Assembly (NCBI RefSeq): GCF_030296775.1
Contig: NZ_AP027742.1
Coordinates: 558,001-622,000, forward strand
Direction of reading: 5' to 3'
Origin: Claveliimonas bilis
Lineage (GTDB): Bacteria > Bacillota > Clostridia > Lachnospirales > Lachnospiraceae
Length of the DNA stretch: 64,000 nucleotides
The position numbers and the translations under genes are program-made. Of this stretch, positions 1 to 64,000 are shown piece by piece (position 1 is the stretch's first letter; each line of letters opens with the position of its first letter). The notes beneath the pieces were generated by a model. The model had not been told where the DNA came from. It saw only the letters and a program-made list of their open reading frames with translations, and did not search any database.

Positions 1-2
1 CC

Positions 3-98
3 GAAAGAGACGAGAAGGTATATGTGGAAGATGAAATATTAGTTTTTCAGGGAAGACAGGGGAAGATATATGCCAAAACTGTTGGGAATCGGAATTAA
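3..98 (+). CDS. C-terminal end of an upstream gene (partial)
   Basis: Frame 3 is open from the window edge for 31 codons to a TAA at 96-98 and overlaps the start of the frlD-like gene by 29 bp. The residues are charged and beta-rich in character, compatible with the end of a transcriptional regulator effector domain, but too little is visible to assign a family. The overlap suggests translational coupling to the downstream operon. It could also be a chance open frame. Confidence 0.35.
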   Translation, partial: ERDEKVYVEDEILVFQGRQGKIYAKTVGNRN

Positions 99-972
99 TA
101 CAATGGATATTTACCGCCATGAAAAAAGAATGTATCCTGGCGGGAATGAATTTAATATTGCATATCATGCCGCAAAGAATGGTACACAGGCTGCATTTAT
201 GGGAGTTTTCACCAGGGAGGATCCTTTGAGCCTGATTTTGTATCATACACTAGAAGAGGCAGGTGTGGATTTATCTCATTCTCACTTCCAAAAGGGGACA
301 AGCGGATTTGCTATCGTGGATCTGGTAAAAGGCGACCGGGTGTTTGTTGACTGGAACAAAAAAGGAGTTACTGATCTTTATCCATTTGTGTTCACACCGG
401 AAGAAATAAGCTATATTAACACATTTGATATTGTATGTCTGAGCAGATGTGCCCGGGTAGACAATCAGAAAGTAGTCAAGCTTGCCCAGAGTGGAGCTGC
501 AATATCTTATGATTTCTGTGATGATTATACAAAGGAAGACATAATCTGCCTGTCTCCCTATTTAAAATTTGCCTTTTTATCGGGAAGTCACCTAAGCGAG
601 ACGGAGGTCAAAGATCTGTTAAGGGAGATAACAGCCCGAGGAACGGAAACGGCAGTTGCTACAAGAGGAGAGAAACCTGCCATCGCATTCGACGGGAAGG
701 AATTTTACTATCAAAAACCTATGGAAGTAAAGGCTGTTGATACGATGGGAGCGGGAGATTCTTTTATCAGCAGATTTCTGACGGCATATCTGGATGTCGG
801 GAAGAACGGGGAAAATGCAGATAAAGGCGCAAAGATAAAGAATGCGCTTTCAAAAGCGGCGTCTTTTGCGGCAGAGATTGTACAGAAACGCGGAAGCCTG
901 GGAGTTGGATACGAAATGACAGAGGAACAAACAGAACGTATACTACAGACGCTTAAAGGAGGAAAAGTATGA
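70..972 (+). CDS. frlD: Fructoselysine 6-kinase-like PfkB sugar kinase
   Basis: A 300-residue PfkB/ribokinase-family kinase. It shows the N-terminal GGN substrate motif (residues 24-26) and the DTMGAGD signature (224-230), whose last Asp is the catalytic base. Overall sequence resembles E. coli FrlD, which phosphorylates fructoselysine on O6. The RBS AGGGGAAG lies just before the ATG. The stop overlaps the next ATG (ATGA at 969-972). A binding-protein/permease set and FrlC- and FrlB-like proteins follow, which supports an Amadori-product role. A related fructosamine such as fructose-asparagine remains possible. Confidence 0.82.
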   Translation: MPKLLGIGINTMDIYRHEKRMYPGGNEFNIAYHAAKNGTQAAFMGVFTREDPLSLILYHTLEEAGVDLSHSHFQKGTSGFAIVDLVKGDRVFVDWNKKGVTDLYPFVFTPEEISYINTFDIVCLSRCARVDNQKVVKLAQSGAAISYDFCDDYTKEDIICLSPYLKFAFLSGSHLSETEVKDLLREITARGTETAVATRGEKPAIAFDGKEFYYQKPMEVKAVDTMGAGDSFISRFLTAYLDVGKNGENADKGAKIKNALSKAASFAAEIVQKRGSLGVGYEMTEEQTERILQTLKGGKV

Positions 973-2249
973 AGAAGAGATATGTATCACTTTTTTTAGT
1001 TGGAGCAATGACTCTGGGACTGCTGGCAGGATGCGGAAGCTCTGAAGAAGATAGTGGAGATAAAATTACGATCAATTTTTTGAACAAATATCCGGAAGAA
1101 GAATATGTCAAATATTTTGAAGAGGCAGTGGCGGATTATGAAGAGGCAAATCCGGATGTAGATATTGTCATGGAGAATGTCAGCGACCAGGCGATTAAGG
1201 ATAAATTAAGTACAATGGCAGCAGGTGGAGAAATGCCGGATGTATTCTTCTCCTGGTCGGGCGAATATTGTAAGAAATTTGCCCGTTCAGAACTGGCTTT
1301 AGATCTTACATCTTATCTGGAAAATGATACCGAGTGGAAAGACGGCTTTCTTCCGGCCTTTTTGAATAATAGTACATTTGATGGAAAGACATATGGTATC
1401 CCATTCAGAAGTTCTGTCATGTATATGATTTACGATAAAGAGATTTTTGAACAGTACAATTTGGAAGTACCGGAAACTTATGATGAATTTTTAAATGTAT
1501 GCCAGACTCTGCAGGATAATGGCGTGACTCCGATCGGATTTGGAAATTCACAGACATGGTATTCTGCCTGGTGGATTGGAACATTTAACGCACAGATGGT
1601 AGATCCGGAGACCTTGAATGCCGACTACAATCCGGAAACCGGACAGTTTACTGATACAAGGTATCAGGAGGCCATTCAGATGCTTCTGGATTTAAACGAT
1701 AACGGATATTTTGGCAGCAATGTAAATTCCAAGGATTATTATCAGGTTCGTGAGGAGTTCTGCGCGGGACAGGTTGGAATGATCATGGACGCTACAGCAC
1801 AGTTTTCTATTTATGAAGAAGCAATGGGCGATAATATGGGATATTTCAAATTCCCAACGGTTACTGAAGGAGATGGTGATCCGGGAACGACAACAGGTGG
1901 AGCGGAAGTTTACTGTGTATCCGCGAAATCAGAACACCCGGATGAAGCGGTGGACTTTATCAAATTTATGACAAGCAAAGAACAGGCGATCAAGCAGACA
2001 GAGGAGTCCGGACTTCCGAACTGCGTTATCGGAGGAATTACGGAAGAAAATGCCAGCGCTAATCTTGTGGAGGCCTATGAGACAGCAGAAAGTCTGACTA
2101 ATATTGCAGACTGGCTGGATACAGCAGTGGAAGCAAAGGTGGCAGACCAGTATATGACATCTGTACAGGAAGGTTTCAGTGGAAAATCGGCAGCGGATAT
2201 TATGGCGGATGTACAGAAAGTAGCTGCAGAGGTTGCAGAAGAGAACTAA
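969..2249 (+). CDS. ABC transporter sugar-binding lipoprotein (family 1)
   Basis: A 426-residue extracellular solute-binding protein. A lysine-led signal peptide ends in the lipobox LLAGC, giving a lipidated Cys22. Body motifs are typical of family-1 (MalE/UgpB-type) binding proteins, with many aromatic residues for sugar stacking. It overlaps frlD by 4 bp and is followed by two MalF/MalG-type permeases, so it probably captures fructoselysine or a related glycated amine at the cell surface. No ATPase gene lies in the operon. Confidence 0.88.
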   Translation: MKKRYVSLFLVGAMTLGLLAGCGSSEEDSGDKITINFLNKYPEEEYVKYFEEAVADYEEANPDVDIVMENVSDQAIKDKLSTMAAGGEMPDVFFSWSGEYCKKFARSELALDLTSYLENDTEWKDGFLPAFLNNSTFDGKTYGIPFRSSVMYMIYDKEIFEQYNLEVPETYDEFLNVCQTLQDNGVTPIGFGNSQTWYSAWWIGTFNAQMVDPETLNADYNPETGQFTDTRYQEAIQMLLDLNDNGYFGSNVNSKDYYQVREEFCAGQVGMIMDATAQFSIYEEAMGDNMGYFKFPTVTEGDGDPGTTTGGAEVYCVSAKSEHPDEAVDFIKFMTSKEQAIKQTEESGLPNCVIGGITEENASANLVEAYETAESLTNIADWLDTAVEAKVADQYMTSVQEGFSGKSAADIMADVQKVAAEVAEEN

Positions 2250-2291
2250 ATGTAATCAGAAAACCCGCAAACAAAGAGGGGAGGTGCTCAT

Positions 2292-3170
2292 TTGACAAAA
2301 AACCAGAAAAAGACATTGATGATTTATCTGGGACCGGCAGTCCTGATCATTGTTATTTTTCTGTATTTGCCAATTATCCTTAATTTTATTAACAGCCTCT
2401 ACTCGTGGGGAGCAATCAACACGGAGAAAGTGTTTGTGGGATTGGAAAACTATACGCGCTTATTTGAAGACGAAGTTTTCTATACAGCATTGAAAAATAA
2501 TTTTCTGTTTGCAATATTTTCAGTTATTTTTCAGATCGGGGTATCTTTTCTGATAGCCAGTGTGCTGGAAAGTAAACTGATCCGAAAGCACCAGACGTTT
2601 TTCAGAACAATTTATTTTATTCCCTCCCTTTTAATGGTGACTGTAACGGGAATTTTGTTTAAGATGCTGTTTAATCCCACATTGGGGCTTGTCAATCCGC
2701 TTCTGGATCTTTTGGGAATTAATTCGGCCAATGTGGATCTTCTGGGTAATTCTGACACGGCTATTTATGCGGTTATAGCAATGTCGCAGTGGCAGTATAT
2801 CGGATATACAGTGATCCTGTTTATTGTTGCAATGCAGAATATACCGGAAGATCTTTATGAGGCGGCGGAAATTGATGGGGCAAATGCAGTGCAGAGACTG
2901 CTTCGTATTACGCTCCCGCAGATGAAAGATACTATTATGATCAACATGATCATTGTGGTAAGTGGAAGTATAAGGGTGTTTGATGAAGTATATGTTATGA
3001 CATCAGGCGGACCGGGGACATCCACAGAGACTTTGGCGACATATTTATACCGAACCGGATTTAATAATGATGAGATGGGCTACGCTTCAGCAATTGGCGC
3101 GGTCATCTTTCTCATCACCTTTATCCTGGGAATATTCCAGTTAAAAGGATATAGTCTGGATGAGGATTAG
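2292..3170 (+). CDS. ABC transporter permease, MalF/UgpA type
   Basis: A 292-residue membrane protein with about six hydrophobic segments and the cytoplasmic EAA loop (EAAEIDGANA, about residue 194) that docks the ATPase. The start is a TTG at 2292 preceded by AGGGGAGGTG; no better ATG is placed. It is the first of a permease pair belonging to the fructoselysine-type importer. Confidence 0.87.
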   Translation: MTKNQKKTLMIYLGPAVLIIVIFLYLPIILNFINSLYSWGAINTEKVFVGLENYTRLFEDEVFYTALKNNFLFAIFSVIFQIGVSFLIASVLESKLIRKHQTFFRTIYFIPSLLMVTVTGILFKMLFNPTLGLVNPLLDLLGINSANVDLLGNSDTAIYAVIAMSQWQYIGYTVILFIVAMQNIPEDLYEAAEIDGANAVQRLLRITLPQMKDTIMINMIIVVSGSIRVFDEVYVMTSGGPGTSTETLATYLYRTGFNNDEMGYASAIGAVIFLITFILGIFQLKGYSLDED

Positions 3171-3180
3171 GAGGACTGTC

Positions 3181-4002
3181 ATGAAGAAGAAAGCAGAAAA
3201 AATAGTGATATATACACTTCTGATCCTATTTGCCATTGTGATTATCGCACCACTCATATGGGTTGTTATTACGGGATTTAAGACAAATCAGGAACTGTTT
3301 CTGGAGACATGGAGTCTCCCTGAAGAGTGGAAAATTGAAAATTATATAGATGCATGGGAGTCTGGAATAGGTACCTATCTGAAAAATTCAGTAATCGTAA
3401 CAGTAGGAGGGACAGTGCTGGCTACATTTTTAAGTTGTCTGGCGGCTTATCCACTGTCCCGGCTGCATTTTACTACAAAACGGCTTTTTGTTCTTCTGAT
3501 TATGGGCGGGCTTATGCTGGCGCCCCAGTCCTCTGTCATTTCGCTTTACAGAATGGCAAGAGAAATGCACCTGTACGATACATTGACCGGACTGATACTC
3601 ATAAATGCCGCTTTCAGGATTCCTTTTTCTACATTTCTGATCATGACATTTTATAAAGGAATCAGTAAAAGCCTTGATGAGTCGGCAATCATTGATGGGG
3701 CGAAAACGAGGCAGATTTTTTGGAAAATCATGATGCCGCTGTCAAAGCCTATTATTGCATCATCGGCCATTGTATGTGTACGTGCTATTTGGAACGAATT
3801 GATGTTTGCAAATGTTATGCTTACAAGCAGTGCTAAAAAAACTATTCCAGTGGGCCTGGTTAATATGCAGGGAATGACAACGACAAACTGGACAGTGCTG
3901 ATGGCCGGGATGGTGATCGCTTCAGTTCCGCTTATCGTGATCTTCCTTGTTTTGCAGAAACAGTTTATACGAGGACTGACGGCAGGAAGTGTAAAGGGGT
4001 AG
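3181..4002 (+). CDS. ABC transporter permease, MalG/UgpE type
   Basis: A 273-residue inner-membrane permease with the coupling loop DESAIIDGAKT and about six transmembrane segments. An in-frame ATG exists at 3160, but the ATG at 3181 is preferred. It has AGGAGG at 3169-3174, which overlaps the stop of the previous gene and gives tight translational coupling. It completes the membrane part of an importer that must borrow an ATPase from elsewhere, as MsmX-dependent systems do. Confidence 0.87.
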   Translation: MKKKAEKIVIYTLLILFAIVIIAPLIWVVITGFKTNQELFLETWSLPEEWKIENYIDAWESGIGTYLKNSVIVTVGGTVLATFLSCLAAYPLSRLHFTTKRLFVLLIMGGLMLAPQSSVISLYRMAREMHLYDTLTGLILINAAFRIPFSTFLIMTFYKGISKSLDESAIIDGAKTRQIFWKIMMPLSKPIIASSAIVCVRAIWNELMFANVMLTSSAKKTIPVGLVNMQGMTTTNWTVLMAGMVIASVPLIVIFLVLQKQFIRGLTAGSVKG

Positions 4003-4004
4003 AG

Positions 4005-4841
4005 ATGTTTAAATATATATCTATGAAGCAGATTGCAGCAGGAAACTATACCTATCCTTTGTATACGTTTGAATATTTTCTGGAATCCATGCTTCGGCTG
4101 GGAGTGGAGAATATTGAGTTGTGGGCAGCAGGACCGCATTTCTATCTGGGTGATTTCGATACGCCAATGCTGAAAGAACTGAAAAGGAAAATACAGGTCA
4201 GGGGCTTGCATACGATATGCCTTACGCCGGAGCAATGTGCTTATCCTGTCAATATAGGAGCAAAGGAAGGATATATACGAAAAAGAAGCATGAAATATTT
4301 TTACAGGGCGATAGAAGCTGCTGATGTCATGGAAATTCCGGCTGTACTTGTGACACCCGGGGATGGATATCGGAATGAATGTAAAGAAGATACATGGAAG
4401 TATACTGTGGAAAATCTGCAGATTTTATCCGATTATGGAGCAAAGTACGGGAAGATCCTGTATCTGGAACATCTTACGGAACAGACCACAAACATAGCAG
4501 TGTATGCCAGCGAACTTGCGGCTCTTGCATCGGAGGTGGATAGAGACAATCTGATCTGTATGGCGGATACGGATATGATGGGGCGCTGCGGTGAGACGTT
4601 GGAGGATTACTTTAAGGCAACAGATGGGAGATTGGGACATGTTCATTTTGTAGATGGAATGCCGGGCGGACATTTGGCTTTGGGAGACGGGAAACTTCCT
4701 CTTGCTAAATTCCTGGAAGAATTAGAGAGGGCTTCCTATAAGGGTTATATTACTTTGGAAATAACAAATGAAATCTATTATCTGGATCCGGAAAAGGCAA
4801 TCGGCAAGAGCTTGAGATGGTTAAAGCAATATATAAGCTAA
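4005..4841 (+). CDS. frlC: FrlC-like sugar epimerase (xylose isomerase-like TIM barrel)
   Basis: A 278-residue AP-endonuclease-2/xylose-isomerase-like barrel. Metal-site candidates are Glu155 in YLEHL and Glu252 in TLEITNE, with HVHFVDG between them. The best match I recognise is FrlC, which interconverts psicoselysine and fructoselysine at C3 in E. coli. The gene starts 2 nt after the permease stop, with AAAGGGGTAG as RBS. Position between transporter and deglycase supports the same pathway. Another sugar isomerase of this fold cannot be excluded. Confidence 0.75.
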   Translation: MFKYISMKQIAAGNYTYPLYTFEYFLESMLRLGVENIELWAAGPHFYLGDFDTPMLKELKRKIQVRGLHTICLTPEQCAYPVNIGAKEGYIRKRSMKYFYRAIEAADVMEIPAVLVTPGDGYRNECKEDTWKYTVENLQILSDYGAKYGKILYLEHLTEQTTNIAVYASELAALASEVDRDNLICMADTDMMGRCGETLEDYFKATDGRLGHVHFVDGMPGGHLALGDGKLPLAKFLEELERASYKGYITLEITNEIYYLDPEKAIGKSLRWLKQYIS

Positions 4842-4854
4842 GGAGGAAAGAGAT

Positions 4855-5835
4855 ATGGAAACTCGTCGGATTATTGAGGAAATTTCAGGTCAGCTGAAAG
4901 AAAAAGGCGGGATTAGAAACGTTGTGTGGATAGCGGCCGGAGGCTCTAATGGAGGAAATTATCCGGCTCACTATTTCATGCAGCATGAGGCGGAGAAAAT
5001 ACAGTCACAGATGTTTACCAGTAATGAGTTTGTACTGGATCCGCCGAAATTTGTAGATGAAAATACAGTGGCAGTCGTTACATCCATGCGCGGGACGCCG
5101 GAGACATGTACGGCGGCGCAGAAGGCCAAAGAACTGGGAGCGGTTACGATCGGGCTCTATGTTCAGGAATCCTTTCTGACAGAAGTTTGTGATTATAAAA
5201 TGCAGTATGACAGTATTATGTTTGATGAATCAGACCAGAGCAAAACCAATGCGGCGATCGGTATGAGAATTGCCATGGATATTGTGGATGTGGAAGAAGG
5301 ATATAAAGACTATGCAGACGCCATGGAGGCATATGATATTCTGGACAAAGTTTATCAGGACGCAAAAGCATACTGCATGCCATTGGCACAGAAATGGGCC
5401 GAAGACAATAAGAACCAACGGATTATTTCTGTAATGGCAAGTGGGCCTTCTTACGCGGCAGGATATATTTTCTCAATCTGTAATATTATGGAGATGCTGC
5501 AGATCCAGTCACCCACAGTCAATAGCTGTGAATTTTTCCATGGCCCCTTTGAAGTGCTTGACAAAAATCAGTCGTTTTTCCTGCTGGTTTCTGAAGGAAA
5601 GACAAGAGCGGCTGATGAGAGGGCAAAGAAATTTCTGAAAGAATACGGAGGAGACAAGGTTTATATCCTGGACGCCAAAGAACTGGGAATTAATCGGTTT
5701 AAAGATAGTGTATGTGGATATTTCAATCATATGCTCTTCTCACCGATTCTCAATAATACTTATATGAAAGCCCTGTCGGAAACGACGAAGGTTGATTATC
5801 TGACAAGACGCTACATGTGGAAAGTAGAGTATTAG
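4855..5835 (+). CDS. frlB: FrlB-like fructoselysine-6-phosphate deglycase (SIS domain)
   Basis: A 326-residue protein with two SIS sugar-phosphate isomerase domains. It carries the EFFHGP motif at 226-231, equivalent to the glutamate/histidine active-site stretch of GlmS-like and FrlB/FraB enzymes. The C-terminus (LTRRYMWKVEY) also resembles FrlB. FrlB splits fructoselysine-6-phosphate into glucose-6-phosphate and lysine. It is the last gene of the operon, with RBS AGGAGGAAAG and an intrinsic terminator right after the stop. Confidence 0.8.
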   Translation: METRRIIEEISGQLKEKGGIRNVVWIAAGGSNGGNYPAHYFMQHEAEKIQSQMFTSNEFVLDPPKFVDENTVAVVTSMRGTPETCTAAQKAKELGAVTIGLYVQESFLTEVCDYKMQYDSIMFDESDQSKTNAAIGMRIAMDIVDVEEGYKDYADAMEAYDILDKVYQDAKAYCMPLAQKWAEDNKNQRIISVMASGPSYAAGYIFSICNIMEMLQIQSPTVNSCEFFHGPFEVLDKNQSFFLLVSEGKTRAADERAKKFLKEYGGDKVYILDAKELGINRFKDSVCGYFNHMLFSPILNNTYMKALSETTKVDYLTRRYMWKVEY

Positions 5836-5838
5836 TAA

Positions 5839-5870
5839 AAAAGAGACTGCAAATGGGCAGTCTCTTTTTT
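5839..5870 (+). terminator. Intrinsic terminator of the frl-type operon
   Basis: A perfect 9-bp stem (AGAGACTGC, 5842-5850, with its complement at 5857-5865), a 6-nt loop, an A-run before and a T-run after. It starts 3 nt past the frlB stop. Confidence 0.92.
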
Positions 5871-5890
5871 CCCTGCGGAGTCCTCCTATA

Positions 5891-5920
5891 TGGTATAATA
5901 ACCACATCGTGGTTATTATA
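5891..5920 (+). promoter_or_regulatory. Extended -10 promoter inside a 12-bp perfect palindrome
   Basis: TGGTATAAT (5891-5899) is an ideal extended -10. It is embedded in a perfect inverted repeat of 12-bp arms (5894-5905 and 5909-5920) around ATC. A repressor bound here would cover the -10 of the uracil permease gene. No good -35 is visible, as expected for an extended -10. The arms could instead form an RNA hairpin, but there is no T-run. Confidence 0.6.
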
Positions 5921-5975
5921 TCTGCGTGATTCACGGCCTGAAAAGTAAAAATTGATTACGAGGAGGATGAGAGAA

Positions 5976-7232
5976 ATGGAAAGTGGAAAAATTATACAAG
6001 TGGAGGAAAAAGTGCCATTTCGGCTTTTGGTTCCGCTTAGTATTCAGCACATGTTTGCTATGTTTGGGGCGTCGGTCCTTGTACCCTTTATGTTTGGAAT
6101 CAGCCCGGCAGTTGTATTGTTTATGAACGGTGTGGGCACACTTTTATTTATCGCTATCACAAAGGGAAAGGCGCCTGCCTATCTGGGGTCGAGTTTTGCA
6201 TTCCTTGCTCCGGCTGGGCTGGTGATCGATAAAATGGGATATGAGTATGCGCTGGGCGGATTTGTGGCAGTCGGATTCTGCGGCTGCGTTCTGGCGCTGA
6301 TCATTTATAAATTTGGATGTGATTGGATTGACGTTGTACTGCCTCCGGCTGCTATGGGTCCGGTGGTGGCTTTGATCGGCCTGGAGCTTTCCGGTTCTGC
6401 AGCAAGCAATGCGGGACTTTTGGATGAAAAGATCAGCACCAGCAATATCATTGTATTTGGAGTAACATTGGGAGTTGCTGTATTTGGCTCCATCCTATTT
6501 AGGAAATTCCTTTCTGTTATTCCGATTCTGATTGCTGTCATTGCCGGATATATCGCCGCTATTTTATGCGGGATTGTAGACTTTACCGCCGTTTCAGAGG
6601 CATCTTTATTTGCACTGCCTAATTTTATGCTTCCGAAATTCAGTGCAGAAGCTATTATTACAATCTTGCCGGTTATTCTTGTGATCACATCTGAGCATAT
6701 CGGGCATCAGGTTGTTACCAGCAAGATCGTGGGAAGAGATCTTCTGCGGGATCCGGGGCTTCACCGCTCTTTGCTGGGGGATAATTTATCTACAATGCTT
6801 TCCGGTCTGATTGGCGCGGTCCCGACTACAACATACGGAGAAAATATCGGAGTCATGGCAGTAACCAAGGTGTACAGTGTAAGAGTCATTGCCGGCGCCG
6901 CGGTTCTGTCTATTATCTGCTCCTTTGTCGGCAAACTTTCCATGCTGATCCAGACAATTCCGGGACCGGTTATCGGAGGGATATCCTTCCTTCTTTACGG
7001 AATGATCGGAGCATCCGGTATCAGAATCCTTGTAGATTCCAGGGTGGATTACGGGCGGTCCAGGAATCTGACACTGACCAGTATTGTATTTGTGACAGGC
7101 TTGTCCGGAATTGCGGTAAATATCGGAAATATCCAGCTTACCGGCATGGTTCTGGCATGTATTGTAGGTATGATATTAAGCCTTATTTTCCACCTGCTGG
7201 ATAAACTGAATCTGACAAATGACAGGGAATAG
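5976..7232 (+). CDS. uraA: Uracil/nucleobase permease (NCS2 family)
   Basis: About 418 residues with roughly 12-14 hydrophobic segments. N-terminal LSIQHMFAMFGASVLVP and YLGSSFAFLAP are hallmark NCS2 stretches of UraA/PyrP. The proposed role is proton-coupled uracil (or xanthine) uptake. The chosen ATG lies 8 nt after AGGAGGA (5961-5967); an upstream in-frame TTG at 5952 has no RBS. The gene stands alone after the frl terminator with its own palindromic promoter, and no pyrimidine-synthesis genes are nearby. Confidence 0.85.
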   Translation: MESGKIIQVEEKVPFRLLVPLSIQHMFAMFGASVLVPFMFGISPAVVLFMNGVGTLLFIAITKGKAPAYLGSSFAFLAPAGLVIDKMGYEYALGGFVAVGFCGCVLALIIYKFGCDWIDVVLPPAAMGPVVALIGLELSGSAASNAGLLDEKISTSNIIVFGVTLGVAVFGSILFRKFLSVIPILIAVIAGYIAAILCGIVDFTAVSEASLFALPNFMLPKFSAEAIITILPVILVITSEHIGHQVVTSKIVGRDLLRDPGLHRSLLGDNLSTMLSGLIGAVPTTTYGENIGVMAVTKVYSVRVIAGAAVLSIICSFVGKLSMLIQTIPGPVIGGISFLLYGMIGASGIRILVDSRVDYGRSRNLTLTSIVFVTGLSGIAVNIGNIQLTGMVLACIVGMILSLIFHLLDKLNLTNDRE

Positions 7233-7345
7233 CGGTGTTAAATAAATCCGGCTATTTATGCCGGAAAAAAGAATAAAACAAGAATAAAAATTTCTCCGGC
7301 TGCAGAACCTGTAAAGAGAAACAGTACAGACAGGAGGCTTTTCAT

Positions 7346-8044
7346 ATGCTGGAGGAATTGAAAAAAGAAGTTTATGAGGCAAATATGCTCCTTTTACAGT
7401 ACGATCTCGTGACATTTACCTGGGGAAACGTAAGCGGGATCGATCGGGAAAAGGGGCTTTTTGTTATTAAACCAAGCGGAGTAGAGTATGGACAACTTGC
7501 TCCGTCAGATATGACAGTTGTGGATCTGGAGGGAAACAGAATAGAGGGAAGATACCGGCCTTCTTCAGATACGGCAACCCATGCGGCGCTGTACCGGCGA
7601 TTTCCGGAAATAGGAGGCGTGGCTCATACCCATTCTGTCTGGGCAACCAGCTGGGCACAGGCGGGCCGGGACATTCCATGCTATGGGACGACTCACGCAG
7701 ATTATATTTACGGGGAAGTGCCTTGCGTGAGAGAACTGACTCCAAAAGAAATTGATGAAGATTACGAAAAAAATACCGGACTTCTGATTGCGGATGAATT
7801 TTCTCTCCGTAATATAGGCTACCTGGCAACCCCGGCAGTGCTGTGCAGAAATCATGGACCGTTTACCTGGGGGAAAAATGCCGGAGAGGCTGTATATCAT
7901 GCGGCGGTTCTGGAAAAAGTTGCCAAGATGGCGGCTCTTTGTGAATGGATCAATCCCGGAAATGATCCGGCGTCTCAAAATCTGCAGGACAAACATTATT
8001 ACAGAAAGCACGGCGAAGAAGCATATTACGGACAAAGAGAATGA
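7346..8044 (+). CDS. araD: L-ribulose-5-phosphate 4-epimerase / class II aldolase
   Basis: A 232-residue class II aldolase/adducin-fold protein. The zinc-binding histidines are His94 and His96 (HTH) and His170 (NHGPFTWG). The length and the FTWGNVSG and KPSGVEY stretches match AraD, which converts L-ribulose-5-phosphate to D-xylulose-5-phosphate. RBS AGGAGG at 7331-7336. No araA or araB is adjacent, so use in ribulose or ascorbate-type pathways (UlaF/SgbE paralogues) is possible. The gene is convergent with the HAD gene. Confidence 0.83.
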   Translation: MLEELKKEVYEANMLLLQYDLVTFTWGNVSGIDREKGLFVIKPSGVEYGQLAPSDMTVVDLEGNRIEGRYRPSSDTATHAALYRRFPEIGGVAHTHSVWATSWAQAGRDIPCYGTTHADYIYGEVPCVRELTPKEIDEDYEKNTGLLIADEFSLRNIGYLATPAVLCRNHGPFTWGKNAGEAVYHAAVLEKVAKMAALCEWINPGNDPASQNLQDKHYYRKHGEEAYYGQRE

Positions 8045-8064
8045 AGGATGGAAAAGAGAAAGGA

Positions 8065-8097
8065 GCGGCAGGGGGATTAAAGATCCACGCCTGCCGC
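8065..8097 (-). terminator. Inverted repeat between convergent araD and HAD genes
   Basis: 8-bp arms GCGGCAGG (8065-8072) and CCTGCCGC (8090-8097), overlapping the 3' end of the HAD gene. On the minus strand it is followed by a T/C-rich stretch, so it may terminate the HAD transcript, though there is no clean T-run. Confidence 0.4.
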
Positions 8098-8865
8098 AAT
8101 ATCTTCCAATACCTCTTCTACGGAATCTGTTACATAGGTGGAATAGTATGCAATGCCGGGAGCAGCGCTTGACATAGAATAACTTGTACCCGCCAGCTGC
8201 AGCATTTCCACATCGTTATACTGATCTCCGAAGGCGATGCATTCCTCCGGTTTTATGTGCAGATGATCCATAAGAACCTGAAGGGCGATGCCTTTGTTTG
8301 TGCCTGGCGCGATAAAGTCCACCCATCTGTTTCCGGAAGTGACAATCTTTATTTCGGAAGAAAACAGTTGTTTCATATAAGCTTCGCAGTCAATACTTTT
8401 CTCAAAATGAAGAACGGCTATTTTCAGAAAAGGCTCAGGCACATCTGTTTTAAGGTTTTCTACCTGCATAACATCGAATTTCATCTCATCCAGAAGATAA
8501 TGTATGAATCTGGGATCGGAAGAATCTGTATAGAGAGTTTCCACTCCTGATACAATACAGTTGCAGCCCGGATAATTGTGGACAGCATCGATGATGCGCA
8601 TGGAAAGGTCGTGATCTATGGATGACCGGGAAAGCATCTGGCCGTTGTGGATACACAGAGAGCCGTTTTCTGCAATATAGGAAATGCGATCGGCAAAAGG
8701 TGCAAAAAGCCTCCTTAAGTTGTTGTACTGTCTTCCGCTGGCAGCAGTAAAATGGATGCCATTGTCGAGAAGTTTTTCGATCAGCTCTATCGCCTGCCGG
8801 CTTACTGTCTGTGCACCTTTTTGAAGCAGAGTTCCGTCAAGATCGCTGGCTATTAATTTTATCAT
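8077..8865 (-). CDS. Cof-type HAD phosphatase
   Basis: A 262-residue haloacid-dehalogenase hydrolase of the Cof/YidA type. The N-terminal DLDGTLLQ supplies nucleophile Asp8 and acid Asp10, and late motif IV is FGDQYNDVEML. Such enzymes dephosphorylate sugar phosphates or flavin precursors with low specificity. The ATG at 8865 is preferred because a GGAG stands upstream, although spacing is long (about 12 nt); an in-frame ATG 30 nt upstream lacks an RBS. Role here unknown. Confidence 0.82.
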   Translation of the reverse strand: MIKLIASDLDGTLLQKGAQTVSRQAIELIEKLLDNGIHFTAASGRQYNNLRRLFAPFADRISYIAENGSLCIHNGQMLSRSSIDHDLSMRIIDAVHNYPGCNCIVSGVETLYTDSSDPRFIHYLLDEMKFDVMQVENLKTDVPEPFLKIAVLHFEKSIDCEAYMKQLFSSEIKIVTSGNRWVDFIAPGTNKGIALQVLMDHLHIKPEECIAFGDQYNDVEMLQLAGTSYSMSSAAPGIAYYSTYVTDSVEEVLEDIAAGVDL

Positions 8866-8894
8866 AGTTCTGTTACACTCCTTTAAGATAGACA

Positions 8895-8923
8895 TTGCTA
8901 TTCATACAGCAAGACATTATAAT
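8895..8923 (+). promoter_or_regulatory. Promoter upstream of rpiB
   Basis: TTGCTA (8895-8900), 17-bp spacer, TATAAT (8918-8923). The TATAAT lies in the first copy of a 9-bp repeat bordering the stem-loop element, so the transcript would start just before that element. Confidence 0.5.
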
Positions 8924-9003
8924 GAAGTTGGGATCAAAAGCCCCAACCACTTTTGAGCAAGCTCATGTGGGCCGGGACCTTTTGAGCCTGGGATCATTAT
9001 AAT
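8915..9003. repeat. Stem-loop element bordered by 9-bp direct repeats
   Basis: CATTATAAT occurs at 8915-8923 and 8995-9003. Between them is a nested inverted repeat: TCAAAAG (8934-8940) with CTTTTGA (8979-8985), CCAC with GTGG, and TGAGC-AA-GCTCA at the tip (8954-8965). The layout resembles a small non-autonomous insertion with target duplication, sitting in the leader of rpiB. Dispersal in the genome cannot be tested here. Confidence 0.5.
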
Positions 9004-9045
9004 ATAAGAGCAGAAATTTTTAAAGCAAAGATTGGAGACGAGGAC

Positions 9046-9492
9046 ATGAAAATAGGAATAGGAAACGATCATTCAGCAGTAGACATGAAAAATGAAATCG
9101 TGAAGTTTTTACAGGATCTTGGCTATGAAGTAGTAAATTATGGGACAGACTCCACCGAGAGCTGTCATTACCCGGTATATGGAGAAAAAGTTGCAAGGGC
9201 TGTGGTATCCAAAGAAGTGGATCTTGGAATTTTAATATGCGGTACAGGTGTCGGAATATCTCTTGCAGCCAATAAGGTGAAAGGCGTAAGAGCAGTTGTA
9301 TGCAGTGAGCCGTACACAGCAAGATTATCAAAACAGCACAATAATACCAACATTCTTGCTTTTGGCGCAAGAGTCATCGGCATTGAGCTTGCGAAGATGA
9401 TCATAGAGGAGTGGCTGAATGCAGAGTTTGAGGGCGGCCGGCATCAGGAGCGTATCGATATGATCACGGCGATTGAAGAGAGGGAAAGATAA
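9046..9492 (+). CDS. rpiB: Ribose-5-phosphate isomerase B / LacAB-type isomerase
   Basis: 148 residues, the normal length for RpiB. The N-terminal GNDHSAVDMK and the ICGTGVGIS loop with catalytic Cys65 are diagnostic. It interconverts ribose-5-phosphate and ribulose-5-phosphate, or a related aldose/ketose phosphate such as allose-6-phosphate. RBS GGAGACGAGG. It is monocistronic, with a stem-loop repeat in the leader and a terminator after it. Confidence 0.9.
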   Translation: MKIGIGNDHSAVDMKNEIVKFLQDLGYEVVNYGTDSTESCHYPVYGEKVARAVVSKEVDLGILICGTGVGISLAANKVKGVRAVVCSEPYTARLSKQHNNTNILAFGARVIGIELAKMIIEEWLNAEFEGGRHQERIDMITAIEERER

Positions 9493-9520
9493 AAAATAGA
9501 AGCAGAAACAGTAAAAGTAA

Positions 9521-9560
9521 AAGGAAGCAGACCACATGGTGATTTGCTTCCTTATTTTAT
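9521..9560. terminator. Terminator between rpiB and the LysR gene
   Basis: Inverted repeat AAGGAAGCA (9521-9529) and TGCTTCCTT (9545-9553), followed by ATTTTATT on the plus strand. It can serve both convergent genes. Confidence 0.7.
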
Positions 9561-10450
9561 TCTTGGGAAAAACCCCGCTTAACACAGTGCTCCATCACCG
9601 ATTCCATCTGGGGGGATACCCATTTGTTCCGATGGTACAGGAGCTGTTTCCACACTTCGATTTCCAGGTCTTCCGCGGGAAGAAGAACCAGCTTTCCCTC
9701 GGCAACTTTTTTTGCGGTTACATAATCCGGAAGAAGAGAAATTCCAAGGTTTTGTTCCAGTAAAGCACAGATAAGATCTGTGCTTCCGATTTCCAGAATA
9801 GGATGAATTTCCAGAGACATCTCTGCCAGCCGCTCATCCAGAAGGCGGCGGTAGCTCATTCCCTTTTCTGTCAGGATAAAAGGATGGCTGCAAAGATCCC
9901 GGACAGAAAGCTTTGCTCCGAGGGGAAGGGGATACCCGGCGCCGGCTGCAAAGTGTACGCCTACTCGTTCTTCTTTTACGATCACATATTCTGTATTGTA
10001 GATATGGCTGTCCAGGGTGAGAACAAGATCTGCCTCGTTGTGGTCTACGAGCGTCAACATTTCACCGGTTCCGGCGGTGATAATTTTCAGTGCGATCTCA
10101 GGATAATTTTTTTTAAAAGAAGCATAATTTTTGCTGAAAATGGAACTGCACAGAGAATCTGCCATTGCCAATCTTACATGACCGCGGATGGTTCCTGTTT
10201 CCTGCATGTTTTCCTGAAGTTCCAAAGTCAGTTTGTTGACTTTGTGAGCGTAATCCAGGACTTCCCGGCCTTTTTCAGTTAAAGCTATGGTGTGATTGAC
10301 ACGTTCGAATAACTGGGAATTTAATTCACGCTCCAGCTGTCTGATCTGAAAGGAGACAGTGGACTGAGAAAATCCCAGCTTTTCGGCTGCTTTTGTAAAA
10401 CTGTTCAGTTCGGCTACATAGATAAAAGTTGTCAGATTTTTGATATCCAT
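9557..10450 (-). CDS. LysR-family transcriptional regulator
   Basis: 297 residues, the standard LTTR length. The N-terminal winged helix-turn-helix (about 1-60) contains FTKAAEKLGFSQSTVSFQIRQLE. The C-terminal part is a periplasmic-binding-like effector domain. RBS AAGGCGG precedes the ATG. It is divergent from an alanine-type sodium symporter with an LTTR box between them, so it likely controls that transporter, with an amino acid as the probable signal. Confidence 0.88.
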   Translation of the reverse strand: MDIKNLTTFIYVAELNSFTKAAEKLGFSQSTVSFQIRQLERELNSQLFERVNHTIALTEKGREVLDYAHKVNKLTLELQENMQETGTIRGHVRLAMADSLCSSIFSKNYASFKKNYPEIALKIITAGTGEMLTLVDHNEADLVLTLDSHIYNTEYVIVKEERVGVHFAAGAGYPLPLGAKLSVRDLCSHPFILTEKGMSYRRLLDERLAEMSLEIHPILEIGSTDLICALLEQNLGISLLPDYVTAKKVAEGKLVLLPAEDLEIEVWKQLLYHRNKWVSPQMESVMEHCVKRGFSQE

Positions 10451-10468
10451 TCTGTTACCGCCTTTACC

Positions 10469-10483
10469 ATCTAATTTTTAGAT
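10469..10483. promoter_or_regulatory. LysR-type operator (T-N11-A palindrome)
   Basis: The perfect inverted repeat ATCTAA-TTT-TTAGAT fits the T-N11-A consensus of LysR regulators. It lies between the divergent lysR and symporter genes, 23 bp upstream of the symporter -35. Confidence 0.6.
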
Positions 10484-10505
10484 TCATATCATCATAATTA
10501 TTAAT

Positions 10506-10534
10506 TTTACAGATGTTCCTTTCTATTATATACT
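10506..10534 (+). promoter_or_regulatory. Promoter of the sodium:alanine symporter gene
   Basis: TTTACA (10506-10511), 17-bp spacer, TATACT (10529-10534), giving a leader of about 60 nt to the ATG at 10600. Confidence 0.7.
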
Positions 10535-10599
10535 ATGGGGAAGAGAAAAACAAATACAGTGTCATTCAATAATGGCGAGAGAGAGAAAGGATACATATA

Positions 10600-12027
10600 A
10601 TGGAGATTTTAAACGCGGCCGGTCAGGCGGTTGTGCGATTTTTTGAAACAATTTATGCGATGTTATGGGGAGATATTGTAACTATCCCTCTCCCGGGAGG
10701 AAGCAGTCTGGGATTATCGCTGCTGGTTATTATCCTCGTTCCGGCAGGCATATATTTTACAGTACGTACTAAGTTCCTGCCGTTTCGACTTTTTCCGGAA
10801 ATGATCAGGGTTACGGTGGAAAACAGGACTTCTGCAGAACAACATGGAATTTCCGGTGTGCAGGCGCTGATCGTATCTACGGCTACCCGGGTAGGAATGG
10901 GGAATCTGGTAGGAGTTGTTGCGGCTATATCAGCAGGAGGCGCCGGAGCGGTATTTTGGATGTGGGTTATTGCCCTTCTTGGATCGTCTACAGCATTTGC
11001 AGAAGCGACTCTGGCCCAGATATATAAAGAAAAAGATCCTCTCTATGGAGGATATAGGGGAGGGCCGGCTTACTATATTCATGCTTTGTTTATTACAAAT
11101 AGGGGGAGCAAAAGAAAGAAATCTGTGATAGCAGTTCTGTTTGCTCTTTCCGGTCTTCTTTGCTGGTGCGGAATCAGTCAGGTCATCGGAAATTCGGTTT
11201 CGTCTGCATTTGACAATGCATTCCATATCCCGCCTCTTTACTCTACCGTTGTACTGGTAGTTTTGGCGGCTGTGATCGTTCTTCGGAAAAATGCGACAGT
11301 AAAGGTACTGGATATCATGGTGCCTGTTATGGCAGCTTTGTATTTTATTATTACTATTTTTATCATTGTCATAAATATCCCGCAGCTGCCGGCTGTGTTT
11401 GCCAGAATTTTTGAGGAAGCGTTCGGGATCCGTCAGGTGGCGGCAGGAGGGTTTGGCGCAGTTTTGATGAACGGAGTGAAAAGAGGGCTTTTCTCCAATG
11501 AAGCAGGATCCGGATCAGCTCCTTGTGCAGCGGCGGCAGCGGATATCAGCCATCCGGCGAAAGAGGGGCTTCTGCAGGCTCTTGGAGTATTCATTGATAC
11601 TCTGGTGATCTGCACCTGTACTGCAATGATCATGCTTCTGACTCCGGAGGAATTGACAAATGGTCTGCAAGGAATGGATCTTCTGCAGACGGCCATGAGT
11701 TATCATCTTGGAGAATTTGGAGTCATATTTATTGCTGTGATTTTGTGGCTGTTCAGTTTTTCTACCTTTATTGGGATTCTGTTCTATGCCCGTTCCAATG
11801 TAGCCTACCTGTTTGGAGATAACTGGAGATCACAGACATTGTACAAGATTCTGGCGCTTGTTATGTTGTTTATCGGCGGGCTTGCGGCATATACTTTTGT
11901 ATGGGATCTGGGAGATACAGGCATCGGACTGATGACAATATTCAATATGATCGCTCTTGTTCCGCTGGCGAAAGAAGCGGTAGGATCATTGAAAGATTAT
12001 GAGAGGAAGAAAAAAGAATCCCGGTAA
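10600..12027 (+). CDS. Sodium:alanine/glycine symporter (AGCS family)
   Basis: A 475-residue polytopic membrane protein. AGCS hallmarks are ATRVGMGNLVGVV (about residue 91) and GLFSNEAGSGSAP (about 297). It takes up alanine or glycine (possibly another small amino acid) with Na+ or H+. RBS AAAGGA. Expression is probably controlled by the divergent LysR protein. A strong hairpin terminator follows. Confidence 0.9.
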   Translation: MEILNAAGQAVVRFFETIYAMLWGDIVTIPLPGGSSLGLSLLVIILVPAGIYFTVRTKFLPFRLFPEMIRVTVENRTSAEQHGISGVQALIVSTATRVGMGNLVGVVAAISAGGAGAVFWMWVIALLGSSTAFAEATLAQIYKEKDPLYGGYRGGPAYYIHALFITNRGSKRKKSVIAVLFALSGLLCWCGISQVIGNSVSSAFDNAFHIPPLYSTVVLVVLAAVIVLRKNATVKVLDIMVPVMAALYFIITIFIIVINIPQLPAVFARIFEEAFGIRQVAAGGFGAVLMNGVKRGLFSNEAGSGSAPCAAAAADISHPAKEGLLQALGVFIDTLVICTCTAMIMLLTPEELTNGLQGMDLLQTAMSYHLGEFGVIFIAVILWLFSFSTFIGILFYARSNVAYLFGDNWRSQTLYKILALVMLFIGGLAAYTFVWDLGDTGIGLMTIFNMIALVPLAKEAVGSLKDYERKKKESR

Positions 12028-12030
12028 TAA

Positions 12031-12069
12031 CTAAAAGGCGGGTATATCGCATTTTGCGATATACCCGCT
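12031..12069. terminator. Bidirectional terminator, 14-bp perfect stem
   Basis: Arms at 12036-12049 and 12053-12066 around TTT, with an A-run on the left and a T-run on the right. It serves the symporter gene and the convergent permease gene. Confidence 0.9.
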
Positions 12070-12089
12070 TTGTTGCGTAAGCCGTTTTT

Positions 12090-12938
12090 TTAAAGTCCTG
12101 CCAAATGCAGCAGAATGCCTGAGATAACTGCAGCAGCGTAGAGAAGTACAACAAATTTGAGACATTCTTTTTTACTGCCGTTTACCTTAAAAAGAACGAT
12201 CAGTCCGATTCCGGCGTTGGTACAAAGGCCTGCTATCACAGAAGCAAAGGAGAGAGCGCCTCCCAGATAAAGTTCTGTTAAAAGGACAGAAGCGGCGCAG
12301 TTGGGGATAAAACCAAGGAGCGCTGCCAGGAACGGCTGAAAGATGCTGCCCTGTAAAAGGAAGGAGGAAACGGACTCCAGACCGGCAGCCTCAATGACAA
12401 AAGTGAGGATTCCGGTAAAAACAAAAATATAGGCAAACAGCTTTACAGTATGATTCAGAGCCGGGCGGATAATGCCGTGATGATCATGGCAGCCGCAGTG
12501 GTGGCACAGATCACCGATTTCCTTTTTTGTACAGATGAAACGGGCAAAGAAAATATCGGCCAGATATCCTGCAATAACCGCGATAATTACCTTTACAATG
12601 AGAAGAAAGAAAATATCCCTCTCATAGCCGGGATGGGCCATGAGGATAAGAAGCGCTTCGTCTGATGTGGCAAGAAATACAGCCAGGAGTGTGCCAAGAG
12701 AAACGACTCCGCCTGCATAAAGGTTGGCTGCCATGACAGAGAAGCCGCATTGAGGTATACAGCCGAACAGAGCGCCTACAATGGGACCTGCCTTTTCCAG
12801 TTTGATAAGGGTCTGCCGGATCCATGAGCTGGAGTAGTGCTCCAGCGCTTCCAGGAGAAGGAAGGCGACAAACAGGAACGGCAGCATACGGATCGTATCA
12901 TTTACAGTGTGTATAAAAACGTGTTCCAGTAATTCCAT
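12090..12938 (-). CDS. Putative metal/arsenic efflux permease (ArsP_2/DUF2899-like)
   Basis: A 282-residue membrane protein built as two related halves, each with a conserved Cys stretch: CIPQCGFS and FIPNCAAS. A Cys/His-rich cytoplasmic loop (CHHCGCHDHHG, near residue 150) looks like a metal-binding segment. This family is annotated as putative manganese transporter or arsenic efflux protein; substrate unproven. The ATG at 12938 sits 6 nt after AAAGGAG; an in-frame ATG 27 nt upstream has no RBS. Monocistronic with its own promoter. Confidence 0.75.
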   Translation of the reverse strand: MELLEHVFIHTVNDTIRMLPFLFVAFLLLEALEHYSSSWIRQTLIKLEKAGPIVGALFGCIPQCGFSVMAANLYAGGVVSLGTLLAVFLATSDEALLILMAHPGYERDIFFLLIVKVIIAVIAGYLADIFFARFICTKKEIGDLCHHCGCHDHHGIIRPALNHTVKLFAYIFVFTGILTFVIEAAGLESVSSFLLQGSIFQPFLAALLGFIPNCAASVLLTELYLGGALSFASVIAGLCTNAGIGLIVLFKVNGSKKECLKFVVLLYAAAVISGILLHLAGL

Positions 12939-12977
12939 GTAAACTCCTTTTGAATCAAAACTCACGATATCTTGAAA

Positions 12978-13006
12978 ATATTAGCAAGTTTCATGGGAAA
13001 TGTCAA
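12978..13006 (-). promoter_or_regulatory. Promoter of the putative metal permease gene
   Basis: On the minus strand: consensus TTGACA (13006-13001), 17-bp spacer, TAATAT (12983-12978). Confidence 0.75.
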
Positions 13007-13027
13007 ATAAAAGTTAGATGAAACGAA

Positions 13028-14827
13028 CTATATTTTTCTGGTATATCCGGCCAGCCATTGTTTCTCTTCTGATGTCAGATAAGGAGAAAGTGTCTCATAA
13101 ACTTTCTTATGGTAGGAGTTAAGGATTTGCCGTTCAAAATCGCTGATGAGCGAAGGATCCAGGGCGTCCAGATCTATGGGGGCCAGAGTGAGAGGCTCAA
13201 AGCACAGGAAAGTTCCATAGTCTGTCCTTTCTTTTTCCAGACACAGCAGTTCGTTTTCCAGACGGATCCCATGTTTGCCGGAGATGTAGACGCCGGGTTC
13301 ATCGGTGGTGATCATGCCGGCACGTACCGGTACAGGGTCTGCGCCGCTTCGCATTCTCCAATTGAAGCTGTTTGGTCCTTCGTGTACGTTTAATAAATGC
13401 CCCACTCCATGTCCGGTGCCGTGGAGATAGTCAAGACCCTGCTGCCACAGAGGAGTTCTTGCCAGAGCATCCAGGTTCTGAAAGCAGACTCCTTCCGGAA
13501 ATACTGCAGACATAAGGCTTAGCATACAGCGAAGAACCAGGGCGAAATGCTCTTTTTCCTCAGTGGTAAGGGGACCGAGGGCAAAGGTGCGGGTAATGTC
13601 AGTAGTTCCTTCGATATAGTGTCCGCCGGAATCTACAAGATAAAGGCCCTGGGCTTTCAGAGGAATATCGGTTTCTTTTGTGACCGCATAGTGGACAATA
13701 GCTCCATGAGGGCCATACCCGCTGATAGTCTCAAAACTAAGCCCCAGGTTCCCGGGAGCGGCTTTTCTTAGTCCATCCAGATAGGCTGCAGCGCTGGCTT
13801 CGGTGAGGGAATGTCCATTTTGAATTTGTTCTTTCAGCCATTTCATGAAACGAACCATGATAACGCCGTCTTTGATATGAACCTTTTTACTCCAGGAAAT
13901 CTCAGTTTCGTTTTTCACAGCCTTGAAACCAGTAACCGGATCCGGACCGCACAAAATAGAAGCGCCTCCCTCTTTCAGAATATGAAAAAGAGTATAATTA
14001 AGCTGGGATTTTGAAAGCAGTACGCTGCTGTTGCTATAGCGTCTGATGAAATCATAAACGGAATCATAGGGAAGGATCTGAACGTCCTGCCTTTCGATAT
14101 ACCGGCAAGTGTCCGCATCCAGTTTTTCCATGTCTGTAAAAAGAAACGCCTTCTCTTTTTCAATGACTGCATAAGATAAAAAGACAGGATTATAGTCCAC
14201 ATCGCTGCCTCTTAAGTTAAAGAGCCATGCAATCTCATCCAGTGCGCATATGATATGGGTGTCTGCGCCTCTTTTCACCATTTCCTGGCGAAGAGCCGAC
14301 AACTTGGAGGAGACGGACTGCCCCGCATAAGTTTCTTCATAAATCCAGATTTTTTCTTTGGACATAGACGGCCGATTTTCCCAGATAGTGGATGCCAGGT
14401 CAAGAGAAGCATCCAGGCGGATCTGCTTTTTTGCCAGTGTCTCAGCCAGTTCCTCACCGGCAGAGGCGGAAAGGGTCCGTCCGTCAAAGCCGACACAGCT
14501 TCCGGCGCTTAAGCGGGAAGTCAGAAATTCTTCGACGGAAGGGACTCCCGGCATCTGCATTTTATAGAGTGTGATACCGGTGCCTTTAAGCTGCTGCTCT
14601 GCCTGAAGAAAATAGCGCCCGTCTGTCCAAAGACCTGCCTCATCGGGCAGGACCACAAGGGTTCCAGCCGATCCTGTAAATCCGGACAGCCATGCGCGGA
14701 ATTTAAAATGCTCTCCTACATATTCAGAGAGATGATAGTCGGCGGTGGGAATGTAATATGCAGATAATTGCTTTTCTGCCATGACGCTGCGAAGCAGAGC
14801 CAGGCGCTGATTGATGATCGTATTCAT
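13028..14827 (-). CDS. pepP: Xaa-Pro aminopeptidase (M24B)
   Basis: A 599-residue three-domain aminopeptidase P of the longer type. The dinuclear metal site is complete: DSGGHYIEGTTDITRT (two Asp), GTGHGVGH (His), TDEPG (Glu) and RLENE (Glu). It removes N-terminal residues preceding proline from peptides. It starts with a GGAGG RBS and is separated by terminators from both neighbours. It is a useful control for the second M24 protein in this window (21437), whose metal site is degenerate. Confidence 0.93.
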   Translation of the reverse strand: MNTIINQRLALLRSVMAEKQLSAYYIPTADYHLSEYVGEHFKFRAWLSGFTGSAGTLVVLPDEAGLWTDGRYFLQAEQQLKGTGITLYKMQMPGVPSVEEFLTSRLSAGSCVGFDGRTLSASAGEELAETLAKKQIRLDASLDLASTIWENRPSMSKEKIWIYEETYAGQSVSSKLSALRQEMVKRGADTHIICALDEIAWLFNLRGSDVDYNPVFLSYAVIEKEKAFLFTDMEKLDADTCRYIERQDVQILPYDSVYDFIRRYSNSSVLLSKSQLNYTLFHILKEGGASILCGPDPVTGFKAVKNETEISWSKKVHIKDGVIMVRFMKWLKEQIQNGHSLTEASAAAYLDGLRKAAPGNLGLSFETISGYGPHGAIVHYAVTKETDIPLKAQGLYLVDSGGHYIEGTTDITRTFALGPLTTEEKEHFALVLRCMLSLMSAVFPEGVCFQNLDALARTPLWQQGLDYLHGTGHGVGHLLNVHEGPNSFNWRMRSGADPVPVRAGMITTDEPGVYISGKHGIRLENELLCLEKERTDYGTFLCFEPLTLAPIDLDALDPSLISDFERQILNSYHKKVYETLSPYLTSEEKQWLAGYTRKI

Positions 14828-14899
14828 TAAGAGGCCTCCATTTCTTTGCTGTCATTTTCACCTATAAATAGACCATAACACCGGATAAGAGGAAAAGTC

Positions 14900-14939
14900 A
14901 AGGGAGCGGACAGCCTGTGATTAAGCTGTCCGCTCCCTT
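14900..14939 (-). terminator. Terminator of the DUF5107/TPR gene
   Basis: 13-bp perfect stem (14902-14914 and 14925-14937) with a 10-nt loop, followed on the minus strand by TTGACTTTT. It lies between the stop of the large gene and pepP. Confidence 0.75.
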
Positions 14940-14968
14940 GCAAATTGCATGGTGAGTTTTATGTAGTT

Positions 14969-17900
14969 TTATGCCTGGAGGCGTTTCAGCAGTTCTTTAT
15001 GCTGGATCGCACCCTGGTGGTCTGCCTGCATCTGAAGCACCATATCCAGCATGCCGGAAGCGGTGCTGTAATGTTTCAGACCGATCTCGCCAAGAGCTAT
15101 AAGGTAGCGGCAGTATATGGTATTCCTCATCTGGATGTTATTGGGGAATACTTCCAGTTCCGGCAGGGAGACAGCAAAGTAATCATAGGATACTTTGTCA
15201 AAGATATGTTTTTCTCCGAAGGCTTTCAGCTGGTGGTAATCCCGCTTTGCTTTGTCGGTCTGCCCCAGAGCGTCTTTGGCAAGCCCCTGATAGAGAATGG
15301 TGTCCGAGGGCTGGTCATTGTAGTACAGTGCAACGGAAGGCTCGGAAAGGCCCTCGGATGCACGGATAAAGTATTCTTTGGCCTTTTCCTGTTCGTCCAT
15401 CGCTTCGTAGCAGCGGCCGATGTAGTATTCTGCCATATTATCCTGTACATTCGGCAGCTTCCCTTCGCCCAGATTATCCGGATAAGTAAAGGTGTCAGTA
15501 AGAAGCCGGATTGCGTCCTGGTAGTTTCCGGCATCCATTTCCTGAAGGGCTTTTTCTGTGAGGGCATAGCGGTACTGACCGCTTACTTTGCCTTCTCCGC
15601 CTTCCCATGGATGGAAGATATGTCCTTTCAGGCAGGTGAGCGCTTTGTCATACTGTCCGGTTTTGTTCAGCAGTGTAATGTATTCCAGATAGAGGACATC
15701 TCTTTCTTCCAGAAGATGCGGATACTGTTCAAGGACGGACAGCCGCTCTTTGACAGAGACATTATTTTTGGCAAGGAGCTGGTCGTACTCCTGAAGGAAA
15801 CGGGGATAAGACGGATCCAGTTCCAGCGCTTTCTTCATGACATCCAACGCTTTAGCGGGATCTTTTTCTTTATTATAGTAAGCAATGGCAAGATTGCGGT
15901 AAGGCATTGCGTAAGTTCCGTCTTCCTGAACGGAAGTTTCCCACTGGGCAGCTGCAGCTGCGTACTGCTTTTTGTCATAGAATAAAAGTCCAAGATAGTA
16001 GTGTGCATACGGAGCAGTGCCAAGAACCTTTACTGCATGCTGAAGAATGACGATTTCCTCTGCTTTATTTGGGAAACAGTAGTCAGGGTTCGCTTTTTCA
16101 GCCTTCATAAAAGCGGTAGCAGCCTTCTCATTATCCTGCATTTCTGTAAATACAAAGCCCTGGTAGTAGAAAGTCATAGGTGTTTTTTCCGGTGAGGCTT
16201 CCAGAATATCTGCAGCGTCCTGGTAGAATCCCGCCTTCATATAAAGAAGGGAGAGTTCCAGGTAATTGTGAGAAGGAGAGCGCATTACATTTACCCAGGC
16301 ATCCATGTCATTTTCTGCTTTTGCATTTTCGTAGAGACAGCCCATGGAAAGCGGATCGATCTCAAGGCTTTCCGCCAGGAAGCTCTTTGTGTCTCTTTCA
16401 AGAGCACGAAGAATAGCAGCTTTCAATGTGCGGGCGTTCATGTTGTGCCAGTTGTAAATGAGAGATTTGTCAATAAACTCCAGTGCCTGGCTGTAGAGGC
16501 GCTTCTTACAGCTTAAGGCAGCCAGCTGATAAAATCCTCCGCTCTGTGTTTCCATGCTCCAGGTGGATTTATAGAAAGCATCAAAGGCTTTTTCATCTTC
16601 GCCTAAAAATCTGAGGGCAAGCCCGAGATTAAAGTAGCTCTCTCCGTAGTAAGGATTGGGATTTTTCCAGGTCTGTTTTTCGATGGCTTTTTCAAAATGT
16701 TCTTTGGCTTTTTCAAAATGGCCTCTCTTGAGAAGAAGCAGACCATAGCCGTTGTTCAGGCGGATATCGGTAGGATCACGGCGGAGTCCTTCTTCATAAT
16801 AGTCTGCCGGCTCATAGGTTGCATGGCGGTACTGCTCCAGATGCTGTGCCCCTAAGAAAAGTTCCTCTGTGGATTTCAGTTCTTCGGGAGCAGCCAGCGG
16901 AACTGCCGGATCCGGGGTGGGTTCCAGTTCTTCTTTTATGGCCTGATAGCTTACTAGGATTTCGTTCTGCTCGGTTGTCACAGTTACTTCACAGCCGTCA
17001 GCGCTTGTAAGGTCTGTGGCAAAGGAATCTTCAAAATATTCACAGGGGTCAGCGTTCAGTGTTGTTTCATAGAGCAGTGCTCCGTTTCTGGAAACAGTCA
17101 GACGAAGATTGTCAAAGCATCCGGATGTATAGAGGAGAAGATTGGCGGTTCCATCCTCTACGGTAAAGTTGATCATGGCATCCTTGGTTGCATTTTTCAC
17201 TCTTCCCACGCCTTTGTAGGGCATGAAATATTGTACAAATGTTTTTTCCTCATAAGGCTTCAGCCACGTAAAGTCCGGCTGGTTGTCGGCAAAAACGCCG
17301 GTCATCAGTTCGATATACGGCCCGTCAGCGTCAGTGAGGTTGCGGTCCCAGGCACGTCCGAAATCAGCATTTCCCCATGTCCACTGTTTTTTGCCGGGAG
17401 AGATGTGGTGGTCTGCCACATGGAGAAGACCTGCTTTTTTCTCTTCGTCATAGTTTCCGATAAAGTCAAAGTCAGAATGGGCTGCCATATAGGAAGTAGG
17501 AACTTTGATATTTTTATACATGGAAATATCGATTCCTGCGGAGTAATCATATTTATAGTATTCTCCCGTTGCAATAGGGAAGGTAGATACGGCGCGTTTT
17601 CCGTGATCCATTACCGCGTGCACATCCGGCGGAAAGACAGAGTAGGTATGGTCATTTACCGGAACGGCCGGATTTGCCCACCACAGAAATGTCTGGGGAG
17701 TATCTGTGCCGTTGAACAGACGCCCCTTGATCTCTATGTAAGCTTTATCGGGATACAGGGTAAAGGAAGCCATTCCTTTTGTGCCGTACATTTTATCGGT
17801 CTCGCTGACAAAAACAGTGGCGGAGCCATCTTCGTTTTTGCAGAAGGAATAGTCTACAGGAGAATAAGTGCTGGGGCGATGGTGCTGGGGCCAGTTAAAC

Positions 17901-18250
17901 TCGATTCCCCCGGAGATCCAGGGGCCGGTAAGTCCCACAAGAGCCGGTTTAATCACGTGATTGTAATAGACAAAATCATAGCCGTTAGTTTTGTCATAGG
18001 CTCGCTGGATCCTTCCGCCAAGTTCCGGGAACACCATGACTTTCAGAAAATCATTTTCCAGAAAAACAGCATGATAGCTTACATCCTCTTTTTCATCCGA
18101 AATCTTCTCCGTGACAGGGAGGGGGTATACTTTTCCGCTGCTTCCCTGATATGCGCGGTTCTCAATAAACAGAGGCCCTTTTTCCGGCGGATAAACTTTA
18201 TAAGTGGGGATAACGACATTTTCTTCCCAGACATTTACTGATGCGTTCAT
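14969..18250 (-). CDS. DUF5107 domain protein with C-terminal TPR repeats
   Basis: About 1093 residues. The N-terminal third (about 15-350) matches the DUF5107 family: aldose-epimerase/galactose-mutarotase-like beta-sandwich features, including the VFPELGGRIQRAYDK stretch. The remainder (about 465-1090) is a long array of tetratricopeptide repeats. No signal peptide, so cytoplasmic. The family occurs in carbohydrate loci of gut bacteria; the reaction is unknown. ATG 18250 has AAGGAG at good spacing; the in-frame GTG 9 nt upstream abuts the RBS and is rejected. Divergent from an AraC regulator that probably controls it. Confidence 0.8.
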   Translation of the reverse strand: MNASVNVWEENVVIPTYKVYPPEKGPLFIENRAYQGSSGKVYPLPVTEKISDEKEDVSYHAVFLENDFLKVMVFPELGGRIQRAYDKTNGYDFVYYNHVIKPALVGLTGPWISGGIEFNWPQHHRPSTYSPVDYSFCKNEDGSATVFVSETDKMYGTKGMASFTLYPDKAYIEIKGRLFNGTDTPQTFLWWANPAVPVNDHTYSVFPPDVHAVMDHGKRAVSTFPIATGEYYKYDYSAGIDISMYKNIKVPTSYMAAHSDFDFIGNYDEEKKAGLLHVADHHISPGKKQWTWGNADFGRAWDRNLTDADGPYIELMTGVFADNQPDFTWLKPYEEKTFVQYFMPYKGVGRVKNATKDAMINFTVEDGTANLLLYTSGCFDNLRLTVSRNGALLYETTLNADPCEYFEDSFATDLTSADGCEVTVTTEQNEILVSYQAIKEELEPTPDPAVPLAAPEELKSTEELFLGAQHLEQYRHATYEPADYYEEGLRRDPTDIRLNNGYGLLLLKRGHFEKAKEHFEKAIEKQTWKNPNPYYGESYFNLGLALRFLGEDEKAFDAFYKSTWSMETQSGGFYQLAALSCKKRLYSQALEFIDKSLIYNWHNMNARTLKAAILRALERDTKSFLAESLEIDPLSMGCLYENAKAENDMDAWVNVMRSPSHNYLELSLLYMKAGFYQDAADILEASPEKTPMTFYYQGFVFTEMQDNEKAATAFMKAEKANPDYCFPNKAEEIVILQHAVKVLGTAPYAHYYLGLLFYDKKQYAAAAAQWETSVQEDGTYAMPYRNLAIAYYNKEKDPAKALDVMKKALELDPSYPRFLQEYDQLLAKNNVSVKERLSVLEQYPHLLEERDVLYLEYITLLNKTGQYDKALTCLKGHIFHPWEGGEGKVSGQYRYALTEKALQEMDAGNYQDAIRLLTDTFTYPDNLGEGKLPNVQDNMAEYYIGRCYEAMDEQEKAKEYFIRASEGLSEPSVALYYNDQPSDTILYQGLAKDALGQTDKAKRDYHQLKAFGEKHIFDKVSYDYFAVSLPELEVFPNNIQMRNTIYCRYLIALGEIGLKHYSTASGMLDMVLQMQADHQGAIQHKELLKRLQA

Positions 18251-18295
18251 AATATTCACTCCTTATTTGTTGTGATTGATCTGTTGTCATTAAAG

Positions 18296-18329
18296 TATCA
18301 TATCTGTCTTTTGGGAAAAATATCATATC
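18296..18329. promoter_or_regulatory. Direct-repeat operator candidate for the AraC regulator
   Basis: TATCATATC occurs at 18296-18304 and 18321-18329, 25 bp apart on the same face, between the divergent genes. A related TATCATAAC overlaps the araC start region. Tandem direct half-sites are typical of AraC/XylS proteins. Confidence 0.45.
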
Positions 18330-18340
18330 GTTTGTAATGA

Positions 18341-18369
18341 TGGACAATATTCCATAAAGTTGCTATTAT
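18341..18369 (+). promoter_or_regulatory. Promoter that would give a leaderless araC transcript
   Basis: TGGACA (18341-18346), 17-bp spacer, TATTAT (18364-18369). The expected start, 7 nt after the -10, is the A of the ATG at 18376. No Shine-Dalgarno sequence is visible upstream of that ATG. Confidence 0.5.
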
Positions 18370-18375
18370 CATAAC

Positions 18376-19266
18376 ATGATGGAAAAAAACGAGAAAAAGA
18401 AAAAAGACGGTTTTGTGGATGAGCAGTATTTTATCATTCCTACAGAGTCCTTTGGAAACTATGCAGGGCATCCGCTGATAAAGGGGATGTACCTGACGGA
18501 TATCGGATTTTTCCCCAGGGCGCGCCACCACTACAGAGAAAGGGAGGAGGGGACACCGGAATATATTCTGATCTATTGTGTGGAGGGTGAAGGCTATATC
18601 CATGTGGGAGAGGAAAAATACGTGCTTCATGAACGGGAGGCGTTCTGCATTCCGGGAGGCCAGGGACACAGGTACTATGCAGATGAAAAGAATCCATGGA
18701 GTATTTTCTGGATGCATTTTAAAGGGGAGAATGTGGGATATTTCCCGTTAGAGGAAAAGAAAGTGACAAAGATCAATTCCCGACATGCCCAGAGCCGGAT
18801 CATTACGCTGTTTGATCTGTTGTTTCAGGTGCTGGAGCGCAACTATACGCTGGGAAATTTTATCTACATTTCCCAGGTGCTCATGCTGATCCTTTCAGAA
18901 ATTTATTTTCGGGAAAAGGCAGATGAGGCCAGCGAACAGAACCGGCATGTCACAGCAGCGGTGAGATATATGTACAAACACCTGCATGAGAATCTGAAAC
19001 TGCAGGATATTGCCGATGAACTGAAGCTGTCGAAGAGTTATATCAATGCCGCTTTTAAGAAATATACCGGCCGTGCTCCGGTGGATTTTTTTATTAATCT
19101 GAAGATGCAGGAGGCCTGCAAGCTTTTGAAATCCACCAATCTTTATATTGTGGATATCGGACAAAGACTCGGCTATAATGACCCTTACTATTTTTCGCGG
19201 ATCTTCAAAAAGATGGTAGGCGTTTCTCCGAAGGAATATCGGGAAAAAGAGCTGATCCAGCCATAA
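18376..19266 (+). CDS. AraC-family regulator with N-terminal cupin domain
   Basis: 296 residues. The N-terminal sugar-sensing cupin-type domain (about 30-120) contains HVGEEKYVLHEREAFCIPGG. The C-terminal double helix-turn-helix (about 195-292) has DIADELKLSKSYINAAFKKYTG and IGQRLGYNDPYYFSRIFKK. It is probably an activator of the divergent DUF5107/TPR gene in response to a sugar. No RBS precedes the tandem ATGATG start, which suggests leaderless translation. Confidence 0.9.
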   Translation: MMEKNEKKKKDGFVDEQYFIIPTESFGNYAGHPLIKGMYLTDIGFFPRARHHYREREEGTPEYILIYCVEGEGYIHVGEEKYVLHEREAFCIPGGQGHRYYADEKNPWSIFWMHFKGENVGYFPLEEKKVTKINSRHAQSRIITLFDLLFQVLERNYTLGNFIYISQVLMLILSEIYFREKADEASEQNRHVTAAVRYMYKHLHENLKLQDIADELKLSKSYINAAFKKYTGRAPVDFFINLKMQEACKLLKSTNLYIVDIGQRLGYNDPYYFSRIFKKMVGVSPKEYREKELIQP

Positions 19267-19282
19267 GAAGTTCATTTCAGAA

Positions 19283-19380
19283 GGTACAGTCATAAGAAAC
19301 GAAAAAATCACCCTTCTGTATGAACGTTTGCCCCGCGATGATGAGTTACAGGGCGAGAGCATCTCCATATCGAATACTCT
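19283..19380 (+). pseudogene. Remnant of a serine recombinase (TndX/TnpX-like) N-terminus
   Basis: Frame 2 reads RNEKITLLYERLPRDDELQG and then ESISISN. This matches the start of large serine recombinases of clostridial mobile elements, which normally read YERLSRDDELQGES. The expected catalytic Ser is Pro here, the expected start codon is ATA, and similarity stops at about residue 33, so it is a decayed fragment. An AAGG-type RBS remnant is upstream. It borders the toxin-antitoxin pair and marks past insertion of a mobile element. Confidence 0.65.
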
Positions 19381-19392
19381 TTTTGCACACAG

Positions 19393-19424
19393 AAAACCGC
19401 CGTACAGGCTTTCCTATACGGCGG
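19393..19424 (-). terminator. Terminator of the toxin-antitoxin operon
   Basis: 8-bp stem CCGCCGTA (19397-19404) with TACGGCGG (19417-19424). On the minus strand it is followed by TTTTCTGTG, just after the toxin stop. Confidence 0.65.
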
Positions 19425-19433
19425 CAGACAAGT

Positions 19434-19724
19434 TTATTTGCCGAACAAGTCGCTGTGTGTCCCGGTGCGGGTCAGCGTCAGCACCAGCACATCATCCTCG
19501 ATACGGTAAATGAGTAGCCAGTCTGGGAGAATGTGACATTCCCGATGGCCTATCCAATCGCCGGACAGATCGTGGTCGCGGTTTTTATTCGGCAGCGGTT
19601 TTCCCATCGACAGCAGCTCCACGACCTGTTCCAGCAATTCAATTTTCAGGCCTCGCCTGATTGCCCGCTTGTAGTCTTTTTTGAAAATGGTCGTATACTT
19701 GACATTGTACTTTGTTTTCTTCAT
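19434..19724 (-). CDS. yafQ: YafQ-type toxin (RelE superfamily mRNA endonuclease)
   Basis: 96 residues, normal for the family. The sequence FKKDYKRAIRRG followed by a C-terminal HRECHILPDWLLIYR and THSDLFGK matches YafQ, a ribosome-dependent mRNA interferase. The YafQ catalytic His residues near HILPDW and THSD are present, so it looks intact. Its ATG overlaps the antitoxin stop (ATGA), the usual coupling. It lies beside a recombinase remnant, so it was probably horizontally acquired. Confidence 0.9.
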   Translation of the reverse strand: MKKTKYNVKYTTIFKKDYKRAIRRGLKIELLEQVVELLSMGKPLPNKNRDHDLSGDWIGHRECHILPDWLLIYRIEDDVLVLTLTRTGTHSDLFGK

Positions 19725-19999
19725 TTTTTGAGGTCGGCAAACAACTCATCAAGGTCATTGTATCCCTTTATAGACGGGTCTTTTGCAATCCTTTCCGCTT
19801 CCATCATGGCAGCAATTGTTTCCTTGTTGGGCTGTTCCAGCTTCACTTCAAAGGGAATACCGCCTTCACGAAGAGACTGGCGCACAAAGATATTGAACGC
19901 CGTAGTTAGGTTCATGCCCAGCTCATTGAAAAGAGCATCGGCCTGTGCTTTCAGATCCGCGTCCATGCGGATACTGATGTTTGTGGTATTTCCAGCCAT
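19721..19999 (-). CDS. dinJ: DinJ/RelB-type antitoxin
   Basis: 92 residues. The N-terminal ribbon-helix-helix (NISIRMDADLKAQADALFNELGM) binds DNA; the C-terminal charged helix (YNDLDELFADLKK) wraps the toxin. It should neutralise YafQ and repress the operon together with it. It is the promoter-proximal gene, with a 4-bp overlap into the toxin and an AAAGGGG RBS. Confidence 0.9.
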   Translation of the reverse strand: MAGNTTNISIRMDADLKAQADALFNELGMNLTTAFNIFVRQSLREGGIPFEVKLEQPNKETIAAMMEAERIAKDPSIKGYNDLDELFADLKK

Positions 20000-20028
20000 A
20001 TCATCAACCCCTTTCTATCAGTACTTTT

Positions 20029-20070
20029 AGTATATGACGTTTGCACGAAGAAAACAATACTTTGCACGAA
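20029..20070 (-). promoter_or_regulatory. Toxin-antitoxin promoter with direct-repeat operator
   Basis: On the minus strand TTGTTT (20057-20052), 17-bp spacer, TATACT (20034-20029). Two identical 10-mers, TTTGCACGAA on the plus strand at 20040-20049 and 20061-20070, are 21 bp (two helical turns) apart and bracket the -35. They suit binding by two ribbon-helix-helix dimers. Confidence 0.6.
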
Positions 20071-20134
20071 TATTTAACTGCAAATTCATAGAAGGGAGTC
20101 GGAGTCGCAGCTAAATCCTCGCTTATGGCTAAAC

Positions 20135-20209
20135 GCCATATGTCTATCTTCGCCATTCACCCTTTTACAAGTAAACTTGTACGGGTGTCTGGCTTGATAG
20201 ACGCATGGC
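20135..20209. repeat. 75-bp imperfect inverted-repeat element
   Basis: Nested arms: GCCAT/ATGGC (20135 and 20205), GTCTATC/GATAGAC (20142 and 20196), GCCA/TGGC, CACCC/GGGTG, and core ACAAGT-AA-ACTTGT. It lies in a 369-bp gene-free stretch between the antitoxin and the next operon. It could be a miniature transposable element or the end of the decayed mobile element. No T-run follows, so it is not an ordinary terminator. I see nothing else supportable at 20210-20350. Confidence 0.5.
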
Positions 20210-20368
20210 TGAATAAATAGTAATATAGTCCATCAATTTGAAGGATAATTAATTTTGGATGTGATCTGAAAGTATTAAGATATGGGTAAGAAATCATTCA
20301 GTGATTCGCGGAAGTTCTTTGTTTGGGAACCCGCATTCTTAAGTATTCATTTAAGGAGGAGAACGGAT

Positions 20369-21433
20369 ATGAGTTATGAAGTGCCAAAAAAAATGATCGG
20401 TATGAAACTGCCGGGAGGCGACCGGGTAGAGCAGGTGGAACAGGATGTGCCGAAGCCGGGATACGGACAGGTGCTTTTGAAAATGAAGGCAGCAAGCCTG
20501 TGCGGAAGTGACCTTAAATTTATTTATCATGAACATACGGATAAGACCGGGGGAGCAAGATATGACAACGTGATCGCAGGACACGAGCCCAGCGGCCAGG
20601 TAGTACAGGTAGGAGAAGGCGTCCTGGATTTTAAGGAAGGCGACAGGGTAGTTGTATACCATATCCAGGGATGCGGATACTGTGACGAGTGCCGGAAGGG
20701 ATTTTTCATCAACTGTCAGCAGCCGGAGAGACGGGCTTACGGATGGCAGAGAGACGGCGCGCTTGCAGAGTATATGGTAGCGGATGTGTCGACCTGCATT
20801 CATCTGCCGGAATTTCTTACTTATGAAGACGGTGCCATGATCGCCTGCGGATTCGGAACAGCATATCAGGGACTTTTGAGGGCGAATGTATCAGGACGCG
20901 ACCGTGTTCTTGTTATGGGACTTGGCCCCGTAGGACAGGCGGCCCTGATCCTGGCAAAGGCTATGGGAGCCGAGACGATCGGCGTTGATATTGCCAAGGA
21001 GCGCCTTGAGATGGCAAGACAGATCGGAGCAGATCAGGTATTTATGGGTGATGACGATGCAGTGAAAAATGTGATGGAATATACAGGCGGCAAGGGAGTG
21101 GAAGTTGCCATTGACTGCTCCGGAAGCGCTATCGGACGGCACAGATGTCTGGAGGCTGCAAGAATGTGGGGGCAGGTTGTGTTCCTTGGAGAACAGGGCA
21201 CGGTATCTTTTGAACCAAGTCCGCTTCTGCTTCACAAAAATCTGACTCTTCACGGATCCTGGGTAACATCCGTGGCAAACATGGAGCGCCTGGTTGAATT
21301 CCTTGACCGCAAGAAGATCCATCCAAGCCAGATCATTACACATCGGTATCCTCTTAGCCGGACAGAAGAAGCATATCGTGTATTTGCCACAGGAAAGACG
21401 GGAAAAGTGTGTGTAAATATGGAGATGGAATAG
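20369..21433 (+). CDS. Zinc-dependent medium-chain polyol/alcohol dehydrogenase
   Basis: 354 residues of the MDR family. The catalytic zinc site is in LCGSD and GHEPSG; the structural zinc loop CGYCDECRKGFFINC has all four Cys. The Rossmann motif is GLGPVGQA. It likely oxidises a sugar alcohol or sugar acid with NAD(P). The ATG at 20369 is preceded by AAGGAGGA; the longer frame from 20282 has no RBS. A gene for an M24-like protein starts 3 nt after the stop, so the two are co-transcribed. Confidence 0.88.
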   Translation: MSYEVPKKMIGMKLPGGDRVEQVEQDVPKPGYGQVLLKMKAASLCGSDLKFIYHEHTDKTGGARYDNVIAGHEPSGQVVQVGEGVLDFKEGDRVVVYHIQGCGYCDECRKGFFINCQQPERRAYGWQRDGALAEYMVADVSTCIHLPEFLTYEDGAMIACGFGTAYQGLLRANVSGRDRVLVMGLGPVGQAALILAKAMGAETIGVDIAKERLEMARQIGADQVFMGDDDAVKNVMEYTGGKGVEVAIDCSGSAIGRHRCLEAARMWGQVVFLGEQGTVSFEPSPLLLHKNLTLHGSWVTSVANMERLVEFLDRKKIHPSQIITHRYPLSRTEEAYRVFATGKTGKVCVNMEME

Positions 21434-21436
21434 AAA

Positions 21437-22516
21437 ATGAGCAATTTAGAGAAAATTGTAAAGTGGCTGGGAACGACTTCTTATGAAGGCGTCGTTCTCG
21501 GAAGAAGAGATAATTTCAAATGGATCACAGAAGAGAACGCAAATGCAGTAGTGACCAATGGGGAAGTCGGTATTGCATTTCTTGTGATCGAAAAATCCGG
21601 GAAAGTGAAGATGATCGCTGACAGCAGCGACTGCCCGAGAATGAGTGAAGAGCAGAATGCTCTGGGGGCAGAGTGTATTCTTGCCCCGTGGTATGAGACT
21701 CTTGACGGCTTTCTTGCAGACTGCTGCAGGGGAAAGAAGTATGCTTCCGATACAGGTATTTCCGATACTGTATATGTCCAGGGAGAGCTTGTGGATCTTC
21801 GGATGCAGCTTAGCCAAAAAGAGTTGGAGCGGTATCGGGAAATCGGACAGGAATGTGCCCGGATCGTAGAGAGAGTAGCGAAAGATGCGCGTCCCGGACA
21901 GACGGAAAATGAAGTGGCAGCTATGCTGAAGTGCCGGTGTATTGAAAAGGGCGTCAGCCCGGACTGTGTCCTGGTGGGAAGCGACGACCGGATTTTGAAA
22001 TACCGCCATCCCGTTCCTACAGATAAGAAAATAGAAAAATCTTTAATGGTAGTTCTGGGAGGAGAAAAATACGGACTGAACATCAGTATGACAAGGATTG
22101 TCAGTTATGGAAAGCCAGATAAAGAGATTGCAGCGAGAATGAAAAAGACCCAGTATATTTTTGCATCTATGCAGAATATGATGGAAGATGGAATGGCATA
22201 CAGTGAATATTTCCGGAAGGTGCAAAAGCTTTATGATGAGGCCGGGTGGCCTGACGAGTGGAAAATGCACCATCAGGGAGGACCTACCGGATACGGCTGC
22301 AGAGAATTTGTGGTCACGCCGGATACAAAAGGCGCTCTCCGGGAGGGGCAGGCTTATGCATGGAACCCGACAATCCTGGGGACAAAATGTGAGGAGACAA
22401 CCTATCTGAAAGATGGACGGGTTGAGATCCTGACAAGGACTAAGGACTGGCCGTGCACTGTTGTGGAGACAGAGTACGGAAGCCTGGATGTGGCAGATAT
22501 CCTGATAGTGTCTTAA
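21437..22516 (+). CDS. M24 pita-bread-fold protein with degenerate metal site
   Basis: 359 residues with the N-terminal creatinase-like domain and C-terminal M24 fold. The two metal Asp are replaced: VVLGGEKYGLNISMTR stands where VDLG...SDxTR is expected. The first Glu is also lost (AWNP for EPG), while HHQGG and CEET remain. By comparison, the pepP product here keeps all ligands. The protein may be a non-metal hydrolase like creatinase or a binding protein rather than a peptidase. It is coupled to a zinc dehydrogenase, which suggests small-molecule metabolism. Confidence 0.8.
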   Translation: MSNLEKIVKWLGTTSYEGVVLGRRDNFKWITEENANAVVTNGEVGIAFLVIEKSGKVKMIADSSDCPRMSEEQNALGAECILAPWYETLDGFLADCCRGKKYASDTGISDTVYVQGELVDLRMQLSQKELERYREIGQECARIVERVAKDARPGQTENEVAAMLKCRCIEKGVSPDCVLVGSDDRILKYRHPVPTDKKIEKSLMVVLGGEKYGLNISMTRIVSYGKPDKEIAARMKKTQYIFASMQNMMEDGMAYSEYFRKVQKLYDEAGWPDEWKMHHQGGPTGYGCREFVVTPDTKGALREGQAYAWNPTILGTKCEETTYLKDGRVEILTRTKDWPCTVVETEYGSLDVADILIVS

Positions 22517-22588
22517 AATCAATGTGTCTGAAATAGCATCTTGTTTGAGGGCTATAGAATCAGCCTATAAGTATATACGGAAAAACAA

Positions 22589-22618
22589 TTGGCTTTTGTC
22601 CGATAAGCTTACTATACT
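22589..22618 (+). promoter_or_regulatory. Promoter of the PrdA-N-like gene
   Basis: TTGGCT (22589-22594), 18-bp spacer, TATACT (22613-22618), 53 nt before the ATG. Confidence 0.55.
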
Positions 22619-22670
22619 TAGTGATAGAGAAAATGTTCTTTGCAAAAGAAGAATTAGGAGGTAAAGAATT

Positions 22671-23084
22671 ATGTCTATTACAGCTGAAACAGCCAAACAA
22701 CATGCAAATGATCCAGCAGTATTGTGCTGCAGAGCGGAGGCAGGGATTACAATTGAAGCAGCAAATCTGGAAGATCCGGCCATCTTTGACGAACTGGTGG
22801 ATTCAGGGCTCCTGTCATTGGAAGGATGTCTGAAGATTGGACAGGTATTGGGAGCAAAGCTTACAAAAACGAGTGATTCTCTTTCACCTTTGACCCCTGA
22901 TAATGTAGAAGGGTTCAAAGATACGGTAGAATCAGAAGAAGAGACTAAAGAAGAGCAGGCGGAAGCGCCGGCAGCTGTGGAAGCGGCAGCAAGCGTTCAG
23001 GGAGCGGTTGCAACAGTAAAGGGAGGAAAAGTTGTAATTTCCATCAAAGAAGGAAAGGATATTTACCTGGAACTTCCTGTTTAG
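22671..23084 (+). CDS. Stand-alone homologue of the D-proline reductase PrdA N-terminus
   Basis: 137 residues. The first 80 residues (MSITAETAKQHANDPAVLCC, then LEDPAIFDELVDSGLLSL and IGQVLGAKL) and the end (KEGKDIYLELPV) follow the N-terminal region of clostridial PrdA as I remember it. The roughly 500 following PrdA residues, including the pyruvoyl-forming Cys, are absent. The gene has its own promoter, RBS AGGAGG and terminator, so it looks like an intact short gene, not a sequencing break. The linker (about 88-112) is Glu/Ala-rich. No other prd genes are nearby. Function unknown. Confidence 0.75.
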   Translation: MSITAETAKQHANDPAVLCCRAEAGITIEAANLEDPAIFDELVDSGLLSLEGCLKIGQVLGAKLTKTSDSLSPLTPDNVEGFKDTVESEEETKEEQAEAPAAVEAAASVQGAVATVKGGKVVISIKEGKDIYLELPV

Positions 23085-23110
23085 AGAACATATGACGGCA
23101 AAATGGCAGA

Positions 23111-23148
23111 GGATGTCCTGAAAATATAATTCAGCGGCATCCTTTTTT
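23111..23148 (+). terminator. Terminator of the PrdA-N-like gene
   Basis: Imperfect stem of GGATG...CTGAA (23111-23122) with TTCAG...CATCC (23130-23142), followed by six T. Confidence 0.8.
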
Positions 23149-23232
23149 GAGTGTTCTGATTTTGTTTTGCCGGTGGATGTAAGAATTTAGAGGAAGTTGA
23201 ACAAATAGAAAAGAAAATGGAGGAGGAAATTA

Positions 23233-23307
23233 TTGAATCTGTACAAATATAGTGCATATAATAAATATGCCTTTAACAATGGAGAAACGGTGAAAAAAGA
23301 GAAATGA
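23233..23307 (+). CDS. Small 24-residue ORF coupled to the ROK regulator
   Basis: A TTG at 23233 follows AGGAGG (about 23221-23226) at ideal spacing. It opens a 24-codon frame, NLYKYSAYNKYAFNNGE after the start residue and a Lys/Glu-rich end. Its TGA overlaps the ATG of the ROK gene (ATGA at 23304-23307). This is the best RBS in the region, while the ROK gene itself has only a weak one, so the small ORF may serve as a coupling leader. No homologue recognised. Confidence 0.45.
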   Translation: MNLYKYSAYNKYAFNNGETVKKEK

Positions 23308-24476
23308 AAGGGAATGCAAGTAATATCCAAGTTAAACAGTTGAACAGAAACCGAGTGTTTCGCTATATTAACAGCAGAGAAAAGACGAGCATGCCGGAGA
23401 TTGCAATGGCGCTGCATATCAGTACGCCTACCGTGCTTTCTATTGTAAATGAGCTGGAAAAAAGACAGATGGTAGAGGTAAACGGCGAGTTTGAATCTAC
23501 CGGAGGAAGAAAAGCCAAGATCCTTACTGCTGTAAGGAACAGCCGATATGCGGTGGGGCTGGATATTACGGCAAACCATGTGAGCATTACATACACAGAT
23601 CTTTCCGGTCGTGCATTGAATCACAGAAGGATTCGCAAACCCTTTGTCTATTCGGATGATTATTTTGCGGAGTTAGCCCGCCTGACAGAAGAGTTTGTGA
23701 AAGAATGGGATGTGCCTCCGGAGAAAATCGAGGGAATGGGAATTTCCATGCCGGCTATTATTAACAGCAGGGAGCAGATCATTACTAATTCTCATGCGCT
23801 GGGAGTCTATAATGTATCCTGCAGGAGCTGGACCGAGAAAATGCCCTATCGGTGTGATCTTGTCAATGATGCCAATGCAGCGGCGGTGACGGAGATCAGT
23901 GGCAGGAGAATACCGGGAAATATGGTATATTTCTCTTTGAGCAATACGGTCGGAGGAGCAGCTCTTTTTCGTGATGATCTGGGAAGGATCAAATTCTGGT
24001 CGCCATGGCAGGGAGATACTTACAGTCTTTATGAGGGAGACAATTGGAGGAGCTGTGAATTTGGTCATATGGTGATCCATCCGGGAGGAGAAAGGTGTTA
24101 CTGCGGAAAAGAAGGATGTGTAGACGCCTACTGTTCCGCTTTGAAACTGGCAGACAGGACAGAGGGAAATCTGGAGAGATTTTTCCTGGAAATGGAAGCG
24201 GGCAATGAGGAGTTTCAGAAGGTATGGGAAGAATATCTTCAGAATCTGGCAATTGCTGTTGATAATCTCAGGATGTGTTTTGACTGCCGGGTCGTTCTGG
24301 GAGGATATGTGGGAAGCAACATTTCCCCTTATATAGACAGGATCCGCAGGCTGGCAGCGGAAAAAAATATTTTTGAAAAAGACGGAAGTTATATTGACGC
24401 ATGCAGGTATCAGAAGGAGGCTTCGGCTCTCGGAGCAGCCATCCTGCAGATAGAGAGGTATATAGACACGATATAA
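23304..24476 (+). CDS. ROK-family transcriptional regulator (NagC/XylR type)
   Basis: 390 residues. The N-terminal winged helix (about 20-70) contains MPEIAMALHISTPTVLSIVNELEKR. The C-terminal ROK sugar-binding domain has the zinc motif CYCGKEGCVDAYC (about 267-279) and the FGHM substrate segment. It is probably a repressor of the downstream polyol genes relieved by a sugar or polyol. It differs from the second ROK protein of the region (30402) but shares its domain order. Weak own RBS; likely translated by coupling to the small upstream ORF. Confidence 0.88.
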   Translation: MKGNASNIQVKQLNRNRVFRYINSREKTSMPEIAMALHISTPTVLSIVNELEKRQMVEVNGEFESTGGRKAKILTAVRNSRYAVGLDITANHVSITYTDLSGRALNHRRIRKPFVYSDDYFAELARLTEEFVKEWDVPPEKIEGMGISMPAIINSREQIITNSHALGVYNVSCRSWTEKMPYRCDLVNDANAAAVTEISGRRIPGNMVYFSLSNTVGGAALFRDDLGRIKFWSPWQGDTYSLYEGDNWRSCEFGHMVIHPGGERCYCGKEGCVDAYCSALKLADRTEGNLERFFLEMEAGNEEFQKVWEEYLQNLAIAVDNLRMCFDCRVVLGGYVGSNISPYIDRIRRLAAEKNIFEKDGSYIDACRYQKEASALGAAILQIERYIDTI

Positions 24477-24520
24477 AAGTGTCTTTTCCTTTCGACACTT
24501 TATTAAATACATTATTAAAG
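24476..24520 (+). promoter_or_regulatory. Hairpin and ROK-operator candidate upstream of the polyol dehydrogenase gene
   Basis: The stem AAAGTGTC/GACACTTT (24476-24501) may end the ROK transcript, without a good T-run. It overlaps an imperfect palindrome CTTTATTAA (24498-24506) with TTATTAAAG (24512-24520). The half-site TATTAAAG recurs in the palindrome at 25736. Confidence 0.4.
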
Positions 24521-24549
24521 TATAAAATAAAAATCAGGAGGACATTGTG

Positions 24550-25599
24550 ATGGAAGGAAATATGAAAGTTGCTGTGATGAACGGAATTGGAAAGATGGGA
24601 TATACCGAAAGACCAATTCCTGTTCCGAAGGATGACGAGGTGTTGGTAAAACTGGAATATGTCGGAATCTGCGGCAGCGACATGCATTATTACGAGATGG
24701 GAAGGATAGGAGACTATGTGGTAGAGCCTCCGTTTGTTCTTGGACATGAGCCGGGAGGCACTGTTGTGGAAGTCGGAAAAAATGTGACTCATTTGAAAGT
24801 GGGCGACCGTGTTGCCCTGGAGCCGGGAAAAACATGCGGCAAGTGCAAATTTTGCAGAGAAGGCAAATATAATCTCTGTCCGGATGTTGTCTTTTTTGCT
24901 ACTCCGCCGGTAGACGGAGTGTTCCAGGAGTATGTGGCTCATGAGGCTGCTCTTTGCTTTAAACTTCCCGATAATGTGAGCACACTGGAGGGAGCTCTGA
25001 TCGAGCCTCTGGCAGTTGGTTTTCATGCGGCGAATCAGGGAGGCGCTCATATCGGACAGAAAGCAGTTGTATTTGGAGCGGGATGTATCGGCCTTGTATC
25101 TATGATGGCTTTAAAAGCAAGCGGAGTATCAGAAGTATATGTGGTTGATATTATGCAGAAGCGGCTGGACAAGGCTATGGAACTTGGCGCGGACGGCGTG
25201 ATCAACAGCAAGGATGTGGATGTGCTGGAGAAAGCAAAAGAACTGACAGACGGAGAAGGTTTTGACCTTGCCATTGAGACTGCCGGAACTGAGATTACCA
25301 CAAATCAGGCCATTCAGGTCGTAAGGAAAGGATCCAATATAGTTCTTGTCGGTTATGGAAAGACAGGCATGATGAATATGATGATGAGTCTGGCTCTGGA
25401 TAAAGAGATTACTTTTAAGACGGTATTCCGCTACCGCCACATTTACCCGATGGCAATTGATGCGGTGGCACAGGGAAAAGTAAATTTGAAAGGAATTGCA
25501 ACACATATTTTTGACTTTGATGACATCCAGAATGCCATGGATCGAAGCATAAATGAAAAAGCAGAGATTGTGAAGGCTGTTGTGAAAATTGCTAAATAA
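24550..25599 (+). CDS. Sorbitol/xylitol-type zinc dehydrogenase
   Basis: 349 residues, MDR family. The catalytic zinc residues lie in ICGSDMHYYEMG and GHEPGG; the structural zinc loop CGKCKFCREGKYNLC is complete; the cofactor motif is GAGCIGLV. It closely resembles L-iditol/sorbitol and xylitol 2-dehydrogenases, which oxidise the polyol to a ketose with NAD. ATG 24550 is 8 nt from AGGAGG; the GTG at 24547 is alternative. It sits between a ROK regulator and an SDR, ABC importer and xylulokinase, consistent with pentitol or hexitol catabolism. Confidence 0.88.
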   Translation: MEGNMKVAVMNGIGKMGYTERPIPVPKDDEVLVKLEYVGICGSDMHYYEMGRIGDYVVEPPFVLGHEPGGTVVEVGKNVTHLKVGDRVALEPGKTCGKCKFCREGKYNLCPDVVFFATPPVDGVFQEYVAHEAALCFKLPDNVSTLEGALIEPLAVGFHAANQGGAHIGQKAVVFGAGCIGLVSMMALKASGVSEVYVVDIMQKRLDKAMELGADGVINSKDVDVLEKAKELTDGEGFDLAIETAGTEITTNQAIQVVRKGSNIVLVGYGKTGMMNMMMSLALDKEITFKTVFRYRHIYPMAIDAVAQGKVNLKGIATHIFDFDDIQNAMDRSINEKAEIVKAVVKIAK

Positions 25600-25674
25600 T
25601 ACCCAGATTGCTAAATAAATAACATTATGCAATTTGTATAAAATGTTAAAAAAATAATTGTGAAATATTGCATC

Positions 25675-25703
25675 TTGTACAAAGAAAAAGAGTTGTATAT
25701 AAT
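25675..25703 (+). promoter_or_regulatory. Promoter of the SDR-ABC operon
   Basis: TTGTAC (25675-25680), 17-bp spacer, TATAAT (25698-25703). Confidence 0.7.
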
Positions 25704-25735
25704 TAAATGCATAAAATAGATTTGTAAAACCATTT

Positions 25736-25770
25736 TATTAAAGAAATAAATAAAACTAATTTCTTTAATA
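25736..25770. promoter_or_regulatory. 12-bp perfect inverted repeat, probable ROK operator
   Basis: TATTAAAGAAAT (25736-25747) and its exact complement (25759-25770), with an 11-bp spacer, lie about 25 nt downstream of the expected transcription start. A bound ROK repressor would block elongation. The A/T-rich dyad with TTAAAG halves also appears upstream of the dehydrogenase gene. Confidence 0.5.
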
Positions 25771-25795
25771 GGAAAGGCTGAAAGGAGCAAAGAAA

Positions 25796-26572
25796 ATGGG
25801 AATTATTGAAAGCATGAGACTTGATGGAAAAGCAATCTATGTAACAGGAGGCGCAAGCGGAATCGGAAGATGTGCGGCAATGGCTTTTGCAGAGGCAGGA
25901 GCTGATGTGGCGATCGTAGATATCAATCTGGAAGGAGCTGAAAAAGTAGCAAAAGAAATTGCAGATGCTACAGGCTCAAAGACAATTGCGATCCAGGCGG
26001 ATGTAACCAACCAGGAACAGGTTGAAGCTATGGTTGCAAAGGTTGTTGAGACATACGGAAAGCTGGATGCTGCTTTTAATAACGCCGGAATTTGTATCAA
26101 TGTTCCAGCAGAAGAAATGACATATGAGCAGTGGAGAAAAGTAACCGATATCAATTTGAACGGAGTATTCCTGTGTGCAACAGCAGCAGGAAGACAGATG
26201 ATGAAACAGGGATACGGTTCCATTATCAATACAGCTTCCATGTCAGGACATATCGTAAATGTACCGCAGCCACAGTGTGCATACAATGCATCTAAGGCAG
26301 GCGTGATCCTTCTGACAAAATCTCTTGCTGTTGAATGGGCGAAAAAAGGCGTCCGCGTAAACTGCATCAGCCCGGGATATATCGGAACAGAGCTGATCCT
26401 TGAGGCAGAACACCTGAAACCTCTGATGGCACAGTGGAATGAGATGGCTCCGATGGGAAGAGTTGGAAAACCGGAAGAACTTCAGTCAATTCTGGTATAT
26501 CTGGCAGGAGATACAAGTACATTTACAACAGGATCGGACATTGTTGTGGACGGAGCATTTACCTGCTTCTAA
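25796..26572 (+). CDS. SDR-family polyol/ketose oxidoreductase
   Basis: 258 residues, classical short-chain dehydrogenase. It has TGGASGIG (cofactor), NNAG, and the catalytic Tyr-x3-Lys in YNASK. Similar to arabinitol, mannitol and sorbose-type SDRs. RBS AAAGGAG. It is the first gene of the operon that continues with the ABC importer, so it probably interconverts the imported polyol and its ketose. Paired with the zinc dehydrogenase it could epimerise a polyol by oxidation and reduction. Confidence 0.87.
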   Translation: MGIIESMRLDGKAIYVTGGASGIGRCAAMAFAEAGADVAIVDINLEGAEKVAKEIADATGSKTIAIQADVTNQEQVEAMVAKVVETYGKLDAAFNNAGICINVPAEEMTYEQWRKVTDINLNGVFLCATAAGRQMMKQGYGSIINTASMSGHIVNVPQPQCAYNASKAGVILLTKSLAVEWAKKGVRVNCISPGYIGTELILEAEHLKPLMAQWNEMAPMGRVGKPEELQSILVYLAGDTSTFTTGSDIVVDGAFTCF

Positions 26573-26655
26573 AAACTTCTAAAGGCCAGAGGTTATTTAT
26601 TGCGATAGCTATTAGCAGAGGCTATAAAATTATTTATTTTCAAGGAGGAAAATGT

Positions 26656-27690
26656 ATGAAGAAGAAAGTTGTAAGTATTTTGCTGTGTGCGGCTATGGTT
26701 TCAGCAATGGCGATGGGTTGCTCATCAGAAGCGCCGGCAAGCGACAGCGGAAGCGAAGACAGCGGTTCTGAGGAAGGCGGGGATGGTTCTCTGACGATAG
26801 GAATTACGATCCAGTCCCTTAAGAACGACTACTGGGCAGGCGTTATGTCCAAGCTGGAAGAACTCATGAAAGACAAAGGATATGAGTATACTCTGATCGA
26901 CTGTGAAGACAACGCTGCAACACAGGTTGGACAGATTGAGAACTTTGTTACAACAGGTGTGGACGTAATCATGGTTCATCCATCCGATCCGGACGCTATT
27001 GAAACGGCTTGTAAGGAAGCCCTTGACGCCGGTGTAAAAGTAATGTGCTGGGATGATGAGATGGAAAACACCACAGCCAACTGGGTACTTGACAATACAG
27101 CCCTCGGTGAAGAGATCGGAAAGCTGGCTGCTGAATTTATCAACGAAAACTTTACAGCAGATGATAAAGCAGAAGTATGCGTTATCGGATATCCTTCTAC
27201 AAAGGTTCTGTTAGAGAGACAGCAGGGTATTGAATCCGGACTGGAAAAATACTGTGAAGATAACTATGAGATCGTAGCAACAACAGAAGGTCTGGAAGCT
27301 CCGGAATCTCAGACAAACGTTGAGACAGTTCTTCAGGCGCATCCTGACTGCCAGGTATTCGTTGGAACAGGTGCAGGCCCGATGAACGGCGCAAACCAGG
27401 CACTTCTTCAGCACTACGGCGGAGCTGGAAAAATTCCGGCAAATGTTGGAGTATTTACAACTGACGTTACAATGCAGCAGTTAGACTCCATCAAAGCTGG
27501 CGATGAAGCAGCAAAAGGTATCGTAGGATTTGAAGGTTCCAATACAGATACAGCATCTGCTTGTCTGGAAATGATTGAGAAAGTTGCAGCAGCAGGCGAT
27601 GATGATTTCCAGGGAGAAGATCACAATACATTCAGACCGACATCTGTTATCAACATGGATAACATTGATGATATCCTCGCAGGAATGTAA
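26656..27690 (+). CDS. ABC sugar-binding lipoprotein (ribose-binding type)
   Basis: 344 residues. The signal peptide ends in MAMGC (lipid Cys22), followed by a Ser/Glu/Gly-rich linker and a type-I periplasmic-binding fold like RbsB/XylF. It precedes RbsA- and RbsC-like genes. Substrate is probably a pentose, pentitol or hexitol, judging from its neighbours. RBS AAGGAGG. Confidence 0.9.
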   Translation: MKKKVVSILLCAAMVSAMAMGCSSEAPASDSGSEDSGSEEGGDGSLTIGITIQSLKNDYWAGVMSKLEELMKDKGYEYTLIDCEDNAATQVGQIENFVTTGVDVIMVHPSDPDAIETACKEALDAGVKVMCWDDEMENTTANWVLDNTALGEEIGKLAAEFINENFTADDKAEVCVIGYPSTKVLLERQQGIESGLEKYCEDNYEIVATTEGLEAPESQTNVETVLQAHPDCQVFVGTGAGPMNGANQALLQHYGGAGKIPANVGVFTTDVTMQQLDSIKAGDEAAKGIVGFEGSNTDTASACLEMIEKVAAAGDDDFQGEDHNTFRPTSVINMDNIDDILAGM

Positions 27691-27720
27691 TAACAACCTT
27701 CGGTAACAGGAAGACAAGAT

Positions 27721-27742
27721 AGAGGCGGTGTATTCCGCCTCT
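27721..27742 (+). terminator. Intercistronic hairpin after the binding-protein gene
   Basis: Perfect 8-bp stem AGAGGCGG-TGTATT-CCGCCTCT without a T-run. Such hairpins commonly stabilise the 3' end of binding-protein mRNA and reduce read-through into the ATPase and permease genes. Confidence 0.6.
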
Positions 27743-27770
27743 AAATAATATAAGCCACAGGGGGACGAAC

Positions 27771-29279
27771 ATGAGTGAAGAATATGTATTGCAGTTACAG
27801 CATATAAGAAAAGAATACCCGGGTGTTGTTGCGCTGAAGGATGTTACATTGGAGTTGAAACCGGGAGAGATACTGGCCCTTATCGGCGAAAACGGAGCCG
27901 GAAAATCTACCCTGATCAAATGTTGTTCCGGAGCAGTTATCCCCACCTCCGGGAAGATTATAGTCAATGGAAAAGAATTTACAAGCATGACACCGCAGCT
28001 GGCAGCAGAGAATGGAATTGCGATTATTTACCAGGAATTTAATAACGTAAAGGAACTGTCGGCAGCAGAAAACTTATTTTTGGGAAGGCCTATTAAAAAA
28101 GGAATTGTTATCGACAAGGCGGCTATGGAGAGAGAGGCTGCCAAAGCGTTTGAACAGTTGCATATTAAAATTGACCCGAAGGCTCTGATGAAGAATCTGA
28201 CCGTCGGATATCAGCAGATGGTGGAAATTGCCAAGGCAATCCAGCAGAATGCGAAGATACTGATTATGGATGAACCTTCCGCACCTTTGACAAGCGCGGA
28301 AGTTGAAAGTATGTTTGAAGTGGTGGAAAGACTTCGGAAAGAGGGAGTTTCAATTATTTATATTTCTCATCGTCTGGAAGAAATCTACCGTCTGTCAGAC
28401 AGAATTGTTGTTCTTCGTGACGGCGAATACATCAAGACTCTTATTACAAAAGAGAGTCATGTCCAGGAGCTGATCAAGCTTATGGTAGGACGTGAGCTGA
28501 CACAGACCTATCCGCCGAGAGGAGACTGCATAGACGAAAATGAAGTAATACTGGAATTGAAAGATGTGACCGGAAACGGTGATAAAAATATCAGTCTGAA
28601 GGTACATAAAGGTGAGATTCTCGGTCTTGGAGGCCTGGTTGGAGCGGGACGTACAGAACTGGCGCAGATGATTTTCGGCGCAGTAAAAAAACAGTCCGGA
28701 GAGATATATTTTAAAGGCAAGGAAATTAATCCCAAGAGTCCGAGAGAAGCAATTGATATCGGAATTGCCCTTGTACCTGAGGACAGAAAGCGTCATGGCG
28801 CACTTTTGGGAGTGTCTATTAAAAACAATATCAATATGCCGATCTATCAGAGAAACTCGACTTTAAGCGTGATCAATTCCAAAGTTGAGAGAGAAACTGC
28901 AGAGAAATATGAAAAGAGTATGGCGATCAAGACTCCGTCGCTGCAGCAGCTTGTCAAGAATTTAAGTGGTGGTAATCAGCAGAAGGTTATTCTGGCGAAA
29001 TGGCTGGCTGCTGATGCAGAACTGATTATTGTTGACGAGCCTACAAGAGGTATTGACGTAGGCGCGAAGTATGAAATCTATAAGCTGATGAACGAGCTGG
29101 TAGAAAAAGAAGGAAAGGCGATCATCATGATCTCTTCCGAAATGGAGGAGCTTATGGGTATGTCTGACCGTATTGTTGTTCTTTCAGAAGGAAATATGAC
29201 CGGTTCTCTGGAGAAGAGTGAGTTCAGCCAGGAAACGATCATGGCATATGCATCCGCAGCGAGAATGGAGGAGGGTTAA
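27771..29279 (+). CDS. Sugar ABC ATPase with two nucleotide-binding domains (RbsA type)
   Basis: 502 residues, tandem ABC domains. The first has Walker A GENGAGKST (about 37-45) and Walker B with DEPSAPLT. The second has the degenerate P-loop GLVGAGRTE and the signature LSGGNQQKV. This asymmetry is normal for RbsA, XylG and MglA. It powers the importer with the binding protein before and the permease after it. RBS GGGGGA. Confidence 0.93.
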   Translation: MSEEYVLQLQHIRKEYPGVVALKDVTLELKPGEILALIGENGAGKSTLIKCCSGAVIPTSGKIIVNGKEFTSMTPQLAAENGIAIIYQEFNNVKELSAAENLFLGRPIKKGIVIDKAAMEREAAKAFEQLHIKIDPKALMKNLTVGYQQMVEIAKAIQQNAKILIMDEPSAPLTSAEVESMFEVVERLRKEGVSIIYISHRLEEIYRLSDRIVVLRDGEYIKTLITKESHVQELIKLMVGRELTQTYPPRGDCIDENEVILELKDVTGNGDKNISLKVHKGEILGLGGLVGAGRTELAQMIFGAVKKQSGEIYFKGKEINPKSPREAIDIGIALVPEDRKRHGALLGVSIKNNINMPIYQRNSTLSVINSKVERETAEKYEKSMAIKTPSLQQLVKNLSGGNQQKVILAKWLAADAELIIVDEPTRGIDVGAKYEIYKLMNELVEKEGKAIIMISSEMEELMGMSDRIVVLSEGNMTGSLEKSEFSQETIMAYASAARMEEG

Positions 29280-29284
29280 ACCAT

Positions 29285-30232
29285 ATGAAGAGTAATGTAG
29301 GATCTAAATTAAAAGAACATGCCATCTGGATTGTATTAGTAGTCCTTGTTATTGGATTTACGGTGGCAAACCCAAGATTTGTAAACCCAAGCAATATATT
29401 TACACTGCTTCGTCAGGTGGCTGTATTTGGTATTGCTTCCATCGGTATGACATTTGTTATTTTGCTGGCTGACATCGACCTTTCTATCGGTTCGATCATG
29501 TCTTTTGTAAATGTTGTCTGTGCTTACCTGATGGTAAATGCCGGAGTAAACTGGATTCTGGCAACACTGATTACTTTAGTACTCTCTACTTTGGTAGGTG
29601 TACTGAACGGTTTTATGGTATCCACTATCGGCATCCCGGCCCTGATTGCGACCTTTGCGACACAGACCGCCTTTTCGGGATTGACGTATATCATTTGTGA
29701 TGGTATGCCGATCTATGGATTTACAGAATCTTTCAATGTATTTGGCCAGTGGTATGTAGGACCTGTTCCGGTTCCTGTTATTATCATGATTATCTGCTTC
29801 ATAGTAGGAGCTTTTATCCTGAACAAGACCTATTTCGGCCGTTATTTCTATGCGGTTGGAGGTAACCCGGAGGCAGCGAAGCTTTCCGGTATCCGTGTAG
29901 GAAGAGTAAAATATCTTGTATTTGCACTTTCCGGATTTTTCTCAGGACTGGCAGGTATCGTGCTTCTGTCCCGTACAGCTTCCGGTGCCCCGAATGCAGG
30001 AACAGGCTATGAATTTAAAGTAATCACCTGTGTTGTACTTGGTGGTGTGTCCGTAGCCGGTGGTTCCGGTAGAATGTCAGGCGTTGTGGCCGGTACATTT
30101 ATCATCGGAGCGCTCCAGAACGGTATGGTTCTTATGAACATCGACAGCTATACACAGAACATCGTTATGGGTATTGTGCTGGCACTTGCAGTTGGATTTG
30201 ACTGTATCCAGAATAAAAAGCAAGCAAACTAA
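29285..30232 (+). CDS. Sugar ABC permease (RbsC type)
   Basis: 315 residues with eight to ten hydrophobic segments. Family stretches are GMTFVILLADIDLSIGS and GRYFYAVGGNPEAAKLSGI. It starts 5 nt after the ATPase stop. It completes a self-sufficient importer, unlike the ATPase-less frl-type transporter at the left of the window. A hairpin follows the stop. Confidence 0.92.
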   Translation: MKSNVGSKLKEHAIWIVLVVLVIGFTVANPRFVNPSNIFTLLRQVAVFGIASIGMTFVILLADIDLSIGSIMSFVNVVCAYLMVNAGVNWILATLITLVLSTLVGVLNGFMVSTIGIPALIATFATQTAFSGLTYIICDGMPIYGFTESFNVFGQWYVGPVPVPVIIMIICFIVGAFILNKTYFGRYFYAVGGNPEAAKLSGIRVGRVKYLVFALSGFFSGLAGIVLLSRTASGAPNAGTGYEFKVITCVVLGGVSVAGGSGRMSGVVAGTFIIGALQNGMVLMNIDSYTQNIVMGIVLALAVGFDCIQNKKQAN

Positions 30233-30247
30233 ATTCCATATAGGCCA

Positions 30248-30284
30248 AGAAAATCCCGGCAATGTTATATTGCTGGGATTTTCT
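30248..30284 (+). terminator. Terminator of the ABC operon
   Basis: 15-bp stem with one G-U pair (30248-30262 and 30270-30284) and a 7-nt loop. The T-rich part lies in the 3' arm, so it is a moderate terminator. Confidence 0.65.
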
Positions 30285-30335
30285 GACAATATGATGTTTT
30301 TGCCGGAGGAGTTGCTTTCTCCAGAGGAACAAAAG

Positions 30336-30364
30336 TTGACTTTTAGTGTGCAGAATAGTAGTAT
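30336..30364 (+). promoter_or_regulatory. Promoter of the second ROK gene
   Basis: TTGACT (30336-30341), 17-bp spacer, TAGTAT (30359-30364), 37 nt before the TTG start. Confidence 0.6.
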
Positions 30365-30401
30365 TAAATTGTATATTTTTGAACATTGAGAGGTTAAAAT
30401 T

Positions 30402-31502
30402 TTGAAAAAGAGTCAGTTGATATATCATTATATAAGGGAGCAGCAAGCTGTCTCGAAACAGGACATTGTTGTGGGGCTGAAGCTCAGCCTTCCTACAATT
30501 ACCCATAATCTTCAATATCTTGAAGAGTTGCATCTGATTGATACATCCGATAAAATCCGAAATACCGGCGGAAGGAATGCAACAGCTTACTCTTACGTGA
30601 AAAATGCAAGGGCAGCTATTGGTCTCTATTTGACAGCGCATCATATTAATTGTGTATCAGTGGATCTCTCGGGGGATGTGATCCAGATGATTCGGAGGAA
30701 GCGTGATTTTAATCTGGATGATGATGGATATTTGCAGGAAATCGGCGTGATCGTCGAGGAGGTAAAAAGAAAATCTAAAATAAAAGACAAAGATTTTCTG
30801 GGGGTTGGCATATCAGTTCCCGGCCTGGTCTCGCAGGATGGAGAAATTGTCACGTATGGAATGACCCTGAATTTCGGCGGAAGAACAAGGGAAGGAATTG
30901 CCAAATATATTCCCTACAGAAATAAGCTGTTTCACGATTCGATTGCAGCAGGGTATGCAGAGGTGTGGAAAGAGCAGGATATACAGAATGCCTTCTACTT
31001 AAGTCTCAGTAACAGTGTGGGAGGAGCAGCGCTGTTTGACAAAAAGATTTATGAAGGAAACAGCCAGAAGGGCGGAGAAGTGGGCCATATGACAGTTGTG
31101 CCGGAAGGAGGGGAACAGTGTTACTGTGGCCGTAAGGGGTGTTTCGATACCGTGTGTCGTTCTACGCTTCTGGATCAGTATACAGATGGAAACCTGGAAC
31201 GGTTCTTTGGACTTCTGGATGCCGGAGATGCAGAGGCAGTTAGATTGTGGGATAAATATTTGGACAATTTGTCGTTGGGAATCCACAATCTTCGGATGTT
31301 GTTTGACTCTGATATTATTCTGGGCGGATATGTAGGAGCTTATATTGAGAAATATATGGAAGATCTCTGCGACAGGATAGATACGAGAAATCCGTTCGGG
31401 GATCCGGCCAGGGAATATCTTGTTCCTTGCAAATATAAAGTGGAAGCGGCAGCTGCCGGAGCAGCGATCCATTTTATTGATGAATTTTTTGAAAGTATTT
31501 GA
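30402..31502 (+). CDS. ROK-family transcriptional regulator
   Basis: 366 residues. An N-terminal winged helix (about 10-55; SKQDIVVGLKLSLPTITHNLQYL) precedes a ROK domain with GEVGHM and the zinc motif CYCGRKGCFDTVC (about 237-249). The start is TTG at 30402 after GAGAGG. Probably regulates the flanking ABC importer and/or the xylulokinase-glycyl radical enzyme operon, whose promoter contains a palindrome. Confidence 0.87.
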   Translation: MKKSQLIYHYIREQQAVSKQDIVVGLKLSLPTITHNLQYLEELHLIDTSDKIRNTGGRNATAYSYVKNARAAIGLYLTAHHINCVSVDLSGDVIQMIRRKRDFNLDDDGYLQEIGVIVEEVKRKSKIKDKDFLGVGISVPGLVSQDGEIVTYGMTLNFGGRTREGIAKYIPYRNKLFHDSIAAGYAEVWKEQDIQNAFYLSLSNSVGGAALFDKKIYEGNSQKGGEVGHMTVVPEGGEQCYCGRKGCFDTVCRSTLLDQYTDGNLERFFGLLDAGDAEAVRLWDKYLDNLSLGIHNLRMLFDSDIILGGYVGAYIEKYMEDLCDRIDTRNPFGDPAREYLVPCKYKVEAAAAGAAIHFIDEFFESI

Positions 31503-31511
31503 TAAAAAATT

Positions 31512-31554
31512 AACTGGGGACGTAACAAAGTTTAACTTTGTTACGTCCCCAGTT
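31512..31554. repeat. Palindromic repeat, copy 1 (GGGACGTAACA type)
   Basis: Perfect 20-bp arms (31512-31531 and 31535-31554) around TTA. The core GGGACGTAACA is followed 10 nt later by CCCCGGGTA. A second copy with the same core and trailing CCCCGGGTA is at 58934. It directly follows the ROK gene and has no T-run, so it is a repeat-family hairpin that may also terminate or insulate. Confidence 0.7.
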
Positions 31555-31617
31555 GCGTTTATCCCCGGGTAAAATTGCAGACACCCCCGGGCAAAACTGC
31601 GCTTTGCCAAAATTGCG

Positions 31618-31652
31618 TTGACAACAAATTGGTATTATAATACAATACCAAT
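31618..31652 (+). promoter_or_regulatory. Promoter and overlapping operator of the xylulokinase-GRE operon
   Basis: Consensus TTGACA (31618-31623), 17-bp spacer, TACAAT (31641-31646). The inverted repeat ATTGGTATT (31628-31636) with AATACCAAT (31644-31652) covers the spacer and -10, a classical repressor site. Candidate binders are the ROK protein upstream or the GntR-LacI hybrid at the operon end. Confidence 0.65.
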
Positions 31653-31671
31653 AGGAAGAGGAGGTCGGATT

Positions 31672-33168
31672 ATGAGCTATTATATGGGAGTTGATATCGG
31701 AACATCCAGCGTGAAGTCCATGTTGATCAGTGGTGATGGGAATGTGGCCGGAACGGAGCAGGTTGGATACAATATCATAAAGGAGAGGCTTTCCTGGGCG
31801 GAACAGGACATGGAAGAACTTTGGCAGGCTGCACGCCAGACGATTGCAGCTTTGGTGAAACGTTTTCCCGGGGAAGCGGCACAGATTAGCTGTATCAGCT
31901 ATTCGGGACAGATGCATGGCCTGGTTATGGTAGATGACAGGGGAAAACTGATCCGCAATGCAATTATCTGGGCGGATCAAAGATCAGGAGATGAAATCTC
32001 TGAAATTTATAAAGTGATCGGAAAAGATAATTACAGAAATGTTATCTTAAATTCGTTAAGTACAGGGTTCCTTGCCTCCTCCCTTATGTGGGTGAAAGAG
32101 CATGAGCCGGAAAATTACGAAAAAACCAGATATGTAATGTTTCCCAAAGATTATATCCGTTATCGGATGTGCGGCGAGATCGGAACGGAAATGTCTGACG
32201 CTTCCAGCGGAGCAATTTTTGATACAAAAAAGCGTCAGTGGGCCTGGGACCTTATTGAGAAGCTGGGACTGAAAAAAGAGATTTTCCCGGAAAGTCATGA
32301 ATCCTGTGATATTGCAGGGCAGGTATCCGGGGAATGCGAGGAACAGACAGGATTGAAAGCAGGGACGCTGATCGCATATGGCGGCGGCGATACTTTGATG
32401 ATGGGCGTTGGAAACGGAATCATTGTTCCGGGAATCCTGGCTTCCAATATCGGCACGGCCTGTCAGATATCCGGCGCTTTTGACCATCCGGTCTATGATC
32501 CTAAGTTTCGCACGAATACATTTTGTCATGTAAAAAAAGATCTGTGGCTTTTGATGGGGGCGCACCTAAGCGGCGGGGTTGCTTTGAAATGGCTGATGAA
32601 TCAGATGCTGGAAATGAAATCTTACGATGATATGACCGCTTTAGCCGGAACGGTCCCAGCGGGAAGCGAAGGTCTTGTGTTTCTTCCGTATTTGAGTGGA
32701 GAAAGAACACCTTATAATGATCCGGAGGCAAAAGGAATTTATTTTGGTATGACTTTGAAGCATACAAAGGCTCATATGATAAGAAGTACAATGGAAGGGA
32801 TTGTGTTCGGACTTCGCAGTTCATTGGAAATTTTTAAAGGCCTCGGTATTTCGTACCAAAAAATTATTGCGTCAGGAGGGGGAGCGAGAAGCCGTCTCTT
32901 TCTTCAGATGCAGGCGGATATTCTGAATGGGCCGATCTTTACCAATGAAAATAATGAACAGGCCTGTGTGGGAGCCGCCATTACAGCGGCTGTGGCAGCA
33001 GGAGAATATCGAAGCTGTGAAGAAGCCTGCAGCCGTCTGGTGAAGTTGAGCGAAACGACGGTAGAGCCAGACCGGGAGAATCAGAAATATTATGAGGAGC
33101 AGTTTGCCATTTACCGGGAGTTATACGGACATAATCAGGATCTGTTCCACAAAAATGTGAGAGGATAA
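31672..33168 (+). CDS. xylB: Xylulokinase-like FGGY kinase
   Basis: 498 residues, two-domain FGGY kinase. The N-terminal phosphate loop is DIGTSSVKS. The GQMHG stretch (about 80) is characteristic of xylulokinases. FGGY features LPYLSGERTPYNDPEAKG and GGGARS are present. It phosphorylates D-xylulose or a similar ketose. ATG 31672 follows GAGGAGG; the upstream TTG of the longer frame lies inside the promoter. It heads an operon with a radical activase and glycyl radical enzyme. Confidence 0.87.
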   Translation: MSYYMGVDIGTSSVKSMLISGDGNVAGTEQVGYNIIKERLSWAEQDMEELWQAARQTIAALVKRFPGEAAQISCISYSGQMHGLVMVDDRGKLIRNAIIWADQRSGDEISEIYKVIGKDNYRNVILNSLSTGFLASSLMWVKEHEPENYEKTRYVMFPKDYIRYRMCGEIGTEMSDASSGAIFDTKKRQWAWDLIEKLGLKKEIFPESHESCDIAGQVSGECEEQTGLKAGTLIAYGGGDTLMMGVGNGIIVPGILASNIGTACQISGAFDHPVYDPKFRTNTFCHVKKDLWLLMGAHLSGGVALKWLMNQMLEMKSYDDMTALAGTVPAGSEGLVFLPYLSGERTPYNDPEAKGIYFGMTLKHTKAHMIRSTMEGIVFGLRSSLEIFKGLGISYQKIIASGGGARSRLFLQMQADILNGPIFTNENNEQACVGAAITAAVAAGEYRSCEEACSRLVKLSETTVEPDRENQKYYEEQFAIYRELYGHNQDLFHKNVRG

Positions 33169-33171
33169 GCC

Positions 33172-34038
33172 ATGAAAATTTTTCAGAAAGGGTTTAATTA
33201 TTCCCAGGATGGCGACGGGAACAGGCTTGTTTACCATCTGCAGGGCTGCAATATGAAATGTCCCTGGTGCGCCAATCCGGAGGGGATGAAGGTAGAAGGC
33301 GTGATCGTGTCAGATGAGGAATGGCTTCTTGAATCTATTTGCCCTCACCATGCCATTAACGGAAAGACGGTAGACAGGACCATTTGCCAAAGCTGCAGCC
33401 GGAAGGAATGTGTGACAGAGCACAATACAAAAGGAATGTATCTTTCCTATGAAGAGGAAACAGTAGGGGAAATCCTGGAGGAAGCAAGAAATAACGCTAT
33501 GATGTTCTATGATGGCGGCGGGGTGACATTTACAGGAGGAGAGGCCACCGTACAGTTTGAAGAGCTGAAAGAAGCGCTTACAGGATTGAAAGAGTCAGGA
33601 ATACACACGGCATTGGAGACAAATGGAGCACATCCGAGGCTGGAAGAGCTGCTGGGATGTGTCGGTCAGCTTATTATGGACTGCAAGCTCTGTGATCCTA
33701 AGAAGCACAAAGAATATACCGGGCTTTCCAATGAGACTGTCCTTGCCAATATAAGGAAAGCAGCGAAGATCCATCCAAGCCTGCATGTGAGAGTACCGCT
33801 GATCGGAGGGGTCAATGACGGCCAGGAAGACCAGGAGGCATTTCTTTCATTTTTCCGTGAGATAGGCGGCAGCAATGTGACATTTGAAGTGCTGGCCTAT
33901 CATGAATTTGGAAAAAAGAAATGGGAAGAATGCGGATGGAAATACCAGATGACAGAAAAAGCCAGAGTGAATGAAAATACCCTGAGGCAGTTCCGGGAAC
34001 GGATCAAAGAAGCAGAATGTAATTATAAGCGTACATAA
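33172..34038 (+). CDS. Glycyl-radical-enzyme activase (radical SAM)
   Basis: 288 residues, PflA family. The radical-SAM cluster motif is in CNMKCPWC (about residues 26-33, CxxxCxxC). Further cysteines (CPHH, then CQSC and KEC, about 58-84) form the ferredoxin-like insert seen in activases of dehydratase-type glycyl radical enzymes. GGEAT is the SAM-binding GGE motif. It installs the glycyl radical on the partner encoded next. It starts 3 nt after the kinase stop. Confidence 0.9.
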   Translation: MKIFQKGFNYSQDGDGNRLVYHLQGCNMKCPWCANPEGMKVEGVIVSDEEWLLESICPHHAINGKTVDRTICQSCSRKECVTEHNTKGMYLSYEEETVGEILEEARNNAMMFYDGGGVTFTGGEATVQFEELKEALTGLKESGIHTALETNGAHPRLEELLGCVGQLIMDCKLCDPKKHKEYTGLSNETVLANIRKAAKIHPSLHVRVPLIGGVNDGQEDQEAFLSFFREIGGSNVTFEVLAYHEFGKKKWEECGWKYQMTEKARVNENTLRQFRERIKEAECNYKRT

Positions 34039-34094
34039 TTTTTTGAATTGAAAGAAATTGATGGTGGAAAAAGCGGCAGAAAGGAGTGGTTGAA

Positions 34095-36479
34095 ATGAAA
34101 ATTGAAACCATATTAAATGCAGAGGAAATTACAAAGCTGGCAAAAGAAAGATTTCAGGAAGAAAGAGCAACGGATCATCTGGAAGGATGGTTTCTTGCCA
34201 AAGAAATTATGCGGGAATGTGATGAGAGATTTTCAGGAGAAGAAGATTGCATCCGCATTGCGAAAACCCTGGTGGAAGTAGCGGAAAGGCTTCCGCTCTG
34301 GATCAGTGATTACCATGTGTTTGCGGGAACTCAGGATGATGCCTTTGCCAGGTCCTACGCCCTTATCAATCCGGCGTTTTCGGTGGATTCCTTCAGCGGC
34401 TACTGCGATCCGGTGGCGGTTTTCGGGGATATTGATCCCATCGGAGATATTACGCAGGAGAGGATCGACGATCTGAAGCAATATAATGAAAAGACGAAGT
34501 TTGCAAAAGCGCTGTGCAGCGCCTATGATATTGCAGGTGACAATACAAGCGAGGCGATTTATTTTATCGAACAGGTAACAGGACATCTCATTCCGGATAT
34601 GAGAGACGTCCTGAAGGATGGTGTGAAAGGACTGAAAGAGAGGATCGGGGTTCAAAGGGAAGCGGAACAGAATCCAAAGAAACGCTCCTACTATGAGGCG
34701 ATGGATATTTCTCTGGACGCCGTTCTTGTAATTGCCCGAAGATATGCAGATCTGGCAGAAGAGAAAGCGGCAGCGAGTGAAGGAAAGGATAAAGAACGGT
34801 TTCGGCTTATGGCGGATACGCTGCGCAAAGTGCCTGAAAACGGAGCGGAAAATCTCTATGAGGCTATTCAGTCATTTATTTTGATGTGGCAGGTAATGTG
34901 TCTGGAGCAAACCCCCAATCCCTACGCATTTTCTGTAGGAAATGCAGACCGGATTTTTGAACCGTACCGTAAGATGGAAGATACGGACCGGGATATGGCG
35001 GCGGCCCTTTTAAAACACCTTCTCGTATTCTATAATGTGGCAGACCGAAGCTGGGCGATTTCCCAGAATCTGATCATCGGAGGAAAATCAGGCGCGGGTG
35101 AAGATATGACAAATCCAACTTCCTATGCCCTTTTGGATGCCTACTATGACATGAATCTTCCGCAGCCTATCCTGTCTGTAAAGCTCCATAAAAATACACC
35201 GAAGGAGCTGTATGAAAGTCTGGGAAGATTCCTGTTTACGCCGGGCTGCCTGACCCCCTCCTTCTTTAATGACGATTCTGTATTTGAGATATTAAAAAAT
35301 AGAAACCATGTGGACCCCGCAGATCTGGAAGACTATTCTGTAGCCGGATGCCAGGAACCTTTGATCATGGGGAAGGATAACGGAAACACAACAAACAGCT
35401 GGCTGAATATGGCTAAAGTGCTGGAGTTGTCTTTGAATGACGGCGTTTCCACGATATCCGGCAAAAAGTTCGGAAAAGGCCGGGAGGAATTCGGATATCA
35501 TACCGACCAGGAAGTACTGGAAAATATTCGTGAAATCTTTTATAATAACCTTCAGGAATATACCGATGAGATGGTAAAATGCGCAAACGCAGCTTCGGAG
35601 GCAATTTCTATTCTGCAAGTTCCCTTTCTCTCCACTTTGATGGGCGGTATTGAAACGGGCGTGGATGTCCGTGATACAAAAGAGCAGGGAACAAAATATA
35701 ATGGAAGCGGATGTCTGATCCACGGTCTTTCTGTTGCGGCGGATTCCTTTATCGCTATTGATACTTTGCTTCGGGAAAGACCACAGGATGCCGGGAGAAT
35801 GTTGGAGGCTCTTCGGACCAATTTTGAGAATGACCCGGAGATGCATCAGTATCTGATGAAAGCAAAAAAATATGGAAACAATATCGGCATTGTAGATGAT
35901 GAGGCGGCGGATATTGCTTCCAGAGTCAGCGATATGGTGACAGCCGAAAAAAATTATCTGGGCAATCCTTTCCGGGCAGACTGGGCTTCCCCGTCCACAC
36001 ATCTTCTGTATGGATACTGGGTGGGCGCAACGCCGGACGGCAGAAAGGCAAGGGAACAGCTGGGATACGGCATTGATCCGCTGTACGGAGAGGCTCATTC
36101 CGGCCTTGGATTCCGGGTAATGTCCAACATGAAGCTTCCGTTTGAGAAGATGAACGGAGGATGCGCTTCTCACCTGGGGATTAATCCAGGCTACTTCCAA
36201 GCGGAAACTTTTGAGGAAAAAGGTGTGGAATTTCAGAAGAAGATCATGAATCCATTGTTTTACAATCCACAGAAGGAAGGCGTTTCACCATTCTATCTCT
36301 ATGTCAATGTGACAACGCCGGAAATGCTGCGAAAAGTATTAGCCGAGCCGAAAAAATATGCGCCAAGCGGCGTTTATATTATGAGGATCCATGGAACTTT
36401 TGTAAATTTCCTTGATCTGTCTCCGGATATTCAGGAAGATATCATCAAGAGGCTGGATATGGAGTCCACCCGTTTATAG
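34095..36479 (+). CDS. Glycyl radical enzyme of unassigned substrate (PFL-like/dehydratase-like)
   Basis: 794 residues. The C-terminal glycyl radical loop is RIHGTF with Gly767. The active-site thiyl cysteine is Cys419 in the motif GCQEP, with Glu421 two residues on, the layout of dehydratase-type enzymes. The usual motif there is GCVE or GCIE, so Gln420 is unusual to me. TGHLIPDM resembles the GGHT(I)PDY segment of that class. It shares an operon with its activase and a xylulokinase and lies beside polyol transport and dehydrogenases, suggesting a polyol or sugar-derived substrate. ATG 34095 is preferred over GTG 34086 by RBS spacing. Substrate not predictable from sequence alone. Confidence 0.88.
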   Translation: MKIETILNAEEITKLAKERFQEERATDHLEGWFLAKEIMRECDERFSGEEDCIRIAKTLVEVAERLPLWISDYHVFAGTQDDAFARSYALINPAFSVDSFSGYCDPVAVFGDIDPIGDITQERIDDLKQYNEKTKFAKALCSAYDIAGDNTSEAIYFIEQVTGHLIPDMRDVLKDGVKGLKERIGVQREAEQNPKKRSYYEAMDISLDAVLVIARRYADLAEEKAAASEGKDKERFRLMADTLRKVPENGAENLYEAIQSFILMWQVMCLEQTPNPYAFSVGNADRIFEPYRKMEDTDRDMAAALLKHLLVFYNVADRSWAISQNLIIGGKSGAGEDMTNPTSYALLDAYYDMNLPQPILSVKLHKNTPKELYESLGRFLFTPGCLTPSFFNDDSVFEILKNRNHVDPADLEDYSVAGCQEPLIMGKDNGNTTNSWLNMAKVLELSLNDGVSTISGKKFGKGREEFGYHTDQEVLENIREIFYNNLQEYTDEMVKCANAASEAISILQVPFLSTLMGGIETGVDVRDTKEQGTKYNGSGCLIHGLSVAADSFIAIDTLLRERPQDAGRMLEALRTNFENDPEMHQYLMKAKKYGNNIGIVDDEAADIASRVSDMVTAEKNYLGNPFRADWASPSTHLLYGYWVGATPDGRKAREQLGYGIDPLYGEAHSGLGFRVMSNMKLPFEKMNGGCASHLGINPGYFQAETFEEKGVEFQKKIMNPLFYNPQKEGVSPFYLYVNVTTPEMLRKVLAEPKKYAPSGVYIMRIHGTFVNFLDLSPDIQEDIIKRLDMESTRL

Positions 36480-36497
36480 AAAAGGATATGATATATT

Positions 36498-37529
36498 ATG
36501 GACAGCGAAAATCTCTATCAGAAAGTGAAAAATAAAATATGTGATGAAATATTTGCCGGCCACTATAAAGATGGAGATATGCTTCCGTCAGAACGTGAAT
36601 TGGAGAAGGTTCTGGATGTCAGCCGGGTCACAGTGCGAAGATCCCTGCAGATGCTGGAGGAAGATCGCCTTATTGTCCGGGAAGTGGGAAGGGGAACAAA
36701 AGTGACTTTCCATAACAGCGGCAACCCGGCGGATCTGGATATGATCGTCCTGGTGGCTCCGGCCAGAAATCCCTTTTTCTCGGAATTTATCGGACGATTT
36801 CAAGCATATGCTGAGACAAAAGGTACTCTGGTGCTCTATGTAGAGAAGCCAAAAAGCGAAGGTCTGGAAAAAAGCCTTTACCGGCTTTATAAAAGAGGAC
36901 TTCGTAATGCGGTAGTCTGGCTGGAAGATTTGCAAGTAGATCGCAAGAAGCTTCAAAGGCTCCGTGCCATTGGCATGAATCTTGTGTTTTTTGATTCTGA
37001 CAGAGGACTTCCTTATGCGGACTGTGTGGCTCTCAACAACGAACGTGCAGTAAGTACATTGTACCAGGCTCTTAAAGAAGCGGGATATAAGAGGATTATA
37101 TATGTAGGATGGGATATGACAGAGATATACAGTATTCGGATGCGTGAGGAAGCCTATCGGACATATGCCGGAGAGCATGGAATCGTATTAAGGATCCCAT
37201 GGAAGAAAGAAGAAGAAGGACGGAAGATCATTGAAAGCGCTCTGAAGGGCAGTATCGGAGAGAGGGAGGGAAAAGAAACGGCAGTGCTCTGCTGTGACAG
37301 GGAATGCGGTATCCTTGTTACAGAGATCGCTGCAGGAGAAAAGCCGGAGCTTGCAGTGGCTTCCGTGGATAAACTGCCGTCTCCGCCTTTGGGAACGATC
37401 ATGTACCGCCAGGATATGAAAAAGACAGTAGAACAGATTTTTACATCTCTTGAGAGGCAGTGTGCCCCCGGAGGCACATGGGAGCCTGCCATGTATCTGG
37501 TAGAAGGGCAGATGATACAGGAAATATAG
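36498..37529 (+). CDS. GntR-type HTH fused to LacI-like sugar-binding domain
   Basis: 343 residues. The GntR winged helix at 1-70 (LPSERELEKVLDVSRVTVRRSLQMLEED) is followed by a periplasmic-binding-like domain (about 78-340), the architecture of B. subtilis AraR. It is a sugar-responsive repressor candidate for the xylulokinase-GRE operon, which ends 18 nt upstream and with which it is probably co-transcribed. The palindrome at 31628 is a possible target. Confidence 0.87.
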   Translation: MDSENLYQKVKNKICDEIFAGHYKDGDMLPSERELEKVLDVSRVTVRRSLQMLEEDRLIVREVGRGTKVTFHNSGNPADLDMIVLVAPARNPFFSEFIGRFQAYAETKGTLVLYVEKPKSEGLEKSLYRLYKRGLRNAVVWLEDLQVDRKKLQRLRAIGMNLVFFDSDRGLPYADCVALNNERAVSTLYQALKEAGYKRIIYVGWDMTEIYSIRMREEAYRTYAGEHGIVLRIPWKKEEEGRKIIESALKGSIGEREGKETAVLCCDRECGILVTEIAAGEKPELAVASVDKLPSPPLGTIMYRQDMKKTVEQIFTSLERQCAPGGTWEPAMYLVEGQMIQEI

Positions 37530-37559
37530 GAGATGCCGGATAGATCATATTGGCAGAAA

Positions 37560-37601
37560 CAAAAAGAGGATTCCTCATATGTATGGAGAATCCTCTTTTT
37601 G
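37560..37601. terminator. Bidirectional terminator
   Basis: Stem of 13-14 bp (37560-37573 and 37588-37601) with terminal A-run and T-run, between the GntR-LacI gene and the convergent gldA-like gene. Confidence 0.9.
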
Positions 37602-37627
37602 CAGGTACGCCCGGCGGCGCACAGTTT

Positions 37628-38746
37628 TTATAACCCTTTTTTATAACGCTTTCCCAATTCATGGGCGGTCTTAACTACTGCCTTTACTTTTGCGGCATCC
37701 ATATAGAATGGTTCTCTGGTCCATTCGGTTTCCTGCGGGTTGGCGCTGATGATATCAAAATTTTCTTCTGTAGGTGCAATTCCCATATCATCCAGAGTGA
37801 CAGGAAGCCCTACACTTAAATTGAACCGGATGACTTCTTCTATCAGTTTCATATCTTCATTTTCTGCAAGCAGCTGACAGATGACGCCGAAGGCAACTTT
37901 TTCTCCGTGGAGCGCCTTATCTCCGCCGGGAACAGCTGTGATTCCATTGCACACAACATGGGAAGCGGCACAGCCCACATTCTCAAACCCGAGTCCGCTC
38001 ATCAGAGTGTTTGCCTCGATGACTGCATCCAGAGCATCCGTAACAACATGAAGTTCATTGGCAATCTTAGCCCTGACGCCAAATTCGCGGATGGTACGAT
38101 AACACTCCTCGGCAATGGCGGCGGCAGTCCGGGTACGCATGTAAGAGCCGGATTCTCCACAGATATAGTTGGGCTGATTGGTGCGGATACTTGTGCGCCC
38201 TTCAAAGACGGTAGCCAGGGCATCACCCATACCGGATACAAGGAAACGTACCGGGGCGTCTGCAATGATCTGGCTGTCTACAAGTACAAGATCCGGATTT
38301 TTGATGTAATAGTAGACATCATCGTGTTCATGTGCGTCATTGTAGATGATGGACATGGCGCTTGTGGGCGCGTCTGTAGAAGCGCTTGTAGGGATAATCA
38401 CAAGGGGAAGGGACAGCCTGGAAGCTACGGCTTTGGCGGTATCCAGTGCTTTTCCTCCGCCGATTCCGATGATGACATCCGGGGAAAAGCCACTGGCCTC
38501 GTCAGATGCTTTTTCAATAAGCTCTTTTGTAATCTCGGTCTGATACAAAAAACTCAAGAAAGCCCCTCCGGCATTCTCGTAGAGAGTGTTCAGCCTTTCT
38601 GTAAATGATTTGTAGAAAAATTCATCAATGACAGCAAAAGCCCTTTTTCCGAATTTTTCTGTGTGGATTGCCAGGCGGTCAAGTTCTCCGGCTCCCTGGA
38701 TATAGCGGCCTGGTGAACCCCAGGCATAAGAAGTAAGCGGCAGCAT
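37628..38746 (-). CDS. gldA: Glycerol-dehydrogenase-like metal-dependent alcohol dehydrogenase
   Basis: 372 residues of the iron/zinc-containing dehydroquinate-synthase-like ADH superfamily. NAD motif GIGGGKALDTAKAVA (about 94-108). Metal ligands are expected in GMGDALATVFEGR (Asp), AASHVV (His) and ALHGEKVAFG (His), as in GldA. It oxidises glycerol or another vicinal diol, or reduces hydroxyaldehydes made by a neighbouring dehydratase. RBS AAGGAGGG. Transcribed toward the GntR-LacI gene and separated from it by a shared terminator. Confidence 0.85.
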   Translation of the reverse strand: MLPLTSYAWGSPGRYIQGAGELDRLAIHTEKFGKRAFAVIDEFFYKSFTERLNTLYENAGGAFLSFLYQTEITKELIEKASDEASGFSPDVIIGIGGGKALDTAKAVASRLSLPLVIIPTSASTDAPTSAMSIIYNDAHEHDDVYYYIKNPDLVLVDSQIIADAPVRFLVSGMGDALATVFEGRTSIRTNQPNYICGESGSYMRTRTAAAIAEECYRTIREFGVRAKIANELHVVTDALDAVIEANTLMSGLGFENVGCAASHVVCNGITAVPGGDKALHGEKVAFGVICQLLAENEDMKLIEEVIRFNLSVGLPVTLDDMGIAPTEENFDIISANPQETEWTREPFYMDAAKVKAVVKTAHELGKRYKKGL

Positions 38747-38784
38747 AAGCAGACCCTCCTTTTAGAAAAAATAGTTTTCTGTTG

Positions 38785-38830
38785 AATAAAAAAAGATGTC
38801 CGAATACAAGCTCCGAACATCTTTTTTATT
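38785..38830. terminator. Terminator of the MFS gene
   Basis: Imperfect stem AAAAGATGT...ACATCTTTT with long A- and T-runs between the MFS gene and gldA, both leftward. Confidence 0.85.
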
Positions 38831-38834
38831 GAAA

Positions 38835-40070
38835 TTAAGCATTCTCTGGCAGTTTATCCTTTGCAACTTTAGAAAGAATGAAAGTAAAGACTACACAGAG
38901 GAGTGCCATTACAATGGCATAGATCCAAGTCATGTTGAATCCGGTATGTCCATAGCTGTCCATCCAGCCGCCGACGATTGTGTACATGAATACGTCCGGC
39001 AGGTATCCAAGTGCAGATGCGATACCGGAAACACGTCCGCTTAAACGAAGCGGGATACCGGCATCATCATGGATAGCAAAGTACTGGCTTCTTACGGCAT
39101 AGATGAAGAACAGGCCGAAGAAGAAGTTGAAAATGATCAGTCCCAGAAGTCCTTCCTGAACCGGGATTAAAATGTAGAACAGGAAGGAAAGAGCCATACC
39201 AATAGATCCGATGATAACAACTTTGCCTCGGGAAAGTTTATCAGCAGCAAAACCTGCCACGATACCGCCAACACCCTGGATCAGGTAACGAACACCGCCG
39301 AGAGTTGCAGCTGTTGCAGCAGACATTCCGAAGAACTGCTGTGCATATGTAGTAGCGTAGCTTACAAGACCATATACGCTGTAAGCAGTGAAAACGATAG
39401 CAACCAGCACCCATACTCGAGGAAGGAGAAGAGTTTTGAACATTTCTTTTACAACTGTTCCTACAGGCTCGGATTGTTCTTCACGTTTTGTATCTTCGAT
39501 AAAGATAAAGTTTAAAATACCAATGATGATATCAACGATAGCGCACACTTTGATTGCTGCAGAAGCGCCTGCGATCTCATCTGTAAACTGTGCAAATACC
39601 CATGCCATTCCAAATACAACGGCGGCATTCAAAATACCTCTAAGTCCTTCCTGAAGACCGAACAGACGTCCCTGTTCTTCCTCTCCGCCCAGCATACGAG
39701 TCGCTTTAATGCAGGCTGACCAGTATGTAATAATAGAAGTGATTCCCATCAGGACGAAGATCAGACGTCCGATTGCAAAGCTTGGGAAGGTAGAGAACCA
39801 AAGTCCCAGAGCTCCGGTAGCGATAAAGGAAAATGTAAGCAGCTTTCTTGCTGAAAACTTATCTGCGATCATACCGCCGATAAAATAAGATAAAGTTGCC
39901 ATTGTTGCATATCCCGAAGACAGAAGACCCATCTGGGCATTGCTAAGTCCCATAGCGTTCTGAATCGGTACATAGAAAGTTTCACGAATGTAAGGAAGCT
40001 GGAAGATGATACCAGCTCCGGCCGCCAGAAGAAGCAGCGTGCCGTATTTTTTGATAAAAGCCTTGTCCAT
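38835..40070 (-). CDS. MFS transporter of the ygc-like locus
   Basis: 411 residues, about 12 transmembrane segments. The N-terminus (YGTLLLLAAGAGIIFQLPYI) resembles the YqcE/YihN-type MFS group of E. coli, one member of which lies in the ygc locus. It probably imports the organic acid or sugar derivative processed by the locus. RBS GGAGG. Its 144-nt leader carries the same attenuator element as the two rightward ygc-like units, tying it to the same regulon although transcribed in the opposite direction. Confidence 0.85.
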   Translation of the reverse strand: MDKAFIKKYGTLLLLAAGAGIIFQLPYIRETFYVPIQNAMGLSNAQMGLLSSGYATMATLSYFIGGMIADKFSARKLLTFSFIATGALGLWFSTFPSFAIGRLIFVLMGITSIITYWSACIKATRMLGGEEEQGRLFGLQEGLRGILNAAVVFGMAWVFAQFTDEIAGASAAIKVCAIVDIIIGILNFIFIEDTKREEQSEPVGTVVKEMFKTLLLPRVWVLVAIVFTAYSVYGLVSYATTYAQQFFGMSAATAATLGGVRYLIQGVGGIVAGFAADKLSRGKVVIIGSIGMALSFLFYILIPVQEGLLGLIIFNFFFGLFFIYAVRSQYFAIHDDAGIPLRLSGRVSGIASALGYLPDVFMYTIVGGWMDSYGHTGFNMTWIYAIVMALLCVVFTFILSKVAKDKLPENA

Positions 40071-40158
40071 AAGTATTCCTCCAAAAAACTATACAATTAA
40101 TAATAATGAAACAGCGCCAGTTCCCGTGCTGCAGTCACAGGTTCTGACAGAAAAGAAA

Positions 40159-40214
40159 CAAAAAAGAGAAAAGTAATGCCTTGCAGCGTTACTTCTCTCT
40201 TCACTCTTGTAACT
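40159..40214 (-). promoter_or_regulatory. Attenuator leader B (GlpP-type antitermination candidate)
   Basis: Minus strand. AGTTAC (40214-40209) and AGTAAC (40193-40188) enclose a purine-rich loop with AAGAG and GAAGAGA. The 3' part AGAGAAGTAACG then pairs with CATTACTTTTCTCT (about 40180-40165) to form a terminator ending in a T-run. GTTAC can instead pair with GTAAC, which would break the terminator. Same layout as leaders A and C. Confidence 0.75.
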
Positions 40215-40221
40215 ATCCTAA

Positions 40222-40250
40222 AGCATAAAAGATTTGTGTAAAAATGTCAA
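40222..40250 (-). promoter_or_regulatory. Promoter B of the MFS unit
   Basis: On the minus strand TTGACA (40250-40245), 17-bp spacer, TATGCT (40227-40222). The AGTTAC leader element begins 8 nt downstream at 40214. Confidence 0.8.
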
Positions 40251-40325
40251 TCGCAAAAGGAAATAAAAAAGAAAATTAGGTATAATTCATAAAAAAGGGA
40301 GTCCAAAAATATGTAATATGTACAA

Positions 40326-40354
40326 TTGACAACCTGTAGATCAGGATTTATACT
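40326..40354 (+). promoter_or_regulatory. Promoter A of the ygcU operon
   Basis: TTGACA (40326-40331), 17-bp spacer, TATACT (40349-40354). The AGTTAC leader element begins exactly 7 nt later, at the expected transcription start. Confidence 0.85.
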
Positions 40355-40360
40355 AAAGGC

Positions 40361-40443
40361 AGTTACCAGAAGAGCTTAGGAGAGAACAGTAACAGGAAAG
40401 GCGGATATACCGCTTTTATACTAGTTGCTTTTCTCTTTTTTTA
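40361..40443 (+). promoter_or_regulatory. Attenuator leader A (GlpP-type antitermination candidate)
   Basis: AGTTAC (40361-40366) and AGTAAC (40388-40393) flank a loop containing AAGAGC and GGAGAGA. The terminator stem uses AGAGAACAGTAAC (40381-40393) against GTTGCTTTTCTCT (about 40424-40436), with an inner GCGG/CCGC hairpin, and is followed by a seven-T run. The antiterminator pairing GTTAC/GTAAC is mutually exclusive with the terminator. AAGAGC (40370-40375) could also pair with GCTCTT (40467-40472) beyond it. Confidence 0.78.
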
Positions 40444-40551
40444 TTATGCTGTTGTGCGCAGACAGCGCTCTTTTGGTCAAAAAAGAAAAACTCTCATATT
40501 TAAAGACAGACGAAAAGAAAAAGTAGTTAAGAAATAGGAGGAAGAAACATC

Positions 40552-42009
40552 ATGGCTATTATTTCAAGGGAGAAAATTGTAGAGGGATTAGTAGAAATCC
40601 TCGGTAAAGAGCGTGTCATTACTGACGAACAGGTATTAAAAGAAAGCAGTCTCGACAGATACAGAAAGTATGAGCAGGTATTCGAAGTATATACACAGCC
40701 GATTCCGGCAGCAGTTGTATATGTAACAAGCACAGAGGAAGTTTCCAAAGTTCTTTCATTTGCAAATGACAATGAGATCAACATTGTGCCGAGAACCGGA
40801 CATTCCGCTATCGAGGGAGGATTAGAGACAGCTCTTAAAGACTCCGTTGTTGTAGATGGTTCTATGATGAATAAAGTACTGAAAGTAGATACATACAACA
40901 TGCAGGTAACATGCCAGTGTGGTGTTCCGCTTCAGGATCTGGACGATATGCTTCGTGAGCAGGGATACACAACAGGACATTCTCCGCAGTCCAAACCTCT
41001 TGCACAGATCGGCGGTCTTGTTGCAACAAGAAGTATCGGACAGTTCTCTACACTTTATGGCGGAATCGAAGATATGATCGTTGGTATGGAAGCTGTGTTC
41101 CCGAATGGAAAGATCTGCAGAATCAAAAACGTTCCAAGACGTGCGGCAGGTCCGGATATCAGACATATCATCTGTGGAAACGAAGGAGCTCTTTGCTTTA
41201 TCACAGAAGTAACACTGAAGCTCTTCAAATGGCAGCCGGAAAACAACAGATACATTGCATACAAGCTGGATGATGAGCAGATGAAGCTTGGATTTGACTG
41301 CCTGCGTGAAGTTATGGTAGCAGGTTACAAACCTTCTTTTGCACGTCTGTACGATGCAGCAGATGCACAGCAGCACTTCAGCGCATGGCTGGAAGAAGGA
41401 AAAGCAATCCTTATCTGGATGGCAGAAGGACCGGAAAATATTACACCGGCTATTGAAGCGGGTATCCGTGATCTGATGAGCAAACATCCGGAACTGGAAG
41501 AAGTAGATCCTAAGCTTATTGAAAAATGGTACGGTGGACTGAACTGGGGACCAGAGCAGATTGCTGAAGAAAAAGAAGAAATCAAAGCAACAAAGAACAT
41601 TGGTATTACAACAGAGGTTTCCGGAAGCTGGGATAATATCTATGATATTTACAAAACAGCATGTGACAGAATCCTTGCAGAAGTTCCGGATATGACTTTG
41701 ATGGGAGGACATTCTTCACATAGCTATATCAACGGAACAAATATGTACTTTGTATACTACTACAACGTTGTAGACTGTGCTCCGGAAGAAGAGATCAACA
41801 AATATCATGACAGAATCAATCAGATCATCTGCGAGCAGGTTATCAAATACGGCGGATCCATTGTTCATCACCATGGACTTGGAAAAGCAAGAGCTCACTA
41901 TGTAACTGAAGAATACGGATCATCTTACTATATGCTGAAGACACTGAAGCAGGCATTTGATCCAAATGGTATTATGAACATGGGAACACTGATTCCTTTA
42001 AGAAAATAA
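40552..42009 (+). CDS. ygcU: YgcU-type FAD-linked dehydrogenase
   Basis: 485 residues, VAO/PCMH flavoprotein family (glycolate/D-lactate dehydrogenase-like). The FAD-binding stretches PRTGHSAIEGG (about 83) and HSPQSKPLAQIGGLVATRS (about 144) and the C-terminal HHHG (439-442) closely follow E. coli YgcU as I remember it. It likely oxidises a 2-hydroxy acid and passes electrons to the Etf pair encoded next. First gene of a ten-gene operon; RBS AGGAGGAAG. Substrate unknown. Confidence 0.88.
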   Translation: MAIISREKIVEGLVEILGKERVITDEQVLKESSLDRYRKYEQVFEVYTQPIPAAVVYVTSTEEVSKVLSFANDNEINIVPRTGHSAIEGGLETALKDSVVVDGSMMNKVLKVDTYNMQVTCQCGVPLQDLDDMLREQGYTTGHSPQSKPLAQIGGLVATRSIGQFSTLYGGIEDMIVGMEAVFPNGKICRIKNVPRRAAGPDIRHIICGNEGALCFITEVTLKLFKWQPENNRYIAYKLDDEQMKLGFDCLREVMVAGYKPSFARLYDAADAQQHFSAWLEEGKAILIWMAEGPENITPAIEAGIRDLMSKHPELEEVDPKLIEKWYGGLNWGPEQIAEEKEEIKATKNIGITTEVSGSWDNIYDIYKTACDRILAEVPDMTLMGGHSSHSYINGTNMYFVYYYNVVDCAPEEEINKYHDRINQIICEQVIKYGGSIVHHHGLGKARAHYVTEEYGSSYYMLKTLKQAFDPNGIMNMGTLIPLRK

Positions 42010-42019
42010 GATTAAGATT

Positions 42020-42829
42020 ATGAAAATATTGGGTTGCTTTAAAGTGGTTCCCGATCTGGATCTGGTGGCAGAGGAAGATTGGGAGTTAGAAGGACAGCTC
42101 CATGTGGATACTAGCTATGTCAAGCCAATATGGAACTGTTTTGATGAGAGCGCTCTGGAAATGATGTTAAAGCTTTCTGATTTGTCAGGAAGCTTTAACA
42201 TCGTTTTTGAATTAAGTGCGCTGACAATTGGAAAAGAGAAAGACGAGTCGTTTTTGAAGACGCTTTATGCTCTGGGGTATGCCCATGCAGTGCGTATTAT
42301 GCAGGAAGAGCCGGAAAATTTTGCCCCTGAAAGTCTTGCGGGAGCGATTGCGGGATATCTCAAAAAATACGCCATGCAGGATGTGGTTGTTATGGGTGGA
42401 CAAAGTTCAGTAGGGAGCAATATGAAGACGCCATATCTTCTGGCAGAGCTGCTTGGATGGCCTTGTTTTACTCAAGTTACCTCTATGGAGCCGGTAGATG
42501 ATAACTGTCTTAAGATTACCTGTAAAACAGACGGCGGAAGCGTTATCCGTACGGTAAAAACTCCCTGTGTACTTGTTGTGGGAAATGCAGAGAATACCTA
42601 TCTTCGTGTACCGACTCTGAAGGATAAAATGAAGCTTGGCAAAAAGCCGATCGAGAGGCTGACTATAGAGGAAGTAAATGAAGAAATTCCGATGGAATCA
42701 GCGAAGCTTGTCTCACTGGAAAATGTGGAAAGAAAAAGAGATACAAAATGGATCGAAGGAGCGACTCCCCAGGAGAAGGCGGAGAAGCTTTTTGAATCAT
42801 ATCTGAAGGAAAGGCTGGAAAAACTATGA
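42020..42829 (+). CDS. ygcR: Electron transfer flavoprotein beta-like subunit (YgcR)
   Basis: 269 residues, Etf-beta fold. The segment PYLLAELLGWPCFTQV (about 138-153) matches E. coli YgcR almost exactly. The AMP-binding end of ordinary EtfB is divergent here. Partner of the alpha-like subunit encoded next (ATGA overlap 42826-42829). It should accept electrons from YgcU. Confidence 0.85.
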   Translation: MKILGCFKVVPDLDLVAEEDWELEGQLHVDTSYVKPIWNCFDESALEMMLKLSDLSGSFNIVFELSALTIGKEKDESFLKTLYALGYAHAVRIMQEEPENFAPESLAGAIAGYLKKYAMQDVVVMGGQSSVGSNMKTPYLLAELLGWPCFTQVTSMEPVDDNCLKITCKTDGGSVIRTVKTPCVLVVGNAENTYLRVPTLKDKMKLGKKPIERLTIEEVNEEIPMESAKLVSLENVERKRDTKWIEGATPQEKAEKLFESYLKERLEKL

Positions 42830-43764
42830 GATATCATCTGGTTATCAACGGATTCCTGTCAGAAATACAGGCGCAGATGGAAGAAATGTGCGGCTTTGCA
42901 AAAGGGCTTCCCGATGAAATAGAAGAAGGGGAAGCTTTGGTTATATTAAAAACAGGTGAAAAAATATTGGATGGCATACCGGCGTCAGAGGCCAGGGTGC
43001 TTTATATGGAAACATATACGCCGGTAAATGCTTTGGATGTTTTGTGCGGGTGGATGACGTCAGAAGATCTGTATATCTTTGGAAGCGATCCATCGGATAT
43101 TGAATTGGCAGTGCGGTGCGGAGCAAGGAAAAAAGGGAGCTCCCTTGCAGCAGTGGGAAAGATCACAGTCGCTGACGGAGGCCTTCAGGCTTCCAAGATG
43201 GTGTATGCCAATCATCTGAAAGCGGCCTTTTTGATGCAGACCGGCCCCTACTGCATTTCTCTTGAGAGAGGAATGGATAAGGCGAAGAAGGATTCAGGAG
43301 ACATCGCAGTTACAGAAGAAGCGAATGTCGGAAAGCCGGATTTTATCCTGGAAGAAGAATTTATTCCGGAAGAAAAGGAAAAGGGACTGGAGCAGGCAAA
43401 GGTTGTGATCGCCGCAGGAAGAGGATGCGGAAGCAAAGAAAATGTAAAAAGGCTGGAACAGACGGCAGAGAGTCTGGGAGGAGTTCTGGGAGTGAGCAGA
43501 CCGGCTGCCATGAATGCCTGGGAGCCTATGGACAGGCTTATCGGCGTATCCGGAGCCATGCTTGCACCGGAGATCTGTTTTGCGGTAGGGGCATCCGGTG
43601 CGGCGGCATTTTATGCAGGCATTGAAAAGAGTAAATTTATTGTTGCTGTAAACCGGGACGAAAGAGCGCCGATCATGAAGCAGGCTGATGTGGCGATCGC
43701 GGATGACTTTCTTCCGGTCATGAAACGGATAGAAGAACTTTCAGAAAATTTGAAAAGACAGTAA
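42826..43764 (+). CDS. ygcQ: Electron transfer flavoprotein alpha-like subunit (YgcQ)
   Basis: 312 residues. The C-terminal FAD-binding domain (about 190-300) contains GRGCGSKENVKRL, VSRPA, a GVSGAMLAPEICFAVGASGA segment and AVNRDERAPI, the expected Etf-alpha order. The N-terminal half is poorly conserved, as in E. coli YgcQ. Forms a heterodimer with the upstream beta-like subunit. Translationally coupled by a 4-bp overlap. Confidence 0.84.
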   Translation: MRYHLVINGFLSEIQAQMEEMCGFAKGLPDEIEEGEALVILKTGEKILDGIPASEARVLYMETYTPVNALDVLCGWMTSEDLYIFGSDPSDIELAVRCGARKKGSSLAAVGKITVADGGLQASKMVYANHLKAAFLMQTGPYCISLERGMDKAKKDSGDIAVTEEANVGKPDFILEEEFIPEEKEKGLEQAKVVIAAGRGCGSKENVKRLEQTAESLGGVLGVSRPAAMNAWEPMDRLIGVSGAMLAPEICFAVGASGAAAFYAGIEKSKFIVAVNRDERAPIMKQADVAIADDFLPVMKRIEELSENLKRQ

Positions 43765-43778
43765 AATAGGAGGAAAAG

Positions 43779-45206
43779 ATGAGCGTCACAATTTTTCCTA
43801 TGGAGGAACAGTATAAAGAATATCTGATTGACGAGTCCAAATTCACAGGAAACGCCGACAGCATTTCTTTTCCGGAAACGGAAAGCGAGATACGGGAAGT
43901 GCTGGAACATTTGGGCAAAGATGTGAAAATTACGATTCAGGGGGGGAAGACCGGAATCACCGGAGCGGCAGTTCCGGAAGAAGGCCATATCCTGAATTTG
44001 TCCCACATGAACAAGGTAAAGGATGGAGAGGTACATTCGGATGGCACGGCTTCTGTGACCGTAGAACCTGGGATTACCCTCATGGATCTGAAAAAAGAAA
44101 TAGACAGCATGTTCCGCAAGACACCGGTATTCTGGCCGCCGGATCCAACAGAGACTTCGGCGACAGTCGGCGGTGTGGCGGCGGAAAATGCAGAAGGAAT
44201 CTGCAGGATTTTATATGGACCGGCAAGAGACTACATTGAAAAAATCCGTGTCCTTTATCCGGACGGTACTGTTCAGGAGATAGGATGGGGCGAAAAAATC
44301 GTGCTGGCATCCGGAAAAGAAATGGAAAAGATGGATACGGTTCTTGGCAAAGAAGGAATTACAGGGATTATTACGGAACTGACTTTAAAACTTCTTCCCA
44401 AACCGGAAAGTCTGTGGGGAATTGCATTTTTCTTCCGTGATACCGGAGAAGCCGGGCAGTTTGTGGACAGCCTTAAGGAGGAGCTTCCGTCTTGTGAAAC
44501 TGCAGCTGTGGCGGCGGTAGAATACATTGATCGTAAGACCATGGACCTGATCGAGGAGAGAAAGCCTTCCATGTCAAAGATCAAGGAACTGCCGGATATT
44601 GAACAGGAGATCACAGATATGGTCTATCTGGAGATCCAGGGGCAGGAGGAAGGCATTGAAGAGATTGCGGAATGCCTGATGGAAAAAGCGGCAGAATGCG
44701 GAAGCGATCCTGATGAAGCCTGGGCAGTGTCCGGTGAGGCAGAGATCGAGAAAATGCATGCGTTTCGCCATGCGGCGGCCGAGACAGCCAATCTTTTCAT
44801 TGAAGGGGTCAGACGAACAAATAAAGAGATTACGAAGCTGGGCACGGATATGGCGGTGGCAGACGCCGGTTTTTCGGAAATTCTGAAAAAGAGCAGGGAG
44901 GATATCGCGAAAAGCGGTCTTTCAGCCTGTATTTTCGGACATGCCATGGAAAATCATCTGCACATTAATCTTCTTCCGGAAAATAAGGAAGAGTATGAAG
45001 AGGGGATCCGTCTTTTGTCCCGGTGGGCAAAGGAGACGAGCACCCATGGTAAAGTGATCGGGGAACATGGAATCGGGAAATTGAAAAAGAAAATATTGGG
45101 AGATTCAGTTCCGGGAGATTATCTTGAAGTCTGCCGGGAGCTGAAACAACAATATGACAGTGTATACAGACTGAATCCGGGAAATATCATTGAAACAGAG
45201 GAGTAA
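43779..45206 (+). CDS. GlcD/lactate-dehydrogenase-like FAD-binding oxidoreductase
   Basis: 475 residues, second VAO-type flavoprotein of the operon and clearly different from YgcU. PPDPTE (about 125), TSATVGGVAAENAEG and the C-terminal GHAMENHLHINLLP and GEHGIGKLKK are GlcD/D-lactate dehydrogenase signatures. It is followed by EtfB and EtfA genes, the composition of the electron-confurcating lactate dehydrogenase of Acetobacterium (LctD with LctBC). RBS AGGAGG. Substrate is probably a 2-hydroxy acid. Confidence 0.87.
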   Translation: MSVTIFPMEEQYKEYLIDESKFTGNADSISFPETESEIREVLEHLGKDVKITIQGGKTGITGAAVPEEGHILNLSHMNKVKDGEVHSDGTASVTVEPGITLMDLKKEIDSMFRKTPVFWPPDPTETSATVGGVAAENAEGICRILYGPARDYIEKIRVLYPDGTVQEIGWGEKIVLASGKEMEKMDTVLGKEGITGIITELTLKLLPKPESLWGIAFFFRDTGEAGQFVDSLKEELPSCETAAVAAVEYIDRKTMDLIEERKPSMSKIKELPDIEQEITDMVYLEIQGQEEGIEEIAECLMEKAAECGSDPDEAWAVSGEAEIEKMHAFRHAAAETANLFIEGVRRTNKEITKLGTDMAVADAGFSEILKKSREDIAKSGLSACIFGHAMENHLHINLLPENKEEYEEGIRLLSRWAKETSTHGKVIGEHGIGKLKKKILGDSVPGDYLEVCRELKQQYDSVYRLNPGNIIETEE

Positions 45207-45211
45207 AAGCG

Positions 45212-46009
45212 TTGAAGATAGCAGTGTGTATGAAACAGGTTCCCAGGACGACAGAAGGGAACATGGATAAAAAGACAGGTGTGCTGATCCGCGCCGGGCT
45301 GGAAGCGGTAGTAAATGTCTATGACCTGGCGGCGTTGGAAGCAGCACTTCAAATACGGGAGCAAAGCGGCGGAGAGATCCATGTTTATACGATGGGTCCT
45401 GCTAAAGCGGAGGAGGCCATAAGAACGGCCTTTGCCATGGGAGCAGACGAGGGATTCCTCATCACTGACAGCGCTTTTGCAGGCGCGGATGTCCTGGCAA
45501 CTTCCTACACGCTGATGCAGGCAATACAAAAAGAGGGCGGTTACGATCTGATCTTATGCGGAAAGCAGACAACAGACGGCGATACGGCGCAGGTCAGCGG
45601 AGCCCTTGCGAAATGGTTGGATCTTGTCCATTTAAATTGGGTGACAGAGATCCATACAGATGGAAGCAGCGATCTGAAAGTGACATATCTTATGGAAGGA
45701 AGAGACATTGAGGCCAGAACAAAACTGCCATGTCTTTTATCAGTGGAGAAGGACAGCTTTATTCCCAGGATGCCTTCTTTAAAACTGAAGATCAGCGGAA
45801 GAAAAAAAGAAATCCATCACCTTGCTCTTGCAGATTTTGCAGATCAGGACACATCCCATTATGGTCTGAACGGATCGGCTACACGAGTGAAGCGGATTTT
45901 CCCGCCGGCAAGAACGAAGCGGCAGGAGCTTCAGATCATGGAAAAAGAACAGGCAGTCGGATATATTATGGACATTATAGACGGCTGGGATTGGAGGGGA
46001 CAGTCATGA
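45212..46009 (+). CDS. etfB: Electron transfer flavoprotein subunit beta
   Basis: 265 residues, canonical Etf-beta. It has N-terminal CMKQVPRT, the AMP/FAD loop CGKQTTDGDTAQV (about 111-123) and LPCLLSVEKD. TTG start at 45212 with CAGAGGAG 8 nt upstream. Its TGA overlaps the EtfA start (ATGA 46006-46009). More conventional than the YgcR-type subunit upstream, so the operon holds two separate Etf systems. Confidence 0.88.
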   Translation: MKIAVCMKQVPRTTEGNMDKKTGVLIRAGLEAVVNVYDLAALEAALQIREQSGGEIHVYTMGPAKAEEAIRTAFAMGADEGFLITDSAFAGADVLATSYTLMQAIQKEGGYDLILCGKQTTDGDTAQVSGALAKWLDLVHLNWVTEIHTDGSSDLKVTYLMEGRDIEARTKLPCLLSVEKDSFIPRMPSLKLKISGRKKEIHHLALADFADQDTSHYGLNGSATRVKRIFPPARTKRQELQIMEKEQAVGYIMDIIDGWDWRGQS

Positions 46010-47013
46010 TGCTGAGGAAAAGCCTTAAGGAGGAACAGAACCAGTGGACGGGGATTCTCGTCTATGTGGAATGTTATAAGGGAAAAGTAATGCCGGTCAG
46101 CCTGGAGCTTATCGGTGAGGCCAGACGACTTGCTGCAAAAGCCGGAGGAAAAGTTTACGGAGTGGCAATTGGGGAGAAGCCGGAAGAAATAAGGGAAGAG
46201 CTGAAGGACAGTTTTCTGGATGAGGCTTATCTCTGGGAGGCGTCCGATGAGTATCTTCCGATCGCCTATGAGCGGATCATGACAGAGTGTATCAATACTA
46301 TTCGCCCATCGGTTGTATTGATCGGGGGAACCAGGGAAGGAAGGGCGCTTGCGCCGCGGATCGCCGTGGAGTTTCGGACAGGGCTCACTGCGGACTGTAC
46401 TTCTCTTGAAATAGATGACGATGGAAATCTCATGCAGACAAGGCCGGCATTTGGTGGCAATATTATGGCAGAGATCCTTACAAAAGACCGCCGCCCGCAG
46501 CTTGCTACAGTGAGACCGGGAGTCATGCCGAAAAGACCGGGAATACCGGGAAAGCATACCGTATTTTATATGAAAAAGTGGGACGGGCCGGATGAGACTG
46601 TGACAATAGAGGCAGTAAAAGAACAGAGTCAGGATGATAGTATTGCAGGTCAGAAAATATTGGTAGCGGCAGGGCGAGGAGTAAAAAAGAAAGAAGATCT
46701 GGAAATGCTCCGTGAGCTGGCACATCTTCTGGGAGGTGAGCTTGCCTGCAGCAGGGCTCTGGTAGAAAAGGGATGGATGAGCCCCTCCAGACAGATCGGA
46801 CTTTCGGGAAGCACTGTTTCCCCGGATTATCTCATTACATGCGGTGTGTCGGGAACGGTTCAGTTTATGGCCGGTATGAAAACTGCAAAAAATATCATTG
46901 CCATCAATTCGGATCCGGACGCAAGAATCTTTGAAATCGCTCATTATCCGGTGTGTGCCGACCTGTATGAGGTAGTGCCGGATCTGATCGAGCGTTTGAA
47001 AGAAGGGAGATGA
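46006..47013 (+). CDS. etfA: Electron transfer flavoprotein subunit alpha
   Basis: 335 residues. The C-terminal FAD domain carries GRGVKKKEDLEML, CSRALVEKGW, RQIGLSGSTVSPDY, GVSGTVQFMAGM and IAINSDPDARIFEIA. The frame is open much further upstream (45730), but the ATG at 46006, after GGAGGGG and overlapping the EtfB stop, is the natural start. It works with EtfB and the GlcD-like dehydrogenase upstream. Whether it bifurcates electrons cannot be settled by eye. Confidence 0.87.
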   Translation: MMLRKSLKEEQNQWTGILVYVECYKGKVMPVSLELIGEARRLAAKAGGKVYGVAIGEKPEEIREELKDSFLDEAYLWEASDEYLPIAYERIMTECINTIRPSVVLIGGTREGRALAPRIAVEFRTGLTADCTSLEIDDDGNLMQTRPAFGGNIMAEILTKDRRPQLATVRPGVMPKRPGIPGKHTVFYMKKWDGPDETVTIEAVKEQSQDDSIAGQKILVAAGRGVKKKEDLEMLRELAHLLGGELACSRALVEKGWMSPSRQIGLSGSTVSPDYLITCGVSGTVQFMAGMKTAKNIIAINSDPDARIFEIAHYPVCADLYEVVPDLIERLKEGR

Positions 47014-47555
47014 CAGATCTGAAATTTCGATATCGGTTAAGTGAGGAGGACTGGATAGAAGCGCTGCTCTGTCTGGATTACAGGCGGTCGGGGAAATTTC
47101 GCCAGATTAACATATGGATATTGAGCATTTTGGGAGCAGCAGCGCTGATCGCTTATATAAGGTCTCCGGACAGATTCTTTTTGTTTTTGTTTCTTGCAGT
47201 CATCATTCTTCTTGATTTTTATATGGCATATGGAATGGATTTCCTGAGAAACCGGAAAGCCAGGAAATTGGCTTCCATGCAAGGGGAATATGAAATAGAA
47301 ATCAGTGACAGGCAGATCGTATATAGAGAGGGACAAGCAAAGATTAAATATTCCGGTGCGAAAATAAAATGGTTCCGGTCAGATCATGTCTATGTTTTAA
47401 AGATAGAAAGAGAGCTTTTTGTACTCCCAAGAAGGATTCTGGGAACACAGCAGGCGGAGCGTCTGGAAACCATTTTTAAAAATACAAACGTACCCATGAT
47501 AGAGATACGAGTGGAAAGGAGAGAGAGCATATGGGAACGGAAGAAAAAACAGTAA
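47010..47555 (+). CDS. Small YcxB-like membrane protein of unknown function
   Basis: 181 residues with two adjacent transmembrane segments (about 33-50 and 54-72) and a basic C-terminal domain (about 90-160) of alternating beta character, as in YcxB-like proteins. It overlaps etfA by 4 bp and the BCCT gene by 25 bp, so it is tightly embedded in the operon. It could assist the transporter or the Etf module at the membrane. No function is known to me. Confidence 0.7.
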   Translation: MTDLKFRYRLSEEDWIEALLCLDYRRSGKFRQINIWILSILGAAALIAYIRSPDRFFLFLFLAVIILLDFYMAYGMDFLRNRKARKLASMQGEYEIEISDRQIVYREGQAKIKYSGAKIKWFRSDHVYVLKIERELFVLPRRILGTQQAERLETIFKNTNVPMIEIRVERRESIWERKKKQ

Positions 47556-49144
47556 AAACAGTTGACTTGAAATTAAGAAAAGGGGTCTTTTTTCCGCCAT
47601 GGATTTTACTGGCCGCTATGGTCGTAGTCAGCCTGACAAACGGAGACGCATTTCTTGCAGGCCTTAATGCGGTAACAAGCTGGGTTCTGGATAATTTTGC
47701 CTGGGCATTTAACCTGACGGCGCTTGGCAGTGTAATTACTGTGATCGTTATCTGGTTTTCTCCTCTTGGCAAGGTAAGGATCGGAGGCAGCAAAGCCAGA
47801 CCGATGATGAAGTACATGGATCTTGTGTGGATCACCCTGTGTACGATCATTGCAGCCGGAATCCTGTTCTGGGCATGTGCGGAGCCGATGTATCACTTAT
47901 ATACACCGGCAGTAGCGGCAGGTGTGGAATCCGGAAGCGCAGACGCGGCAGTATTTGCCATGGAAACTATGTATCTGGAATGGACGATTACGCCCTGTGC
48001 TATTTATGTTATTGCAACACTTACGTTTGCCTTTGTATATTATAATATGAACCAGTCCTTCTCCCTTGGATCGGCATTGGTTCCGGCATTTGGGGTGAAG
48101 GCAAAGAAATTCGGCGGCATTGTGGATGTTATCTGTCTTTTTTCACTTGTTGCCGGTATGGCGGCGTCTATCGGGACAAGCGTTATGTCTATTGGCGGCG
48201 GAGTGGAAAGCGTTTTCGGGATAGAAAGCGGTCCGGCTTCCTGGCTGGTGATCGCCGCATTGATTATGATCACTTTTATTATTTCCAGTGTATCAGGTAT
48301 CATGAACGGAATCCGTATCCTGTCATCCCTTAACGCGAAAGTGTACTTTGTATTCCTGATCATCATTTTCCTGTTTGGGCCGACGGCATATATGCTGAAT
48401 GTATCCGTAGAGTCCCTGGGAGCCTTCCTGAAAGATTTTGTTCATCTGAACCTGATGAACGGAGCGGTACATGGAGACAGCTGGGCAAAGAGCTGGCCGG
48501 TATTCTACTGGTGTAACTGGCTTGCATGGACCCCTATCACAGGAGTGTTCCTTGGAAAAATCTTAAGGGGATATACCGTCCGCGACGCGATCAAGTGTAA
48601 CTTTGTTATTCCGGCTGCGTTCAGCATGATCTGGATAGCGCTGTTTTCCTCCGCTTCCCTTTACTATGAGTTCAGCGGACAGGGATTAAATGAAACCATG
48701 CTGGAGAGTGGACCGGAGTCTGTTGTGTACAGCGTATTTTCACAGCTTCCGTTGTCAGTAATTATCGCTGTGTTCTACGTGTTCATCATTTTTATTTCTA
48801 TTGTAACAGGCTCGGATACCAATACGAATGCCATGGCAGGACTGTGTACGCATGGTATCACTCCGGATCAGGAAGAGGCGCCGTCCTGGCTGAAAATCGT
48901 CTGGGGAGTTACTCTTGGAGCGGTAACCTACATCCTGATTGCCTTTGCAGGAATTGATGGTATCAAGGCGGCCTCCAACCTGGGAGGATTTCCTAATATG
49001 TTCCTTGTGCTCATCATGATATTCGGGCTTTTGAAGATCAGCGTAAATCCGAAGAAGTATGATGTACATAAGGAAGACTATGACAGCAACGGCAGACCGA
49101 TCGAATCACCCAGGCTGCCTGTGGAGGAAAAAGAAGAGGGATAG
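47531..49144 (+). CDS. BCCT-family transporter (betaine/carnitine/choline type)
   Basis: 537 residues, about 12 transmembrane segments. The BCCT tryptophan box is clear at 322-338 (WPVFYWCNWLAWTPITG), followed by ILRGYTVRD. The glycine-rich segment after ASIGTSVMSIGGGVESV matches the substrate and Na+ region. BCCT proteins carry quaternary ammonium compounds or related zwitterions, so at least one substrate of the locus may be of that type. It starts inside the previous gene. E. coli ygc, as I know it, has no BCCT. Confidence 0.9.
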   Translation: MGTEEKTVKTVDLKLRKGVFFPPWILLAAMVVVSLTNGDAFLAGLNAVTSWVLDNFAWAFNLTALGSVITVIVIWFSPLGKVRIGGSKARPMMKYMDLVWITLCTIIAAGILFWACAEPMYHLYTPAVAAGVESGSADAAVFAMETMYLEWTITPCAIYVIATLTFAFVYYNMNQSFSLGSALVPAFGVKAKKFGGIVDVICLFSLVAGMAASIGTSVMSIGGGVESVFGIESGPASWLVIAALIMITFIISSVSGIMNGIRILSSLNAKVYFVFLIIIFLFGPTAYMLNVSVESLGAFLKDFVHLNLMNGAVHGDSWAKSWPVFYWCNWLAWTPITGVFLGKILRGYTVRDAIKCNFVIPAAFSMIWIALFSSASLYYEFSGQGLNETMLESGPESVVYSVFSQLPLSVIIAVFYVFIIFISIVTGSDTNTNAMAGLCTHGITPDQEEAPSWLKIVWGVTLGAVTYILIAFAGIDGIKAASNLGGFPNMFLVLIMIFGLLKISVNPKKYDVHKEDYDSNGRPIESPRLPVEEKEEG

Positions 49145-49146
49145 AT

Positions 49147-49722
49147 ATGGCATTGACGACAGAAGAATTTATGGAACTGACAGCAGACTGCCCGGTGATA
49201 CCGGCGGCAAAGAACGACGAATGGCTGGAGGCATGTCTGGCTTCAGAGAGCAAACTTGTCTATGTACTTTACGGCGATATCTGCAACATTGCAGATATCG
49301 TCAAGAAACTGAAAGAAAAAGATAAAAAGGTGATCGTCCACATTGATCTGATCGAAGGGCTGACATCAAAAGAAATCTGTGTGGATTTTATAAAGAAATA
49401 TACCATGGCAGACGGGATCATCAGCCTGAAGCCCACTATGATCAAGAGAGCCAAAGATCTCGGCATTTTTACGATTCAGCGTTTCTATATGATGGACGGA
49501 AGAAGTTATACCAATATTGTCAAGCATGTGCGTCATACGAATCCGGAAGTGGTGGAGTTTATGCCGGCAGGGCTTACCAAGCTGATTCCTTATCTTGTCC
49601 ATGAAGTGGACAAACCGGTAGTTGCCAGCGGCCTGATCCAGGACAAAGAAGATGTCATGGGAGCGCTGAAGGCAGGGGCTATGGCGGTGTCCAGTACAAA
49701 TAGAGAAGTATGGGATTGTTAG
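49147..49722 (+). CDS. ygcP: GlpP-family RNA-binding antiterminator (YgcP-like)
   Basis: 191 residues, full length for the GlpP family. It has a TIM-barrel-like fold with VIPAAKNDEWL, HIDLIEGL (65-72), ADGIISLKPTMIKRAK, IQRFYMMD and a late phosphate-binding ASGLIQDKEDV and GAMAVSSTN. B. subtilis GlpP binds glycerol-3-phosphate and prevents termination in the glpD leader. This paralogue, like E. coli YgcP, sits among flavin dehydrogenase, Etf and kinase genes. It is the obvious candidate to act on the three shared leaders here, including that of its own operon. Confidence 0.9.
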   Translation: MALTTEEFMELTADCPVIPAAKNDEWLEACLASESKLVYVLYGDICNIADIVKKLKEKDKKVIVHIDLIEGLTSKEICVDFIKKYTMADGIISLKPTMIKRAKDLGIFTIQRFYMMDGRSYTNIVKHVRHTNPEVVEFMPAGLTKLIPYLVHEVDKPVVASGLIQDKEDVMGALKAGAMAVSSTNREVWDC

Positions 49723-49762
49723 CGCCGCGCAAATACAGGGCGACGCAGTATAAGGAGAGACT

Positions 49763-50647
49763 ATGAAAGCAGATGTAGAATGTTTGGACTGTTGTGTAAA
49801 TAAGGTGTCCGGACTTTTGGACCAATACCAGGCTGACGACAGCATACGGGAGGCTGTTCTCGAAAAAGTGAGAGAAATCCTGAAACAGGCAGACAAGGAT
49901 GTGTCCGCTCCTGTTCTGATGCAGCAGACTGTTGATGTGCTGGAGGACTATTTTGAGATAGACGATGCCTATACGGTGCCAAAAGAGAAGTATAACCGGT
50001 ATCTTATGGAAAGAGAAGAACAGATCCGGCAGACAATCCGTATGTCCCGTGATCCTTTCCTTACGGGACTGCAATATGCTGTAACCGGGAATTACATTGA
50101 TTTTGGAGCAATGTCGGATGTGAATGAAGAGAAGCTTGCACAGCTTCTTGCAGACTATGATAAGCTGCCCCTTGATACGGAGGAGATCGAACGTCTGCGA
50201 GGGGAAGTTTCCCGGGCAAAGAGCCTGGTTTATATCACGGATAATGCAGGGGAAATTGTATTGGATAAACTGTTTATCGAGGCAATGAAAGGGCTGCATC
50301 CCGGTCTGAAAGTGACAGTGCTTGTCAGAGGATTTCCCACATTGAATGACGCTACAAAAGAGGATGCTGCTTTTATTGGTATGCCTGAAATTGCAGAGGT
50401 TTTGACTAACGGGATAAAAATCCCCGGCACTCCCCTGGATCGGATCAGCAAAGAGGCGCTGGATCGGATCAAAAGGGCTGATCTTTGTATTGCCAAAGGT
50501 CAGGGGAACTTCGAGACACTGCGGGGATGCGGAGAAAATATTTATTATCTGTTCCTGTGCAAGTGTACATTGTTCGTGAAGAAGTTCCAGGTGGCAAGAT
50601 TTACCCCGGTTCTTGGAAATGAAAAGAGAATTGTGCAATATGCATAA
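49763..50647 (+). CDS. DUF89 damage-control phosphatase
   Basis: 294 residues. DUF89 motifs are DNAGE (160-164) and KGQGNFE (245-251), with a preceding RGFPTLNDAT; the acidic residues bind the metal. An N-terminal ECLDCC Cys cluster (8-12) is typical of the prokaryotic branch. The family dephosphorylates toxic or dead-end sugar-phosphate by-products. As the last gene of the ygcU operon, next to a sugar-type kinase, it may clear mis-phosphorylated intermediates. It lies 40 nt after ygcP. Confidence 0.85.
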   Translation: MKADVECLDCCVNKVSGLLDQYQADDSIREAVLEKVREILKQADKDVSAPVLMQQTVDVLEDYFEIDDAYTVPKEKYNRYLMEREEQIRQTIRMSRDPFLTGLQYAVTGNYIDFGAMSDVNEEKLAQLLADYDKLPLDTEEIERLRGEVSRAKSLVYITDNAGEIVLDKLFIEAMKGLHPGLKVTVLVRGFPTLNDATKEDAAFIGMPEIAEVLTNGIKIPGTPLDRISKEALDRIKRADLCIAKGQGNFETLRGCGENIYYLFLCKCTLFVKKFQVARFTPVLGNEKRIVQYA

Positions 50648-50681
50648 AAATAGGGTATCGTTTTTTAATATTATCACGATA

Positions 50682-50710
50682 TTGACAAAATGAAGTAATC
50701 GCTGTACTAT
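50682..50710 (+). promoter_or_regulatory. Promoter C of the ygcW-ygcE-surE unit
   Basis: TTGACA (50682-50687), 17-bp spacer, TACTAT (50705-50710). AGTTAC begins 7 nt later, as in unit A. Confidence 0.85.
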
Positions 50711-50716
50711 GTACGT

Positions 50717-50786
50717 AGTTACTAAAAGAGCGAAAGAGAAAGTAACTTTTACCCGTGTAGTGCGGGTAGAAGTTACTTTTTTCATT
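50717..50786 (+). promoter_or_regulatory. Attenuator leader C (GlpP-type antitermination candidate)
   Basis: AGTTAC (50717-50722) and AGTAAC (50741-50746) flank AAAAGAGC and GAAAGAGA. The terminator is a 16-bp stem (50740-50755 with 50763-50778) followed by a T-run. GTTAC/GTAAC pairing excludes the terminator. AAAAGAGC (50724-50731) can pair with GTTCTTTT (50815-50822) downstream, and TTGTGCGCAG recurs at 50794-50803. Confidence 0.8.
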
Positions 50787-50860
50787 TTCTCTATTGTGCG
50801 CAGGTAGAGGAAGAGTTCTTTTACGGGACAAAAGAATTGAAGGTTTTTGGAGGTATAACA

Positions 50861-51646
50861 ATGAGCTTAAATATCAATGATTTTTCTATGGATTTCTTTT
50901 CACTGAAGGGGAAAAATGCAATCGTAACAGGAGGATGCAGCGGATTGGGACAGGCATTCGCACTGGCGCTTGCAAAAGCCGGAGCAAATATTTTCTGCTT
51001 TGCAGCAGTAAATGACGACGGAACAACACAGAAACTGATTGAGGATTGCGGCGTAAAATATACATTCATGCTGGGAGATATTACAGAGGATGGAATCTGT
51101 GATAAAGTTGCAGAGAAGTGCGTAGAGACATACGGATCCATTGATATCCTTGTAAACTGTGCAGGAATCTGCAAGATTGCTGATGTACTTGACTTCGGCA
51201 GAGCAGAATGGGATCCGATGATCGCGATCAACCTGACAGGTGCTTTTGATTTAAGCCATGCAGTAGCAAAATACATGATCCCACAGAAGAGCGGAAAGAT
51301 CATTAACATCTGTTCTCTGTTCTCTTTCCTTGGCGGACTTGGATCACCGGCATATGCTGCAATGAAAGCAGGACTTATGGGACTGACAAAAGCGTATGCA
51401 GATGAACTTGGAAAATATGGAATCTGTGTAAATGGTATTGCTCCTGGATACTTCCAGACAAGCATGACAAGCGGAACAGGAAGCGCAAACGATGAGAAGT
51501 ACATCAAGATCAAAGAGCATGTTCCGGCTGATCGTTGGGGAGAGAGACAGGATCTGATGGGAACTGTTGTTTATCTGGCAAGCCGTGCATCTGACTATGT
51601 AAACGGAACTCTGGCAGTTGTAGACGGAGGATACCTTGTAAGATAA
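50861..51646 (+). CDS. ygcW: YgcW-type short-chain dehydrogenase
   Basis: 261 residues, SDR family. It has TGGCSGLG cofactor motif, NCAG, SLFSFLGG and catalytic Tyr-x3-Lys (YAAMK). The N-terminal FSMDFFSLKGK and C-terminal VNGTLAVVDGGYLVR are near identical to E. coli YgcW. It probably oxidises or reduces a sugar acid or ketose. The ATG at 50861 with GGAGG is chosen over an upstream TTG. First gene of the third attenuated unit. Confidence 0.9.
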   Translation: MSLNINDFSMDFFSLKGKNAIVTGGCSGLGQAFALALAKAGANIFCFAAVNDDGTTQKLIEDCGVKYTFMLGDITEDGICDKVAEKCVETYGSIDILVNCAGICKIADVLDFGRAEWDPMIAINLTGAFDLSHAVAKYMIPQKSGKIINICSLFSFLGGLGSPAYAAMKAGLMGLTKAYADELGKYGICVNGIAPGYFQTSMTSGTGSANDEKYIKIKEHVPADRWGERQDLMGTVVYLASRASDYVNGTLAVVDGGYLVR

Positions 51647-51650
51647 TTGT

Positions 51651-51743
51651 GCCGATATCGCTGTGTGAGATAGCAGCGCCGATATCGTTGTCAAAATACA
51701 AACGGCGGTGTACAAAAGAGGGCGTTTCTTTGTGCACCGCCGT
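51651..51743 (+). repeat. Direct repeats and strong hairpin between ygcW and ygcE
   Basis: GCCGATATCG followed by CTGT or TTGT occurs at 51651-51664 and 51678-51691. Then a 15-bp stem (51702-51716 with 51729-51743, one G-U pair) follows, without a T-run. Possibly an mRNA-stability or processing element that sets the ratio of dehydrogenase to kinase. Confidence 0.5.
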
Positions 51744-51786
51744 AAAAAGCAGAAAAAGAAACAACAATTAGGAAGAGGATTTTGAT

Positions 51787-53217
51787 ATGAGTGAGAAATA
51801 TATTATCGGTATTGATGAAGGTTCCCAGAGTGCCAAAATTTTGATTTTTGACACAAAAGGAAATATTGTATGCGAGGGAAAACATCCATTAAAACCATAC
51901 AACCTCCCGGGACCGGAGCTTGTAGAGCATCCGGACGATGACTGGTGGGATGCGATCTGCCAGGCAGGAAAAAAATGTATGGCTAACTTTAAAGGAAATA
52001 AAGAAGACATCGTGGGAATCGGACTTTGTACGATCCGTTACTGCAGAGCTTATCTGAAGGAAGACGGAATGCTTGCACAGCCGGCTCTTAGCTGGATGGA
52101 TATCCGTGTATCCAAGCCATATGATTTCTCTAATCCGGATGCAAAATATGTAGTAGCATCTTCCGGATACATTACATACAGACTGACAGGTGAACACAAG
52201 GATACGATCGGAAACTATGAAGGCGTATGGCCGATCGATATCGACAACTGGAAATGGTCTGATGATCCGGAAGCATACAAAAATACAGGAATGCCAAGAG
52301 AAATGCTGTTTGACCTTGTAATGCCGGGTGATATCCTGGGCTATGTGACAAAGGAAGCTGCAGAAGCAACAGGATTTCCGGAAGGAGTACCGGTTGTGGC
52401 AACATCCAATGACAAAGCAGTAGAAGGTCTTGGAACAGGATGTATGGGTGAGACAACTGCATGTATTTCCCTCGGAACATACACAGCAGGTATGATGGAA
52501 GGAAAAGAAAACCTGAAGGGTACAACCGCTACATGGCCGAAATTCTCCTGCGTGCCAAACAAGTATCTGTATGATACAAACGGTATCAGAAGAGGAATGT
52601 GGACAGTAAGCTGGTTCAGAGATATTCTGGGAGACGGATACAAGAAAGAAGCAGAAGCACAGGGGATGTCTGCAGAAGAGCTTTTGAGCAAAGAAGCGGA
52701 GGCAGTTCCGGCAGGTTCCAACGGTCTGATGACAGTGCTTGACTGGCTGGCACCTGTAGATGCGCTTTACAAAAAAGGTGTTATGATCGGATTTGACGGA
52801 AGACATAAAAGAGGACATATCTACCGTTCTATCCTGGAAGCTGTAGCACTTACCATGAAAAAGCATGTTACGGATATGACAAACGAGATCGGTGTAAAGC
52901 TTGATAAGATCATCATCACCGGAGGCGGTTCCAACAGCGATCTTTTCATGCAGATCTTTGCAGATGTATTTAACATCCCGATGGTGCGCAACGAGGTAAA
53001 CGGAGCAGCAGGACTTGGATCTGCAATCTGCGCGGCAGTTGCTGCAGGTGTATATAAGAGCTTTGATGAGGCGGTAGAAAATATGGTTCGTATCAAAGAC
53101 ACCTTTACACCGAATCCGGAAGCAGTTGCATTTTATGAGAAGATGTACCCGGTTTATACAAACATCACAAAACATACAGATGAAGTATTAAAAGAGGCGT
53201 ATGAACTTTTCAACTAA
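51787..53217 (+). CDS. ygcE: YgcE-type FGGY carbohydrate kinase
   Basis: 476 residues. N-terminal YIIGIDEGSQSAKI, then EHPDDDWWDAICQAG and FKGNKEDIVGIGL, with late ITGGGSNSDLFMQIFADVFN; all closely match E. coli YgcE. It is an ATP-dependent kinase of an unidentified sugar or sugar-acid-like substrate. Its phosphorylated product is a natural candidate ligand for the GlpP-family protein, by analogy with glycerol kinase and GlpP. Confidence 0.9.
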   Translation: MSEKYIIGIDEGSQSAKILIFDTKGNIVCEGKHPLKPYNLPGPELVEHPDDDWWDAICQAGKKCMANFKGNKEDIVGIGLCTIRYCRAYLKEDGMLAQPALSWMDIRVSKPYDFSNPDAKYVVASSGYITYRLTGEHKDTIGNYEGVWPIDIDNWKWSDDPEAYKNTGMPREMLFDLVMPGDILGYVTKEAAEATGFPEGVPVVATSNDKAVEGLGTGCMGETTACISLGTYTAGMMEGKENLKGTTATWPKFSCVPNKYLYDTNGIRRGMWTVSWFRDILGDGYKKEAEAQGMSAEELLSKEAEAVPAGSNGLMTVLDWLAPVDALYKKGVMIGFDGRHKRGHIYRSILEAVALTMKKHVTDMTNEIGVKLDKIIITGGGSNSDLFMQIFADVFNIPMVRNEVNGAAGLGSAICAAVAAGVYKSFDEAVENMVRIKDTFTPNPEAVAFYEKMYPVYTNITKHTDEVLKEAYELFN

Positions 53218-54004
53218 AAGAGAAAGACCATTCATTCTTTTGACAAATGATGACGGAATAGAATCTCCCGGTATACGGGCAGCAGCGGAAGCGGTACTGG
53301 ATCTGGGCGACCTGATCATAGCGGCGCCTGCAAAGCAGCAGTCCGGTATGGGGAGAGCTTTTCCGAGACTGGAGGATACAGGGATCATAGAGACTTCCTG
53401 CATACGGATTAACGGGCAGGAGATTCCGGCTTATGGAGTCCACGGTTCACCGGCTCTTGCAGTGGCCCATGGAATATTGGAGATTGCGGATCGGAAGCCG
53501 GATCTTTGTATCAGCGGAATCAATTATGGAGAAAATCTGGGACAGACAGTGACCTGCAGCGGAACGTTGGGGGCCGCTATTGAGGCGGCCAGCCAGGGGA
53601 TACCCGCGATTGCTGTTTCTCTGGAGGCGGATCTTTCCATCCAGCGTCTGGAGCAGCTTCCGGGTGCCCGGCTTGATACGTCCGGGGAGATTCTGCGTGC
53701 CGCGGCACAGCGTATTCTCGCAAAGGAGAATGTGATGCAGGCAGATATATGGAATATCAACGTTCCGGCGGAAGCAGAGGATCCGAAAGATTATCGGATC
53801 ACGACACAGAGCAGACAGAATTATTTTTGTTTCCAGAAGCCGCAGAAAAGGGATTTTTCCCGTCCTTTCCGACTTACTTCAAAAATCAGCATTGATATGG
53901 ATACCCTGGAGAGGGACAGTGATATCTATGCGGTATATGTAGACAGAAAAATTTCCGTGACCCCGCTTACGATAGACATGACAGCAGGACGCACAGGAAT
54001 ATAA
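53201..54004 (+). CDS. surE: SurE-like 5'/3'-nucleotidase
   Basis: 267 residues. SurE metal and phosphate motifs TNDDGIESPG (about 15-24), GINYGENLG (about 107) and SGTLGAAIEA are intact. SurE removes phosphate from nucleotides and small phosphoesters. The ATG at 53201 lies inside the last codons of the kinase gene (17-bp overlap), which implies coupling. Its presence next to the kinase suggests dephosphorylation of a pathway intermediate rather than housekeeping. Confidence 0.85.
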   Translation: MNFSTKRERPFILLTNDDGIESPGIRAAAEAVLDLGDLIIAAPAKQQSGMGRAFPRLEDTGIIETSCIRINGQEIPAYGVHGSPALAVAHGILEIADRKPDLCISGINYGENLGQTVTCSGTLGAAIEAASQGIPAIAVSLEADLSIQRLEQLPGARLDTSGEILRAAAQRILAKENVMQADIWNINVPAEAEDPKDYRITTQSRQNYFCFQKPQKRDFSRPFRLTSKISIDMDTLERDSDIYAVYVDRKISVTPLTIDMTAGRTGI

Positions 54005-54005
54005 G

Positions 54006-54074
54006 AAAAATCTCCGGAGGACTTCTTTTTGTTCACACATGTTGTGCAACAAAGGAAATCTTCCGGAGATTTTT
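54006..54074. terminator. Bidirectional terminator after surE
   Basis: 13-bp perfect outer stem (54006-54018 and 54062-54074) with flanking A- and T-tracts. It separates surE from the convergent DeoR gene. Confidence 0.85.
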
Positions 54075-54082
54075 GTATGTAT

Positions 54083-54829
54083 TTAGGCAATTGATACGCG
54101 GATTCCCTGACTTAAGAGAAAATCCTGCTCCTCTTTAGGAAGCCCTTCGTCGGTGATGACTTCATAGACATCCTGAAGAGGAAGAAAAGAGATGCCTCCC
54201 GGATGGGAAAATTTCCCGGAATCTGTCAGAATATATACATGGTCTGCGCATTCAGTCATGGCGGATAAAGTATCACAGCGGGCCAGATCATCGCCTGTGA
54301 ATCCGAAATCCCGGGAATATCCGTCCGTTCCGGCAAAAAGCTTATCTACATGAAAGGAGGCGGCTGAATTTTTTGTGAGAAGCCCTACAAGAGATTGGCT
54401 GTGGGGCTGCAGCGTTCCTCCAAGAAGGATAAGCTCAATGTTGGGATAGCCTTTGACATAGTCGGCAAGAAAAACAGAATTTGTAATAATGGTTACATTT
54501 TTCTTTGTTTTAGCCAGCTGTTCGGCGAACAGGGCACAGGTGGAGCCTGATTCGATCATCAGCATTTCGCCGTCCTGAATACAGTCTGCTGCGCGCCGTG
54601 CAATCTTCTGCTTTTGCGCAATGTGGAACGCTATCCGATAGTGAATGTCCCCGGCGTCGTTGGGCAGGGCATATCCCCGCTCCCTTTTCAACATTCCTTT
54701 TTCAGACAGGTATTCCAGATCTTTCCGGATTGTTACCTGGGAGGTTCCCAGTATATCGGCGAGCAAAGAAACCTCTGTTTTTCCATGTTCTGCAATATAT
54801 TCAAGAAGTGCGGTATGACGTTCTTTCAT
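54083..54829 (-). CDS. DeoR-family transcriptional regulator
   Basis: 248 residues. The N-terminal HTH (about 18-40; VSLLADILGTSQVTIRKDLEYLSEKG) is followed by a sugar-phosphate sensor domain with ESGSTCALFAEQL and ITNSVFLADYV. RBS AGGAGG. Divergent from rhaB with TTTCGTACGAAA sites between them, so probably the local repressor, released by a phosphorylated ketose. Confidence 0.9.
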   Translation of the reverse strand: MKERHTALLEYIAEHGKTEVSLLADILGTSQVTIRKDLEYLSEKGMLKRERGYALPNDAGDIHYRIAFHIAQKQKIARRAADCIQDGEMLMIESGSTCALFAEQLAKTKKNVTIITNSVFLADYVKGYPNIELILLGGTLQPHSQSLVGLLTKNSAASFHVDKLFAGTDGYSRDFGFTGDDLARCDTLSAMTECADHVYILTDSGKFSHPGGISFLPLQDVYEVITDEGLPKEEQDFLLSQGIRVSIA

Positions 54830-54906
54830 AAGTACTGCCTCCTGTGACGGTGTGTTTCGGTTAATTATATGGTAACATTATAAATTGTGTATGTCAATAA
54901 TATAAG

Positions 54907-54936
54907 TTTCGTACGAAAGAAAATATATTTCGTAAG
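54907..54936. promoter_or_regulatory. DeoR operator candidate
   Basis: Palindrome TTTCGTACGAAA (54907-54918) plus a further half-site TTTCGTAAG (54928-54936), immediately upstream of the rhaB -35. Confidence 0.6.
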
Positions 54937-54965
54937 TTTACAATTATAGGCTCTTGTGCTATACT
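54937..54965 (+). promoter_or_regulatory. Promoter of the rhaB-type operon
   Basis: TTTACA (54937-54942), 17-bp spacer, TATACT (54960-54965). Confidence 0.75.
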
Positions 54966-55000
54966 GAAACAAGAAAACGGGAAAAAGAAGGAGGCGGATC

Positions 55001-56401
55001 ATGGGAGATTACTATCTGGCTGTGGACATCGGTGCATCCAGCGGACGGCATATCCTGGGCAGCCTTCAGGGCGGAAAGCTGGTCTTGGAGGAGATCTACC
55101 GCTTTGAAAACGGTATGGTCAAAAGGAACGGTCATCTGTGCTGGGATTATGAAAAGCTGTTCGGACATATTAAAGCAGGGATCAGAAAATGTGCACAGAT
55201 TGGGAAAATACCAAAAAGTATGGGAATTGATACATGGGGCGTAGACTATGTTCTTCTTGATGACAGGGATGAGATTATAGGGGAGACATATGGATACCGA
55301 GACAGGCGTACTGACGGTATAGATGAAGAGGTAGCCAGGATCATCGGGGAGAGAGAGCTGTATCAAAGAACCGGGATTGAGAAAATGACATTCAATACGC
55401 TTTACCAGCTGATGGCTTTAAAAAAAGAACATCCGGAAGAACTGGAACAGGCAAAAGCGCTTTTGTTTGTCCCGGATTATTTTCATTTTCTTTTAACGGG
55501 AAAGAAAGTAAATGAATATACGGAAGCAAGCACTTCGCAGTTGATGAACGCGGCGGGAAAATGCTGGGATGAGGATCTCCTTGCGCGTCTGGAATTACCT
55601 GGCGGGATATTTCAAAGGATTGCAATGCCCGGTGAAAGTCTGGGAAAGATCAGGAAGGAGCTGGCGGAAGAATTTGGATTCGATATGGAAGTAGTCCTTC
55701 CGTGTACCCATGACACAGCTTCTGCAATTCTGGCAATACCAGCCGATGGTGAGGATTATGTGTTTATCAGTTCCGGCACATGGTCTTTGCTGGGAATCGA
55801 AAGAGATGAGCCGGACTGCAGCGAGGTAAGCCGTCAGAATCATTTTACGAACGAAGGCGGATTTGATTCCCGTATCTGTTATCACAGAAATATCATGGGC
55901 CTTTGGATGATCCAGTCGGTGCGTCATGAACTGGGAGATAGCTGCAGTTTTGCGCAGATATGTGAGGAGGCGGAGAAGGAGAAAGAATTTTCTTCCCGTG
56001 TAGATGTTACAGATCAAAGTTTTATGGCACCGGACAATATGACAGAAGCCATCAAAGATTACTGCAAAAAGACAGGGCAGCAGGTTCCGGAAACTTTGGG
56101 AGAGATAGCTTCCTGTATTTATGCAAGTCTTGCAAAATGTTATGCCGATACTATACGTGGTATAGAAGTCTCCACAGGACGGACCTACACAAGGATACAT
56201 ATTGTGGGAGGAGGCGGAAAGGCCGGTTATCTGAACAAATTGACAGCTGAGGCAACCGGAAAAGAAGTTCATGCGGGACCGACGGAAGGGACAGCTCTTG
56301 GAAACATCACAGCACAGATGATAAGAAGCGGAGAATTTACTGATAAAACAGAGGCGAGAAATGTAATTTACCGTTCTTTTGATATAAAGGTTTATCGTTA
56401 A
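55001..56401 (+). CDS. rhaB: Rhamnulokinase-like kinase
   Basis: 466 residues, FGGY family, rhamnulokinase branch. It has VDIGASSGR near the N-terminus, GIDTWGVDY (about 75), YGYRD, and SSGTWSLLGIE (about 256). RhaB phosphorylates L-rhamnulose at C1; relatives accept other ketoses. No rhamnose isomerase is nearby, but a D-allulose 3-epimerase follows, so the substrate may be another ketohexose. RBS GGAGG. Confidence 0.88.
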   Translation: MGDYYLAVDIGASSGRHILGSLQGGKLVLEEIYRFENGMVKRNGHLCWDYEKLFGHIKAGIRKCAQIGKIPKSMGIDTWGVDYVLLDDRDEIIGETYGYRDRRTDGIDEEVARIIGERELYQRTGIEKMTFNTLYQLMALKKEHPEELEQAKALLFVPDYFHFLLTGKKVNEYTEASTSQLMNAAGKCWDEDLLARLELPGGIFQRIAMPGESLGKIRKELAEEFGFDMEVVLPCTHDTASAILAIPADGEDYVFISSGTWSLLGIERDEPDCSEVSRQNHFTNEGGFDSRICYHRNIMGLWMIQSVRHELGDSCSFAQICEEAEKEKEFSSRVDVTDQSFMAPDNMTEAIKDYCKKTGQQVPETLGEIASCIYASLAKCYADTIRGIEVSTGRTYTRIHIVGGGGKAGYLNKLTAEATGKEVHAGPTEGTALGNITAQMIRSGEFTDKTEARNVIYRSFDIKVYR

Positions 56402-56443
56402 AAGGATGTAGTGTAAAAATAAAAACATAAAGGAGAGATGAAA

Positions 56444-57310
56444 ATGAAATATGGAATTTATTATGCGTACTGGGAGCAGGAATGGGCAGCGGATTACAAA
56501 AAGTATGTAGAAAAAGTAAGCAAACTGGGATTTGATATCCTGGAAGTGGGAGCGGCTCCTCTGCCGGACTATACAGACCAGGAAATCAGTGAGCTGAGAA
56601 AATGCGCCCAGGACAATGGCGTGATCCTGACAGCCGGATATGGTCCTACTTATGAGCATAACATCGGCGCCGTGGAACCGGAGGTACGTGCAGGCGCTAT
56701 GGAATGGTATAAGAGACTGTTTGAGGTGATGGGCAAGCTGGATATTCATAAGATAGGCGGTGCCATTTATTCCTACTGGCCGGTAGATTTTTCCAAGGCT
56801 GATAAAGAGGAAGACTGGAAACGCAGTGCAGAGGGGATCCGGATTCTTGCCGAAGAGGCGAAGCAGTACGATATCATGCTGGGAATGGAAGTTTTGAACC
56901 GTTTTGAAAGCCATATTCTGAATACGGCTGCAGAGGGCGTAACGTTTGTAAAAGAAGTGGGAATGGACAATGTAAAAGTAATGCTGGATACGTTCCATAT
57001 GAATATTGAAGAAGTCAGCATGGGTGCAGCCATCCGTGAGGCGGGAAACCTTCTCGGACATTTCCATACAGGAGAATGCAATCGTATGGTTCCCGGAAAA
57101 GGCAGAATGCCCTGGAGAGAGATCGGAGAGGCGCTTCGTGACATTCACTATGACGGAACAGTTGTCATGGAACCGTTTGTACGCATGGGAGGGCAGGTAG
57201 GCTCTGATATCAAGGTATGGAGAGATATCAGCAGAGGCGCTTCGGAAGCGCAGCTTGATAAAGATGCGGCAGATGCTGTTACGTTTGAGAGATACATGTT
57301 TGAAGGATAA
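56444..57310 (+). CDS. D-allulose (D-psicose)/D-tagatose 3-epimerase
   Basis: 288 residues, TIM barrel. It begins MKYGIYYAYWEQEWAADYKK and carries GMEVLNRFESHILNT, LDTFHMNIEE, HTGECNRMVPG and VMEPFV; metal ligands are the two Glu with Asp and His. Sequence follows the C. scindens D-psicose 3-epimerase very closely. It interconverts D-fructose and D-allulose (or tagatose and sorbose). ATG 56444 lies 8 nt from AGGAG; the ATG at 56438 is too close. Same operon as rhaB. Confidence 0.92.
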   Translation: MKYGIYYAYWEQEWAADYKKYVEKVSKLGFDILEVGAAPLPDYTDQEISELRKCAQDNGVILTAGYGPTYEHNIGAVEPEVRAGAMEWYKRLFEVMGKLDIHKIGGAIYSYWPVDFSKADKEEDWKRSAEGIRILAEEAKQYDIMLGMEVLNRFESHILNTAAEGVTFVKEVGMDNVKVMLDTFHMNIEEVSMGAAIREAGNLLGHFHTGECNRMVPGKGRMPWREIGEALRDIHYDGTVVMEPFVRMGGQVGSDIKVWRDISRGASEAQLDKDAADAVTFERYMFEG

Positions 57311-57317
57311 AAATCTA

Positions 57318-57346
57318 TTGACAAAACTCCTGTTATATCTTATTCT
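57318..57346 (+). promoter_or_regulatory. Promoter of the FGGY kinase gene at 57397
   Basis: Consensus TTGACA (57318-57323), 17-bp spacer, TATTCT (57341-57346), immediately after the epimerase stop. Confidence 0.7.
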
Positions 57347-57396
57347 GTAAATAAGTTTTATAAAATCACTTTATATAATGAACAGGAGGAAAAGTG

Positions 57397-58932
57397 ATGC
57401 AGTATTTATTGGGAACAGACATTGGTACGTCAGGGACAAAAACAATTTTGATGGATACCACCGGAAAGCTGATCTCACAGGATTTGGAGGAATATGATGT
57501 GTTGACTCCAAAGCCGCTGTGGGCAGAACAGTGGCCGGATGTGTGGTATGAGGCGACGAAAGAGTCCATCCGCCGTACAGTGGAGGAAGCTGTAAAACAG
57601 GGAATAAAGAAAGAGGATATTAAAGGCATCGCTATCAGCGGCCTTTACGGAGGTTCAGGTATTCCGCTGGATGAGAATATGAATCCTGTCCGCCCCTGCA
57701 TGATCTGGATGGACAGACGTGCAAAAGACGAAACAGAGTGGGTGCTGGAACACATCGGAGAAGAGAAACTTCTTGAAATTACCCACAATGGAGCAGATCC
57801 ATACTATGGATACACAAAGATTTTATGGATGAAAAATCACGAACCGGAAAATTGGGCGCGTACAAAACTTTTTCTTCCTCCAAATGATTACGTTATCTAT
57901 AAAATGACAGGAGAGATTGCCATTGATTATTCTTCGGCAGGAAATATCGGCGGTATCTTTGATATGAATACCCGTACCTGGTCGGAGGAGCTTTTGAATG
58001 CCATGGGAATCCCGATGTTCATGATGCCTCAGAGAATTGTGGAATCCACAGATATTGTCGGCGGGCTGACGAAAGAAATTGCTGACGAGCTGGGATTGTG
58101 CGAGGGAATGCCGGTGATCGCAAGCGGTATTGACTGCGGTGCGGCAAACATAGGACTCGGTGTATTTGAATCCGGTGTCTATGCAGCTGCTATTGGAACA
58201 TCCATGTGTGCAGCTTTGATTTCAGACAAACCGGTAAAAGGAAAAGGACTGATCATCTGGCCTTACCTCTATGATGCAAAAAAACTGTCTTACTACTTCG
58301 CCGGAGGTAATACAGCAGGCGCCATTGTAAAATGGTTCCGCAATACCCTGTGTCAGTGGGAGATTGAAAATCAGAAGAACGGTGGGCCAAGCGTATACGA
58401 CGTCCTTAACGGCGAAGCAGAAAAAATTCCGGCAGGAAGCGAAGGGCTGGTCGTACTTCCGTACTTTATGGGCGAGAGAAGCCCGGTCTGGGATTCTGAT
58501 GCAAAAGGAACCATCGTTGGATTGTCACTGACCCATACCAAAGGTCACCTTTACCGGGCATTCCTTGAGGCAGTAGCATATTGCCTGCGGGATGCGATGG
58601 AAGCAACCGGCGAAGACTTAGGAGAATATATCCTGATCGCCGGAGGCGTAACAAAATCCAAAGTATGGCGTCAGATTTTTGCAGATGTAACAGGATATCC
58701 GGTTGTATGCCCTATTTACGATGTAGAAGCAAACATGGGGGATGTTATGCTGGCCGGAATCGGAACAGGAGTTCTTACATACGAAGAAGTAAAGAAATGG
58801 CAGGTTTTGGATGAAAAGATCATGCCTGACGAAAAAAATCACAAGAAATATAATGAATATTTCCGTCTGTACAAGAGTATTTACAATCATTTGAAAGAAG
58901 ATATGAAAGACCTTACAAAAGCAGCGGAATAG
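57397..58932 (+). CDS. FGGY-family carbohydrate kinase (xylulokinase/ribulokinase-like)
   Basis: 511 residues. N-terminal TDIGTSGTKTILMD, mid GLYGGSG and MIWMDRRA, and late GERSPVWDSDAKG and GGVTKS. It lacks the xylulokinase GQMHG stretch (GLYGGSG instead), so the substrate differs from the xylB product. ATG 57397 follows AGGAGGA; the GTG at 57394 is alternative. Own promoter; followed by a palindromic repeat before the class II aldolase gene. Confidence 0.85.
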   Translation: MQYLLGTDIGTSGTKTILMDTTGKLISQDLEEYDVLTPKPLWAEQWPDVWYEATKESIRRTVEEAVKQGIKKEDIKGIAISGLYGGSGIPLDENMNPVRPCMIWMDRRAKDETEWVLEHIGEEKLLEITHNGADPYYGYTKILWMKNHEPENWARTKLFLPPNDYVIYKMTGEIAIDYSSAGNIGGIFDMNTRTWSEELLNAMGIPMFMMPQRIVESTDIVGGLTKEIADELGLCEGMPVIASGIDCGAANIGLGVFESGVYAAAIGTSMCAALISDKPVKGKGLIIWPYLYDAKKLSYYFAGGNTAGAIVKWFRNTLCQWEIENQKNGGPSVYDVLNGEAEKIPAGSEGLVVLPYFMGERSPVWDSDAKGTIVGLSLTHTKGHLYRAFLEAVAYCLRDAMEATGEDLGEYILIAGGVTKSKVWRQIFADVTGYPVVCPIYDVEANMGDVMLAGIGTGVLTYEEVKKWQVLDEKIMPDEKNHKKYNEYFRLYKSIYNHLKEDMKDLTKAAE

Positions 58933-58933
58933 T

Positions 58934-58978
58934 CAATTTGGGACGTAACACTTTTTAAAAGTGTTACGTCCCAAATTG
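58934..58978. repeat. Palindromic repeat, copy 2 (GGGACGTAACA type)
   Basis: 22-bp perfect arms centred at 58956, with core GGGACGTAACA and a trailing CCCCGGGTA (about 58986), like the copy at 31512. The outer and loop bases differ between copies but remain paired (AACTG/CAGTT against CAATTT/AAATTG), showing compensatory change. Confidence 0.75.
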
Positions 58979-59042
58979 CATTATACCCCGGGTATTTTTG
59001 TAAAAAAGTCAAAAAAACAACACAAAACAACACATAAAACAT

Positions 59043-59071
59043 TTGATTTACGAGGGATTATGTGATAATAT
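59043..59071 (+). promoter_or_regulatory. Promoter of the class II aldolase gene
   Basis: TTGATT (59043-59048), 17-bp spacer, TAATAT (59066-59071). ATTTGAT and ATCAAAT form an inverted repeat across the promoter, a possible operator. Confidence 0.55.
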
Positions 59072-59113
59072 CAAATCAGAACATACAAAAAACCAAAAAA
59101 GGAGGCGATAATA

Positions 59114-59797
59114 GTGCAGAGTGAAATGGATATAAAAAAAGAGATGTGCGAGATTGGGAAAAGAGTGTACAACCGGGGAATGGTTGCGGCCAATGACGGC
59201 AACTTTTCTGTGAAATTGAGCGATAATGAGTTTTTATGTACGCCGACCGGAGTGAGCAAGGGATTTATGACGCCGGAGTATATCTGCAAGGTGGATGCCA
59301 AGGGGAATATACTCGAAGCAAATGGAGAGTTCAGGCCTTCTTCTGAAATAAAAATGCATATGAGAGTTTATGAGGAGAGGGAAGATGTAAAAGCGGTGGT
59401 ACACGCCCATCCCATGTATGCCACTACATTTGCGGTATGCGGCATGCCGCTGAAAAAGCCGATCATGCCGGAGGCGGTGCTGGGACTTGGAGAGGTTCCG
59501 CTTGCAAAATACGGAACGCCGTCCACTATGGAAATTCCGGACGCTGTATCGGAGTATCTCCCTTATTATGACGCAGTGCTTCTGGAAAATCATGGAGCGT
59601 TGACCTATGGGGACAGTCTTCTTGGCGCATATCATAAAATGGAATCTCTGGAGTTTTACGCAAGGCTTCTTTATCAGTCCATGATGCTGGGAGGTCCCAA
59701 GGTGCTGGATAAAGAGCAGGTAAAGAGACTTTACGGAATGCGTAAAGACTATGGGCTGACAGGCAGACATCCGGCAGACTGGATGAATCTGGATTGA
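59114..59797 (+). CDS. Class II aldolase (fuculose/rhamnulose-phosphate type)
   Basis: 227 residues. Zinc histidines in VHAHPMYATTFA (HAH) and ENHGALTYG, plus NDGNFSVKL and TPTGVSKG, match FucA-like aldolases. These split ketose-1-phosphates into DHAP and an aldehyde. GTG start at 59114 lies 8 nt from GGAGG; the ATG at 59126 is too far. Together with the kinases and epimerase upstream it completes a kinase-aldolase route. Confidence 0.86.
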   Translation: MQSEMDIKKEMCEIGKRVYNRGMVAANDGNFSVKLSDNEFLCTPTGVSKGFMTPEYICKVDAKGNILEANGEFRPSSEIKMHMRVYEEREDVKAVVHAHPMYATTFAVCGMPLKKPIMPEAVLGLGEVPLAKYGTPSTMEIPDAVSEYLPYYDAVLLENHGALTYGDSLLGAYHKMESLEFYARLLYQSMMLGGPKVLDKEQVKRLYGMRKDYGLTGRHPADWMNLD

Positions 59798-59869
59798 TCT
59801 TCAGGCAGCAGAGCTAAAGCAAAGATCAAAGCAAAATCAAAAAAGATAAAAAAAGTGAAGAGGAAAGAA

Positions 59870-60634
59870 ATGCTTGCAATAGAGAGAAGAAATGACATAC
59901 TGGAAAGACTTCAGGAAGAAAAAAGGGTTGTAGTCAGCGAGCTGAGCGCTGCATATAACGTGTCGGAGGAAACGATACGCCGTGATCTGGAAAAGCTGGA
60001 AAACGACGGACTTGTTGTGAAAAGTTACGGAGGAGCGGTCCTCAAGGAACAAAGCTTTTTTGACCTTCCTTTTAATATCAGAAAAAAGCAGAGGGTGGCG
60101 GAGAAGCAAAAAATCGCAAGACTGATCGCTGATATGGTAAGAGACGGGGAAGCCCTGATGCTGGACGCCAGCTCTACAGACGTATACATTGCCCGTGCAC
60201 TGAAGGAGAAGAAAAAACTGACAGTGATCACAAATTCTGTGGAGGTGATCGTAGAGCTTTTTGATGTTCCGGAGTGGACCGTGATTTCTACAGGAGGCGT
60301 TTCCAGAGAGAAATCCTTCGCCCTTGTAGGTCCGCGCACCGATGAGGTGCTCTCTTCCTATCATGTGGATAAAGCGATCATTTCCTGTAAGGGAGTGGAT
60401 CTGGAAAATGGTTTTACCGATTCGGATGAACAGGATGCCAGCAGTAAACGCATGATGCTTTACGCTGCAAAAGAGCGGATTTTAGCTGCCGATCACAGTA
60501 AGTTTGGCAATACCGCTTTTACGAAAGTGGCAGAGTGGGCTGACATCACTAAGTTTGTAACAGATCAGAAGCCGGAAGAGAAATGGCTTCAGAAATTAAA
60601 AGAGCACCGGATAGACTGTGTCTTTCCAAAATAA
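59870..60634 (+). CDS. DeoR-family transcriptional regulator
   Basis: 254 residues, second DeoR of the region. HTH with VVSELSAAYNVSEETIRRDLEKLENDG; sensor domain with LDASSTDVYIARAL, ITNSVEVI and SCKGVD. ATG 59870 with AGAGGA is chosen over a GTG at 59855. It precedes a bisphosphate aldolase, kinase and dehydrogenase gene set, which it probably controls, sensing a sugar phosphate. Confidence 0.88.
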   Translation: MLAIERRNDILERLQEEKRVVVSELSAAYNVSEETIRRDLEKLENDGLVVKSYGGAVLKEQSFFDLPFNIRKKQRVAEKQKIARLIADMVRDGEALMLDASSTDVYIARALKEKKKLTVITNSVEVIVELFDVPEWTVISTGGVSREKSFALVGPRTDEVLSSYHVDKAIISCKGVDLENGFTDSDEQDASSKRMMLYAAKERILAADHSKFGNTAFTKVAEWADITKFVTDQKPEEKWLQKLKEHRIDCVFPK

Positions 60635-60663
60635 ATAATAAAAGAGAAAAGGAGAAAAAAACA

Positions 60664-61512
60664 ATGCCATTAGTAACATCTGAAAAAATGCTGACAGACG
60701 CCAGAGAGGGCGGATATGCCGTTGGGGCATTCAATGTAGAAAACATGGAGATGGTAAAAGCAGTGATCGCAGCAGCGGAGGAAGTGAAAGCGCCGGTTAT
60801 GCTGCAGACCACTCCTTCAACTGTAAAATACGGTACACTGGAAACCTATTTTGCAATGGTGTCGGCGGAAGCGAAAAAAGCCTCCGTTCCGGTCTGCCTC
60901 CATTTGGATCACGGCAGCAGTTTTGAGCTGGCTGTACAGGCCATCAAGGCAGGATATACTTCTGTTATGATCGATGGCTCCCATGAAGATTTTGAACACA
61001 ATGTAGAGTTGACCAAAAAGGTCGTAGATGTAGCGAAGGCCTGCGGCATTCCGGTAGAGGCAGAGCTTGGAAAAGTAGGCGGAAAAGAAGACGACCTGGA
61101 GGCGGAAGAGGACGGAAACACAGATCCCCAGGAAGCAAAAGAATTTGTAGATCGCACCGGGGTTTCTTCTCTTGCAATTGCGATCGGAACAGCTCATGGA
61201 TTCTATGCGGGAACCCCTGTACTGGATAAAGAGCGGGTATCGGAAGTAAAAGAACTGGTGTCTGTACCTCTGGTCCTTCACGGTGCTTCCGGCCTTAGTG
61301 ATGAGGATGTAAAAGAATGTGTCAGAAGAGGAATGTGTAAAGTTAATTTTGCAACAGAACTGCGTGTGGCTTATACAGAGGCAGGAAAGAAACTTCTTCA
61401 GGAAAAACCGGAGACATTTGATCCGAAAAAGCTTGGTATAGCCGGCATGGAAGCAGTAAAGGAACTGGTAAAAGAACGCATGTGCGTATGCGGTTGCAAC
61501 GGCAAAGCATAA
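60664..61512 (+). CDS. Class II fructose/tagatose-bisphosphate aldolase
   Basis: 282 residues. It has GAFNVENMEMVKAV, the zinc motif HLDHG (about 83), EAELGKVGGKEDDL, GTAHGFY and VLHGASG. It cleaves a ketohexose-1,6-bisphosphate to DHAP and glyceraldehyde-3-phosphate; the GatY/KbaY-like branch prefers tagatose. Unusual Cys-rich tail (CVCGCNGKA). ATG 60664 follows AAGGAG; an open frame upstream lies within the DeoR gene. Confidence 0.9.
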   Translation: MPLVTSEKMLTDAREGGYAVGAFNVENMEMVKAVIAAAEEVKAPVMLQTTPSTVKYGTLETYFAMVSAEAKKASVPVCLHLDHGSSFELAVQAIKAGYTSVMIDGSHEDFEHNVELTKKVVDVAKACGIPVEAELGKVGGKEDDLEAEEDGNTDPQEAKEFVDRTGVSSLAIAIGTAHGFYAGTPVLDKERVSEVKELVSVPLVLHGASGLSDEDVKECVRRGMCKVNFATELRVAYTEAGKKLLQEKPETFDPKKLGIAGMEAVKELVKERMCVCGCNGKA

Positions 61513-61521
61513 AGAGAAAGA

Positions 61522-63054
61522 ATGAGTGGTGCTATGGGACAGTATTTATTAGGAATTGATATCGGAACAAGCGCCTGCAAGATCGCCGTATTTGATGAGG
61601 AAGGACAGGTAAAAGCAAGTGCAAGCGGAGCATATCAGGTCTATTATCCTCATGCCGGATGGGCGGAACAAAATCCTGACGAGTGGTGGCAGGCGGTGTC
61701 TTCGGCTATTAAAGCGGCCCTGGAAAAAGGGAAGATCCGTCCGTCAGAAATCGCCGGAATCGGAATCGACGGACAGAGTTGGTCGGCTATTCCGATTGAC
61801 AGAGAAGGAAACGTTCTGACCAATACTCCGATCTGGATGGATACAAGGGCAGCTGACATCTGTGAGAGAGTAGGAAAGCAGGTGGGAGAGGAACGTATTT
61901 TTGAAGTGTGCGGCAATCCATTTAAGCCCTCTTACACGACTCCCAAAATTCTCTGGTACAAAGAGAATCTTCCGGAAGTATACAAACATACCTACAAAGT
62001 GCTTCAGTCCAACAGCTATATAGGTTTTCGCCTGACAGGAAAAGTCAGCCAGGAGCTGACGCAAGGGTATGGGCTTCACTGTTTCCGGATGAGAACCGGA
62101 GAGTGGGACATGGATATGTGCAAGGAGCTGGGAGTGGATCCTTCCTTCCTGCCGGATATCTATGCCAGCCATGATATTATTGGGACAGTGACGGAAAAGG
62201 CGGCAGCAGAATGCGGCCTGACAGCAGGAATCCCCGTTGTGGCGGGGGCGCTGGATGCCGCCTGCGGAACGCTGGGAGCAGGAGTGATCCACCCGGGAGA
62301 GACACAGGAGCAGGGCGGTCAGGCAGGAGGCATGAGCATCTGCATGGATACATACAAGGCGGATGAAAGGCTGATCTTAAGCTACCATGCAGCGCCGAAT
62401 CAGTGGATCCTCCAGGGAGGAACCGTCGGCGGAGGCGGTGTTATGCGCTGGATGGAACAGGAGTTTGCAGATTACGAAAGGCTGATCGGAAAAGAGATCG
62501 GAAAGAGTTCGCTCCAGATTTTTAATGAAATCGCAGAAAAGGTCCCGGCAGGAAGTGACGGAATGGTCTTTCTTCCGTATATGTCAGGTGAGAGATCGCC
62601 AATCTGGGATCCCCATGCAAAAGGCGTCTTTTACGGACTGGATTTCAGTAAGACAAAAGGGCATTTCGTAAGGGCAGCCATGGAGGGAGTTGCATTTTCC
62701 CTGCGCCATAATCTGGAGGCGGCCGAAGAAGCAGGCGCCGTGGCCAGTGAGCTTCGGGCTATGGGCGGTTCCGCAAATTCTCTTCTGTGGACACAGATCA
62801 AGGCTGATGTAACGGGCAAGGAAATCATTGTGCCGTCCTCCGATACGGCGACGACACTGGGAGCCGTTATCCTGGCAGGTGTGGGAGTCGGCATGTATAA
62901 AGACTTTGAGGAGGCAGTGAAAAAGACAGTTGTTATTAAACGGCGTCATACGCCAAATCCGGAAGTGCGGGAAGCTTATGACAAGAACTATAAGCTTTAC
63001 CTGGAATTATATGAAGATTTAAAAGAAACAATGAAAAGAAAGGGAGAGGAATAA
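61522..63054 (+). CDS. Xylulokinase-like FGGY kinase
   Basis: 510 residues. DIGTSACKIAVFDEEG, GIDGQSWSAIPID, GALDAACGTLGAG and SGERSPIWDPHAKG are FGGY signatures. The GIDGQSW stretch takes the place of GQMHG of true xylulokinases. It probably phosphorylates a ketose of this pathway. It starts 9 nt after the aldolase stop and ends 1 nt before the next ATG, so these are one operon. It is the fifth FGGY kinase in the window. Confidence 0.86.
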   Translation: MSGAMGQYLLGIDIGTSACKIAVFDEEGQVKASASGAYQVYYPHAGWAEQNPDEWWQAVSSAIKAALEKGKIRPSEIAGIGIDGQSWSAIPIDREGNVLTNTPIWMDTRAADICERVGKQVGEERIFEVCGNPFKPSYTTPKILWYKENLPEVYKHTYKVLQSNSYIGFRLTGKVSQELTQGYGLHCFRMRTGEWDMDMCKELGVDPSFLPDIYASHDIIGTVTEKAAAECGLTAGIPVVAGALDAACGTLGAGVIHPGETQEQGGQAGGMSICMDTYKADERLILSYHAAPNQWILQGGTVGGGGVMRWMEQEFADYERLIGKEIGKSSLQIFNEIAEKVPAGSDGMVFLPYMSGERSPIWDPHAKGVFYGLDFSKTKGHFVRAAMEGVAFSLRHNLEAAEEAGAVASELRAMGGSANSLLWTQIKADVTGKEIIVPSSDTATTLGAVILAGVGVGMYKDFEEAVKKTVVIKRRHTPNPEVREAYDKNYKLYLELYEDLKETMKRKGEE

Positions 63055-63055
63055 G

Positions 63056-64000
63056 ATGAAAGCAGCTGTTGTATGTGCAAATGAAGATGTACGTTATATG
63101 GATTATGAGGAACCGCAGGTTACGCCGGGGACAGTGAAGATCAAGGTAAAGGCTTCCGGCATATGCGGATCGGATATTCCCCGTGTACTCCATAATGGTG
63201 TGCATTTTTATCCCATTGTTCTGGGACATGAGTTTTCAGGAGATGTGGTGGAAGTAGGAGAAGGAGTGACAAAAGTAAAAGTAGGCGACAGAGTTTCCGG
63301 AGCGCCCCTTCTTCCCTGTATGAAATGTGATGACTGCCAGAATGGAAATTTTTCTCTCTGCAAGCATTACAGTTTCATTGGTTCCAGGCAGCAGGGGAGC
63401 AATGCAGATTATGTTGTGATTCCGGAACAGAATGCAGTTGTATTTGACAAATCCATTCCCTATGAGCAGGGTGCCATGTTTGAGCCGTCTACGGTTGCCC
63501 TTCACGGCGTTATCCAGAACGATTATAAAGGTGGAGAATATGTGGCAATCCTGGGAGGCGGAACCATCGGAATGTTTACGATGCAGTGGACGAAAATATT
63601 CGGTTCCAAAAAAGTAGTAGTTTTTGATATCAGCGATGAGAGGCTGGAGCTTGCAAAACGCCTTGGCGCTGACGACGTCATTAATACAACGGAAGAGAAC
63701 TTCATGGAAAAAGCGATGGCAATTACAGGTGGAAAAGGATATGGATTTGTCTTCGAGACGGCAGGCCAGGAACCTACTTTGAAAATGGCTTTTGAGGTTG
63801 CGGCAAACAAAGCCAATGTCTGCTGTATCGGGACACCCCATAAGGAGATTACCTTTACGCCGGCGTTGTGGGAAAAAATGAACCGAAAAGAATTTCATCT
63901 GACAGGTTCATGGATGTCCTACAGCGCACCTTTCCCGGGAAGAGAATGGGAACTTACCGCACATTATTTTGCAACAGGACAGTTAAAATTTGACCCCGGA
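63056..64000 (+). CDS. GatD-like zinc polyol-phosphate dehydrogenase (partial)
   Basis: Open from ATG 63056 to the window end (315 codons). It has GICGSDIPRVLHNG, GHEFSG, the structural zinc loop CMKCDDCQNGNFSLC and Rossmann GGGTIGM. The PRVLHNG stretch resembles galactitol-1-phosphate 5-dehydrogenase (GatD), which yields tagatose-6-phosphate. With the upstream tagatose/fructose-bisphosphate-type aldolase this suggests a galactitol- or related hexitol route. RBS GGGAGAGG. About 30 C-terminal residues are missing. Confidence 0.87.
   Translation, partial: MKAAVVCANEDVRYMDYEEPQVTPGTVKIKVKASGICGSDIPRVLHNGVHFYPIVLGHEFSGDVVEVGEGVTKVKVGDRVSGAPLLPCMKCDDCQNGNFSLCKHYSFIGSRQQGSNADYVVIPEQNAVVFDKSIPYEQGAMFEPSTVALHGVIQNDYKGGEYVAILGGGTIGMFTMQWTKIFGSKKVVVFDISDERLELAKRLGADDVINTTEENFMEKAMAITGGKGYGFVFETAGQEPTLKMAFEVAANKANVCCIGTPHKEITFTPALWEKMNRKEFHLTGSWMSYSAPFPGREWELTAHYFATGQLKFDPG

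Follow-up and report, generated by a model that had tools for sequence, protein, structure and literature searches.

Three leaders in a ygc-like gene cluster of Claveliimonas bilis are best explained as the YgcP branch of GlpP antitermination

Three transcription units in the 64,000-nucleotide stretch of Claveliimonas bilis DNA analyzed here (the window) have a leader element in common, and in each unit this element overlaps an intrinsic terminator. These leaders are real and conserved, and they are best explained as the YgcP branch of GlpP antitermination. Judged from their sequences, they are very probably transcription attenuators under the control of the YgcP-type GlpP protein that the middle operon encodes. 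The reading of a GlpP-type antitermination regulon in the initial annotation is thereby supported, and it is refined by a loop mark of two GAG boxes and by a wider spread. The putative regulon is not local to the Lachnospiraceae, as matching elements were also located in Escherichia coli K-12, Streptomyces clavuligerus, Enterococcus gilvus and other Clostridia. The YgcP branch, as recognized by these elements, is found in Bacillota, Pseudomonadota and Actinomycetota.

Results

Three transcription units with one leader element

The proposed switch protein is encoded at 49147..49722 (+). As initially annotated, it belongs to the GlpP family, covering the whole G3P_antiterm profile PF04309 with 208 bits (cut-off 27); its relatives include the solved structures 3kts and 1vkf. 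Pfam assignments on the same strand comprise a YgcU-like FAD-linked dehydrogenase (40552..42009), an EtfB/EtfA pair resembling YgcR/YgcQ (42020..43764), a second FAD-linked dehydrogenase (43779..45206) and a BCCT transporter (47531..49144). A second EtfB/EtfA pair lies at 45212..47013 (+), with the EtfA start near 46006 picked by eye, and an ARMT1-like damage-control phosphatase at 49763..50647 (+) was assigned by Pfam, its NCBIfam score being under the cut-off. Further along the + strand follow a YgcW-like SDR dehydrogenase (50861..51646, start picked by eye) and, from domain searches, a YgcE-like FGGY sugar kinase (51787..53217) and a SurE-family phosphatase (53201..54004). The − strand carries an MFS transporter (38835..40070; Pfam) and a glycerol-dehydrogenase-like iron alcohol dehydrogenase (37628..38746; domain search). 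This set of genes resembles the ygc genes of E. coli, where the counterpart region contains ygcE, a putative sugar kinase. The putatively controlled genes of the window cluster are of the ygc type and not glpF, glpK, glpD or glpT/Q. Besides GlpP, no PRD-containing or other known antiterminator domain was found in a scan restricted to the cluster proteins.

Leaders had initially been placed at 40361 (+), 40214 (−) and 50717 (+), each behind a promoter with 17-bp spacing, and all three were found there. In the ygcU-like operon, the promoter TTGACA-17-TATACT (40326..40354, +) precedes the candidate antiterminator hairpin with GTTAC, two GAG boxes and GTAAC (40361..40393, +), which is matched by the hairpin model R1 (see below) with an E-value of 9.3e-5 and lies outside the training set of that model. 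The terminator of this operon (40378..40442, +) overlaps the second GAG box and GTAAC. For the MFS/gldA-like unit, the promoter scan and a reading of the spacing gave TTGACA-17-TATGCT (40222..40250, −), followed by the hairpin (40188..40214, −; R1 E 0.044, training member) and its overlapping terminator (40160..40202, −). The ygcW-like unit has its promoter TTGACA-17-TACTAT, identified in the same way, at 50682..50710 (+), the hairpin at 50717..50746 (+; R1 E 0.0018, training member) and the overlapping terminator at 50736..50782 (+). Folding thus places an intrinsic terminator between promoter and gene in all three units, of which a simple terminator scan recovers one (ygcW) and misses the other two. 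By eye and by pattern search, a second conserved hairpin appears downstream in two of the units, GCTGT-TGTGCGCAG-ACAGC in the ygcU-like operon (40448..40466, +) and CTCTAT-TGTGCGCAG-GTAGAG in the ygcW-like unit (50789..50809, +).

Promoter and element keep a narrow distance. From the −10 box to the A of AGTTAC we count 6, 7 and 6 nt in the ygcU-like, MFS/gldA-like and ygcW-like units, respectively. The distance is likewise 6 nt in 10 of 10 ygcU leaders, and it is 6–7 nt in all 30 leaders of a set from ten genomes that includes the window's own genome and contains some near-copies.

Pairing of GTTAC with GTAAC is possible in each of the three window leaders. In the folds of all three units, the second GAG box and GTAAC form the 5′ arm of the terminator and re-pair downstream, so that hairpin and terminator are mutually exclusive, as had been proposed. 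The loop was originally described as AAGAG plus AGAGA. Because the letters around GAG vary, the loop is better read as two GAG boxes spaced 7–10 nt. Every leader read has these boxes in sense orientation to the gene that follows. In 45 of 46 parsed elements, GTAAC has a partner farther downstream (4 or all 5 of its 5 pairs possible), and a T-run comes after it. Computed for 17 leaders, the antiterminator stem alone amounts to +1.0 to −1.1 kcal/mol and the terminator to −13.0 to −30.6 kcal/mol. Rfam gave zero leader-family matches above gathering score in the window and seven related loci; its sole match across the seven loci was sok in L053, distant from the leaders.

Conservation among relatives

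The sequences behind R1 were 12 in number, N-padded and all from Clostridia (Lachnospiraceae and G141, from another family of the order), padding being used because a plain MAFFT alignment of the hairpins misplaced GTAAC. Training took in the MFS and ygcW leaders of the window and not its ygcU leader. Searched against the 3.1 Mb genome of the window at E ≤ 10, with 150 of 2,927 first-look candidates scored, R1 returned three matches, which are exactly the three window leaders.

Lack of conservation in related genomes had been named beforehand as refuting the proposal, and this outcome did not arise. All three leaders were found before the same gene types in nine of 14 loci retrieved through GlpP (L005–L012 and L018). 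The GlpP proteins of L014–L017 are more distant (42–49% identity). At L013 (GlpP 63% identity), whose contig ends before the MFS leader, no leader was seen; there glpP, which belongs to the Lachnospiraceae YgcP group, adjoins the MFS gene, and ygc genes are absent from view.

Among 260 Lachnospiraceae genomes, 68 of which have any GlpP match at E ≤ 1e-10, R1 matches with E ≤ 0.05 occur in three: the window's own genome (G000), G551, which is close to members of the training set, and G086, which is not a training member. These are also the only three with a GlpP of at least 60% identity, the next reaching 51%. A blind search of 255 Clostridia gave R1 matches with E ≤ 0.1 in four genomes, namely the own genome, G823, G844 and G881. 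G823 and G844, from another family, have two leaders each, both on the contig that carries glpP; one leader precedes a ygcU-like gene and the other a BCCT transporter. GlpP reaches E ≤ 1e-50 in four of the 255 genomes (G000, G823, G844 and G934), and G934, with a GlpP E-value of 6.9e-51, has zero R1 matches.

Several candidates were discarded after reading their letters. The G881 match is by eye coding sequence without this type of terminator, and a match at G544:C12:5422 lies inside a clpP-like frame. Terminators of this type are also missing at G086:C3:62853 and, by eye, at the single matches in G066, G639, G565 and G595 (E 0.1–0.2). Further weak R1 matches are present at G545:C74, G542:C13, G546:C1:437642 and G543:C1:2701373. 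R1 occasionally matches coding sequence, and the E-values that it assigns to held-out leaders are modest and approximate.

It had been anticipated that a covariance model would hit leaders of ygcU, ygcW, MFS or GlpP-linked genes only, with covariation. GTTAC/GTAAC is present in 43 of 47 stems of the YgcP branch, with two altered on both sides and two containing a G-U pair, in a set of which many members were found through the pairing itself and four rows were re-read by eye. Covariation within the branch is thin because the stem hardly varies.

The element in distant bacteria

The single R1 match in H240, an E. coli record of 4.8 Mb that was held out from training and searched with strict filters, is the ygcW leader (E 0.22). 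In a 25-kb region of E. coli K-12 searched with no filters, R1 scores 25.0 bits at the ygcW leader and 15.7 bits at the yqcE leader, so that the element is present on both sides of ygcW/yqcE and the two leaders stand back to back. The ygcW–yqcE intergenic stretch is covered to at least 80% in 4,999 of 5,426 complete E. coli genomes, and the ygcP gene in 5,055 of them to the same extent. Twelve of 13 variable sites in the stretch lie outside the two elements, and the 13th is the length of the T-run (K-12 and three other strains).

Two held-out plasmids each gave a single R1 match. In Streptomyces clavuligerus it is a ygcW-like leader that has a terminator and is flanked by glpP and an SDR gene (E 0.21), and in Enterococcus gilvus it is the MFS leader beside glpP (E 1.25). 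In G186, a genome picked from the GlpP tree, the only R1 match in the 55 kb searched (E 0.079) lies between glpP and ygcW and has AATTAC/GTAATT instead of AGTTAC/GTAACT; it is missed by the strict two-GAG-box scan described below. G045 has ygc genes, and its GlpP falls into the E. coli-like group, but the R1 element is absent and the ygcW leader has another terminator.

The GlpP tree comprises 112 proteins (four partial rows were removed from 116), and its bootstrap is not settled. On it, the 14 element-linked GlpP proteins need 5 label changes and no single clade is shown. They fall into two groups, one of Lachnospiraceae type, which also contains L013, and one with E. coli, Enterococcus, Streptomyces, G186 and the element-free G045.

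A pair of GAG boxes near glpP genes

A neighborhood scan that demanded two GAG boxes, a 5-bp stem and a competing terminator was applied to the surroundings (638 kb) of 40 PF04309 genes, for the most part a single gene from each Bacillota family. It found 17 elements at 15 of the 40 GlpP loci and, at this strictness, no element in the other 25 neighborhoods. The same scan gave 0 elements in 400 kb of control DNA (20 stretches, taken from ten of the same genomes). Replacing GAG by six alternative triplets yielded 0–2 elements in GlpP loci and 0–2 in control DNA. The scan settings were fixed after short parts of 14 of the 40 loci had been seen; the 26 previously unseen loci contributed 9 elements in 9 loci. 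Without the stem requirement, 36 candidates were obtained, 17 of which have a stem at the expected place, compared with 0–3 at seven shifted places.

Stems vary by locus, with GACTT/AAGTC, ATGGT/ACCAT, AGGAC/GTCCT and others. Because the stems of the remaining glpP loci differ, GTTAC/GTAAC is the mark of the YgcP branch, whereas the paired GAG boxes of the loop are, as read from these loci, the mark of the whole family. An open reading frame of at least 100 amino acids begins within 260 nt of 14 of the 17 elements; one of the three without it, L131:12654, has long spacers. Names could be given to ten of the downstream proteins. FAD-dependent oxidoreductases (DAO) account for three of them, FGGY kinases and DUF6905 proteins for two each, and an aquaporin-family protein, a solute-binding protein and a HAD hydrolase for one each. 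The DAO family includes glycerol-3-phosphate dehydrogenases. Among ten named loci from the plasmid collection, the strict scan finds the element in two and none in eight. By eye, two Cytobacillus leaders carry the element with 3–4 bp stems; the genes behind them have the annotations aquaporin and glycerol-3-phosphate dehydrogenase.

R2, a general covariance model for the whole GlpP family, gave 13 matches in 398 genomes, none of them in any training genome. Five of the 13 lie in genomes with an over-cut-off GlpP, which equals the base rate (147 of 398), and three lie within 4 kb of a glpP. R2 is powerless genome-wide, and the family-wide claim hence rests on the neighborhood tests.

Discussion

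We propose the following course of events. From the promoter spacing, RNA polymerase would start at or near the A of AGTTAC. If YgcP is absent, the second GAG box and GTAAC would pair with their downstream copy, a strong terminator would form, and the transcript would end before the genes. Since the computed stem is barely stable and the terminator strong, the RNA should end by default and the hairpin needs holding. YgcP with its ligand may grip both GAG boxes of the loop that the GTTAC/GTAAC stem closes. With the hairpin held, its 3′ arm would not be free and transcription would continue. In this way transporters, dehydrogenases with their electron-transfer flavoproteins, phosphatases and the kinase would be switched on together. 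In E. coli K-12, ygcW-ygcU-ygcS-ygcR-ygcQ and yqcE-ygcE would be controlled in a like manner.

In analogy to glycerol-3-phosphate and GlpP, YgcP probably has as its ligand the phosphorylated compound that the FGGY kinase makes. Such a kinase is found in the window, G186, G045, G823 and G844 and, by annotation, in Enterococcus and Streptomyces, with the putative sugar kinase gene ygcE in E. coli, and its recurrence in the clusters suggests its phosphorylated product as ligand. The composition of the window cluster suggests an inducer other than glycerol-3-phosphate, i.e., another phosphorylated compound.

Another RNA-binding protein, of the BglG/SacY type or TRAP, HutP, CsrA or ANTAR, might instead work the hairpin, with glpP a mere neighbor. 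A short hairpin overlapping a terminator is the BglG-type plan, and the GAG boxes resemble the (G/U)AG repeats of TRAP and the NAG repeats bound by HutP, the latter described in PMC7430163. We nevertheless consider this unlikely: the element accompanies GlpP-family genes in three phyla, the blind search led to contigs with glpP, the same RNA plan recurs near other glpP genes, and GlpP is the one known antiterminator domain among the scanned cluster proteins. Somewhat less probable still is that a repressor or activator uses GTTAC-N-GTAAC as its operator on the DNA, the terminator-like stem being incidental. Its position at the expected transcription start, a frequent place for operators, in 30 of 30 leaders would fit. 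However, the loop is asymmetric with sense-strand GAG boxes throughout, the downstream GTAAC partner and T-run are nearly constant, and other glpP loci change the stem yet keep the GAG boxes. A protein-free riboswitch, in which the RNA itself senses the metabolite, looks plausible from the leader position and the terminator alternative, but it is hardly credible for an RNA whose only conserved fold is a 5-bp stem of marginal stability and which lacks a leader-family match above gathering score in Rfam at the loci searched.

Antitermination by YgcP would have a close relative in Bacillus subtilis, where GlpP is an antiterminator that acts on binding glycerol-3-phosphate (PMC9604022 and PMC7430163). 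PMC9604022 describes a 5′ UTR with GlpP binding site and inherent terminator for glpD, glpFK and glpT behind three promoters, and PMC7430163 states that ligand-bound GlpP binds the antiterminator. The window shares with this system the PF04309 protein and the sequence of promoter, leader element and terminator in its units. It differs in its targets, which are ygcU/ygcW/MFS/BCCT units and not glycerol genes, and in its GTTAC/GTAAC stem. We file the YgcP system as a separate branch because the genes it would control are of the ygc and not the glp type. In the leader comparison with the glycerol branch, the Cytobacillus leaders stood in for those of B. subtilis. The B. subtilis leader papers of Glatz (1996, 1998) and Holmberg (1991, 1992) may describe the GAG boxes of the glycerol branch.

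The RAT hairpins of the BglG/SacY/LicT antiterminators follow the same general plan, being small, overlapping the terminator and held by a protein (PMC7430163). Protein family and RNA sequence of the window system are different, and such a domain is missing among the scanned cluster proteins. Repeated NAG/GAG triplets as protein contacts are known in Bacillus from TRAP and, as described in PMC7430163, from HutP. Those systems have more repeats and a ring-shaped or hexameric protein, whereas the window leaders have two GAG boxes in one loop.

We may go one step further and regard it as fairly probable that all GlpP proteins share one RNA code, in which the protein grips two GAG boxes in a loop closed by a short branch-specific stem, GTTAC for YgcP. 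E. coli K-12 YgcP would then be the antiterminator of ygcWUSRQ and yqcE-ygcE. Within the data searched, this proposes a common description of the RNA recognized by GlpP proteins. It also provides a candidate binding site and a target list for YgcP, a regulator widespread in E. coli, and a handle for learning which sugar phosphate the ygc genes handle.

The initial annotation knew of no described leader for this GlpP branch, and the literature searched likewise contained no paper on a YgcP leader or about the YgcP regulator; in E. coli K-12, YgcP is annotated only as putative anti-terminator. The main text of an E. coli 3′-end mapping paper does not contain these genes (PMC7815308). For the ygcW/yqcE region, a predicted CRP target is listed in PMC3105977 and RpoD promoters in PMC3946193. 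The gene ygcP itself occurs in the gene list of an oxidant-resistance screen (PMC8228696).

A second hairpin behind the attenuator

In the window, two of the leaders that carry the AGTTAC/GTAAC attenuator contain a second hairpin behind it, at 40448-40466 (+) in the ygcU leader and at 50789-50809 (+) in the ygcW leader. Its 9-nt loop reads TGTGCGCAG, in one case GGTGCGCAG, and includes the palindrome TGCGCA. The stems that close this loop vary on both arms. A pattern search of the Claveliimonas bilis genome returned nine places; judged by eye, the two in the window are the only ones that resemble a leader hairpin. Among the loci found via their GlpP protein, the ygcW leaders of L006, L007 and L010 feature the second hairpin, as does that of the Lachnospiraceae genome G551; the parts that were read of the ygcU leaders of L006, L007 and L010, and of both leaders, ygcU and ygcW, of L009 and L012, did not show it. 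In G141, a genome from another family of the same order, both leaders have it.

Neighbouring genes and other GlpP-family genes

The regulon is adjoined by genes for a PFL-like glycyl radical enzyme and then a regulator of the GntR type that carries a sugar-binding domain (34086-37529), a set from which the RNA element is absent. Within the middle operon, a 181-aa protein (47010-47555) matched no Pfam or NCBIfam family under the limits applied.

The Klebsiella pneumoniae record CP125156.1 encodes a PF04309-type protein that is very divergent. A scan of this locus for the RNA element gave none; the gene is flanked by an aldolase gene and by an FGGY kinase/SDR/2-hydroxyacid dehydrogenase set.

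Outside the window, C. bilis has a second glpP, which is broken into two parts separated by about 70.7 kb (loci L207 and L208; G000:C1:421359-492603). Letters resembling a large serine recombinase, as read by eye, adjoin the right part, and an integrated element probably sits inside this gene. Since the second glpP is split, YgcP is the only whole PF04309 gene over the cut-off in this genome. Immediately past the 3' part of the split glpP lies a long imperfect inverted repeat (L208, 4612-4720).
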